Shown here one piece after another: positions 1 through 39,232 of a stretch of 39,232 bases of DNA (positions are counted from its first letter, which is position 1; each line of letters opens with the position of its first letter). Both the position numbers and the translations under genes were made by a program. Source of the stretch: a virus; the IMG/VR virus record IMGVR_UViG_3300030329_003329, positions 1 through 39,232 of that record; one strand, written 5' to 3'. The notes under the pieces are model-generated. The model was given only the letters and a program-made list of their open reading frames with translations. It had not been told where the DNA came from and searched no databases.

Positions 1-659
1 CAATATAAAAAGCAATCCTCGGATATAACAGTACCTACCATAAGTATACGCCCATTATCTGCTAATGATGGGATAACAGCTTCCGTAACCCATTTTCTAT
101 TCTTTGCACGAGCTTCTGACGTAAACGCATTAAGTTCCGATTCAAAATCATCAATAATAATAGCTGTAGGACGAGTATCGCCAGTGATAAAACCCCTAAC
201 TCGCTGACCTGTACCAACAGCCACAATCCTTGCGTTATTAGCCAGAATGATATCAGTGTTAGTCCACCTAGTAGCAGTGTTTGGTCCCAAATCTCCGAAA
301 ACATCCCGAAACTCCTTAGTGTGAGTAAGATGATACTTAATACGACTAAGAAAGTTAACACTCTGGGCTTGACTTTCCGAGATGATAACAATGAATACCT
401 CTTCGTTGCTTTTTTTAAACGCTATCTGATGCATTGGGAAGATTAGAGAAAAAACAGTTGATTTAGCCGTTCCACGCGGGGCAGCTGCTAAAACTCTTTT
501 CTTCCCCTTGTTAAGTAGAGCCTTGTAGAGCTCCTGATGGAACGGAGGTGTGCTTGAGCGGATTGCTGTTGGAAAACAAACCTTCCCGAACAGCGCCATG
601 TTATGATATAGCTTCTCTAATGCCTTTCGTTTGGCATAATCAGCCTCGAAATTACTCAT
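1..659 (-). CDS. terL: Terminase large subunit (N-terminal part, runs off left edge)
   Basis: ATPase motor of DNA packaging; it threads DNA into the prohead and cuts it with a C-terminal nuclease that lies outside the window. Reading the minus strand from the ATG at 659-657 gives 219 codons with no stop. The ATPase domain is clear: a Walker A-like APRGTAKST at residues 60-68, a Walker B strand followed by two Asp and a Glu (AIIIDDFES, 166-174) and the coupling motif LMVGTV (206-211). The start overlaps the stop of the upstream small-subunit gene by 8 bases, so the two are probably translationally coupled. Portal and capsid genes would be expected further left. The ATPase assignment is direct from motifs; the nuclease half is inferred from the family. 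Confidence 0.93.
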   Translation of the reverse strand, partial: MSNFEADYAKRKALEKLYHNMALFGKVCFPTAIRSSTPPFHQELYKALLNKGKKRVLAAAPRGTAKSTVFSLIFPMHQIAFKKSNEEVFIVIISESQAQSVNFLSRIKYHLTHTKEFRDVFGDLGPNTATRWTNTDIILANNARIVAVGTGQRVRGFITGDTRPTAIIIDDFESELNAFTSEARAKNRKWVTEAVIPSLADNGRILMVGTVISEDCFLY

Positions 660-1287
660 CTACCTCTTTAGTGGTAGTCTCTGTAGCTATTAACTTATTT
701 TCCTGCTCTTCTATTGCATCTATAAGCGTCTTAGTAGAGGTAACTTCTATCTGACGAGTATCCACTTGGGTCTTTTTATCCTTCATCCCATGTAAATCTT
801 GCAGGTTATCAACTGCTTTCATAAGATTACCGACGTCTTTTTTGGTCTTAGCCATTTCTATAGTATCTTTTAGCAGTTCCATGACATAGTCTCCAGTGAA
901 ACCATGTGTATCTAGTAACTTATCTGTTTCTTCTTTAACCATTTTCTTAAAATACTTCGATTCCATAGAGGTAGACAACTTAAATCTTCTATTCTTGTCT
1001 ACTTCTCCATAAATCTTCCGTATAGCCTCTCTTTTATTCTGAACACGAGCATAAACCTTTGCTAATAAGCGCATACGTTTGCTACTGCAGAAGACTTCCG
1101 AAGGTGGCTTACCCGACAGTGTCGAATTAGACTTACGTCCCTGTACATTAAATAATGTCTTACCGCCAAACTTGTAGAAAACGTATCCCCAAGGTGCTCT
1201 AATATAGTCTTTTTGCCTATCATTGGAGTCAATATAAGCTTTACGAGAAATTATTTGCCCAACAAAACCATCGTCACTTAGTGCCAT
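652..1287 (-). CDS. terS: Probable terminase small subunit
   Basis: Probably the DNA-recognition subunit that feeds terL, judged mainly from its place directly upstream with an 8-base overlap. From the ATG at 1287 it has 211 residues. The N-terminal third is basic and aromatic, and the middle and C-terminal parts are helical with a conserved-looking stretch around residues 140-175 (KDVGNLMKAVDNLQDLHGM), the sort of segment seen in small terminase oligomerisation regions. The reading frame stays open about 78 codons upstream of this ATG, and the first 35-40 translate into protein-like sequence, but there is no ATG, GTG or TTG in that stretch. The true start may therefore lie upstream at a rarer codon. 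The family was not confirmed by search. Confidence 0.7.
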   Translation of the reverse strand: MALSDDGFVGQIISRKAYIDSNDRQKDYIRAPWGYVFYKFGGKTLFNVQGRKSNSTLSGKPPSEVFCSSKRMRLLAKVYARVQNKREAIRKIYGEVDKNRRFKLSTSMESKYFKKMVKEETDKLLDTHGFTGDYVMELLKDTIEMAKTKKDVGNLMKAVDNLQDLHGMKDKKTQVDTRQIEVTSTKTLIDAIEEQENKLIATETTTKEVDE

Positions 1288-1788
1288 ATCACCTGGCTGA
1301 GCTGTTCTCCAGTCTTGGTACGTTACGTTACCAGCGTCTGCTTCAGCTTTAGTAAGTATCGTATAGTCTGTTTTACCTATATCTTTGTGTTGTATTGTTA
1401 TAACGTAGATTACTGCCCCCCTACCCCCGTACAGTAAGTTACGTAGTAACGTAGTTACTGAGCAAGTGCGAATGCAGAAAAATTTCTGAAAAATATATGC
1501 GAGGTATAAAGTAATACTTTAAGGGTCGTTTCAAAAATTATACGTAGAATGGGAGTTGGAGATATACAGTGCCCCGTCCCCCGTCGATTTAACGGTGTGG
1601 GGGTCTAAACTTCGTTGAAGTTTATTCCCAGCTCCACCTATCGACGAGTGACTCTCGCTACGCTCGGGCACAAGCCCCTGTTCACTTTAGCGAGCTAAAG
1701 TGTACTCTCATCTTGGTGTCAATGAGATGTTACAGGCTACGCTATAAATCTCAATGACACTCAATCTAATTTGAAAGGACTTTACCTT
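1288..1788. promoter_or_regulatory. Divergent intergenic region with several hairpins
   Basis: This stretch separates the leftward terminase genes from the rightward early genes. It is locally richer in G and C than its surroundings, including C-runs at 1417-1428. Perfect or near-perfect hairpins are at 1606-1624 (TAAACTTC, loop GTT), 1683-1702 (CACTTTAG, loop CGAG) and 1716-1760 (an 11 of 12 base stem, GTGTCAATGAGA with its partner, ending 28 bases before the next ATG). Short overlapping repeats of GTTAC and GTAAC lie at 1438-1460. A possible plus-strand -10-like TATAAA is at about 1506-1511. The part next to 1287 may be coding for an N-terminal extension of the small terminase. A leader RNA and divergent promoters are expected here, but I cannot fix a promoter. 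Confidence 0.45.
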
Positions 1789-2205
1789 ATGGCAAACTCA
1801 ATTAAAATTATCATTCAATCTGTTCGTAACGCAATTGCTCGTATACAACTACAAGGGCAATGGACTGACAAACGCGATGCGCTTGGCAATCCAGTTATCG
1901 CAGATAACCAAGTTACCCTTGTACTTGCCGGGCATCTTACAGATGCTGACGCAATTGCTAAACTTACTACAGTTACAACTGAGAAACTTATGGCTATGGC
2001 CACAAGTGTCGCAGATGCAAATGAACGCGACGATGTTCGCTTAGTTACGCCCGAATGGGTCACAAGTGACACCACTTGGTCTGCTACTGCAGACAAAGAC
2101 GGTCGTATCTATCGACTTGCTAAAAGCAAATCGACCGACGAACCTGTCACTTTCATCAACTACCGTGTGTATAAGCCTACAAAGACAGCCTCATTCACAC
2201 TATAA
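1789..2205 (+). CDS. Hypothetical early protein, 138 aa, unusual codon use
   Basis: I do not recognise this family. The start is the ATG at 1789, preceded at a good distance by GAAAGGAC; an upstream in-frame start at 1771 lacks a ribosome-binding site. The product begins MANSIKIII, has no membrane segment or signal peptide, and alternates hydrophobic and polar residues with many Thr, Ala and Asp, suggesting a beta-rich soluble fold. Its arginines are written almost wholly as CGT, CGC or CGA, whereas neighbouring phage genes use AGA heavily. That codon choice, the strong ribosome-binding site, the hairpin leader upstream and the terminator downstream suggest a single-gene unit that is strongly expressed or recently acquired. 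It is the first gene of the rightward block. Confidence 0.85.
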   Translation: MANSIKIIIQSVRNAIARIQLQGQWTDKRDALGNPVIADNQVTLVLAGHLTDADAIAKLTTVTTEKLMAMATSVADANERDDVRLVTPEWVTSDTTWSATADKDGRIYRLAKSKSTDEPVTFINYRVYKPTKTASFTL

Positions 2206-2232
2206 TTGCTTACGTAAGTAACACTCTCGAGC

Positions 2233-2255
2233 GAGAGGGCCATATTGGCTCTCTC
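2233..2255 (+). terminator. Hairpin terminator after the first early gene
   Basis: A 10-base-pair stem (GAGAGGGCCA with TGGCTCTCTC, one G-T wobble) with a three-base loop is followed by TTCTTC. It lies 28 bases after the stop of the 138-aa gene. The downstream T-run is interrupted, so termination strength is uncertain. Confidence 0.6.
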
Positions 2256-2313
2256 TTCTTCGAGTGGTGAAAAATGATGCAAGTTTTTTAGTAAATAACA
2301 GGAAAGGAAAAGA

Positions 2314-2535
2314 ATGTCAACATTAGTGCTTATATTATTTTTCTGTCTTAGTATATATGGTATTGCTATGTTTTCTATAAGCATAGATATTACAGACCCT
2401 AAGGCATTTATACAGGTAGTTATACTATCATTTTTTATTGGATGCGTAGTAGTATTTGTGATGCTAAATACTCTGAATGTAAAGAACTCTATTATAGAGT
2501 ATCAGAAATCCGATGTTCAAATGCAACACCCGTAA
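2314..2535 (+). CDS. Small membrane protein, 73 aa
   Basis: An AGGAAAGGAAAAG sequence precedes the ATG at 2314. The protein has two hydrophobic segments, about residues 3-24 and 31-52, joined by a short polar loop with Asp and Lys, then a charged tail of about 20 residues. This is the topology of a small inner-membrane protein with two spans. Position in the early block argues against a classical holin; exclusion of superinfecting phage or modification of the host membrane are possible but unsupported roles. I do not recognise a family. Confidence 0.7.
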   Translation: MSTLVLILFFCLSIYGIAMFSISIDITDPKAFIQVVILSFFIGCVVVFVMLNTLNVKNSIIEYQKSDVQMQHP

Positions 2536-2591
2536 GACCTTTACGTTAAATTTAGTGGCACTTACATTGCATTACTAAATTAAACACAAGT

Positions 2592-2652
2592 CCTCTCAGT
2601 TGAACAAACTTACCCGTGCCAAGGGTCTAATGATATTTGGCGTGCTGAGAGG
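2592..2652 (+). ncRNA. Structured element 1 (8-bp closing stem)
   Basis: CCTCTCAG at 2592-2599 is perfectly complementary to CTGAGAGG at 2645-2652, enclosing 45 bases with an inner GCCAA/TTGGC pairing (2618-2622 with 2637-2641). No open frame with a ribosome-binding site covers it. It starts a run of six such elements in a 660-base stretch without a convincing gene (2536-3195). Strand is assumed from the flanking genes. Confidence 0.45.
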
Positions 2653-2667
2653 CAAGAATTAGACCTC

Positions 2668-2721
2668 TTAGGTGCAGAGGGCAGAAGACGATGTCGACAG
2701 TCGTTATGCAACAGCACCTAA
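2668..2721 (+). ncRNA. Structured element 2 (8-bp closing stem)
   Basis: TTAGGTGC at 2668-2675 pairs perfectly with GCACCTAA at 2714-2721. Inside, ACGA (2688-2691) faces TCGT (2701-2704) around a nine-base loop. The element begins 15 bases after the previous one ends and has about the same size, so the two look like members of a tandem set. Confidence 0.45.
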
Positions 2722-2727
2722 ATAATT

Positions 2728-2806
2728 GAGAGAGTAGTAGTAAAGTCGGATTATTCTGGGAAGGATACGCTTGAAGATGTTCGTATGCATAGGGCATCAC
2801 TCTCTC
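2728..2806 (+). ncRNA. Structured element 3 (GAGAGAGT/ACTCTCTC)
   Basis: GAGAGAGT at 2728-2735 pairs perfectly with ACTCTCTC at 2799-2806. Inner pairings are ATACG with CGTAT (2765-2769, 2782-2786) and GATG with CATC (2776-2779, 2795-2798); the two overlap and are alternatives. A T-rich tract (TTTATTTT) follows the closing stem, as for a terminator with a very large loop or a small RNA 3' end. Confidence 0.45.
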
Positions 2807-2845
2807 TTTATTTTAACTCTCAATGATTTTAAAGTATCGTAAAAA

Positions 2846-2908
2846 GATGTTGCTATAAGAGAAGGAACATCATAATAAGGTACATTTGTTGGATAGATGC
2901 AGAAATGT
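2846..2908 (+). ncRNA. Structured element 4 (two small stems)
   Basis: Two neighbouring 6-bp stems: GATGTT/AACATC (2846-2851, 2866-2871) and ACATTT/AAATGT (2882-2887, 2903-2908), followed by TTTTAT. Stems this short can arise by chance in AT-rich DNA; I list them because they fall inside the run of stronger elements. Confidence 0.25.
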
Positions 2909-2928
2909 TTTTATCGCGAACAATCAAT

Positions 2929-3013
2929 ATAGAGAGAGATGACTCACTTTAACTAATTTAAGGTTAGTATTAATACAGTTATTTCAAAAAACAACTTAGT
3001 TGTCTCTCTCTAT
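2929..3013 (+). ncRNA. Structured element 5 (11-bp closing stem)
   Basis: ATAGAGAGAGA at 2929-2939 pairs perfectly with TCTCTCTCTAT at 3003-3013, the longest perfect stem of the set. The 63 enclosed bases contain a CTAA/TTAG hairpin near 2953-2967 and a palindromic ACAACTTAGTTGT beside the closing stem. No plausible protein is encoded here. Confidence 0.5.
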
Positions 3014-3025
3014 CTCTTTATCAAG

Positions 3026-3159
3026 TTTGGGCAGTCAGGTAATGTAATTATTAAACAGGAATGTTTAGACTATTGGGAGTCAAGTTACATTTCTGTAGTA
3101 GCGTATATCCGCAGGAAAACAACGATGAGCCAATTACAGAGCCAAGAGGGCTGCCCAAA
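3026..3159 (+). ncRNA. Structured element 6 (9-bp closing stem, GGAA tetraloop arm)
   Basis: TTTGGGCAG at 3026-3034 pairs perfectly with CTGCCCAAA at 3151-3159. Inside, TGTAA/TTACA (3043-3047, 3085-3089) encloses a perfect 6-bp hairpin TAAACA/TGTTTA (3052-3057, 3062-3067) capped by GGAA, which fits the GNRA tetraloop rule. Nested stems and a GNRA loop are more than expected of random DNA and favour a folded RNA of about 134 bases. The next gene starts 36 bases downstream, so a 5' leader function is also possible. Confidence 0.5.
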
Positions 3160-3195
3160 GATTTTAATTAATACAAGTAAATAAAGGAGAAGAAT

Positions 3196-3438
3196 ATGAC
3201 AAATACAAAAGGAATATTACCTAAACTACAAGAAGAGATTAGACTTCTTAGTATTGCAATAGATTGTACTCGTAAAGCTATGTACAATAACGAGAAAAAG
3301 GGAATACCAACCCTTTCTACATCACCAATACTACTTAGATGCGATGCTTTAATTAAGCAGAGACATCAAAAGATAGTAGCATTAAACTCTATGCGAGAGA
3401 TATATCGCAAAGCTAAGGCCTTATTAGACCTAGCTTAA
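3196..3438 (+). CDS. Hypothetical small helical protein, 80 aa
   Basis: AAAGGAG lies eight bases before the ATG at 3196. The product is basic and mostly helical, with a leucine- and isoleucine-rich N-terminal heptad-like stretch (residues 8-30) and a second helix at the C-terminus (55-80). No cysteines, membrane span or known motif are visible. Its place between two structured elements and before the AT-hook and ParB-like genes suggests an early nucleic-acid-associated or regulatory protein, but there is no direct evidence of function. Confidence 0.75.
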   Translation: MTNTKGILPKLQEEIRLLSIAIDCTRKAMYNNEKKGIPTLSTSPILLRCDALIKQRHQKIVALNSMREIYRKAKALLDLA

Positions 3439-3462
3439 ATAATATCAAACTTGAGGATACTT

Positions 3463-3527
3463 GCGAGAGATACAACCGAATGTAATGTTATTTGGTCGTT
3501 CTCTCGCTTGTTAGAGTTATTTTTTTT
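3463..3527 (+). terminator. Two-tier hairpin followed by eight Ts
   Basis: GCGAGAGA (3463-3470) pairs with TCTCTCGC (3500-3507). Inside, ACCGAA (3475-3480) pairs with TTTGGT (3491-3496) with one wobble around a ten-base loop. Twelve bases after the closing stem comes a run of eight Ts (3520-3527). This could terminate the 80-aa gene transcript or be the 3' part of a small structured RNA; the distance to the T-run is longer than in a textbook terminator. Confidence 0.5.
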
Positions 3528-3554
3528 CAAAGTAAATAAAGGAACAATAAAACA

Positions 3555-3791
3555 GTGTTTAAAAGAATATACAACGCATTATGGGGATTCAGAGGTAAAG
3601 TATTTCATATCTATTACTCTATGTATAGACAAAATAAAGCTTTACACATGAGACTTAACGAAGTAGAAGTACTACTAATTGCTATCGACAGTAAAATTGA
3701 TAAGTTAGTAGAGCCTCCACTAAAAGTTAATTTATGTAATACACCGAAAAGAAAACCCGGTAGACCAAAAAAAAGAAAGGTAAGTAAATGA
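3555..3791 (+). CDS. Small protein with an AT-hook-like C-terminus, 78 aa
   Basis: This frame starts with GTG at 3555, after AAAGGAA about 11 bases upstream, and its stop overlaps the ParB-like start in an ATGA arrangement. Residues 1-25 are basic and aromatic, 30-52 form a probable helix or coiled coil, and residues 65-76 are a dense basic patch KRKPGRPKKRK. The GRP core flanked by basic residues is the hallmark of an AT-hook that binds the minor groove of AT-rich DNA. Coupling to the ParB-like gene suggests that the two act together on DNA. An overlapping frame at 3451-3651 lacks these features and was not chosen. Confidence 0.65.
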   Translation: MFKRIYNALWGFRGKVFHIYYSMYRQNKALHMRLNEVEVLLIAIDSKIDKLVEPPLKVNLCNTPKRKPGRPKKRKVSK

Positions 3792-4483
3792 GTGGCATGA
3801 AACATAGAGTTATGGAAGCCTCTAAGATAAAAAAACTTCCAACTCAGCCTCCTATGAGATGTGAGGATAACACTAAGTTAAGAAGCTTGACAGAGAATAT
3901 AGCCAAAAACGGCCTATTAAATCCTCTCTTAATAGCTTCTGATAATGTCCTTATTGATGGACACAGACGCTTAGCTGCTTTAACCTCTTTAGGAGTTAAA
4001 AAAGTAGATGTAATTCAGCATAATAGTAATAGTGCGGAGCTAAAAGACGCATATTTTGTTGCTGCAGCTAAAGATACTATGCAAATTAATAGCAATCAGT
4101 ATTTATGGCGTTATATGAATAATGCATCAATACCAAATTATGTCTTAGGCAGGATTAAATTACTCGAAGAATGGATGGGTAAGAAATACTGTAAAGACGT
4201 AGCATTCCCACTTATATTAGCAAGGAAGCATTCCCCAAGTACATATCAATTTATCATGGGGATGTACAGAGCAGTAACTGAACTTAGTGGTGTTTTAAAG
4301 ATGAGAAAATTCTTTCAATATTGTTTTAATGTTGAAACACCATTTAACATCAAAGCTGCAATTGCTAAGGACATTAGTCCTGAATACTTAATTAGATGCG
4401 TTACTACAATGCGACCAATTCAAGTTGATTTCTCTACTGTTAATGAAGAGGCAGGCCAGCCTATTGACAGTAAAAACCCTTAA
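3788..4483 (+). CDS. ParB/Srx-fold nuclease-like protein
   Basis: The N-terminal 80 residues match the ParB N-terminal domain: a stretch ending IAKNGLLNPLLIA (residues 38-50) followed by the phosphate-binding DGHRRLAAL (about 57-65), the equivalent of the GERRxRA box that binds CTP in true ParB proteins. The remaining 150 residues are helical and could bind DNA. There is no ParA partner nearby, which argues against a normal partition system. A ParB-related protein is a named member of the plasmid PRTRC gene set, whose other members are a ubiquitin-like protein, an E2-like protein, a JAB peptidase and a ThiF protein. All four follow directly here. The start is set by the ATGA overlap with the upstream gene. 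Confidence 0.85.
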   Translation: MSGMKHRVMEASKIKKLPTQPPMRCEDNTKLRSLTENIAKNGLLNPLLIASDNVLIDGHRRLAALTSLGVKKVDVIQHNSNSAELKDAYFVAAAKDTMQINSNQYLWRYMNNASIPNYVLGRIKLLEEWMGKKYCKDVAFPLILARKHSPSTYQFIMGMYRAVTELSGVLKMRKFFQYCFNVETPFNIKAAIAKDISPEYLIRCVTTMRPIQVDFSTVNEEAGQPIDSKNP

Positions 4484-4498
4484 TTAAGGAGAACATAA

Positions 4499-4729
4499 AT
4501 GGCAAATAGTAAACCAAATGTTACAGGATTCTTTCCTGGACATAACAACGGAAGAGCTACTGATATGAAAGCTGAATCAGTGGCTGATGTAGTTAAAGCA
4601 TTCGAGGTAAATGCCGCTTCAGGCAATTATACCTATTCCGTTAACTCTGAACAAGCAACAATAAACACCAAGTTACATGATGGTGATGTTGTTTCTATTA
4701 GTAAGAGTAAAAATAAGTCAGGTAAGTAG
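4499..4729 (+). CDS. Ubiquitin-like beta-grasp protein, 76 aa (PRTRC protein C / Prok_Ub type)
   Basis: AAGGAG is placed well before the ATG. The 76 residues end with a beta strand of the ThiS/ubiquitin type: INTKLHDGDVVSISK (residues 55-69), where the DGDxVxI turn is typical of the last strand of beta-grasp modifiers. The tail is KNKSGK, so the only C-terminal glycine is followed by one lysine instead of the usual exposed Gly-Gly. A peptidase could remove the last residue; alternatively the tail is not conjugated. The assignment rests on this motif, the size and the immediate neighbours: E2-like, JAMM peptidase and E1-like genes downstream. Prok_Ub and PRTRC protein C are the nearest named families; a profile comparison was not possible. 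Confidence 0.7.
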   Translation: MANSKPNVTGFFPGHNNGRATDMKAESVADVVKAFEVNAASGNYTYSVNSEQATINTKLHDGDVVSISKSKNKSGK

Positions 4730-4735
4730 CCTGAC
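4717..4735 (+). other. Hairpin across the stop codon of the ubiquitin-like gene
   Basis: GTCAGG (4717-4722) and CCTGAC (4730-4735) form a perfect 6-bp stem whose seven-base loop contains the TAG stop. It could slow ribosomes at the stop or protect the 3' end; it has no T-run. Confidence 0.4.
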
Positions 4736-4751
4736 TACGTTGGTGTAAAAT

Positions 4752-4801
4752 AGAGAGGTGCGCAAGGTATAGGAAAAATGCTAGCAATCCTCTCTTTTTT
4801 T
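4752..4801 (+). terminator. Long-loop terminator after the ubiquitin-like gene
   Basis: AGAGAGG (4752-4758) pairs with CCTCTCT (4789-4795), directly followed by an unbroken T-run ending at 4801. The stem plus U-tract is terminator-like, but the 30-base loop is much larger than usual and matches the closing-stem style of the elements upstream. It would separate the ubiquitin-like gene from the E2-like gene, allowing different expression levels. Confidence 0.55.
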
Positions 4802-4826
4802 CTTAATTCTAAAATAAAGGACAACA

Positions 4827-6503
4827 ATGTCACAGTTATTAAAAAAGTATAAAGCTCCAGACTTGGAGTTAATTTGTAGAGTAATAGAAGCAATGATTAT
4901 TCCTAAAGAAATGTTTCAGTGTTCAAGTGCTGTTAAAACATGGTATAAGGATATGCTAAATGATGGTTATTTAGTTACCTTTAGTAAGAATGATGTTCCT
5001 ATTGAATGGTATGACGATGATAGGGGAAATGAATGTCATCGTTTATTTACAGGTCATCAAACTAAAGAGTGGGGTACTCAAACAGCATATTATTGGGAAA
5101 GAACAGTTAAAGACAACGAATATATTCACAATAAAATGATTAAAACAGTTAAGGCATGGGAAGAAATAGAGCAACAAGCAAAGTTATTTTTAAAACATAA
5201 TAAATGTATTGTGGTAGCAAATTTCAACACTGATACAACTTACAATCCTCATTACGATATTCTTTTTAACCATTTTAATTTTAGCAGAGAAAATATCCCT
5301 CTTTATAATGATTATCTTGAATCTCGCAGTCATTATTATAAAATAAGTGATTTAAAACCTCAATTCGTTTTTAATCAAGCATTAATATCAGATGATTATG
5401 ATTATTATAGGAATCTAACTTTATTTGCTTATTTTAAACCTCAATCAGTACAATTCTCTACTTTTATAAATGGTAAAAATGTTAAAGATAAAGTAAATGT
5501 AGGCGATTATTGGGTTAATTACCGAACTGATACAGCTTATCAAGAATCTGAAGATTTCTTAGGTAATAAAGTTTTAAAATACGCTAATCATCCGCATATA
5601 TCTGATGGAAGAGTATGTGCTGGTGGTTGGTCTCAAGCTTGGACTGAATGTCGTAATTTAGGTAGAATCTTTGGTTGGCATAGTGGATTTGCTTTATTTC
5701 TTCGAAGATATAATAGCAGGTCGCCTTACAATCAGCCAGCTCTATTTAAAACGAATTTTAAGTTAAAAGTAGAAGATGAAACTTTTGAGTATCAATTTGA
5801 ATCTCCAGCTGAAGCAATCAAGGTAATGCAATTAAGAAGCAGGCTTACAGGTAGTAATAATATTGAAAAGCTTATTCCTCATTTAAAGAGGTGTAAACAT
5901 AACAATTTATCTGCAATAAGATACTTTGAATGTTTAAATCTTTTAAAAAGAATAAGCGGAGTATGTACTCGAGAATTACGACATGCTAATTCAAGTAAAC
6001 TTAAGCACGTTAAAGAAATTTTTAATGATACAGCTACATTCTTAAAAGACACTTATAAAGCTAGAGATTATGAACTATATAGCTTAGAGTTAGACGAAAA
6101 GGATTATTTCGGTAAAGCTGTTCATAATTTACACAAAGATGCATTTAGGTTTAAAGAACAGTATAATAATGGAAAGAAAACTCTTAATCCAACTTTAAAA
6201 CAAATATTGTTAGCTGCTAGAGGTCATTACTCTGAAGATGAAAATCTTGCTAGAACAATAATGACTAATAACCAAGTACATATTAATACTTTTTACACAA
6301 GAATTGTTAATAGGTATAATAACTATCAGAATAGAATGTTTATTCACGCTAAAAGAAAGTATTTAAAAGCTGCTAAAGAGAATATTCAAGAACTTAGAGC
6401 TTTTGTTAATGCTTTAAAAGCTACTAAGAAAGATTCTAACTTTAAAGTTGTAACTCAGCTTTTTAATGATTTTGAAACTAAACTTGATGTGAAAGGACAA
6501 TAA
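4827..6503 (+). CDS. E2-like (ubiquitin-conjugating fold) protein, 558 aa
   Basis: A candidate conjugating enzyme for the small modifier upstream. Residues 255-264 read HPHISDGRVC followed by AGGWSQAW. This reproduces the E2 core, where an HPN-type motif precedes the catalytic cysteine (here Cys264) and a tryptophan follows; HPH variants occur in bacterial and phage E2-like families. The segment before it (about 195-254) has the alternating hydrophobic pattern of the E2 sheet. E2 domains are about 150 residues, so the 190 residues before and about 250 after are extra: the C-terminal part is basic and helical with many Lys, Asn and Tyr. The gene starts after AAAGGACAACA and is directly followed by the JAMM gene with no gap. 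Activity is inferred. In PRTRC sets this place is held by protein B. Confidence 0.75.
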   Translation: MSQLLKKYKAPDLELICRVIEAMIIPKEMFQCSSAVKTWYKDMLNDGYLVTFSKNDVPIEWYDDDRGNECHRLFTGHQTKEWGTQTAYYWERTVKDNEYIHNKMIKTVKAWEEIEQQAKLFLKHNKCIVVANFNTDTTYNPHYDILFNHFNFSRENIPLYNDYLESRSHYYKISDLKPQFVFNQALISDDYDYYRNLTLFAYFKPQSVQFSTFINGKNVKDKVNVGDYWVNYRTDTAYQESEDFLGNKVLKYANHPHISDGRVCAGGWSQAWTECRNLGRIFGWHSGFALFLRRYNSRSPYNQPALFKTNFKLKVEDETFEYQFESPAEAIKVMQLRSRLTGSNNIEKLIPHLKRCKHNNLSAIRYFECLNLLKRISGVCTRELRHANSSKLKHVKEIFNDTATFLKDTYKARDYELYSLELDEKDYFGKAVHNLHKDAFRFKEQYNNGKKTLNPTLKQILLAARGHYSEDENLARTIMTNNQVHINTFYTRIVNRYNNYQNRMFIHAKRKYLKAAKENIQELRAFVNALKATKKDSNFKVVTQLFNDFETKLDVKGQ

Positions 6504-7475
6504 ATGAAACTAACAATAGCTAAAGACATGGTTAAGAAGATAAAGTATCTTTTAAATGAGTTTCCTGGCAACGAATGGTCAGGACCAGCTTTCTATGAAG
6601 TTAAATTTGGTAAGAATGGATTTCCTACTCACTATGAGTTGAAATACTTTAAACCAATTGATTTAGGAGGTAAAGTAGACACTGAATTTTCAGGAGAATT
6701 ACTTAATAGCTTTATACCTAAGATATGGGTTGAAAGACCTGAAACTAAGCAGTATGCTTGTGGTTTAATTCACTCTCACCATAGTATGGGTGCTTACTTT
6801 AGTAAGACAGATACTGACCAAATGGAAGAGAGTATTAAAGACTCTAAAGCAGGTGAAGATACTTTTTATCCAAGCCTTGTCGTGTCATACGCAAAAGGAA
6901 AAGAATATCACTTTGGAATAGCTTACAAAGATAATTATGGTTACATAAGTATTGTTGAAGCTTTGAAAAAGAATATTAAAGAGCTTGGTAAGAAATCTGA
7001 ACACCCTAAAGAATGGGTTGATGAGGTTAATTATATCGTTGAAGAAGATAAAAAGAAAAAGCGTAAAAAGTTTGCAAATCATACATATACTAGAAATAGC
7101 AAAGCAATAACTACTTATCCAAATCAACGTACTATCTTCCAAGATATGCATTATTCTATTCCTAATATGCCTAAAACTTTCATGGAAAAACTACCAAGAG
7201 AGTTAAATGATAATGACAAAGAGTTAATATCAGCAAACGTTACAAACTTAGGTAACTACATCAAAGTGTTTAATGAAAAGATGTGGGGTTTAGAAGAAGT
7301 TGCATTAGTTACTATGGAAGAAATAATTGACAAAGCTGAGACTAAGGGAATAGTGACTGAAGACCAAGCTGTAGAGCTAACTAATGATTTATACGATATT
7401 GATTTCGAAGAGGAAATAAGTGTTCAAGAAATAGATACATGGAATAAATCATTTGGAGGTAACATTGCTAGATAG
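6504..7475 (+). CDS. JAB/MPN (JAMM) metallopeptidase-like protein, 323 aa
   Basis: The zinc-peptidase signature is complete. Glu24 in an NEWSG context is the catalytic glutamate, and HSHHSMGAYFSKTD at residues 90-103 gives His90, His92, Ser100 and Asp103 in the exact HxH-x7-SxxD spacing. JAMM enzymes remove ubiquitin-like modifiers or trim their C-termini. The catalytic domain fills about residues 1-150. After it comes a lysine-rich linker (about 170-190) and a 130-residue acidic helical tail of unknown role. The gene abuts the E2-like stop and overlaps the E1-like gene by 11 bases, so the three are one translational unit. A role in processing the 76-aa modifier or recycling conjugates follows from family knowledge and context. 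It corresponds to protein A in PRTRC sets. Confidence 0.88.
   Translation: MKLTIAKDMVKKIKYLLNEFPGNEWSGPAFYEVKFGKNGFPTHYELKYFKPIDLGGKVDTEFSGELLNSFIPKIWVERPETKQYACGLIHSHHSMGAYFSKTDTDQMEESIKDSKAGEDTFYPSLVVSYAKGKEYHFGIAYKDNYGYISIVEALKKNIKELGKKSEHPKEWVDEVNYIVEEDKKKKRKKFANHTYTRNSKAITTYPNQRTIFQDMHYSIPNMPKTFMEKLPRELNDNDKELISANVTNLGNYIKVFNEKMWGLEEVALVTMEEIIDKAETKGIVTEDQAVELTNDLYDIDFEEEISVQEIDTWNKSFGGNIAR
7455..7460 (+). promoter_or_regulatory. Ribosome-binding site that fixes a TTG start
   Basis: GGAGGT lies inside the end of the JAMM gene, four bases before the TTG at 7465. An earlier in-frame TTG at 7453 sits directly in front of this sequence and cannot be served by it, so 7465 is the likely start of the E1-like gene. 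Confidence 0.7.
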
Positions 7476-8151
7476 ATTCAGTAGAAACAAAGACCTGATA
7501 CCTCAGAAAAAGTTAAAAAGCTTAACTGTTGTCGGTGCAGGTGGCATTGGTAGTGCTATATCAATTCAAACAGCTATTATGGGATGGAAAGAAGTTGATT
7601 TTTGGGATGATGATAAGATAGAGATTCATAACTTAAGTACAACTACTTATCCTATGGATAGTCTTGGTCAATACAAGGCTGATATTGCTGTAAGTATGCA
7701 GGGATTATTTGGTTCCGCAAATCAACATGCAGAAGCAACCCCTATGATAGCAAGGATAAATGATACAACAGAATCAAGGTTGATTAAGCCAAATGTCATA
7801 ATATGTACAGATAATATGCAAAGCAGGTTAGATACTTATCAATTATGGAGAGAAAAGGAAAATAGAAACGCCTTTATTGATGTTCGCATGGGTGCTTTAA
7901 GCATTAATGTAGCAACAGTTACTCGAAAGAATGATGAGTATTTAGCAAAAGACTGGTATGCAGATGAAGATGTAGAAGATGAGCCGTGTACTATGAAACA
8001 CACTATCTTTACAGCTCAATATGCTGCCAGTTTAGGTATGAAACAGCTCTTTTTAGTATTGAAAGGGATGCCGTTTTATGCTTATATTACACGCAATCTA
8101 GCAACTGAATTTACTGAAGTTCAGCACAGCAGATTGATTCTCAAACCATAA
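7465..8151 (+). CDS. E1/ThiF-like adenylating enzyme, 228 aa
   Basis: A Rossmann-type adenylation domain like ThiF, MoeB and E1. Visible features: the nucleotide loop GAGGIGS (24-30), an acidic triplet DDDKIEIHNL (48-57) matching the usual DxDxVxxSNL region, Lys71 after a conserved-type glycine, and ICTDN (113-117) matching the aspartate that binds ATP-magnesium. The arginine finger usually following the SNL motif is not obvious (STTTYP instead). Cys175 in DEPCTMKHT is a candidate thioester cysteine. In ubiquitin-type pathways the enzyme adenylates the C-terminal glycine of the modifier and passes it to the E2. The TTG start is set by GGAGGT and overlaps the JAMM gene by 11 bases. The PRTRC ThiF protein is the closest contextual relative. 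Confidence 0.85.
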   Translation: MLDRFSRNKDLIPQKKLKSLTVVGAGGIGSAISIQTAIMGWKEVDFWDDDKIEIHNLSTTTYPMDSLGQYKADIAVSMQGLFGSANQHAEATPMIARINDTTESRLIKPNVIICTDNMQSRLDTYQLWREKENRNAFIDVRMGALSINVATVTRKNDEYLAKDWYADEDVEDEPCTMKHTIFTAQYAASLGMKQLFLVLKGMPFYAYITRNLATEFTEVQHSRLILKP

Positions 8152-8194
8152 CACAAATTCACTTAGAGCGTAGTTTTTTCTGCGCTCTTTGTGT
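8151..8194 (+). terminator. Hairpin with a six-T loop after the E1-like gene
   Basis: ACACAA/TTGTGT (8151-8156, 8189-8194) encloses a 9-bp inner stem AGAGCGTAG/CTGCGCTCT (8165-8173, 8180-8188) with a loop of six Ts. No T-run follows, so it may stabilise or process RNA rather than terminate. It separates the modifier cassette from the replication block. Confidence 0.45.
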
Positions 8195-8213
8195 CTCAAT
8201 ATAAAGGGAATAA

Positions 8214-9107
8214 ATGAATATTCAAGTTCAAACAGTAAATAATGATTGGCAGTCTTTGCCTGGTGGATTAACATGGTTTTTCGTTGGTCAACCTAAGACA
8301 GGTAAAACCACTGCTGCATCAAAGTGGAGTGAGAAAGGAACAGATGGTGTAATAGTTTTAGATGCTGACTTAGGAGCTGACTTTGTTGAAGGAGCTAATG
8401 TTGTACCAATTACATCATTAAATATTCCTTACGAAACAGAGGAAGTTAACGGAGAGTTAGCAATTAAAACAAAAACAGTAAAAGGTAAGAAAATACCTAT
8501 TCCAGTAAAACCTGAAGCACGTGGTTATTACTACAGAAGTGGTAAATTGAAAGGCAAACCGATGCCTGTTTATTCACTAGCAGAGGCTTTATCATGGTTA
8601 CAAAAAGAATGGGATAAATTACCTTACGATACAATCGTTTTAGATACAGTTGGAGAGGTTAATGGCTGGATTGAAGACATTGTGAAAAAGGAAATGAACA
8701 TAACTGCAATGGGTCAGGGTGAATGGGGTTCCGATTGGGGAGCAGCTCGTCGTAAGAATGTCGATATAATTAAGAGAATGCAAGCTTTTGTTAAAAAAGT
8801 AGGCGCTAACTTAATATTAATTGGACATTCTAAAATGACAGCTGTTACTGATGGAAGAGCTCAATTATCCCCGGAGTTGCCTTCAGGGTTATCAAGAGCG
8901 ATAACTGCTAAGGCTGATGTTATAGGTTACATCACTGGCGACAAAGCCAATGGTGGGTACACTATATCGTTTAAAAGCTACGATGAGCGTATGATAGGGT
9001 CAAGGCTAGAGCCTTTGGCTCAAAAGGAGCTGCCACTAGATTTCAATGCGGTGGTAGATGAACTAAAAAACCATAACAAACAAGGAGACGCACCATGGAA
9101 GGAATAA
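8214..9107 (+). CDS. RecA-like ATPase (AAA_24 / Sak4-type recombinase candidate)
   Basis: A single RecA-fold ATPase domain fills the protein (297 aa). Walker A is GQPKTGKTT at 25-33; Walker B is TIVLDTVGE around Asp144; a sensor-type strand ILIGHSKMT follows near residue 205. Phage Sak4-like proteins of this size pair homologous single strands and act with an SSB. Here the next gene, overlapping by 13 bases, encodes a candidate ssDNA-binding protein, which supports that reading. A middle insertion rich in lysine and proline (85-118) is unusual. It starts after AAAGGGAATAA. Replication or recombination of the phage genome is the likely role; the exact subfamily needs a profile search. Confidence 0.8.
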   Translation: MNIQVQTVNNDWQSLPGGLTWFFVGQPKTGKTTAASKWSEKGTDGVIVLDADLGADFVEGANVVPITSLNIPYETEEVNGELAIKTKTVKGKKIPIPVKPEARGYYYRSGKLKGKPMPVYSLAEALSWLQKEWDKLPYDTIVLDTVGEVNGWIEDIVKKEMNITAMGQGEWGSDWGAARRKNVDIIKRMQAFVKKVGANLILIGHSKMTAVTDGRAQLSPELPSGLSRAITAKADVIGYITGDKANGGYTISFKSYDERMIGSRLEPLAQKELPLDFNAVVDELKNHNKQGDAPWKE

Positions 9108-9730
9108 TCCGACCAAAAGACGATTCACCAGCAGTTGGTGGAAATAGCTTTCTTGGCTTTCAAGAAGCATCAATTATAGAAATCAAAGATAGAACATCTG
9201 AATTTAGTTCTTGGGCAGATGTTTACATTGATATACATTTAGCAACACCTACTAGTAAGTACTCTACTAGCCTTAGAATTAAAGGTTCTTACAAAAGAGA
9301 TACACAAGGTAATGTTGTTGCTGATAGTAAACTAGTAAAAGACATTTACGCATTGTTTGACGCTATAGGTTATAGTGGCGGTATTAATGCTAAAGGTGAA
9401 TTTTGCGATGCTTCTGGTAAAAATGTTAACATTGAGAATGCATTATCTAGCTACGCTTCTGGGAAGCCTGCAGATGATAGCGGACATAATTTTAATTTGT
9501 ATGTTTATGTCTATAAAGAGCTTAACAAGAAAACCAGAAAAGCTTACACTGTTGTGCTTAACTATGTACAACCAAATGATGACACCGGTAGAGAGAAATT
9601 AGAAAGTAGAGTAGACTTTCTTAAGAAAGGAAACTATATCAACGAAGTTTCTCTTGATGAAATTAACAATATGAACGGAGCAGCAAATAACGTTACAGTA
9701 GATAACGTTCTTGATTCCGTCGTACTGTGA
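9095..9730 (+). CDS. Probable ssDNA-binding protein, 211 aa
   Basis: I do not recognise a signature with certainty. The protein starts within the end of the ATPase gene after CAAGGAGACGCACC and ends in a GTGA overlap with the primase-helicase, so all three are coupled. Residues 18-75 and 140-170 are strand-rich with alternating polar and hydrophobic residues, fitting an OB-like fold, and the C-terminal 40 residues are acidic and Asn-rich and end in a hydrophobic tip (DNVLDSVVL), reminiscent of SSB tails. Proteins of this size next to Sak4-like ATPases commonly bind single-stranded DNA. The call rests on context and secondary-structure impression, not on a motif. Confidence 0.5.
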   Translation: MEGIIRPKDDSPAVGGNSFLGFQEASIIEIKDRTSEFSSWADVYIDIHLATPTSKYSTSLRIKGSYKRDTQGNVVADSKLVKDIYALFDAIGYSGGINAKGEFCDASGKNVNIENALSSYASGKPADDSGHNFNLYVYVYKELNKKTRKAYTVVLNYVQPNDDTGREKLESRVDFLKKGNYINEVSLDEINNMNGAANNVTVDNVLDSVVL

Positions 9731-11646
9731 TAAACGGTGACTTTGTAGAACTTGCATTAGGGACGCCCGCTGGTCGTGGCGTCTCTTGCAAGAAGTCAGA
9801 GTTAAGTAAATATATTATACAATCACATAAAGAAGGCTTTCCTCTTGGTAAGTCTTTATATCGAAGTATGTATCTTTATCCTCCTAAAGCTGTGGGAGAA
9901 AAGAAATTTAAAACTAAAGAATATGTAGGTGAACGAGCAATTGATTGGATTGTTTTAGATGTTGACAAAGGTAGAAATACTGATGAATACACTTTAGACC
10001 AAGTTCATGAGCTAATCGAACAACTGCTTTCTTACGATTTAAATCCACAACATAACTTTAATATATATTTTAGTGGCACTGGTTATAATATACATGTACC
10101 AAATTCTGTTTTTGGATTTGAGGCATCACCTCGATTACCTATTGAGGTTAAAGATACTGTATGTAAATTGTTTCAAGGTATAGATACGACTATCTATGGC
10201 CATGTTTCTTTATATAGAGTACCTTGGACTCAAAATCAGAAAAGTGGTTTATATAAGGTTCCTATTAAGTATGATGATTTTGTTGGTATGAATATATCCG
10301 ATATTCATCAATTAGCTAAGAGTCCTATCGCTAAAGATGGGAAATTAGTAAATTCAAGTATCATTACTACACAAGGAACTGAGCAGCTTAAAAATAAAAT
10401 CGTCAAATCTCATTCAATTACCCGAATGCAAATCAATAGAAATGTTAGAGAGAATACTGCTGAAGCAACTTGTCTTCAAAAGATATATAACATGGGTCCT
10501 ACTCAGGGCAATCGTCATGTTATTATTTTAAGATTAGCAAGTCATTACAAGCGTAAAGGTATACCATTACAAGCTTGTAAAGCAGCTTTGCTTGATTGGA
10601 ACGCAGGTTCTCTTAATGATAGTGAGATAGTAAGAAATGTTGAAAGTGTTTATAATAGAAATTATCAATATGGTTGTAACGATGCTTTATTGAAAGAGCA
10701 TTGTTCACCTCTTTGTAAATATTATAAAAACAAAGACTATTTAAGTACTATTAGCAATTCTGATGATATGCAAGCCGAATTGGAACGTTATGTTACTACT
10801 AACTTTAAAGGTAAAAAGCTAGAAATCGGAGCCTTACTAGGCTTAGAAGATGACCTAACTGTTTACCCCGGTGAGTTAATAACAATATACGGACCAACTG
10901 GCTGTAATAAAACTACTTTAATACAAAATTTAGTATTAGGGTATTGCGCGGGTAATAATAAGATAATTAAGCAGCTTCAAATTGACACTTTATTTTTATC
11001 ATTAGAGCTTAGCTTACATGAAATGCACAAAAGAAACCTCTCTATAGTGAACGACTGTTCACCAAGAGATGTTGAAAGAAGTATTAGGAATAATGTACGA
11101 GCTATGTATGATATTTCTAAGGAGTATATTGACCATATTAAGATAAGTACGCTATCCCCCTCATTAGAGAAGATAGAAGAAGATGTTAAGGAATTTAAAC
11201 CTAAACTTCTAGTAATTGATTATCTTGATTTGGTTGATGCAGGTAGCAGAGGCGAATACGAAAGGTTAAATAAAATCTGTCACGGACTGAGAAACTTGGC
11301 AACAAATCAGAACATTATAATAGTTCAATTAGCTCAAGTTGCACGTGGTGCATTAAAAGACAGAGATGGGAAAGAACAAAATTTAACCGTAAACTCAGGT
11401 AAAGGCTCAGGTGCTATAGAGAATGCATCTTCAAAGGTTATTAGTATTGAAGGTAGGCAAGGCGAGAAAACTCGTACTGTTACTATGCATAAAAACTCTA
11501 ATGGCAACTTGTTTCAAGTAAAACTAAAGCTTGATAATTTAAGACTTAGGAGAGACTTTGAAGCGGAAGAAGCCGAAAAACAAATCATTAAACCAGAAGG
11601 AGACAGCAATGGCGACAACGAAAGACTTAATTTCCAATATAATTGA
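9727..11646 (+). CDS. AEP-type primase fused to DnaB-type helicase, 639 aa
   Basis: The N-terminal third carries archaeo-eukaryotic primase motifs: catalytic LDVD (77-80), SGTGYNIHV (116-124, the small-residue/His nucleotide motif) and an RVPWTQNQKSG segment (164-174). A PriCT-like helical region follows (about 245-315), then a cysteine cluster CNDALLKEHCSPLC (317-330) that could hold zinc or an iron-sulfur cluster. The C-terminal half is a RecA-fold helicase of the DnaB family: Walker A GPTGCNKTT (389-397), Walker B KLLVIDYLDLV (493-503) and IIVQLAQVARG (531-541). One chain would thus prime and unwind at the fork. It starts with GTG in a GTGA overlap with the preceding gene. Confidence 0.88.
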   Translation: MINGDFVELALGTPAGRGVSCKKSELSKYIIQSHKEGFPLGKSLYRSMYLYPPKAVGEKKFKTKEYVGERAIDWIVLDVDKGRNTDEYTLDQVHELIEQLLSYDLNPQHNFNIYFSGTGYNIHVPNSVFGFEASPRLPIEVKDTVCKLFQGIDTTIYGHVSLYRVPWTQNQKSGLYKVPIKYDDFVGMNISDIHQLAKSPIAKDGKLVNSSIITTQGTEQLKNKIVKSHSITRMQINRNVRENTAEATCLQKIYNMGPTQGNRHVIILRLASHYKRKGIPLQACKAALLDWNAGSLNDSEIVRNVESVYNRNYQYGCNDALLKEHCSPLCKYYKNKDYLSTISNSDDMQAELERYVTTNFKGKKLEIGALLGLEDDLTVYPGELITIYGPTGCNKTTLIQNLVLGYCAGNNKIIKQLQIDTLFLSLELSLHEMHKRNLSIVNDCSPRDVERSIRNNVRAMYDISKEYIDHIKISTLSPSLEKIEEDVKEFKPKLLVIDYLDLVDAGSRGEYERLNKICHGLRNLATNQNIIIVQLAQVARGALKDRDGKEQNLTVNSGKGSGAIENASSKVISIEGRQGEKTRTVTMHKNSNGNLFQVKLKLDNLRLRRDFEAEEAEKQIIKPEGDSNGDNERLNFQYN

Positions 11647-12151
11647 TATTGAGATGTCCATGTCGATGTGTATAGATGATGTTGAATCTACGGAGTATGA
11701 AGAACTTGCTTTAGAATTACAAGCTGCTCAAACAGAGCTTGGTACTAAAGTAGAAAGTTTGGATTGGTTTGTGACGGAGTTAGACAGGCGTAAAGGTGCA
11801 GTTACAGGTGAAAAAGAATCCTTGATGAAAGAAATCAATAGGATGCGTAGGCGTGAAAAAGCAATAGCAAATGTCAAAAAGTATGTTAATAATGTTCTTA
11901 TGCCAATGATAGTTAAAACCATGGGTAATGACGGTTTGTACGAAACTGATACTTCAAGATATAAGTTATATAATTCTTATTCTTCAGTAGAAGTTGATAT
12001 GCAAAACTGTCCTAAAGACTTTATTAAAACTGAAGTAGTACAGAAAGCTGATAAGGTAAAAGCAAGGACTGAAGCTATCAAAGCTGATAAAGAAGGGTAT
12101 GAAATACCTGGAGTGACTATTAGCAAGGTAGAGAAAGTGAGGCGTAGTTGA
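11609..12151 (+). CDS. Gp157-family protein, 180 aa
   Basis: AGAAGGAG precedes the ATG at 11609, which overlaps the end of the primase-helicase gene; an earlier in-frame ATG at 11558 has no ribosome-binding site. The N-terminal 100 residues form a long charged coiled coil, and the C-terminal part has the Gp157 pattern: a short strand region (YETDTSRYKLYNSYSSVEV) then a proline and PKDFIKTE, a central DK pair and a glycine before the final strands. Siphovirus Gp157 proteins are common beside phage recombination and replication genes; their function is not well settled. Here it closes the replication block. Confidence 0.75.
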   Translation: MATTKDLISNIIDIEMSMSMCIDDVESTEYEELALELQAAQTELGTKVESLDWFVTELDRRKGAVTGEKESLMKEINRMRRREKAIANVKKYVNNVLMPMIVKTMGNDGLYETDTSRYKLYNSYSSVEVDMQNCPKDFIKTEVVQKADKVKARTEAIKADKEGYEIPGVTISKVEKVRRS

Positions 12152-12351
12152 TGAGACTCGTAAGAGGCCATAATATAATTGGCTTTTCACTTTTCAAGTT
12201 CTTCTCTTTAAGCGTTACTGTAGAAGACAATGATGATATAAATAATATAATAATCGCATTAGGTATGTGGAAGTTTTATACTTCGCTATCTTTTGCTAAA
12301 ATGAAGGATACTTACTATGAGGTCAGCACGACAGAACACGCAGAAAGCTAA
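12151..12351 (+). CDS. Hypothetical protein, 66 aa
   Basis: The ATG at 12151 shares one base with the stop of the Gp157-family gene (TGATG), the usual coupling arrangement, and the stop lies inside the next gene. The product is mixed hydrophobic and aromatic, with no cysteines and no clear membrane span. No family is recognised. Coding status is supported by the overlaps at both ends rather than by sequence features. Confidence 0.5.
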   Translation: MRLVRGHNIIGFSLFKFFSLSVTVEDNDDINNIIIALGMWKFYTSLSFAKMKDTYYEVSTTEHAES

Positions 12352-12544
12352 AGTTCTTAAATTCTTACTAGGGGGCAACAAAATAACTCCAATGCACGCA
12401 CTTACGCATTATGGAGTATTTAGGTTGGCCGCTATTATCTGCGAGTTAAGAAAAGACGGTTATGAAATCGACACAAATATGGTTGAAACTGGTAATGGGT
12501 CTAAATATGCTTCTTACAAGCTAAACTTAGACTTACCATTCTAA
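12317..12544 (+). CDS. Small helix-turn-helix protein, 75 aa
   Basis: The whole protein fits the short phage winged-helix/HTH pattern (HTH_39-like): an N-terminal QNTQKAKVLKFLLGG helix, then ITPMHALTHYGVFRLAAII as the helix-turn-recognition pair, ELRKDGYEIDT, and a final strand ending ASYKLNLDLPF. Such proteins are frequent in phage early regions and probably bind DNA as regulators or replication accessories. It overlaps the upstream gene by 35 bases and is followed four bases later by the HNH gene. Confidence 0.75.
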   Translation: MRSARQNTQKAKVLKFLLGGNKITPMHALTHYGVFRLAAIICELRKDGYEIDTNMVETGNGSKYASYKLNLDLPF

Positions 12545-12548
12545 ATAG

Positions 12549-13001
12549 ATGGGTCGATTACAGTATTGGCAGGATAAACTAGAAAGTCGCTTGAGAAAAC
12601 TTCATGGCACACACTGGAAGATAGTGTTTAAAAAGCTAATGAGGAAAGCGACTACGTTGAAAGCGTCATTAAAGAAGCGTAGTAGAGAAGCTGATGTTCA
12701 TTGTGAAATTAGCGTTCATCAGATTCGTGAAATGATTGTCGACGTATATGGAAAAGCGTGTAAATACTGTAAAACAAAAATCTTACATAAGAATATGGCT
12801 TGTGACCATATATCTCCTTTGAGCAGTGGCGGAGAAAGTACTGTAGATAACTTGCAATTTATTTGCAACAGATGCAATACTAGAAAAGGACCACTCACTA
12901 ATGATGAATATAAACGTGTGTTGAAATGGTTAAATCGCCAGCCAGAGCACGTAAATAAGTATGTTCTTAGAAAGTTATCAAAAGGAGATTTATTCCGATG
13001 A
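12549..13001 (+). CDS. HNH endonuclease, 150 aa
   Basis: The C-terminal half is a zinc-bound HNH fold: CKYC (71-74), catalytic DHISPLSSGG (86-95), the central Asn in DNLQ (100-103) and CNRCN (106-110) followed by KGPLTNDEY. The first 60 residues are strongly basic and probably contact DNA. A free-standing HNH gene in this place may be a homing enzyme or take part in phage DNA processing; no intron is seen near it. It overlaps the next gene by four bases. Confidence 0.88.
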   Translation: MGRLQYWQDKLESRLRKLHGTHWKIVFKKLMRKATTLKASLKKRSREADVHCEISVHQIREMIVDVYGKACKYCKTKILHKNMACDHISPLSSGGESTVDNLQFICNRCNTRKGPLTNDEYKRVLKWLNRQPEHVNKYVLRKLSKGDLFR

Positions 13002-13189
13002 GTTTAGTATATTTAGGTAAAAAGAAATATCACACTTGCTATGCTTGTGGTGATATACGCTCAGGTGATACATTTGAGTGGCATCTCATGATGACGAAAA
13101 AGATTCGTGAGATATGCTTAAAATGTGCTAAACGAGATTATGGAAAAAAGTATGTAGATTCTTGTAAGGAACGGATAGGCGATGTATAA
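12998..13189 (+). CDS. Zinc-knuckle protein, 63 aa
   Basis: ATGA overlap with the HNH gene, preceded by AAAGGAG. Cys14, Cys17, Cys40 and Cys43 form two CxxC pairs 22 residues apart (CYAC, CLKC), the layout of a small zinc ribbon, with a Trp-His pair between them. The rest is basic. Coupling to the HNH gene suggests a partner protein, but function is unknown. A terminator follows the stop by eight bases. Confidence 0.7.
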   Translation: MSLVYLGKKKYHTCYACGDIRSGDTFEWHLMMTKKIREICLKCAKRDYGKKYVDSCKERIGDV

Positions 13190-13196
13190 CGAAGAG

Positions 13197-13221
13197 GGGG
13201 AGCTTAATGTTCCCCTTTTTT
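13197..13221 (+). terminator. Rho-independent terminator
   Basis: A 7-bp stem GGGGAGC/GTTCCCC (one G-T wobble) with loop TTAAT is followed by six Ts. It closes the operon that runs from the replication block through the zinc-knuckle gene. Confidence 0.85.
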
Positions 13222-13237
13222 CATAACTTAGTGAGGT

Positions 13238-13325
13238 AAGTGGAGTAAGTGGACGTGTTTCAACAAAGTGTTTGGGGAAAATAACATAAGTTCAAAGTGC
13301 TCCACTTGCTCCACTTCGTCCACTT
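13238..13325 (+). repeat. Repeated AAGTGGA boxes in inverted array
   Basis: Two direct AAGTGGA boxes (13238-13244, 13247-13253) face three reverse-complement TCCACTT boxes (13301-13307, 13310-13316, 13319-13325). All neighbouring boxes are spaced exactly 9 bases apart. The left pair can form a 15 of 16 base stem with the right pair. The array lies between a terminator and the ribosome-binding site of the next gene, the place for an operator. It could equally be an iteron set or a leader hairpin. Confidence 0.65.
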
Positions 13326-13339
13326 TAATATGGAGGATT

Positions 13340-13519
13340 ATGAGCAGATTAAGTCAGGGAATAGATTACTTAAATAGAGATGAAGTAACTAAAGAAGATA
13401 TAGATTCAAAATACACTAGCATTATAATAACAGAAGAACTTAGAAAAGCAAGAATAGAAATCAAAAGAAAGGAAAGAGAGGAGAAACGTTTATTATTACT
13501 TGAATTAGAACGTTTATAA
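13340..13519 (+). CDS. Hypothetical charged protein, 59 aa
   Basis: The ATG at 13340 follows GGAGG by four bases; an in-frame start at 13268 would run through the repeat array and lacks a binding site. The product starts MSRLSQGIDYLN and turns into a highly charged single helix (residues 33-59, many Arg, Lys, Glu, Leu). It is the first gene after the operator-like array, so its expression is probably controlled by it. No family is recognised. Confidence 0.65.
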   Translation: MSRLSQGIDYLNRDEVTKEDIDSKYTSIIITEELRKARIEIKRKEREEKRLLLLELERL

Positions 13520-13536
13520 GTCGTATTTTATAACTC

Positions 13537-13599
13537 CAACGAAGCCTATATATAGATATTGTTAATAACCAAAGGGGGTATTACTCTATGGTTTCGTTG
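13537..13599 (+). ncRNA. Large structured leader hairpin
   Basis: CAACGAAGCC (13537-13546) pairs with GGTTTCGTTG (13590-13599), ten pairs with one wobble. The right arm continues without a break into TCTAT (13585-13589), which pairs with ATAGA (13552-13556) across a five-base bulge, and a third tier TAATAACC/GGTATTA lies inside. The structure ends a few bases before the AGAAGGA of the next gene, so it may be a cis-acting control element or a separate small RNA. Confidence 0.5.
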
Positions 13600-13615
13600 T
13601 AAAAGAAGGAATGTT

Positions 13616-13804
13616 ATGGTAACAAGAAAACTTATTGAACTTGAGGCCAAAAGAGATGCATATGAATATGCTAGGCAAATCGTTGATGCAGTATTAAATC
13701 AAGAGATGCATAAAGTAGCAAATTTAATAAAGCAGGAGAAGGATAAAATATCTGAAAGGTATACTCCTGAGCAAAGCATCAGCGAAGAGGTCAAACAAAG
13801 TTAA
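13616..13804 (+). CDS. Hypothetical helical protein, 62 aa
   Basis: The ATG at 13616 follows AGAAGGA; an out-of-frame ATG at 13611 and an in-frame upstream start at 13559 are less likely. The protein is one or two amphipathic helices with many Glu, Lys and Ala (MVTRKLIELEAKRDAYEYA). It is preceded by the large leader hairpin. No family is recognised. Confidence 0.6.
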   Translation: MVTRKLIELEAKRDAYEYARQIVDAVLNQEMHKVANLIKQEKDKISERYTPEQSISEEVKQS

Positions 13805-13820
13805 AAAAAAGCAGTTAGGT

Positions 13821-14201
13821 ATGGATTACGGCACTGCTACCCATCGACTAAAAAAAAGATTATTATTTGATTTTGCAATAAAACTTGATATGCAGTGGTG
13901 CTTTAGATGTGGTGCCGAAATCAAAACTTTAAGAGATTTCTCTCTTGACCATAAAATACCTTGGTTACATAATAAAGAACCTAAAAAATTATTTTGGGAC
14001 TTAGATAATATAGCTTTCTCACATTTATCTTGCAATTCAAGAGACAGTAGAGGAGGACCTATGCAGAAGAGGAAACCATGCCCCACATTAGCAGCTTATG
14101 ATAGAGGATGTCGTTGCGGACCTTGCCGTAAACTCAAATCAGACAAATGCAAGGAATATTACATTAAGAGAAAACTTAAAAATACCAATAACAATATTTA
14201 A
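13821..14201 (+). CDS. HNH endonuclease with C-terminal CRC module, 126 aa
   Basis: The HNH core is visible: CFRC (27-30), LDHKIPW (42-48), DLDNIAF (60-66) and HLSCNSRDSRG (68-78). After the core comes a second cysteine module, YDRGCRCGPCRKLKSDKCKEYY (split here as GCRCGPC at 96-102 and Cys110), a short Arg-rich tail found on several phage HNH proteins and likely to bind zinc or DNA. It differs from the HNH protein at 12549 in spacing and tail, so the two are not recent copies. The ribosome-binding site is weak. Confidence 0.83.
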   Translation: MDYGTATHRLKKRLLFDFAIKLDMQWCFRCGAEIKTLRDFSLDHKIPWLHNKEPKKLFWDLDNIAFSHLSCNSRDSRGGPMQKRKPCPTLAAYDRGCRCGPCRKLKSDKCKEYYIKRKLKNTNNNI

Positions 14202-14391
14202 AGAATGTGAGCGAACTGCTTATAGCTGGGCTTTAGATAAATTCAAACAAATAGATTATTATAGGTGGTTAAACAAAGCCACTGGTATGGAGATAGACCT
14301 TAAAACATTAATCATTATGATGTGGCAAGGTGGTATGATTGATAAAGAAACCGGAAAGTTAGAGGAGAGATATGACAACAAAAGACTTTGA
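14098..14391 (+). CDS. Hypothetical protein, up to 97 aa, start uncertain
   Basis: The only ATG near the front of this frame is at 14098, 104 bases inside the HNH gene in another frame, with no ribosome-binding site. From residue 33 on the product looks genuinely coded (FKECERTAYSWALDKFKQI, then a Leu-rich helix and MIDKETGKLEERYD), so the body is real while the first 30 residues may not be. A non-standard start near 14170-14200, after a TTAAGAGA sequence, is the alternative. The end overlaps the next gene by 20 bases. No family is recognised. Confidence 0.55.
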   Translation: MIEDVVADLAVNSNQTNARNITLRENLKIPITIFKECERTAYSWALDKFKQIDYYRWLNKATGMEIDLKTLIIMMWQGGMIDKETGKLEERYDNKRL

Positions 14392-14674
14392 ATCTGTACT
14401 CAAGGATACAATCTTACCTAAGATTATGAAAATGAGAGATTCAGGACAAAAAGAGTATGCACAAGATGAACAAGATATCTTTGCAAACTTTAAGAGAGAA
14501 GGAAAGCTTTTAGAAATACCTAAAGAGAAGGTTTTACTAACGTTTTTCTTAAAGCATATTGACGGAATAGTAGCTCATCATAATGGATATACAAGCCAAA
14601 GGGAGCCTATAGAAGGAAGATATGCAGATGCTATTGTTTATTTAATGTTGCTTTGGGCTATGGAGGAGGAATGA
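14372..14674 (+). CDS. MazG/DUF1599-like helical protein, 100 aa
   Basis: GAGGAGAG precedes the ATG at 14372. The pattern of a short Tyr-containing helix, EQDIFANFKREGKLL, an FFLKHIDGIVAHH helix and the closing EGRYADAIVYLMLLWAM resembles small phage proteins of the DUF1599/all-alpha nucleotide pyrophosphohydrolase group, in which the KH and final D-x-x-x-Y-L helices line the nucleotide site. If so, it would trim nucleotides or take part in base modification. The relationship is judged by eye and is moderate. Its stop overlaps the next start (ATGA). Confidence 0.5.
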   Translation: MTTKDFESVLKDTILPKIMKMRDSGQKEYAQDEQDIFANFKREGKLLEIPKEKVLLTFFLKHIDGIVAHHNGYTSQREPIEGRYADAIVYLMLLWAMEEE

Positions 14675-14844
14675 GAGATAGGTCTCACAGACAAAAACCT
14701 TCTTATTTTCACGTACCTTGTGAAACGCCTAATTGCAAAAACTATTACAACGCTACGTATAAGAACGCAACAGGATTATGCAGGCCTTGTGAAGGGAGAG
14801 TAAAACGTGAAAGAATCAAAAAAAAGAGAGATAAAGAAGGGTGA
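14671..14844 (+). CDS. Small cysteine-cluster protein, 57 aa
   Basis: ATGA overlap with the preceding gene and three GGA repeats just upstream set the start at 14671. Cys17, Cys22, Cys37 and Cys40 (CETPNC and CRPC) could bind one zinc, and the last 17 residues are almost all Lys, Arg and Glu. This points to a tiny nucleic-acid-binding protein. It overlaps the next gene by 38 bases. Confidence 0.65.
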   Translation: MRDRSHRQKPSYFHVPCETPNCKNYYNATYKNATGLCRPCEGRVKRERIKKKRDKEG

Positions 14845-15004
14845 TACTGTACTTGTGAATTACGATGGGCGAGAAATGCAAAGTAAAGTTACATGGGTAG
14901 GTAAGTACCAAAAAATAGGTGGCTACCAGCTATTTGAGTTCGATAGTGGACTTAAATGGACTAGAGTATCTGATGTTATTAGAGTAGTTAAGAGGGCTAA
15001 ATGA
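14807..15004 (+). CDS. Hypothetical basic protein with SH3-like pattern, 65 aa
   Basis: GTG start at 14807 with GGGAG eight bases upstream; the gene overlaps its neighbours at both ends. After a lysine-rich start, residues 11-62 alternate strands and turns (KGDTVLVNYDGREMQSKVTWVG, broken by Gly) like a small beta barrel. A KOW or SH3-like fold is possible, but no conserved motif fixes it. Confidence 0.6.
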   Translation: MKESKKREIKKGDTVLVNYDGREMQSKVTWVGKYQKIGGYQLFEFDSGLKWTRVSDVIRVVKRAK

Positions 15005-15150
15005 TGGATATGTTTGACCCACCAGACCCACCTTGGGAACATGTATGTAAACATGGTACTTATACAATGAGCTATTGTGAAGAATGTGAAGATGATGAGG
15101 CGACTCATGCAGACACTATAATTAAAGAGAGGAAAGAAGAAAGTGACTAA
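15001..15150 (+). CDS. Tiny Cys/His protein, 49 aa
   Basis: The ATG at 15001 overlaps the previous stop (ATGA). The product begins MMDMFDPPDPPWEHVC, has Cys16, His18, Cys26 and Cys29 spaced like a zinc knuckle (VCKHG and YCEEC), and ends in an acidic-basic tail. Phage genomes often carry such mini proteins in early regions. Coding is supported by overlaps at both ends. Confidence 0.6.
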   Translation: MMDMFDPPDPPWEHVCKHGTYTMSYCEECEDDEATHADTIIKERKEESD

Positions 15151-15310
15151 CTTACTTGAATTAAAAAATAAACTTCTTGAAGCTAAGCAAGCTAGAGAAG
15201 AATTAGTTAAGCTCATGGATGAACGTATTAATTTCTATGAAAACATGATATTTTTTGAGCAAAAAGCATTAGATGAGAAGAATATAAAAAAGAAAGAGTT
15301 AGATGGCTGA
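15143..15310 (+). CDS. Tiny coiled-coil protein, 55 aa
   Basis: GTG start at 15143, eight bases inside the previous gene, preceded by GAGGAAAGAAG. The whole protein is a charged helix with leucines in heptad-like positions (LLELKNKLLEAKQAREELVKL), so a dimeric coiled coil is likely. The stop overlaps the next ATG by eight bases. No family is recognised. Confidence 0.6.
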   Translation: MTNLLELKNKLLEAKQAREELVKLMDERINFYENMIFFEQKALDEKNIKKKELDG

Positions 15311-15449
15311 TATAAAAAAAGTTAGTACACATTTTCTTCTTATGGAGTATTATTTAATAGCCTTTACTTATACAGGTACTGTTAGTAAAAGATATTGGAA
15401 TATGATAAGAGATGAGCTTAAGAGCCGTAAGGAGAAAGATGCCTCGTAA
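15303..15449 (+). CDS. Tiny hypothetical protein, 48 aa
   Basis: The ATG at 15303 lies within the end of the previous gene, the same overlap style as its neighbours. The product has an aromatic middle (HFLLMEYYLIAFTYTG) and a basic C-terminus; it is too polar around that stretch for a confident membrane span. The end overlaps the nuclease-like gene by 11 bases. Confidence 0.5.
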   Translation: MADIKKVSTHFLLMEYYLIAFTYTGTVSKRYWNMIRDELKSRKEKDAS

Positions 15450-15882
15450 AGACGCATGGGATAATAAGGGTGGTGGAGACATCGCCCTTAAATTCTCTAA
15501 AGATTTAAAATTCGGTCAAGAAAATGAAGCAAAAATTGCCGAGATACTAGAGGGCACGGAACTAGAGGTAAAGACTGAACGTGATATGTGGGCTAATACA
15601 GGTAACATAGCTATTGAAGTTGCTAGAGGCTCTACTAAGAACCCTACAGGGCTAACATTATCTAAAAGTGATAATTGGATTCAAGCATTAAGCTTTAAAG
15701 ACGAGATTGTAGGATTCCTTGGCTTTCCTACTAAAAAACTTCTTTCTTTCGTTAGATGGCTTTATAAGACGAAGAGGGTGCGCCTCGTGCCAATGGGTGA
15801 TGGGCTTAAAACATTTGGTATACTTATTCCCCTCGATAAGCTTTTTAATTGGTATGTTCTTTTTTTAGACTCTGAAAAATGA
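15439..15882 (+). CDS. PD-(D/E)XK-like nuclease, 147 aa
   Basis: The start is the ATG at 15439 after AAGGAGAAAG. The segment LEVKTERDMWANTGNIAIEV carries a Glu-x-Lys pair followed by the TGN-x-x-x-E strand, then a TGLTLSKSDNWI stretch. This order matches a recurring phage family of PD-(D/E)XK nucleases, in which the ExK and the later Glu bind metal; an upstream acidic residue in FGQENEAKIAEILE would complete the site. Such enzymes resolve junctions or cut foreign DNA. It is the last rightward gene; its stop lies only two bases from the stop of the convergent zincin gene. Confidence 0.65.
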   Translation: MPRKDAWDNKGGGDIALKFSKDLKFGQENEAKIAEILEGTELEVKTERDMWANTGNIAIEVARGSTKNPTGLTLSKSDNWIQALSFKDEIVGFLGFPTKKLLSFVRWLYKTKRVRLVPMGDGLKTFGILIPLDKLFNWYVLFLDSEK

Positions 15883-15884
15883 TG

Positions 15885-16565
15885 CTATAGTTCCTCTCCG
15901 TGAATTATACTATTTATCACCTTAGTAGCCTTATCCTTATCTTTACTCCAATAAAGATTACTTTTCATTTCATCTTCATATTTATCATAAGACCGTTGAC
16001 TCATTTCGTGTGAATGGTCATGCTCATCATGAGGATGTAGATATTGACGTTCTCTTAATGTATTACTGTAACTATAAGGAGTGTGAAGCGCTTCATGGTA
16101 AGCAGTTCCTGGTATCATATCATTTTTAACAAAACTTCCATCTTCTCTAAAGGCTGACGGATATATATCTATGGTATCTGGTCCTGTAAAAGAACTCCAT
16201 AAGGTATCTGGAGTTTGCATAAATGGTGTTTGGAAATATGTTCTACGTATAGGTGCAGTTTTATACTCTCCAAACATATCATCTCCGGGATTATCATGCA
16301 TATAGGCTATAAGACCCCCTGGGGCATCACCTAATTTCATCTTATTTATTATAGCGTCAGACATTAAGCCGTATTTTTCGCTATCATGAGGAAATGAAGT
16401 TTCATCTATTTGTCCTAATCTTACTAATTCTGCGTAATCATCCATATTAATAGGGCGAGCATTAGGTATTTCACCACCATATTTAGTACCTTTATCAATT
16501 TTTACATTTGTAGATGCAGGTGCTGCAACTTCATTATACATTGCTAATTTAATTGGATTGCTCAT
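15885..16565 (-). CDS. Zincin-like protein with HEXXH motif, 226 aa
   Basis: AYHEALHTPYSY around residues 155-166 contains HEALH (157-161), the zinc-binding and catalytic motif of metallopeptidases, set in the usual hydrophobic helix. A His/Asp-rich run follows (HPHDEHDHSHE, 177-187), which may supply the third ligand or bind further metal. No signal peptide is visible. It is the last gene of the leftward virion operon, so a particle-borne peptidase or maturation enzyme is a plausible role. The HEXXH motif alone also turns up by chance, but its helical setting supports a real site. AAAAGGT precedes the ATG. Confidence 0.65.
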   Translation of the reverse strand: MSNPIKLAMYNEVAAPASTNVKIDKGTKYGGEIPNARPINMDDYAELVRLGQIDETSFPHDSEKYGLMSDAIINKMKLGDAPGGLIAYMHDNPGDDMFGEYKTAPIRRTYFQTPFMQTPDTLWSSFTGPDTIDIYPSAFREDGSFVKNDMIPGTAYHEALHTPYSYSNTLRERQYLHPHDEHDHSHEMSQRSYDKYEDEMKSNLYWSKDKDKATKVINSIIHGEEL

Positions 16566-16625
16566 CTTATTTTACCTTTTTCTAAAATTTTGGTACCACT
16601 TTTTCTTCTATAAATTCTTCTAATG

Positions 16626-18062
16626 CTATTCCTCAGCAAGATATTCATCATACATGCTAGGTTCGTCATCTCCTATTAATTTCGGAATTATAATACTAGC
16701 AGCTCCTATAGCTGCACCTGCAGCACCACCTACTTTCAATCTCCTCGCTTTCTTCATGAAATTAGCTGCAGTAATGCCTTTTTTATATCTCTCTCTACCC
16801 TCTGATATTTTTTTAATATCTGATTTTATTTGAGGATATACACCTCCTGAATCTAACTTGCCTTCGGCAACGTTTTTATATCTACCTACAGTCTTACTGT
16901 CAAGCAATTGCTGGTTAGTTCTCCTAGTTCTAGGAATAATATCTTTTCCTCTAGTAGGACCGGTATAAGGCTCTTTATTCACATGCTCTTTTAAAGAAGA
17001 TATACTATACTCTTTAGATTCAACATAATTAATTACATGATTGCCTCTTGTCAATGTACTAATTGGTGTATCTCTTAAGTCAGTACCTATAAATCTAACT
17101 TTACCTCTATTCGCTGGGTCCCATTCAGTAGCAACACTATAACCACCCCAATCAAAGTTACTTTTTATATCAGGGCTAAAATGAAAATATAACTTGCCAT
17201 TCATAGTTTTAACATTGCCAACCCCGGGAACAGTCTTTGCTAAATCAGAAGCTTCTTTTAGATTCATATTGTTATCTTTTAAAGTAGCTAATAAGTGATA
17301 TGTCCTTGGTGTGAATTGAGCACCTCTCATTACTCCACTTATACTATGGTCAAGCCATTTTAAATACTTTAAATTAGGCGTATCTAAGTTTAATTTTTTT
17401 TCTTTAAATAGCCTTCCTACACCAGGTAACTCTGAAGCTCCATAAACATGAGTTCTTAACGCATATTGCGCTATATCTTTACTCCCAGCACTTCTAATAA
17501 AGTCTTTAGCGTCTCCCATTTTATGCCAAGGGTTTACTTTCCCTTTATTATATACTCGGTTTCTATAATTTTCTATTAGTCTAGACTTAGAGCTATCAAA
17601 TATCTCAGTATTAGCAGAATCGTTAAGTATTTTATAATGTCTTTCTTTTACAATTCTATTCTTGATACTTTTAGCTCTTTTTATTGCATTCTCACCAGAC
17701 TGTCCAAACTCACCTCTTTTATAAGCATCGTCAACAGACTTTAACTCATCGTCCATATCAAGAATTGTATCGTTAAGAAATGAGCTAACACCTGTCCCTT
17801 TATAAGTAGCAAGTTCTATTGGATTTAAAAGAGTTTTAGCTGAGCGTCTGATAGCCTTATTAAGCTCCTCTTTGTATAAAGCTTGTTTATCGGCACCGGG
17901 TCTATAGAATCCTTCTAGAAAGTTAGAGGCTTGGTCTGCTAACAATCTCCTTGCACCACCTTGAGGAAGCTGACCTAATGTCCCTTTATATGCTCCATAG
18001 CTACCAAGTCCAATTAAACCAGCACCTATTTCATCTCCTCTTTCTTCTAGAAAATTAGCCAT
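16626..18062 (-). CDS. Hypothetical virion protein, 478 aa
   Basis: The ATG at 18062 shares a base with the stop of the giant-protein gene (TAATG) and has GGGGGTGG just upstream; an upstream GTG at 18071 is less likely. Residues about 10-25 (GLIGLGSYGAY) and 445-465 (GGAAGAAIGAASIII) are glycine- and alanine-rich hydrophobic stretches, as in phage internal proteins that enter membranes on ejection. The rest is basic and mixed. No family is recognised; position directly after the giant gene suggests an ejected or internal virion partner. Confidence 0.75.
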   Translation of the reverse strand: MANFLEERGDEIGAGLIGLGSYGAYKGTLGQLPQGGARRLLADQASNFLEGFYRPGADKQALYKEELNKAIRRSAKTLLNPIELATYKGTGVSSFLNDTILDMDDELKSVDDAYKRGEFGQSGENAIKRAKSIKNRIVKERHYKILNDSANTEIFDSSKSRLIENYRNRVYNKGKVNPWHKMGDAKDFIRSAGSKDIAQYALRTHVYGASELPGVGRLFKEKKLNLDTPNLKYLKWLDHSISGVMRGAQFTPRTYHLLATLKDNNMNLKEASDLAKTVPGVGNVKTMNGKLYFHFSPDIKSNFDWGGYSVATEWDPANRGKVRFIGTDLRDTPISTLTRGNHVINYVESKEYSISSLKEHVNKEPYTGPTRGKDIIPRTRRTNQQLLDSKTVGRYKNVAEGKLDSGGVYPQIKSDIKKISEGRERYKKGITAANFMKKARRLKVGGAAGAAIGAASIIIPKLIGDDEPSMYDEYLAEE

Positions 18063-21000
18063 TATTTCCACCCCCTAGAATAAGGTAATTCATCTGTAGT
18101 AGTAAGAACTTTATGTAGCTTCATTTGAGGTATTCCTGTAACAGCATCTACTGTTCTTATAGGATTGTTTATAATATTATTATCGTTAAAAGGAGAAACA
18201 TCTCTAAGCATTCTACCAAATGGAGCCATAGTGTAGATAGTGTAATCTAAGAAACTACTCCAGTCATCGTTTACCCAACCTTGGAATGTGGAAAGGGGTA
18301 GCCTAGCGATTGGAGGAGTAATCATCTGTAAAGGTGCTACTCCCTTTGGCCACGCTCCAAAGAATGCCCTATCTCTTTCTCTTTCATCTCCAAACATCCA
18401 ATCAGCAGTATCCTGCAACCAGTTGTATGGAGCTGGTAAACCTTGGTCAAATAGTGAGTACATAAATACATTAGCAAGAGCAATGCTCATCATATCCCAC
18501 TGGATTAATCTCTTGAATCTTTCAAACTCTGGAGTACCCGGTCTATATCCGTATATAGCCGCTTTATCTATAATGTCTCCTCTAAACCTAACAGAGTTCC
18601 ACGACCATAATTGGAAACGAGTCATTACTTTACCAAGTGATGTCCTAGCAAATGCTGGTCTGAAAGGAGCAGAATACATAAACTGAGTAGCTTTTACACC
18701 CTTCTTAGCTAATTCAATTAAATAAGGATGGTCCATTTGTAAGGTACCATTGAATTTCTGATGAGCTTCTACTAAATGAGCCATAAAAGCGTCTCTACGA
18801 AGCATACGTTCAGAGACTCTCATAAACCAGCCAGCTTTATTAAATACTGAATCACTTATATTGTATTTAGAAGCTATCTCTCTAACTTTACCATCTTTTA
18901 AAGAAGGGTTTTCTTTAATAGCATCAGCCGCTTCATTGAAGAACTTTTTAAAATTACCCTTTTGCAGTTCAGGATTTAACCCAAACTCATAAGACATTAA
19001 CTCAGGTATTATACCGTGAGATTCTACCCACTTTTCTACATCAGCTCTAGAGTTCCACTCATTACCTAATCTGTCTTTACCCGGGTTTATATTAGCTTTT
19101 AACCATGCTACATCTCTACCTCTAAGCCAGTTTCTCATTCCTGTCGACTGTATAGTATGAACCTGCCCACCATATATGTTGTTGAACATACTCTTAGGGT
19201 GAGCTAGTAATGTAGCCATTTGATATTTAGCTTCCAGGTTAGACCAGTGTCTTATTTGCTGTAAATCTACATCTTGTAATTCACTTGGAAGACCTTCTTT
19301 GTCTTTAATTAAACCAAGCTTTCTTCCTATAGATGTGACTCTATTAGCTACCACATTATCAGCCCATTTAGCGTACAAAGTTCCGTTTAAATTCATTTCT
19401 GGATTCTTTAGTACTTGTTCTGGAATAACACTAGGATAACCCATCGCATCTTGAGCATAAAGCTTTATATAATCAACCCATGCATCAGTTAATTTATCTC
19501 CCCATTTCTTTCTATGCTGTAAGTCGAACTCATTTAACGATTGCCTAGAGATTATTTGAGAAAGTTGACGATAATAAGTATTCGTCATATTCTTTATATA
19601 AGCATCATACACAGGCCTATCAGGAGACCAACCTTCAATATGAGACTCCCTGCTAAACATATTGCCTGTTCTTAGATTCTTATCATAAAAATCAAAATGC
19701 TCACCTCTCTTATTTTGAGCCATCTCTTTCATAGCTCCATCGAATATCTTCCAATCACTTATATCAGCTTCTATCCATTCTCCTGACATAGATTTGTGGT
19801 GCAACTGAAGCTTTTGTATCTGCTTTGCTTTATCTTTTTCACTAAGTTCGCCATTTTCCATTACTTTCTTAACAGCTTTTTGTAATGACTGACTTGCTAG
19901 TTTTTGGTCAAACATCATGTGAGGCCAGTAATGTTCGGGATTTAAAAAGCCTGTATCACGTGTTCTGAATCTTCGCAAGTTGCTAATCATCTTACTATCT
20001 TTCAACTTACTACTTTCAGCAGTCTGTATCATTAAAGAGTATGCTACTTTCCTAAGACCGTCCATTCCGTACTTCATTGGAATATCTACACCTTTTCTGT
20101 AATCATTAGTAACGTCTCTTACAAAACTTTGCACATCTATAATAGGCATATCTTCTTGGGGGACTTTATCATTTCTATGATGCCAACCGCGTATATACCT
20201 CTCTAAGGTACTTCTCCACCCACCTTCACCTTGTATCCATTTCTGCATTTTTAAGGCTTGATTTGTGTATACATCATTTATTCTATCAATAACCTCACGA
20301 CCAGTAACTACTTTTTGAACTGTCTTTCCATCTTTATCAGCAACAGATATAGTATACTGCTTATTTTCAAGCTCTTTAGCATTAAAGTCTTTTGCGGCTT
20401 TCTTGTATAAATCCTTATATGTATTAATAAGTATAGAAGACTCTGTTTTGCTCATTTCACCACGTTCTACTCTGTCTCTAAGAACTTTCTCCATTCCTAA
20501 TTCTCGTTCTCTAATAGCTAGTTCGTGCAATTCTCTGTGCTCTGCCAATTGCTCTATAAATAAAAGCTCCTTAGAAAGCTCATCTTGAGCTCTTTGCGAA
20601 GCGTAAACTGAGCGTTCATTACCAAACTCTATCCAAGCTTGCTGTTTACCTATTTGCTGAGTTGGTTTAGCCATAGTGCCTGTATGCATAGAACCATCAG
20701 CCATCATGAACTGTCCTTTTTCTCTAAGCAAATCAAAGTTGTGCTTCATCATCTCTTTATCAACAGCTTTAGGGAACAAGTAATAGTACATTTTTTTTAT
20801 AACAGGAGCATCTCTCATATCTTTACCCCAACGACCATTTCTAAGCATGCCAAACATTCTATTTAGTGCTTTATAGTCTTCAAAGTTCATCGCGTTTAAA
20901 TCTTTATTTAAAACACCACGTGTAAGCTCGTTTAATCTTTCTCCGACGCTATCGTGATAATGAGTTAAGTGCTCGTTAAGTGAAGCAACTATTTTCTCTT

Positions 21001-24000
21001 GTTCAGGTGTAATCTTACCATCTTTAATTAGGCCAACAAGCCCGCTTTTAGTAGAAGGCTCTTGTATGTCTACAACATCTTCTTTTTCTAATATTTCATT
21101 TCGTTTCTCACCAGTAACTTCTTTTACATCTTTAAGAACCTTACTTAGTTCCTCTTTACTAGCGACGCGAGATGTCGCATCAAACAGTTTAGAGTACTCT
21201 CTAAAAAACTCTTTAATCGAAGAGTCACTAATCTCTCTACTGCTTAATCCTACTTTAGACATTCTAGTAGCAAGTGCCTCTCTTTTAAGTACATCAAGTT
21301 CAGCTGTTTGTTCTTCTGTAAGCTTTCTGTTTTTACCAAGCTCATTAATTCTGTTTAAATCCCCCCTTGAGAAAGAAGATAATAGCAAGTGGTCTAACAG
21401 TTTATTTTCAAACTTGTTTAAGTTACGTTCTTTTCTAAACTTTTTAATTCCAGCATCTATCTTAGCCTGGTCAGCTAATGCAGAAATCTTTCCATCTTCA
21501 GTAGCAGTATGTCCTAGTTTCTTTCTAGAAGCTTCAAGCATTCTTTGTTCTGCCATTTCTTTAGCAGTAAAGCCTTCCTCTTGCCTAATCTCAGCGTTTC
21601 GTCTATTATACCCCTGCGTATATGCTGTTTTTTTAATAAACTCAGCAAACTCATGTAATAAGGCAAATCTTTTAGAACTAACATTTTCAGCATGCTTTCT
21701 GATTATTTTTAAGCTAACCATATCAGTCATGTCATTAACTAAAAAGTCCTCGGCTTGTTTGACTAACTTTTCCATGTGTTGCATACGGTCCATGTAGCCA
21801 AAGTCTTGGATTTCTTTTACTGTCTTTTCTTTACGCCCAGTCTCTTGGTTAGTCTTCCATATATTCTTAGACACTGCTTTTTGCAAGGCAGGTGTATTTT
21901 CAACTAAAGCTTTCCAATCAACATCTTTCATCTTAGCTAATTCATTTCTACCGAACCAGTCCCACAATTGCTTAGAATATACGAATGCTATTGTATTATC
22001 TTTATCACTATTTAATTTTACAGGGAACCCCATTCTCTCCATTATCTTCGCTAATTCAGGAGCCTTAGCTGAGCTTTTCTCATAAGCTGAATATAAATCT
22101 TTAATAGCATTAAACTTCAACCTTCTAAAAGTATTATCACTCCAATCTACAGGCTGTAAGTATTCAGCTAATTTAGGTAAGAATGTATTTGTATTAACTT
22201 TGTCATTAAGGTCCTTAAAGTCCTTAAATTTACTTCCCCTAAGCTTTATCTCTTCAATGAAGAATCTCCTGTTAGCACCCCAATTACGCCCGTAATACGC
22301 AGAGTTAATACCCTTTATCTTTCCAAATGGAGAATCAACATGAGTCATCCAACTTGTTTTGCCGTTAAAGTAGTTTGTTATGTCACCAACATCTTTAAAC
22401 TTGGCACCACCTTTAGTTGTCATTTCTACTTCAAAAGCTGCTTTGAACATTTCATTTAAGAAAGAAGTTCTATTCAATCCGAGTTCATCAAGAGGGTCAG
22501 AACCTAGTGCAACAGTAGCTCTACCCATTTCTCTTAATAGCTCTTGACCTTCTGCATCTGTTCTAGGTTTAATTCTGAAAGTGTCTTTACCTATTTTATA
22601 TTCATGAGTAATAGGTTTACCACTTGGGTCAATCATAGCTGCGTATACCGAATTAATAACAGAACGATTAACAACAGCAGGTCCTAACAGCTGGCGACCT
22701 CTAGATGCGTTCTGGGAGATTTGTGGACGCCAATAAGGAGAATAATACCAAGCTTTGGATTTTAAATTCTTCTGCATAGTAGCATCGTTAACTTCACCAT
22801 CAACTTCTGATAAAGTTAAAGCTTCTCTATATGTTTTACCAGCGTTATCACCAAACTGGATTTCCATATCTTTGTTATCAGATACAGTTTCTTTATATTT
22901 CTTTTTCTGTGCTTTAGAAAGCTTTTCATATTTCAGAGGAGATATTACTTTATTGGTAGCAATATGCCTATAAGCGACAAATTCATTCCTGTTAGAGTCG
23001 TATAAATCTTTCCACTCTTTCTTCATCCCCCCACCGGAACCGTCTTTATTTCTACCACCAAAAAAGATAAACGCCTTATCTCCATCTAAGTCAGCTCCAC
23101 CAAGAGCTCTCATTACCCTCGGGTGGAACAATCCGCCATGTCCTTCTCTACCAGTGAACCCAGCAAATGTTAGGGCATGAGCACCTGATATAGAATCCAT
23201 AGGAACACGAGCACAAACAGCTCTCAGTACTTCGTCAGCTTCTGCTTGAACATTCTTATAGTCTCCTTTCTGATATTTTTCCCAAAACTCTCCAAGAGTC
23301 ATTTTACCCTTTGGAGCTAATGTAGTAAATATAGGTAGGTCTGCGTACACACTATCTAAAAAGAAATATCTGTCAGCATCTACTCCTTTATCTAGGAACT
23401 TTTTAGCCATCTCAGCATTAAAGTTTCCTTTTCCACTAGCAAGATAACTAGCAAGGTGTGCATCTAAAGGTCTCATCCTGACACTACCGCTATTATTTAT
23501 CTTTGGTCTAGCCAACATATTAACAACGAAATTACGAGTAGCCTGCATTCTGTAATCTCTTACATATTTATGCATCAATACAGGGATAGAAGAAGAGGAA
23601 CCTTCATCTGTAAGCTCACCAGCTATTCTTATTAATCTATCAACAGCAGAATTAAATTCTCTCAGCTCTTGAGTAAAATGAGCTTTATCTTCTTTTGTAA
23701 TTTCACCTTCAGCAACAGCCTCCTCAAGAAAAGAGTCGTTCATTCTTAACACGTGTTTATATATTAAGTGATTTAACTTTTCATAACCGGGCATTTTCAT
23801 TGCTTCTATAAGCTTCTCTAAGCCTATATTATTTAAATTTCTCTCTACTTCTTGCAATTTAAAATCAGTAGGATTTTTTATATAATCTTTAAGCACATTA
23901 TTAGCAGATTCTTCTCCTCTATATTCAGTACCCATAATAGTATCAAAGATGTCATCAATAACTCTCTGGGCTTTCTTCTGGAGCTTTACATCTCCAGTTG

Positions 24001-27000
24001 TAGAAAAAGTCATTTTACTTAAATTAGTAAGCATCTGCTTAGGAATACGATGCTTATCAATCATGTGCCCTGTATTCTTTTCAGAGAAGTTTCCCTTTAT
24101 ATGTTCAGGCAAAATATCGGAATAGGTTAAACTTTTATCGTATTTTAGTTCTCCGCCTTTAAATTCTAAATCAGTCATTTGTCTAGAACCTCTTTGCTTC
24201 GCGGCAGAATCATACATGTAAAAGTGCAATCCTTCTTTTTCCATGGCTTTGGATTGCTCGGCTCCTGCAGTGTGGAACATATACTTACCTAAGAGTGCCC
24301 CCTTCTCTGCGTTAGGAGATACGATAAACGACTTGTTTTGTCCTGACTCAGGCATACCCCAGTCAAGATTCATAGCTTTTAAGACATCATTTCTAACAAC
24401 AATAGCACCATCAGTCTTCTCAACATACTGCATAATATCACTATCTAAATCTTTTAATCCTTCAAGTTCTTTTGCTATTACATACTTATAATGTCCGTTA
24501 TCTAAATCCTTTACTCGCTTGTTTATAAACTCATTAGAGCCACCATATCCAGTAGCTGTCCATATTTGCTGACGCTTGTTAAAAGCAATAGGGCCTTTTA
24601 TAAAGTGATTTTCTTTATCTAATACTTTATTTAGATTAGTAGCTAGTTCATCTTTAAACCTTTTGCTATTAATATCTTCTAAGGTCAATTCAGATAGCTT
24701 CATAAATCCGTTAGTATTCATATCGTATAGAACATTAGACATAAACATACGCCTGTAGACATCTTCTGTTTTAGCACCAAACACAGAGCCAAATCTCTTC
24801 TTAAACATCTGAATGTCTTTTTTGTGAGCATCTTTTTCTATTAAAGAAGTGACAACTTTGTACATATTATTTACAGCTTTATTGCCTTCAGCAATATTTG
24901 TGCTTTCAGTTAAAGCTTTATTTAACCATGGATGCATCTTAACAAAATAAGCTCTCTCAGCATCACCTCTTCCACCAAACCAGTAGTAACCCTTCTCTGC
25001 TTGCTTTTTAATAATCCTATCCATCAAATTATTATACTCAGCGTCAGCTATCTTATTAACTTCTTCTTCTGTTAAACCTTTATTTTTTCTTCTTGCTTCG
25101 TAGTAAAGATTATCTCTAAATCTGAATAAATCATTCTCTCTTAAAGGCTGACCTTTTTCATTAGATATAATGTGGTCAAGTACATACACTACAGGCTCAG
25201 GTTTCTTACCTTCTTCTATAGGTTCGTTTTTAGTGAGTTCTTTATATGTCTTTTCAAGTAAGTTTACAGGCTGTACTAAATACTTAAACTTACCTGTATC
25301 TGTATAAGGATTCTTTTTATCTAAATATTTAAATGAGCCATCAGCATAGGCAGATATAAAATCTACTTGCTTACCTGAGTTTCTTTCTGTAAGCCACTGC
25401 CTTACAATTCCCTTCTGAGTGTCTTCTAATGGAGTTTTAAATTCTTTTTCAAACCACTCTACAAATTCTTCTGAACGATTAAACTCTGTCTTTCTATCAA
25501 TAAGTTCTGATATTTTATCATTAACTCTTTCAGAAGCTTCTATCTTGCTTTGTAGTCTTTCAGATGCCCCAGCTTTAGTTCCTACTTCGTCTAGTTTGTT
25601 TCTAAGACTTGCTTCTACAAAATTAACAGCTCTTAAAGCTAGTGGTTTAGAATCTATAGATGTACCAATATCTGAATCTTCGGTAGCATTATTATCTGAA
25701 CGTGATTCAAGCTCTTGTAAAGCTTTTTCATGTCTCTTTTTTGCTACAGCCTCTTCTTTATTTAAATCAGAAGCTATTTTCTCTACTTTAACTAAGTCTT
25801 CTTTAGATAAGTTTTCTTTAGCTATTTTAGAGACGCTCCAGTTTTCAAATTTCCAATCATTAATTTTTGATTCGCGTTCTGTTTTAGCTTCTACTAAATC
25901 TATATAGTATCCTTCTTTATCTGTAAAGGTGAAGCCATACTTTTCTTGTATTTCTTTTTCTTTTTCGTATAGCTTATTTTGATTCGATACTAAGTCTTGA
26001 TGTTCAAAAAGGGCATCTTTAGCTTTTTCTTTTTTAATCTTAGCTTTAGGAGTAACTAAAACATCAGTACCTTCAGCCCCTACTATTTTAAATCCTTCAG
26101 GAGCCTCTACCTTAGAGTCACTCATATCGTAGCCCATCTTCTCTAAAGTATCGATTATTCTTCCACCCATAGCTAGGTTTTCACTTCTTAATCCTGCTAT
26201 TAAATCAAACTCCTTAGATACAGATTTCTGCACTTCTTCTGGTAGTTCAAGGAAACCCTCTACTTTCTCTGCAGAAGGCTCAGGTTTTTCAAATTCTTTC
26301 TCTTTAAATGCTTTAGTAATAAACTCACGCTTTAACTTTATATTAGCAGGTAATGCTTTATATCCAAAGTAGCCACCTAATAAGTATTCGTAAATCTTTT
26401 CAGGATTAGTTTGCCCTGCGTGTTCAGCTGACATACCTTGATATATAGAACCAGACATTCCTCTAAGAATCTTTTCTCCCTGACTGCTTCCAGAGCCTAT
26501 AATATTACCTATTAATCCAAAAGCAGCTCCCATCTCTGCACCACCAAGAGCAGAGTGCATCATCTCATCTACACCACCACGCCAAGAAGAAGCTGCAGAA
26601 GCTACTCCTAAATGAAATGAATGGTGAAGAATATCTTGAACTTTAGGGTCATAAAGAGTTTTACCAACAGTACCTGTAATATCAGCTCTTTTTCCAATAG
26701 TTTTCCTTAGAACACTCTTTGCTATTGGATTCGCTATTTTCTTTGAAGCGGCATCTGCTACTAACATTGGAACAGAAAGTTTATCCATTCCAGAGGATTT
26801 TAAACCTTTAGCTAAGTTTAATATTCGAGTTGATTTGGTAAGACTGCCTAAAAGTTTTAAAGGCTTAGATAAAGGAACAATACCAGCAAAACCAGCTAAG
26901 TGTCCAATAGCACGCATAACACGTTCATATTCATTAGCAGATTCTTTACCAACTTTAAATGTGCTAAAGCCTTCAAAGAAACCTTCAGTAGCTTGTTTAA

Positions 27001-27184
27001 TTCCACGACCTAAGGAAAATTCATATTCTTTAGGGTCTCTACCAAAAGGAATACTATACGCCTCTGCGTGCTTTTCTAGTTCATCTGTAAACTTAGGGTC
27101 ATAGCCATAAGGATTTTGGCTATATTGTTTTACTAGCTTTAGTGTTAGCTCATGGTCGTATATTGGACGAAAGTTGTTATCCAC
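18062..27184 (-). CDS. Giant virion-like protein, 3040 aa, with RNA-polymerase-like DLDGD motif
   Basis: It fills 9.1 kb and nearly a quarter of the window. Residues 1365-1369 read DLDGD in a GGADLDGDKAFIFFGG setting, the form of the metal-binding loop in the second double-psi barrel of two-barrel RNA polymerases (DFDGD in cellular enzymes and in the virion polymerase of crAss-like phages). About 440 residues earlier (925-1000) is a TDGAIVV region followed by Lys-rich turns (GQNKSF, LLGKYMFH, KQRGSR) that could be the first barrel. The N-terminal 300 residues contain Gly/Ala-rich hydrophobic segments, the middle is helical, and the C-terminal 400 include a membrane-like segment (LANVFMYSLF) and conserved-looking Trp/Pro-rich stretches. 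It starts with GTG and has no strong binding site. An injected polymerase or a multi-domain ejection protein are the two readings. Confidence 0.72.
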   Translation of the reverse strand: MDNNFRPIYDHELTLKLVKQYSQNPYGYDPKFTDELEKHAEAYSIPFGRDPKEYEFSLGRGIKQATEGFFEGFSTFKVGKESANEYERVMRAIGHLAGFAGIVPLSKPLKLLGSLTKSTRILNLAKGLKSSGMDKLSVPMLVADAASKKIANPIAKSVLRKTIGKRADITGTVGKTLYDPKVQDILHHSFHLGVASAASSWRGGVDEMMHSALGGAEMGAAFGLIGNIIGSGSSQGEKILRGMSGSIYQGMSAEHAGQTNPEKIYEYLLGGYFGYKALPANIKLKREFITKAFKEKEFEKPEPSAEKVEGFLELPEEVQKSVSKEFDLIAGLRSENLAMGGRIIDTLEKMGYDMSDSKVEAPEGFKIVGAEGTDVLVTPKAKIKKEKAKDALFEHQDLVSNQNKLYEKEKEIQEKYGFTFTDKEGYYIDLVEAKTERESKINDWKFENWSVSKIAKENLSKEDLVKVEKIASDLNKEEAVAKKRHEKALQELESRSDNNATEDSDIGTSIDSKPLALRAVNFVEASLRNKLDEVGTKAGASERLQSKIEASERVNDKISELIDRKTEFNRSEEFVEWFEKEFKTPLEDTQKGIVRQWLTERNSGKQVDFISAYADGSFKYLDKKNPYTDTGKFKYLVQPVNLLEKTYKELTKNEPIEEGKKPEPVVYVLDHIISNEKGQPLRENDLFRFRDNLYYEARRKNKGLTEEEVNKIADAEYNNLMDRIIKKQAEKGYYWFGGRGDAERAYFVKMHPWLNKALTESTNIAEGNKAVNNMYKVVTSLIEKDAHKKDIQMFKKRFGSVFGAKTEDVYRRMFMSNVLYDMNTNGFMKLSELTLEDINSKRFKDELATNLNKVLDKENHFIKGPIAFNKRQQIWTATGYGGSNEFINKRVKDLDNGHYKYVIAKELEGLKDLDSDIMQYVEKTDGAIVVRNDVLKAMNLDWGMPESGQNKSFIVSPNAEKGALLGKYMFHTAGAEQSKAMEKEGLHFYMYDSAAKQRGSRQMTDLEFKGGELKYDKSLTYSDILPEHIKGNFSEKNTGHMIDKHRIPKQMLTNLSKMTFSTTGDVKLQKKAQRVIDDIFDTIMGTEYRGEESANNVLKDYIKNPTDFKLQEVERNLNNIGLEKLIEAMKMPGYEKLNHLIYKHVLRMNDSFLEEAVAEGEITKEDKAHFTQELREFNSAVDRLIRIAGELTDEGSSSSIPVLMHKYVRDYRMQATRNFVVNMLARPKINNSGSVRMRPLDAHLASYLASGKGNFNAEMAKKFLDKGVDADRYFFLDSVYADLPIFTTLAPKGKMTLGEFWEKYQKGDYKNVQAEADEVLRAVCARVPMDSISGAHALTFAGFTGREGHGGLFHPRVMRALGGADLDGDKAFIFFGGRNKDGSGGGMKKEWKDLYDSNRNEFVAYRHIATNKVISPLKYEKLSKAQKKKYKETVSDNKDMEIQFGDNAGKTYREALTLSEVDGEVNDATMQKNLKSKAWYYSPYWRPQISQNASRGRQLLGPAVVNRSVINSVYAAMIDPSGKPITHEYKIGKDTFRIKPRTDAEGQELLREMGRATVALGSDPLDELGLNRTSFLNEMFKAAFEVEMTTKGGAKFKDVGDITNYFNGKTSWMTHVDSPFGKIKGINSAYYGRNWGANRRFFIEEIKLRGSKFKDFKDLNDKVNTNTFLPKLAEYLQPVDWSDNTFRRLKFNAIKDLYSAYEKSSAKAPELAKIMERMGFPVKLNSDKDNTIAFVYSKQLWDWFGRNELAKMKDVDWKALVENTPALQKAVSKNIWKTNQETGRKEKTVKEIQDFGYMDRMQHMEKLVKQAEDFLVNDMTDMVSLKIIRKHAENVSSKRFALLHEFAEFIKKTAYTQGYNRRNAEIRQEEGFTAKEMAEQRMLEASRKKLGHTATEDGKISALADQAKIDAGIKKFRKERNLNKFENKLLDHLLLSSFSRGDLNRINELGKNRKLTEEQTAELDVLKREALATRMSKVGLSSREISDSSIKEFFREYSKLFDATSRVASKEELSKVLKDVKEVTGEKRNEILEKEDVVDIQEPSTKSGLVGLIKDGKITPEQEKIVASLNEHLTHYHDSVGERLNELTRGVLNKDLNAMNFEDYKALNRMFGMLRNGRWGKDMRDAPVIKKMYYYLFPKAVDKEMMKHNFDLLREKGQFMMADGSMHTGTMAKPTQQIGKQQAWIEFGNERSVYASQRAQDELSKELLFIEQLAEHRELHELAIRERELGMEKVLRDRVERGEMSKTESSILINTYKDLYKKAAKDFNAKELENKQYTISVADKDGKTVQKVVTGREVIDRINDVYTNQALKMQKWIQGEGGWRSTLERYIRGWHHRNDKVPQEDMPIIDVQSFVRDVTNDYRKGVDIPMKYGMDGLRKVAYSLMIQTAESSKLKDSKMISNLRRFRTRDTGFLNPEHYWPHMMFDQKLASQSLQKAVKKVMENGELSEKDKAKQIQKLQLHHKSMSGEWIEADISDWKIFDGAMKEMAQNKRGEHFDFYDKNLRTGNMFSRESHIEGWSPDRPVYDAYIKNMTNTYYRQLSQIISRQSLNEFDLQHRKKWGDKLTDAWVDYIKLYAQDAMGYPSVIPEQVLKNPEMNLNGTLYAKWADNVVANRVTSIGRKLGLIKDKEGLPSELQDVDLQQIRHWSNLEAKYQMATLLAHPKSMFNNIYGGQVHTIQSTGMRNWLRGRDVAWLKANINPGKDRLGNEWNSRADVEKWVESHGIIPELMSYEFGLNPELQKGNFKKFFNEAADAIKENPSLKDGKVREIASKYNISDSVFNKAGWFMRVSERMLRRDAFMAHLVEAHQKFNGTLQMDHPYLIELAKKGVKATQFMYSAPFRPAFARTSLGKVMTRFQLWSWNSVRFRGDIIDKAAIYGYRPGTPEFERFKRLIQWDMMSIALANVFMYSLFDQGLPAPYNWLQDTADWMFGDERERDRAFFGAWPKGVAPLQMITPPIARLPLSTFQGWVNDDWSSFLDYTIYTMAPFGRMLRDVSPFNDNNIINNPIRTVDAVTGIPQMKLHKVLTTTDELPYSRGWK

Positions 27185-27190
27185 ACTTAA

Positions 27191-28465
27191 TTATTGAATA
27201 CCTTGAATTTCTCTAAGCTTTGCTAGTGTTTTAGGACCAAGTATACCATCGGCAGTTAAACCAGTGGCTTTTTGAAATTCTTTTACTGATTCAGGATTTT
27301 GAACATCAATAGTCCTCGCTAAATGTCTGGGGTCTGTAGCTGTTTGTATTGGACCTCTAAAGGCACTCATATCGGGTCGGTCTAGCCTACCAGGCATATT
27401 TCTTTCAGAAAGAAGCTCCTCTGGTATATCTCTAACTTCAGGCATCTCTAATTCTATAGGACTTCTATCGGTAGTAAGTTTATCTTTGATACCTCCGAGC
27501 AATCCACCAAGTTTTTTAATATTCTTACCTGGATACCATCCTTCTTTTTCGGGTATTTGAGTCCCACCTCTATTCAAAGGAACTGATTGTTGAAATTCTT
27601 CATTTGTTAAATCATCGGGATGACCTTCGTCAACTAAACCACCTATTTTATCTCCAACCCAACCAACAGCTTTACCCGCTAATTTACCCGGATACCAAGC
27701 TGTCTGTTTAGACATAGCTCTATCAATCAATCCACGCTTTTTACCTGATTCATCGTAATAACCCTTTTCATAGAAGTCAGGTATAAATTCTGTAATATCT
27801 TTTAAATTATCTATAGAACTACTATCTATATTATAAGTAGCTCCTGTATTACTATCAGGATTTACTACCTGAGATAAGGATTCTTGATTGCCTAAAGATT
27901 GCAACATAGGGACAGCCCCTCTATTACCTCCTTTATAGCCTTCATATTGAGTTTGACCTTGATTAGTTCCAAGAACCTTTTGAGCAAGATTTTCTAATGT
28001 TTGAGTATTTTTATTTCCTAAAAAGTTTTTCAACAATCCACCAGTATCCATCTCAGACTTACCACCTCTTGAGCCAAAAATATAATCATCATAGCTATAA
28101 ACATTACCATGTTTATCTTTTACAAGCTGAGATTGTCCTATAGTATTCATTAGGCCTAAGTTGGGGTCTAATGCTTGTTCAGTTAAAGATACTTGACCTT
28201 TATCAGCACCTACATTTCTTTTGTCTTCTGGAGACTTGCCATAATTATAACCCCAAGGAGCATATTTATATGAGTGAAAATCTGAACCTCTATCCCTAGA
28301 TAAATGTCTAGCAGTCCAATCTTTAAACTTATTTAAAGTTTCGCCACCTACATACTCTTGTTTAAGCTTACGCTTCCCTGGTATAATTTTCCCAAGGGCA
28401 TAGCTTAAAAATTCTTGCCCCGGGTTAGTAAGTATTTTCTCTGCTAATCTTTCTCCGTATCCCAT
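27191..28465 (-). CDS. Virion protein with C-terminal peptidoglycan-binding domain, 424 aa
   Basis: The last 40 residues (VKEFQKATGLTADGILGPKTLAKLREIQ) follow the PG_binding_1 pattern: FQ, GL-x-x-DG, G-x-x-T and a closing helix. The rest is Gly/Asn-rich and low in hydrophobics, with two near-copies of a WYPGK segment (residues about 258 and 312) suggesting a short internal repeat. The protein probably touches the cell wall during entry or is a tail-associated structural part. It begins in a TAATG overlap with the preceding gene, and the giant gene follows after six bases. Confidence 0.75.
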   Translation of the reverse strand: MGYGERLAEKILTNPGQEFLSYALGKIIPGKRKLKQEYVGGETLNKFKDWTARHLSRDRGSDFHSYKYAPWGYNYGKSPEDKRNVGADKGQVSLTEQALDPNLGLMNTIGQSQLVKDKHGNVYSYDDYIFGSRGGKSEMDTGGLLKNFLGNKNTQTLENLAQKVLGTNQGQTQYEGYKGGNRGAVPMLQSLGNQESLSQVVNPDSNTGATYNIDSSSIDNLKDITEFIPDFYEKGYYDESGKKRGLIDRAMSKQTAWYPGKLAGKAVGWVGDKIGGLVDEGHPDDLTNEEFQQSVPLNRGGTQIPEKEGWYPGKNIKKLGGLLGGIKDKLTTDRSPIELEMPEVRDIPEELLSERNMPGRLDRPDMSAFRGPIQTATDPRHLARTIDVQNPESVKEFQKATGLTADGILGPKTLAKLREIQGIQ

Positions 28466-28878
28466 TAGTACATTCCTTGTATTTCTCTAAGTCTGTTTGT
28501 TGTTAAGGGTCCTAACTGCCCCCACCCGGGAGAGTTCTCATTCATCCCCATAACTCCTCTTTGAAAATCCATTATTGATTGCACGTTTTGTGGGTCTAAG
28601 TTTTTAGCAAAATTTATCCACTGATTTTGTTGATTGTTAAGGTTTTCAAAAGAATCTACCGCTCCATTATTTGGCAAAGCATTCATTGCATCACTGATAA
28701 GGTTTCCATTATTAGCAGGGGTAGTTATATCATCAATAGGCTCATTTATAGGGGTGGTTATATCATTAACTGGCTCTTCAGTTTGCTCTGGAGTAAAAGC
28801 TTTCTTAACTCCAGCGCCAAGTTTGCTAAAGCCCGGAGCCATAAGGTCTGCCCAAAGTTGAGGTTTAAAATATTCCAT
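28465..28878 (-). CDS. Small virion protein with degenerate peptidoglycan-binding domain, 137 aa
   Basis: The C-terminal 40 residues (MDFQRGVMGM, then LGPLTTNRLREIQGMY) align with the same domain of the next protein, including the FQ, LGP-x-T and LREIQG positions, but with an altered central loop. The first residues MEYFKPQLW resemble MGNYFQPQVW of the preceding protein. The middle is a Thr/Pro/Asn-rich linker with repeated ITTP units. It therefore looks like a linker that shares one end with each neighbour, suggesting that all three assemble at the same place. Confidence 0.7.
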   Translation of the reverse strand: MEYFKPQLWADLMAPGFSKLGAGVKKAFTPEQTEEPVNDITTPINEPIDDITTPANNGNLISDAMNALPNNGAVDSFENLNNQQNQWINFAKNLDPQNVQSIMDFQRGVMGMNENSPGWGQLGPLTTNRLREIQGMY

Positions 28879-30218
28879 TATCCCTCTTTTTTATACTCTT
28901 TAATCAAGTCCATAATAGCGTAGTATGAATAACCAGCGTCTGCAAGAAGCAAGGGGACCTGTACCCACGGACTCGCACCTATACCTGTTCCTGCAGCTGC
29001 TCCGTGTCTAGCAAGAGCTGCTGTTCCTTGTTTTGCTATAACAGTTGGAAGTTTCTTTTTTAAGTATGCTAGAAACCCTTTCTTAGCAGTAACGGTTTTT
29101 AATTTTTGATTTAATATTACGCTAACAGCTTTAGCTCGTTTTTTCGTTTCGTGTAATACTGCTGCTGTGCCAGCTGTTTGCATAACATCCCCAGTTCCTA
29201 ATATTTCATCAGCTTTTTGACCTATTTCAGGAGAAGCTGTTTTCAATATTGAATAACTAGTAGGAAATTTATGAGAAAGCTTGTTAAACCAAGTTCCTTT
29301 CCATCCAGCCGATTTTGCCATTTTTAAAATTTCTTTAGATGACTTTCCTTTAGCGTCTGCTTTGCTTACACCATATTTCTTTTTAAATTCTTTCCAATCT
29401 ATTCCACCATCTCTTTTATTAAGAACATCACTTTTAAACTCAGTATCAAACTTTTCTAATGCGTTTTTATATTGATTCATTGCTGCTTTGGTGCCATAAG
29501 TAGTTCCTATAGCTCCACCTACTGCAACTTCTGTAGGGATACTAAATGAAGAATCATTTAAGTCATCAGGAGTAATCCCTCCTGTTTTTTGAGTAGCATA
29601 TCCTTCCCCTTCTTCTCCTACTAATTGATGATAGAGTTCATTTCCGCCAATAGCTTCGATATATTTTTTACGTTCTTCTTCTAGATTATCATCAAAAGGC
29701 ACCCAATTATCAGAACCATGTTTACCTTTATTATCTATATCCCACTTAGATATTTTTGCACGTAATTTTTTAGTAGCATCTTCGATGTAATTATCTCTAG
29801 TACCTTGTATGTATTGTTGAATAGCTAACATTTCCTGAGGATTAACCTCATATCCTTCAATCTTCATTCCATCTACGTATTGTTTCAACAACTGTCTTGA
29901 GTCAGGAATTTCTCCACCTTTATAGACACTTATAGTTTCACCATCTGGAGTCTCTCTATCTTCCCAAGAATCACTAAGAAATCTAGAAGAAACTTCATTC
30001 AAAAGCAAGTTAGAGAATTTTTGCCTATTTCTCTTAGTCTCCTCCCTTTCATAATCTAGCTCTTTCCATCCCTGGACTTTTTGTTGCCAAGCTAATTGCT
30101 GTTGATATCTTTCGTCCGCCTTAGCTTCTCGTTGGCTTTGCTTATACTTATCAACAGATTCTCTAAGGCCACCAAAAACTTTATGTCCCCATACTTGAGG
30201 TTGGAAGTAGTTACCCAT
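28878..30218 (-). CDS. Internal virion protein candidate, 446 aa
   Basis: Begins MGNYFQPQVWG, then a long charged helix (residues 20-75, many Gln, Arg, Lys). The C-terminal 150 residues are basic and Ala-rich with a hydrophobic end (about 405-435, including a GIGASPWVQVPLLLADAGY stretch). Large charged helices with a late membrane-like segment are typical of phage internal or ejection proteins. No catalytic motif is seen. It overlaps the S74 gene by eight bases at its start. Confidence 0.6.
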   Translation of the reverse strand: MGNYFQPQVWGHKVFGGLRESVDKYKQSQREAKADERYQQQLAWQQKVQGWKELDYEREETKRNRQKFSNLLLNEVSSRFLSDSWEDRETPDGETISVYKGGEIPDSRQLLKQYVDGMKIEGYEVNPQEMLAIQQYIQGTRDNYIEDATKKLRAKISKWDIDNKGKHGSDNWVPFDDNLEEERKKYIEAIGGNELYHQLVGEEGEGYATQKTGGITPDDLNDSSFSIPTEVAVGGAIGTTYGTKAAMNQYKNALEKFDTEFKSDVLNKRDGGIDWKEFKKKYGVSKADAKGKSSKEILKMAKSAGWKGTWFNKLSHKFPTSYSILKTASPEIGQKADEILGTGDVMQTAGTAAVLHETKKRAKAVSVILNQKLKTVTAKKGFLAYLKKKLPTVIAKQGTAALARHGAAAGTGIGASPWVQVPLLLADAGYSYYAIMDLIKEYKKEG

Positions 30219-31206
30219 TATTCTCCCCTGTCAGCTTATTTATTTGAATTTGTTGTTCTTTTATAGCTTCAATTAATAATGGAATTAATCTTTCATATTG
30301 AACGCCCTTATAGCCATCTTCTTTAGTTTTAACAATCTCAGGTAAAACTTCTTCAACCTCTTGAGCAATTACTCCTGCTTCTGTATCTTCACCTCGTTCT
30401 TTATCTTTCCAATTATAAGTAACACCATTAAGTTTTAACAGCTTATTTAAAGCATCAGGTATATTTTTTATATCCTCCTTTAATCTTTCATCTGATGCTC
30501 CTATTATCGCTCCCCCTATATCGCCTATTAGCCCTAAAGTAGAACCCCACATTCCTGCAGCATTAGCGTCATCTGCAGCTGCTGCACTATACCTCATTTG
30601 GAAAGCATCTTTTCTGTTCTGAGCCTCAAAAGCTCTTTGAGCATTAATAGCTGCTTGGTTGCTCAAATCATACTTTCCTTGTAGCTCGTCAATTCCTTGA
30701 CCAAGTTGCCCAACGTTACCATAAATGTTCCCAGCATTTGCTAAAGCGCTAGTTCCTTGGCCTGTAAGTTGAGTTCCTGTGCCTAAACCAAGTTTATACA
30801 TATCATTAGAGCCTCTACGTACTTGCTCTCCAATTTGATTAGTGTTAGTATTAGCTAGCATGTTACGGATACCTCCTGCACCAATACCACGTGAAGCTAA
30901 ATTTTGATTCATAGCTTGATTCGCCAATCCAACTCCAGAACCAATGTCTTCTCTTAAAAGCCCTCTTTGCTTTTTGTAAAATTCTGAGTTAGGGTCTAAA
31001 AAACTAAGACCTCTGTTATAAAGAGTGTTCCCCTGGTTTATAAGCTTTCCACCTGTGTAATTCATATTATCCATGGCAGATGTTAAATAGTTGTTGGGGC
31101 CACCATATTGAGCTTGCTGGGCATCATAACCCCATCGACCAGGCCTCATAGTATCCATAACATCACTAGCATTACCCATACCCATCATGTCCATTAAAAA
31201 ACCCAT
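30211..31206 (-). CDS. Virion protein with C-terminal S74 chaperone domain, 331 aa
   Basis: Residues 238-331 are a clear peptidase S74 (intramolecular chaperone) domain: SDERLKEDIKNI, the GVTYNW strand, AGVIAQEVEEVLPE and a final coiled helix LIPLLIEAIKEQQIQI. In the family a Ser at the front of this domain is the self-cleavage site, here Ser238, and Lys of SDERLK the likely base. Residues 1-235 are not a fibre: they are Gly/Asn/Gln-rich and helical with a short hydrophobic patch, more like a tail or internal protein. AAAAGGAG before the ATG lies within the end of the preceding gene. Confidence 0.82.
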   Translation of the reverse strand: MGFLMDMMGMGNASDVMDTMRPGRWGYDAQQAQYGGPNNYLTSAMDNMNYTGGKLINQGNTLYNRGLSFLDPNSEFYKKQRGLLREDIGSGVGLANQAMNQNLASRGIGAGGIRNMLANTNTNQIGEQVRRGSNDMYKLGLGTGTQLTGQGTSALANAGNIYGNVGQLGQGIDELQGKYDLSNQAAINAQRAFEAQNRKDAFQMRYSAAAADDANAAGMWGSTLGLIGDIGGAIIGASDERLKEDIKNIPDALNKLLKLNGVTYNWKDKERGEDTEAGVIAQEVEEVLPEIVKTKEDGYKGVQYERLIPLLIEAIKEQQIQINKLTGENNG

Positions 31207-31207
31207 A

Positions 31208-31459
31208 TTAAACTCCTTTTGATATTTCTAAATTTACAGAAGCCCAACCATCAATAGTTTTAGCTTCAATTTTGTATGTATTAGTTGCGCTATCTTTAAC
31301 AACCCTAATATCTCCTTCTTTACCTTTAGCTAAAGAACGTCCCTCGTCTGCAACCTGATTCACAGCATTTATAACTTGATTTATATCGTCATATACCTGC
31401 TGAATAGTTCTTTCAATATCAGGATTTGACCTAGGTGCTCTTTTTTTCTGTAATGCCAT
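31208..31459 (-). CDS. Hypothetical small virion protein, 83 aa
   Basis: Starts in a TAATG overlap with the large tail gene and ends two bases before the S74 gene. The first 45 residues form a probable coiled coil (TIQQVYDDINQVINAVNQV) and the rest a small beta unit (GDIRVVKDSATNTYKIEAKT). Short proteins of this shape serve as tail-fibre adaptors or connectors in podoviruses; that is inference from position. Confidence 0.65.
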   Translation of the reverse strand: MALQKKRAPRSNPDIERTIQQVYDDINQVINAVNQVADEGRSLAKGKEGDIRVVKDSATNTYKIEAKTIDGWASVNLEISKGV

Positions 31460-34400
31460 TACGAAGCCTTTGTTAAGTTAAACATTCTTCGAATTATAAC
31501 ACCTATAGATTCTACTATAGTATCAGCCGAACCTGCTAGTTTTACTTGAATTGAGCGCTTCTTATCTTTGATTTTTTTAGAAGCCAATCCAAAACCATCT
31601 CCAACTGGTAAAGTAGAATCATCATCTCCTGAATCATCAACAGTATCTCCATCGTATCCGTGATTTATAGTTGGAGCTGTACCTTTATAAGGTATATCTA
31701 GTCTGTAAATCTTTTTATCTTGAGATTGCTGACCAAATGTCAACATCTTAGAAACCCAAGTCCAACTTTTCCTAGTACTACTAGTACCAACTTTATATCC
31801 TTTGACCACAGAACTATCTACACACCAATAAATGACACCTGCATTCGTGTATAATGTAGACAATAATACACTGTTCGTCTTAGCATTATTTAAGTCCCAT
31901 CTTTTGCTCATAAGGTTATAAGAATAAAACTTTTCATTACTTACAAAAATAAGGAATGATTGATTAACTGAATCATATTCAACTTTCATATCAAAATCGT
32001 CGCTATATAATTCTTTATAACCTGCTGTAGAATCATATAAATTTTCCAATATAGGAGTCCCTATCTCTACAGGTTGCTTACCGTTGTGTAGATACACATT
32101 ATTCCTATCAGCATAACACATCCCATATTCAGAAATAGCCACAGCATCTTTATTTTGTATGCCAAACCCTTTATAAGTATCTTCAATATAGAAAGTATTG
32201 GGGTCTACTATTAAAGTTAAATCTTTAGTAAAGACGTAAATCCTTCCATTAAAAGCTTCTAAAGCAATAGGTCTTTGAGGTAAAATTAAGAAATCTTTAG
32301 ACCAATCAAATATATCATACTTAAAAGGCATTGATTTGAAAAGATATAATTCAGCACCTGGTATTTCTTTATGATAGCAATCCGCTGCAAATAAAACATT
32401 ATTTAGCTCTGTAGATAATCCTCTGTTTACTATAGTATTAAACATTAGTTCAGACATCCCTGTTGCTGCTTCATAAGTAGAAGTAACAGAATAAAGAGTA
32501 TCTCTAAATGTTTTTACTTTATTAATACCAACATCATCCCATGAAGTGTCAAAAGGAATCTGTCCAACAAGTCTAAATAATGTATCAGGAGATGATAAAT
32601 CTTTGTGTGATTCTGCTCTATAGAGACGTATGGCATTTATTCTTTTATTTAAGGATTCTAATGGATTGTTAATTGTAATTGTAATATTTGTATTTGATGT
32701 ATCAGCGTTAACACCAGATTCCCATCCTGTAAAACGCTCAATAGATAGAGGACTTTCTTGATAGTTATCATATAAAAGAGAATATTTATAATAATACTTT
32801 TTAAAAGATGAAGTTAAAAACTCTCCACTCCCTTGGTCTACATCTGAAAAGGTAAAAGATACTGGCTCTTTAAGTGCTAATGTTGCTATACTAGGAGTAT
32901 GCGAAGCGTCACTAGGAGTAGTAGCAATTGTCATATTACTCTTAAGCCATGCAGACGTACTTCCGTTACCAAATACATGTGCGGTTACAAGCTTTGTTGT
33001 CTCGTCCCACAAAGCTGCTAATGTTATCGACGCACCTGCGTTATCTTGATATACCTCATAACGAGATGAATCTGCAGGAGCATTAGCAGAATCATACGAT
33101 TTGTTTTTTAATTCATATAGACTAGTGTTTACAGTAGTATTACCCCATATACTTATATAATCTGTATACTCCAAGCTTCGAGGAAGTTCAAAACAGTTCC
33201 AAAACATCCGGGCGCCTTCACCAATATCAGAAGTTTGAGTTTCTTGAGTAAAAGCTATATATCCAGGGTCACTAGCTCCATCTTCAGGTAATAACTCTGA
33301 GAGAGCTTCAGGTCGATTAAAATTATATAACTCATAAGCACTAGGGTCTATATAAGTATTTACAATATTTACGAGTCTAAAGTTGTCTGCATGCCCAGTA
33401 ACGTTCTGCCCAACCATCATGGCTCTAATGCTTCCTGGGTGTGTTTGCACTTTATAATCATAATTAGAGTCATTCTCGTCGTCAACTTTATTACCATCAG
33501 CATCAAAATGAGACCAAGTTATTCTTGGGTGATATACTGGATAGTTAATGTATCCTGTACCTCCATAACCTGAATGTGGTGTAACCCCGTAATCTTGAGA
33601 TGAACCAGAACCCCCTTCTTCATCTATACCATCCCATTCTGGTAAATCATCATAAGTTCGTGATTCACCATCCCAATTATCATACGTGTAGTAATTACTT
33701 GCAATTGCGTTTTCCTTAATTATCCAAGCAACTTGTGCTTTTCTATTGAGTTCGGTAAAATAAAAATCTTTTGAAAACGCGTCAGGCTCATCTAAATGAT
33801 AACATATACATACTATAGACTCTTCATCGTAATTATCATGAGCAACAGCAACCTTATCCTGACTAATTCTAGGGGTAGTATACAAAACAAATTCATCTGC
33901 TTTTGTTCCATCTCCAACATGGGAAAAACACAAATTAGTATGAGAATGCTCTATATTTCGAAGTAAAGAATTGTAACTATCTTCGTCAGCCCAAGTATTC
34001 CAATCACCCATTGCTGTAATTCTATGTGTAAGGGTACCACCAGTTTCATTTAAATCACTTTTAGCCATTACTAAACCTCTATGAGCAGAGGGGTTAGCTA
34101 TATGAGCAGCGGAAAGGCTTTCATCTAAAAATTCGTGGTTCCAAGTAGGGTTCCACGGAGGAGTACCGCCGTCTCCCCAATCATCAAAGTTTGTTATCCA
34201 ATTTCCCGCAGTTCCTCTCCATGGATGTGCAAAATAATAAGGCCTTATTTCCTGTCCTGAAGTGAAATTATTTTTAACCCTAAAAAGAGTTAAGCCATCA
34301 TGCTTTAATCCACCTTTGTAATTTACATCACTAGGGTTTCCGTCATAATTCCGCCATTTAAAGAAAAAATAATTTTCTGTACGTATCATATCCGATGGTA

Positions 34401-35256
34401 CAAAATTATACTCTCCTTTTGTGTCTCCTCCAAATTCAGGATATGGAATGGTGCCGTCTCCTGCATCAGAGTCTCCTCTATTACAAAGTTGTGTTTTATT
34501 AGTACTTCTTAATTGTAGCCCAGTATCAAAGGTTAGCAAGTACTTTTGTTCAGCACCTTTATCATCGTATACATAAATTCTAGACGTAGAATCATTACCC
34601 GTATCATTAACACACATAGCAGTTGATGCTGTAATTGTACCAACAGAACTTGTTGCTACAAGTTTTTCTTGAGCTATATCAAACTTATATAAAGTTGCTC
34701 CATCGTAACCAATACCGTATATGTAGTCTCCCATAACGATAGTTTTGTACATACTTGAAAAATTATCATAATTTTGACACTCAGCATCTTCAACTATAAT
34801 ATTACTATCGTCTATAGAACCCCATGTATCAACTTTATTATAACCTACCCATAAAGGTCTATGGCTTGGAGAACTACCCAGTCCTATGTGAGTTTCTACA
34901 TTATTTTGAACAGCATTCAAAGATGATGGACTTATATTACTCTTAAGAAATTCATTCGTAGGATTAGCGCTGTTCATGTCAGAAGAAGAATATAGATGAT
35001 TATCATCTGTAAAAACTAAATTTTGCTTTGCTTTATCAGTTGATTCAAGTAAGGAGGGGCTTTTTACAAGTGTCCCGGCTCCTACCCCTACGCTAGGCAC
35101 CTCTTCATCATCTTTTCGCCCCCTTATAAGCCCATCTAAATCAATTGATTCGACATCTTCTGAATAAGTCGCGGATTGAGGAGGTATATCTGACTCTGAA
35201 GCATTACCTACAATTCCTTTTCCAAAATATTTTATCTCAAATAATTCTTTAGGCAT
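31459..35256 (-). CDS. Tail nozzle / stabilisation-like protein, 1265 aa
   Basis: The protein is strand-rich throughout, with many Tyr, Asp, Ser and Asn, and no helix longer than a few turns, fitting a large beta-propeller-like tail protein. Near residue 1010 a run including ALEAFNGRIYVFTKDLTLIV, then GFGIQNKDAVAISEYG and VYLHNGKQPVEIG, resembles the phage stabilisation-protein pattern. Podoviruses place a nozzle or DNA-stabilisation protein with this architecture at the end of the tail. Most propeller nozzles are 600-900 residues, so the first half is probably an added domain. Exact family is uncertain. Confidence 0.6.
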   Translation of the reverse strand: MPKELFEIKYFGKGIVGNASESDIPPQSATYSEDVESIDLDGLIRGRKDDEEVPSVGVGAGTLVKSPSLLESTDKAKQNLVFTDDNHLYSSSDMNSANPTNEFLKSNISPSSLNAVQNNVETHIGLGSSPSHRPLWVGYNKVDTWGSIDDSNIIVEDAECQNYDNFSSMYKTIVMGDYIYGIGYDGATLYKFDIAQEKLVATSSVGTITASTAMCVNDTGNDSTSRIYVYDDKGAEQKYLLTFDTGLQLRSTNKTQLCNRGDSDAGDGTIPYPEFGGDTKGEYNFVPSDMIRTENYFFFKWRNYDGNPSDVNYKGGLKHDGLTLFRVKNNFTSGQEIRPYYFAHPWRGTAGNWITNFDDWGDGGTPPWNPTWNHEFLDESLSAAHIANPSAHRGLVMAKSDLNETGGTLTHRITAMGDWNTWADEDSYNSLLRNIEHSHTNLCFSHVGDGTKADEFVLYTTPRISQDKVAVAHDNYDEESIVCICYHLDEPDAFSKDFYFTELNRKAQVAWIIKENAIASNYYTYDNWDGESRTYDDLPEWDGIDEEGGSGSSQDYGVTPHSGYGGTGYINYPVYHPRITWSHFDADGNKVDDENDSNYDYKVQTHPGSIRAMMVGQNVTGHADNFRLVNIVNTYIDPSAYELYNFNRPEALSELLPEDGASDPGYIAFTQETQTSDIGEGARMFWNCFELPRSLEYTDYISIWGNTTVNTSLYELKNKSYDSANAPADSSRYEVYQDNAGASITLAALWDETTKLVTAHVFGNGSTSAWLKSNMTIATTPSDASHTPSIATLALKEPVSFTFSDVDQGSGEFLTSSFKKYYYKYSLLYDNYQESPLSIERFTGWESGVNADTSNTNITITINNPLESLNKRINAIRLYRAESHKDLSSPDTLFRLVGQIPFDTSWDDVGINKVKTFRDTLYSVTSTYEAATGMSELMFNTIVNRGLSTELNNVLFAADCYHKEIPGAELYLFKSMPFKYDIFDWSKDFLILPQRPIALEAFNGRIYVFTKDLTLIVDPNTFYIEDTYKGFGIQNKDAVAISEYGMCYADRNNVYLHNGKQPVEIGTPILENLYDSTAGYKELYSDDFDMKVEYDSVNQSFLIFVSNEKFYSYNLMSKRWDLNNAKTNSVLLSTLYTNAGVIYWCVDSSVVKGYKVGTSSTRKSWTWVSKMLTFGQQSQDKKIYRLDIPYKGTAPTINHGYDGDTVDDSGDDDSTLPVGDGFGLASKKIKDKKRSIQVKLAGSADTIVESIGVIIRRMFNLTKAS

Positions 35257-35621
35257 TATCCACCTTGATATACATTTTTAAAATGAGCAGTAGAATCTTC
35301 AAACGCAGTGTTGCCTAAATTTAATAATCCTTCTTTCATTCCACTACGAGCACTTTCATCTACTAAATTATAATTACCAACAATATCCATATACCTATTT
35401 ACTCTATCACCATAAGGCATACCTTCGGGCTGATTCATTAGCCATTTAGCATCGTCTGAACCAATCATTTTTAAAGCATTAGCTTTGTTAAGTTGGTCCC
35501 ATCCTAATCCTAAGTCATTTTCAATAAAATTAACAAATCTATCATCACCCTTTAAGTTATTTATACCACTCAAAGCTTGGGATATTGGATTGTCAGGTAT
35601 AAGACTACTAAGCCACTTCAT
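35256..35621 (-). CDS. Hypothetical virion protein, 121 aa
   Basis: TAATG overlaps at both ends tie it to its neighbours in the late operon. The product is helical with many Asn, Gly and Leu, no Cys and no membrane span. No family recognised. Its place directly upstream of the large tail protein suggests a structural or assembly role. Confidence 0.65.
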   Translation of the reverse strand: MKWLSSLIPDNPISQALSGINNLKGDDRFVNFIENDLGLGWDQLNKANALKMIGSDDAKWLMNQPEGMPYGDRVNRYMDIVGNYNLVDESARSGMKEGLLNLGNTAFEDSTAHFKNVYQGG

Positions 35622-35959
35622 TATTTACCAAATCCTAAATTAGCTAAGGCTCTTTGAATCCAATTTAGCTTTTCCTTAGGAACATCATAGCTATTTTTTC
35701 CACTATAGTTTTCTAAACTCTTAATAAATCTAGGGTCATTAGGAGAATTAATAACATCAGGGTCGTCAGATGGAGAAAGATAGTAAGGCCTATGAATAGA
35801 AACTGTAGGAGGAGCCTCTCCATAATCTCCTCTAGCGCCTGTAGCTGCAGGCCAATCAAACGTAGGTATACCAGTAGAGTCAGTTGTCCAGAAATCTTCG
35901 TTACCGACTCTATACTCCCAAGGTCTGAGGTCTTTTTTACTCACCCGACTTTTCTTCAA
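35621..35959 (-). CDS. Hypothetical virion protein, 112 aa
   Basis: Pro-, Asp- and Tyr-rich with few predicted helices except at the C-terminus (NWIQRALANLGFGK); the middle looks unstructured (PYYLSPSDDPDVINSPNDP). It overlaps the upstream gene by 23 bases and the downstream one by one base. No family recognised. Confidence 0.6.
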   Translation of the reverse strand: MKKSRVSKKDLRPWEYRVGNEDFWTTDSTGIPTFDWPAATGARGDYGEAPPTVSIHRPYYLSPSDDPDVINSPNDPRFIKSLENYSGKNSYDVPKEKLNWIQRALANLGFGK

Positions 35960-36143
35960 TAGCGTCTTTTAAAGCTTCTTCCATTGCTTCGTATAAACCT
36001 TCCATTAGCTCTTTCTCAGTATCTTCTGATATAAGTGGAATGTTTACTTTCTTATTTAGAGATTCAATAATCTTAGCTTTGGTTTCATCGTTAAAAATCA
36101 TCTCCATCGCTAGCTTTTTTAATACTGCTACTAATTTATTCAT
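35937..36143 (-). CDS. Hypothetical acidic protein, 68 aa
   Basis: The ATG at 36143 overlaps the stop of a tiny upstream gene (ATGA). The product is helical, with an amphipathic start (MNKLVAVLKKLAMEMIF) and a strongly acidic end (TEKELMEGLYEAMEEALKDAIEEK). No family recognised. Confidence 0.6.
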   Translation of the reverse strand: MNKLVAVLKKLAMEMIFNDETKAKIIESLNKKVNIPLISEDTEKELMEGLYEAMEEALKDAIEEKSGE

Positions 36144-36313
36144 TTGCTTTCCTTTAGCTTTTTAATATCTTCTTCTATCTTTTTAAAACGTATTTCATTC
36201 TCTTGAAATAGGTCTGTTAATTTATCAATAACGGGGTATTTCTTCCCAATAGTTTCATCTATGCCCTTCAGGACAATGTCAAGAACTTTTTTCTTAAAAC
36301 TTAAACTAGTCAT
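36140..36313 (-). CDS. Tiny coiled-coil protein, 57 aa
   Basis: Read on the minus strand from the ATG at 36313; it begins inside the 27-aa membrane peptide gene and ends in an ATGA overlap with the next gene. The sequence starts MTSLSFKKKVLDIVLK and ends as a Lys/Glu-rich helix. Overlaps at both ends support coding; function is unknown. Confidence 0.55.
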   Translation of the reverse strand: MTSLSFKKKVLDIVLKGIDETIGKKYPVIDKLTDLFQENEIRFKKIEEDIKKLKESK

Positions 36314-36389
36314 CTAGACTCCATAATATCCATATCCACAGCCCTACAAAAGCTGTTGTAAATAATACAAAAATAATCCAATTAACCAT
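36306..36389 (-). CDS. Single-span membrane peptide, 27 aa
   Basis: The ATG is at 36389-36387, two bases beyond the tRNA 3' end. The peptide is one hydrophobic helix (WIIFVLFTTAFVGLWIWIL) ending SLDD, with N-terminal MVN. No clear Shine-Dalgarno is possible because the tRNA occupies that space. It may be a lysis or membrane-effector peptide, or a chance frame; the overlap with the following gene and strict hydrophobicity favour a gene. Confidence 0.45.
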   Translation of the reverse strand: MVNWIIFVLFTTAFVGLWIWILWSLDD

Positions 36390-36390
36390 G

Positions 36391-36474
36391 CAGTAAGGGT
36401 AGGTCTCGAACCTACACGAGCTCTCGCTCATATCCTAAACAGGGATACGTGTCTGCCAATTCCACCACCTTACT
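36391..36474 (-). tRNA. tRNA with long variable arm; body leucine-like, anticodon reads GUU (Asn)
   Basis: A complete 84-base cloverleaf: 7-bp acceptor AGTAAGG/CCTTACT, D-arm TGGTGGAATTGGCAGACACG, which is the common tRNA-Leu form, anticodon stem TATCC/GGATA with seven-base loop CTGTTTA, a long variable arm GAGC/GCTC with four-base loop, and a T-arm GTAGG/CCTAC with loop TTCGAGA. Position 33 is T, so the anticodon is GTT, which reads asparagine codons. The discriminator is G, as in Asn and Ser tRNAs; leucine tRNAs use A. Base 37 is T, unusual. CCA is not encoded. The conflict between body and anticodon is described under findings. A one-base error in the loop would change the reading. Confidence 0.85.
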
Positions 36475-36562
36475 ATTCTTTATGTCTAATATTTTATACA
36501 TAGTGGTTGTAAAAAATCCAGTTTAACAGTTAAAAGTCCTTGCTGAAAATACAAAGCAATCA
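36475..36562 (-). promoter_or_regulatory. Gap between AsnRS-like gene and tRNA
   Basis: AT-rich, without a gene. It holds a palindrome TTTAACAGTTAAA (36522-36534) and, on the minus strand, a TATAAAATATT that could serve as a -10 region about 25 bases before the tRNA, with no good -35. The tRNA may therefore have its own promoter or be processed from the longer transcript. Confidence 0.3.
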
Positions 36563-37384
36563 CTAAATAATTCCTTCAAGCTCTAATGCTCTAGCCATTC
36601 TATTAACTCCTACACCTGCTCCAAATCTTGGAAAGAAATCTAGGTTTAAGTAATCATCAAGCTCTCTTAATACTCTATCTTCGGTGAACTGCTTGTATAA
36701 TAAATTAGCATACTGGCCATCTGATATAGATAAGAAATTCTCATACATCTCATTAGCATCGCAACTTCTTTCAGCAGAACCAATAGTCTCTTGTCCATGC
36801 AAAATAACGTCTACTTTGTTATAGAGATTCTTATCTTTATCGTTTTGCTTCATATTCCAAAAAGGATGAGAACGTTGAGGGAAGTACTTTAAGAAAACAG
36901 CATTACCATAATCTTTATACATTCTTTCTTCATGTTCTGCTTCTAAATGTTGAACTCCATACTCTTCGCACATACTATCATAAGTTCTATGCGTTGAGCC
37001 TTGGAAACCTAAGAACTCTAAAAGTTCTTCTTCCATAGCAATTAAATCACCCATATTCCCCTTGCTTTCAAATTCGAACATTGGGAAGATTTTCTGATGA
37101 CGACCTTGAATTGGATTAGGTTCGTTTCTGTAGCTAGTAGATATACAAAAAACCCCTTCTACATCGGGATTCATAAGCATTTCATATTCAAGCCACATTT
37201 GTCCAGTTTGCGGGAGAGGATAGTTAATACCGTCAAAAACAAACTGACTTATTGTTTTAGGGTCCTCACAAGCAGCTAATATACTTAATCTACTTTGTGT
37301 TGGAACCTCAATAAAGTTCTTAGCATGTTTAAAGAACTTCTTCATCTTATCTACTGTTTTATGATATTCAAATGTTTCGTACAC
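36563..37384 (-). CDS. AsnRS-like class II synthetase catalytic core, 273 aa
   Basis: Class II motifs are clear. Motif 2 is TSYRNEPNPIQGRHQKIF (83-100) followed by MFEFES, with the arginine and glutamate that bind ATP and amino acid; motif 3 is GAGVGVNRM (255-263) close to the C-terminus. The stretch FPQRSHPFWNMKQND (168-182) and GQETIGSAERS (197-207) follow the AsnRS/AspRS order (FY-M then G-E-I-x-G-S-Q-R). The N-terminal OB-fold anticodon domain of real AsnRS is missing. Two readings exist: a minimal synthetase for the adjacent tRNA, or an asparagine synthetase of the archaeal AsnRS-derived type, which also lacks that domain. GTG start at 37384; it precedes the tRNA by 88 bases. Confidence 0.82.
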   Translation of the reverse strand: MYETFEYHKTVDKMKKFFKHAKNFIEVPTQSRLSILAACEDPKTISQFVFDGINYPLPQTGQMWLEYEMLMNPDVEGVFCISTSYRNEPNPIQGRHQKIFPMFEFESKGNMGDLIAMEEELLEFLGFQGSTHRTYDSMCEEYGVQHLEAEHEERMYKDYGNAVFLKYFPQRSHPFWNMKQNDKDKNLYNKVDVILHGQETIGSAERSCDANEMYENFLSISDGQYANLLYKQFTEDRVLRELDDYLNLDFFPRFGAGVGVNRMARALELEGII

Positions 37385-37391
37385 TGTTCTC

Positions 37392-37919
37392 TTATATTCC
37401 TATTTTTTCTAACTCTTCGTTCATTACCTCATAGAAGGATTCATTCCCTCTCTCTTTCATCTTTTGAACCGTATCTTTATAACTCATTATCATTGTTTGA
37501 GAAGACACAGCAAAACCTATTATTTGAGCTTTATAGCTCTGTATAGTTTCAATAATACCCTCGAAGTCAATATTAGCTCCTATTATCTCATTAAAAGTAT
37601 TAAGAGTATTAACGGTATCAGGATTAGCGAGGACACTATCAATATAGAAAAGCATAGCGATAATGCTTCCACCATTAAAAGCAAATCCTCCTGCTTGTAT
37701 CCCTTTCGCCTTACGTAATTTTGCATTAAGTCGTTCAGCTTTTGCCAGTTCTGCAGCACTGCGAGGTCTATCTTCAACCACAGGCTCTGGTACTTCTTCT
37801 TCAACCTTATCTTCAGGTCTTCTGGAAAACATCCCTTCAGGAACATCTGGCTTCTTTTTAGAATCAAAATTCCTCTTTCTTTCAAAGCTGATACCCCCAT
37901 CTTTATTGAGTCCAGACAA
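37392..37919 (-). CDS. Hypothetical protein, 175 aa
   Basis: TTG start at 37919, one base after the stop of the previous gene; a downstream ATG (residue 30) is possible. The N-terminal 75 residues are charged and probably flexible (PEDKVEEEVPEPVVEDRPRS), then comes a Gly/Ala hydrophobic segment (GGFAFNGGSIIAMLFYI) that may insert in membranes, and a helical C-terminus. Unknown function; its location between lysis genes and the synthetase suggests a virion or lysis-linked role. Confidence 0.6.
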   Translation of the reverse strand: MSGLNKDGGISFERKRNFDSKKKPDVPEGMFSRRPEDKVEEEVPEPVVEDRPRSAAELAKAERLNAKLRKAKGIQAGGFAFNGGSIIAMLFYIDSVLANPDTVNTLNTFNEIIGANIDFEGIIETIQSYKAQIIGFAVSSQTMIMSYKDTVQKMKERGNESFYEVMNEELEKIGI

Positions 37920-37920
37920 A

Positions 37921-38238
37921 TCATTTGCTCTGGCTCTTATTCAACTTTATAAAAGATAGTAAAGTATCCAAAGAGCTCTCAATTGCGTTAACATCTTCTT
38001 GTATTTCTCTTTGGTTAGATATAAGTTTCTCAACTATACTATATACTTTATTATTATGCTCTAGTATGGCAGTCTGCATTTCGGCTATTTCTCGCAACAT
38101 CTCACTGAATTGATTATCAAGGCGATGAATATACTGGGTAGCAAGCCAACGAGCAACAATGCCAATGCCAATAAGGAAAGTAACAACAAGAAATGTTGGC
38201 AAGCCCTCTTCACTAATGAGAAAAAGTAAATCATCCAT
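37921..38238 (-). CDS. Membrane-anchored coiled-coil protein, 105 aa
   Basis: ATG at 38238 chosen over an in-frame TTG six bases upstream. Residues about 12-34 form one membrane span (PTFLVVTFLIGIGIVARWLA), and the rest is a long coiled coil with regular leucines (LREIAEMQTAILEHNNKVY). This is the shape of a spanin-like or holin-accessory protein, or of a virion tail-tip protein. No Rz/Rz1 pair or lipobox was found. Confidence 0.55.
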   Translation of the reverse strand: MDDLLFLISEEGLPTFLVVTFLIGIGIVARWLATQYIHRLDNQFSEMLREIAEMQTAILEHNNKVYSIVEKLISNQREIQEDVNAIESSLDTLLSFIKLNKSQSK

Positions 38239-38416
38239 TGTCAAATTCTAAATCTTGAAAAGTTGTTATAAATGTATTTGATGCTTCAACAGCATTTTCA
38301 ATAGCATTCTTAGCTGGAACTCCTAGTTCTAACTGTTTTAAAATAACCTCAGTGTAAATTCCCTTTGCTTCGTCTATCGTATCAGAAGGTTCTATTGTGA
38401 TTATTCTGTCATCCAT
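38231..38416 (-). CDS. Hypothetical protein, 61 aa
   Basis: ATG at 38416; overlaps the next gene by eight bases. Mostly helical and acidic with an Ile/Val-rich middle (TEVILKQLELGVPAKNAIENAVEA). No family recognised. Confidence 0.55.
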   Translation of the reverse strand: MDDRIITIEPSDTIDEAKGIYTEVILKQLELGVPAKNAIENAVEASNTFITTFQDLEFDNG

Positions 38417-38424
38417 AACTACTC

Positions 38425-38766
38425 CTATGCTTGTATTGATTTCAAATCTGAGAAATGCTCAGGAATCACGTATATATCACGCGATTCTTCTATCAGCCTA
38501 GCGATATATTCAAAATCTTTCTTTAAGCTTTTAAATCCGCATTTCATACAAGACCAAAACAATGGACTGTCATGAACATCTATAACTTCTAAAGGAACAA
38601 TAAATTCTGATGCACAGTTGTAGCAATTAGCAGGTTTATGAGCATTTGGACGAAAATCAGCTACATTGATTCTTAATAGCAATTCTTTAGGACTACAGTT
38701 TATCTTATTTAAGAATAATCCTATTTGAACTACTTTTGGCTTTTCTTCTATATGAGGAACTATCAT
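38425..38766 (-). CDS. Zinc-ribbon protein, 113 aa
   Basis: Cys48/Cys51 (NCYNC) and Cys73/Cys76 (SCMKC) form two CxxC knuckles 21 residues apart, the geometry of a zinc ribbon, followed by a helix. The N-terminal 40 residues are probably a small beta or helical unit. A ribbon of this type could contact RNA polymerase or DNA; a late transcription factor is possible but unproven. Overlaps the upstream holin candidate by four bases. Confidence 0.6.
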   Translation of the reverse strand: MIVPHIEEKPKVVQIGLFLNKINCSPKELLLRINVADFRPNAHKPANCYNCASEFIVPLEVIDVHDSPLFWSCMKCGFKSLKKDFEYIARLIEESRDIYVIPEHFSDLKSIQA

Positions 38767-38957
38767 TCAGCTTTCTTACGCTCATATTCCAGCTTTTTTA
38801 TTTTAAATGTATAAATACCTATAGCAATACCAAGAAACGAGCCTAGAACGGCTAATACGGGGCTTAAAACATCAAGCCATGCTACCACAGGCGTAAAAGA
38901 AGAACTTGCGCCTATTATAGGGTGTTCTCTTAAAGTATTTTCTAAAGTATCTAACAC
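38763..38957 (-). CDS. Holin candidate, 64 aa
   Basis: GTG start sharing one base with the endolysin stop. A hydrophobic segment (about 26-50, LDVLSPVLAVLGSFLGIAIGIY) follows a polar N-terminus, and the tail is charged (KIKKLEYERKKAE). Short length, a membrane span, a basic tail and a place directly after an endolysin are the classical holin signs. The first 20 residues may carry a second weak span. Family not confirmed. Confidence 0.65.
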   Translation of the reverse strand: MLDTLENTLREHPIIGASSSFTPVVAWLDVLSPVLAVLGSFLGIAIGIYTFKIKKLEYERKKAE

Positions 38958-39232
38958 TATTCTTCATCCTTCATAAGTTCAAAGTGAGGGAAGTCGTCAA
39001 ACTTGTTATCTTGAACATGGAAATCTCGATTCCAATCTCCACCCCATCTTAATTTAATACCTTTCATAGTAGCTATACCAAGTACTAATCCAGCAAAAAG
39101 AGTTTGACGCTCTCTATCATCCCAATCAACAGGATAAGGAGTGACATCAACAGCCCTGCTTGGATAAGCATTATGACGGCCATTTGGGTATTTAACCTTT
39201 GACTTACCTTCGTCAAAGTAACGATTCTGTTC
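38957..39232 (-). CDS. M15-type endolysin (C-terminal part, runs off right edge)
   Basis: Reading the minus strand from the window end gives 91 codons to the TAG at 38959-38957. The sequence HNAYPSRAVDVTPYPVDW contains the His and Asp metal ligands (S-x-A-x-D pattern), and the run ending DDFPHFEL carries the last His ligand, as in D-Ala-D-Ala carboxypeptidases and L-Ala-D-Glu peptidases of phages such as the T5 endolysin. The RWGGDWNRD segment between them is also typical. It cleaves peptide cross-links of the cell wall for lysis. Start and N-terminal part lie beyond 39232. Confidence 0.9.
   Translation of the reverse strand, partial: EQNRYFDEGKSKVKYPNGRHNAYPSRAVDVTPYPVDWDDRERQTLFAGLVLGIATMKGIKLRWGGDWNRDFHVQDNKFDDFPHFELMKDEE

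Follow-up and report, generated by a model that had tools for sequence, protein, structure and literature searches.

The window, that is the whole 39,232-nt stretch of viral DNA analysed here, carries at positions 4499-8151 four adjacent genes on one strand, located inside a DNA-replication gene block and predicted to encode a ubiquitin-like modifier (Ubl), an E2-like protein, a JAMM metalloprotease and an E1-like protein (Table 1). All five same-strand open reading frames that an earlier note had read as a ParB-Ubl-E2-JAMM-E1 set are present at that place and in that orientation, the fifth being the upstream gene for a ParB-like protein. With its TTG start codon, the E1 gene shares about 20 nt with the end of the JAB gene, but this start is uncertain. 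Purifying selection acts on all four cassette genes, with dN/dS values of 0.07-0.25 in comparison with a relative that is 90-96% identical. Of the proteins encoded downstream, the one of 211 amino acids is perhaps a ssDNA-binding protein, judging from its position.

Table 1. Predicted genes of the ubiquitin-like cassette and its surroundings in the window
Feature	Position	Strand	Characteristics
ParB-like protein, 231 aa	3788..4483	+	DGHRR; ParB_N E=3.4e-6; sometimes present upstream, outside the core
Ubiquitin-like modifier precursor, 76 aa	4499..4729	+	C-terminus KSG|K; beta-grasp model; ThiS/SAMP2 profile matches
E2-like conjugating enzyme, 558 aa	4827..6503	+	Core ~205-295; HPH(255-257)-x6-C264-x-G266; long helical C-terminal region
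JAMM/JAB metalloprotease, 323 aa	6504..7475	+	Predicted modifier-processing and deconjugating; Prok-JAB; H90-S-H92-x7-S100-xx-D103
E1-like activating enzyme, 232 aa	7453..8151	+	Single adenylation domain; ThiF 5.6e-15; GAGGIGS; C179 in PCTMK
Sak4-like ssDNA annealing ATPase	8214..9107	+	phrog_124 8.8e-23; conserved downstream neighbour
211-aa protein	9095..9730	+	No family match; syntenic in relatives
Primase / DnaB-like helicase	9727..11646	+	phrog_19 6.8e-24, DnaB_C 5e-15, PriCT_1 5e-6; syntenic in relatives

The AF2 model of the 76-aa protein has the beta-grasp arrangement (bb-a-bbb, pLDDT 82.6) and its structural matches (VIA) include SAMP1 (Z 8.4) and MoaD (Z 8.2), in agreement with the fold proposed for it in the earlier note. 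Comparison of the modifier profile with PDB sequences gave ThiS (E=7e-7) and SAMP2 (5e-5), whereas the single sequence matched ThiS at no better than E 0.059. Among 38 aligned relatives S74 and G75 form the sole invariant columns, and an SG pair is found near the C-terminal end of the 62 unique modifiers, usually followed by 0-3 residues and in six of them by a longer tail. This single SG differs from the GG terminus common in ubiquitin-like modifiers, which we count against the assignment. In crAss-like phages the same K-x-S-G closes the predicted modifier domain, and a long extension comes after it, which fits a processed precursor.

The E1-like protein scores well above the cut-off of the ThiF model (55.6 bits vs 28.1) and also matches MoeB models, and its best profile matches in the PDB are the SUMO E1 UBA2 and the NEDD8 E1 UBA3, the closest among solved chains. 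Within the family GxGGxGS is found in 102 of 103 sequences, and all 103 possess a cysteine in a C[TS] motif. In the relatives this invariant residue, which corresponds to C179 of the window protein, lies in PC[TS]xK and can be likened to the C-T found in the catalytic loops of canonical E1s. Canonical E1s hand the modifier to the E2 by means of a ubiquitin-fold domain, for which the phage E1 is too short. The proximity of the modifier to ThiS, SAMP and MoaD, together with the ThiF and MoeB matches of the E1, would also suit a sulfur-carrier pathway with the modifier as a ThiS/MoaD-like thiocarboxylate donor and the E1-like protein as its adenylyltransferase. We consider this very unlikely, as every judged locus links the pair to a JAMM protease and to an E2-like protein whose HPH..C is invariant, the CxxC zinc pairs typical of ThiF/MoeB are absent from the E1 family, and sulfurtransferase, thiamine or molybdopterin genes were not noticed nearby.

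The JAMM protein resembles Prok-JAB with a score below the 25-bit cut-off (22.3 bits, E 1.3e-4), and a search of its profile against PDB sequences gave no match at E 0.1. The motif E[WYF]SG is conserved in all 107 unique relatives and HxHx7SxxD in 105 of them; the window protein has both.

The largest protein of the cassette belongs to a family of highly diverged sequences. In 59 relatives with 12-18% identity the only invariant residues are M1, H255, P256, H257, C264 and G266, and the pattern HPHx6-8CxG occurs in 80 of 80 complete relatives. Canonical E2s carry HPN-x7-C, with similar spacing. The predicted structure shows four strands followed by HPHx6C and two helices, an element order like that of UBC domains, with a core pLDDT of about 90 in a model that as a whole is partly of low confidence (mean pLDDT 59). 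About half of the VIA matches to this model are E2, UBC or RWD folds aligned to residues ~158-301, with modest Z-scores (3.5-5.0) that are equalled by helical chains; among the matches obtained with Foldseek alone an E2 chain was absent. No known E2 was found when the core was compared with PDB sequences by homology search, and neither the core nor the family gave any relevant match in Pfam, NCBIfam or PHROGs, collections in which the family has no model. A tblastn search of a phage collection with two family members also gave no match. Profile-profile comparison with the E2-like proteins of crAss-like phages was weak (probability 7%, E 0.005); nonetheless, the H.H and C.G motifs were aligned. 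The missing E2 profile match and the weak structural scores would be expected if the 558-aa protein were some other Cys/His enzyme or a scaffold, with conjugation proceeding independently of an E2 as for SAMP or Urm1. We regard that as decidedly improbable in view of the HPH-x6-8-C spacing, the four strands that precede the HPH motif and the recurrence of E2/UBC/RWD chains as the globular match over the core.

That the arrangement goes beyond chance follows from the purifying selection noted above and from 63 distinct viral loci that repeat its gene order and its motifs. The order Ubl-E2-JAMM-E1 is kept in all 26 of these that have room upstream, in a survey for which the distinct loci had been selected by two of the cassette genes; the conservation of gene order in relatives expected from the earlier note is thus borne out in every locus that could be judged in these viral contigs. 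Carriers in several phage lineages, comprising dozens of distinct marine-type phages and gut crAss-like phages, share these four genes and their order, and comparable sets are found in Bacteroides phage crAss001 (gp79-gp76) and in the jumbo Xanthomonas phage PhiXhv-12. Throughout the cassette families, the conserved residues are essentially only the catalytic ones. In the relatives the cassette adjoins the genes for Sak4, the 211-aa protein and the primase-helicase, and nearly every locus that extends far enough has the Sak4 gene downstream. One clade has an extra gene of about 145 amino acids (MMTVPQKKYF...) between JAMM and E1; it was considered as a candidate E3 and on inspection nothing in its sequence suggests this function.

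The ParB-like gene does not share this conservation. On plasmids, PRTRC sets are found next to partition genes (PMC4465626, PMC7466150), and the window resembles such a cassette in combining ThiF- and JAB-family proteins with a ParB-like protein nearby. The earlier note had matched the locus to the PRTRC gene set and included ParB in it. The ParB-like gene is found upstream, near the Ubl gene, in only five of 40 distinct loci, and it was rejected as a core part. PRTRC membership was likewise rejected, since the scores are far below the cut-offs (PRTRC_A 14.4 bits vs 101.8; PRTRC_ThiF 26.7 vs 144.75), and the PRTRC_B, C, D, E, F and PRTRC ParB models were not listed for the window proteins in the NCBIfam search. 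A tblastn search of plasmids with the window E1 gave no match and one with the E1 of a relative gave weak matches. That the locus is a PRTRC-like module which maintains plasmid or phage DNA and cannot do without ParB, as the ParB_N protein upstream might suggest, is hardly credible.

One of the closest known systems is BilABCD, in which the genes for Ubl (BilA), E2 (BilB), JAMM (BilC) and E1 (BilD) are named in the order seen here. BilA has two Ub-like domains, BilD has an inactive and an active adenylation domain, and the catalytic histidine of BilB, part of a CEHH motif, is given as His151, which follows Cys138 (PMC11354881). Unlike these proteins, the phage modifier has one grasp domain (76 aa), the phage E1 has one adenylation domain (232 aa), the HPH motif lies upstream of the cysteine, and the carrier is a phage. 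A BilB-type CEHH with downstream catalytic histidine is not conserved in the 59 E2-like sequences, in which only the upstream HPH and CxG of this region are invariant. Type 6d operons, described in bacteria by Iyer et al. (2006), encode E2s that lack the upstream histidine and have a downstream one instead; they also contain an additional gene for an alpha-helical protein, and a JAB-N domain is present (PMC1779556). In contrast, no histidine after the cysteine is invariant in the phage E2-like family and the upstream HPH is. A phage-coded pair of a Ubl (TAPI) and a JAB protein (TAPK) is known from lambda/T1 tail assembly (PMC1779556); that tail module is without E1 or E2, whereas the full set described here is flanked by Sak4 and primase-helicase genes in a replication module and not in a tail assembly module. 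The crAss001 genes gp79-gp76, annotated as hypothetical, hypothetical, metalloprotease and thiamine biosynthesis, encode a Ubl-like precursor with ..KSG, an E2-like protein with H.H...C.G, a JAMM protein and an E1; the order is that of the window, and genes for primase and Sak4 lie next to them. They differ in the long extension after SG, in the 15 residues that separate H.H from the cysteine (6-8 in the family above) and in the rest of the E2-like protein. Among the open-access papers searched, we found no report of a cassette of this kind or of a connection between crAss-like phages and ThiF.

Taken together, 4499-8151 probably represents an autonomous phage-encoded cassette for ubiquitin-like conjugation and deconjugation, which would act during early infection or replication. 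The gene set and the motifs agree with the earlier proposal that one operon in a phage early or replication region encodes a modifier along with enzymes that activate, conjugate and remove it. We infer each enzymatic step as follows, and likewise in which direction transfer runs, what is targeted and when. The JAMM protease would trim the modifier precursor after ..SG, and the E1 would adenylate its C-terminal glycine with ATP and then take the modifier onto C179. The modifier would pass to C264 of the E2-like protein, with the HPH motif in the role of the eukaryotic HPN. Since no E3 was recognised, attachment to the target would be a task of the E2-like protein, probably via its long helical C-terminal region, and the JAMM protease would reverse the mark. 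Because the cassette is encoded together with recombination and replication genes, its most likely targets are proteins of the replication fork or of early host takeover. As possible purposes the earlier note had named protein tagging, counter-defence and DNA maintenance; the location of the cassette speaks for a role at the time of replication.

The same chemistry might serve counter-defence, the cassette tagging or stripping host immune proteins (e.g. Bil, Bub, CBASS) or using up or replacing a host modifier. Bacterial Ubl systems, such as Bil and CBASS Cap2/Cap3, act against phages (PMC11354881, PMC10097602, PMC13373217), and phage E1, E2 and JAMM proteins could compete with them. We consider this purpose possible but rather unlikely, because the cassette lies in the replication block of marine-type and crAss-like phages and not in a variable anti-defence island, and because its order is complete in every judgeable distinct locus, although the loci were chosen by two of its genes.

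A more specific role of the conjugation cassette is suggested by the JAMM linker, in which the clamp-binding-like motif Q-x-x-[LMI]-F is found in 21 of 62 distinct JAMM proteins (0.9 expected from local shuffles), here as QRTIF (residues 208-212); three crAss-like JAMM linkers carry QGELPF, QEELPF or QSTLDF. On account of this motif, a large part of the dsDNA phages, including crAss-like phages, might run their own ubiquitin-like cycle at the replication fork. The bacterial sliding clamp would recruit it there, and the cycle would be the viral equivalent of PCNA ubiquitination or SUMOylation, a proposal that we regard as unlikely. A clamp-binding motif at the E2 C-terminus was rejected and excluded from the evidence. 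Among 71 E2 clusters, 51 have a C-terminal tail that fits Q..[LMI](F or.[FL]), vs 2.8 by shuffling, and in each of these 51 the motif overlies the JAMM gene start in one and the same shifted frame, mostly over codons for [DN]K[VY]xY[LF]. Loci without a gene overlap, such as the one in this window, conserve this JAMM helix too, and the tail motif is therefore most simply an out-of-frame echo of the overlap.

Given the same four-gene order in dozens of phages, many phages probably attach a protein tag of their own to something during infection. If the E2-like protein is a true E2, the E2 superfamily would gain a new branch with this family. The presence of gp79-gp76 in crAss001, a cultivated phage, makes the idea directly testable. 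In bacteria, ubiquitin-like conjugation has been seen chiefly as an antiphage defence. A complete and conserved cassette within the replication modules of phages would reverse this picture, with phages using the mark.

The five open reading frames that the earlier note had proposed, encoding a ParB-like protein, a ubiquitin-like modifier, an E2-like protein, a JAMM protein and an E1, are all present on the + strand at the positions in the table, and every motif it had listed was found in the encoded proteins as written. Profile searches matched three of the proteins to ParB_N, ThiF and Prok-JAB (the last under its cut-off); the 76-aa modifier matched ThiS at no better than E=0.06, and no relevant family was matched by the 558-aa E2-like protein. 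The source virus record comprises 40,890 bases, of which the window covers 39,232, and may be partial since it contains no exact terminal repeat of >15 bases. A search for the PolA-type family found no such DNA polymerase in this possibly partial record.

Positions of the features discussed, with the crAss001 gene products
Sequence	Feature	Position (strand)	Remarks
Window	ParB-like	3788-4483 (+)	231 aa
Window	Modifier	4499-4729 (+)	76 aa
Window	E2-like	4827-6503 (+)	558 aa
Window	JAMM	6504-7475 (+)	323 aa
Window	E1	7453-8151 (+)	232 aa
Window	First HNH-like protein	12549-13001 (+)	CxxC...H; syntenic in relatives
Window	Second HNH-like protein	13821-14201 (+)	CxxC...H
Window	3040-aa protein	18062-27184 (-)	no Pfam or PHROG match
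Window	tRNA-Asn	36390-36474 (-)
Window	273-aa protein	36563-37384 (-)	tRNA-synt_2 D/K/N E=6e-16; phrog_29758 4e-89
crAss001	gp79, modifier-like		KKIKSG, then extension of about 130 aa; annotated hypothetical
crAss001	gp78, E2-like		H-S-H and C-x-G; annotated hypothetical
crAss001	gp77, JAMM		annotated metalloprotease
crAss001	gp76, E1		annotated thiamine biosynthesis
Fpv1 (L015)	JAMM ORF, two pieces	3605-3958, 4953-5897	opposite-strand gene between pieces
PhiXhv-12 (L163)	E2-like	3247-5925	892 aa; HPH..CLG
Caldilineae bin contig (L161)	Ubl-like, E2-like, JAB, E1	1810-4787	YPHPY...CLE in E2-like

With the E2-like protein as sole query, one close relative (90% identity) was found among viral contigs and none among 50,697 phage records. 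Scans of viral contigs gave 134 E1 and 232 JAMM relatives, 80 of each being taken on, and profiles made from eight loci revealed that the order Ubl, E2-like, JAMM, E1 is kept as far as the sequence of each contig extends. Removal of near-duplicates left 63 distinct loci, 26 of which have enough upstream sequence to be judged; the set is complete and in order in all 26, confirming that gene order is conserved in relatives. The ORFs frequently overlap with the preceding gene, as in translationally coupled operons. In nearly all loci the cassette is followed on its 3' side by genes for a Sak4-like annealing protein, a protein of 211 aa and a primase-helicase. The dN/dS values against the close relative L001 (modifier 0.18, E2-like 0.23, JAMM 0.25, E1 0.07) indicate that the four genes encode maintained proteins. 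One clade (L097, L103, L109, L113, L136, L148, L160) has a conserved 144-145-aa gene (MMTVPQKKYF..RID..) between JAMM and E1. After the replication genes, the window encodes two small proteins with the look of HNH-type endonucleases.

Besides the start Met, only H255, P256, H257, C264 and G266 are invariant among 59 aligned E2-like proteins, which share 12-18% identity with the window protein. The pattern HPH, 6-8 residues, C-x-G occurs in 80/80 unique complete sequences; canonical E2s have HPN, 7 residues and C. The structure model is confident at about residues 205-295 and 490-530 only, and the order of elements in its core (four strands, HPH-x6-C loop, two helices) is that of the UBC core. 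E2, UBC or RWD chains make up about half of the best 50 structural matches, aligned over about residues 158-301 (Z 3.5-5.0, rmsd 3.8-7.9). Because chains aligned to helical parts of the model score equally and Foldseek by itself returned no E2, the predicted E2 fold is graded likely rather than proven.

The modifier model is a beta-grasp fold, as anticipated (pLDDT 82.6, 38 sequences), with SAMP1 (Z 8.4, rmsd 1.9, 72 aligned) and MoaD (Z 8.2, rmsd 2.0, 65 aligned) as best structural matches. The 38 aligned modifiers have only S-G near the C-terminal end in common; among 62 unique modifiers, 7 end at SG, 38 carry one further residue, 11 two or three, and 6 a longer tail. E1 relatives possess GxGGxGS (102/103) and an invariant Cys within C[TS], and CxxC is absent; by profile the nearest solved chains are the UBA2 and UBA3 subunits and MccB. 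JAMM relatives contain E[WYF]SG (107/107) and HxHx7SxxD (105/107). JAMM is also present where the modifier already ends at SG and trimming would be unneeded, so it probably does more than mature the modifier.

Many E2-like tails resemble textbook sliding-clamp-binding peptides. All 51 such tails (loci L002-L158) are encoded in the E2/JAMM gene overlap and read the codons of a conserved JAMM helix in one fixed, shifted frame; the QxxLF-type motif is therefore probably an echo of the overprinted helix. Outside the overlaps, a similar motif, Q-x-x-[LMI]-F, is carried by 21 of 62 distinct JAMMs in the linker that follows the protease domain (local-shuffle expectation 0.9, maximum 6 in 2,000); these are related sequences and thus not 21 independent events. 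In the window it reads QRTIF. This motif supports, but does not show, a contact with the host clamp.

Searches by tblastn with E1 and JAMM queries gave matches in crAss-like and Flavobacterium phages. The crAss001 genes for gp79-gp76 adjoin primase and Sak4 genes. Kolpuevirus, cr128_1, Dulem virus 41 and Flavobacterium phage Fpv1 carry the same type of set; in Fpv1 the apparently split JAMM gene may reflect an intron or homing element. In profile comparisons of the crAss and window-type families H.H, C.G and K-x-S-G co-align, with weak scores. Xanthomonas phage PhiXhv-12 encodes a modifier-like protein ending in SGG, an E2-like protein and an E1; Cys-rich clusters at both ends of this E2-like protein are perhaps zinc-binding modules fused to an E2 core. 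A short contig from a bacterial (Caldilineae) bin, which could be cellular or viral, has the gene order of the window.

The cassette resembles the bacterial Ubl-E2-JAMM-E1 operons Bil and type 6d (PMC1779556). Compared with Bil (PMC11354881), the phage set has a single grasp domain, a single adenylation domain and the HPH upstream. What separates it from type 6d is where the His lies and the absence of the extra 6d gene. Bub is a further named operon type (PMC13373217). The match to the plasmid PRTRC set suggested in the earlier note did not hold: PRTRC models scored under their cut-off and ParB is an occasional neighbour, so the cassette is not classed as PRTRC. We file it as a new, phage-carried variant of the prokaryotic ubiquitin-like conjugation operons, set apart from Bil and 6d by their descriptions.

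Elsewhere in the window, the 3040-aa protein contains GADLDGDKAFIFFG, which resembles the RNA polymerase catalytic motif DxDGD and makes the protein a candidate giant virion RNA polymerase. The tRNA-Asn gene adjoins that of the 273-aa protein, which is class II aminoacyl-tRNA synthetase-like and shorter than full AsnRS; the two are possibly a phage asparagine-charging pair, or the protein an AsnA-like enzyme.

The most economical reading of the gene set, judged from its motifs, is a conjugation cycle in which JAMM would trim the modifier precursor, E1 would activate the modifier and hand it on to C264 of the E2-like protein, and the modifier would be attached to targets and later be taken off by JAMM. 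No conserved E3 candidate was found in the cassette loci, so the long C-terminal region of the E2-like protein may select the targets. Two phage groups have the cassette inside their replication block, and this suggests that the targets are replication-fork proteins or else early host proteins.
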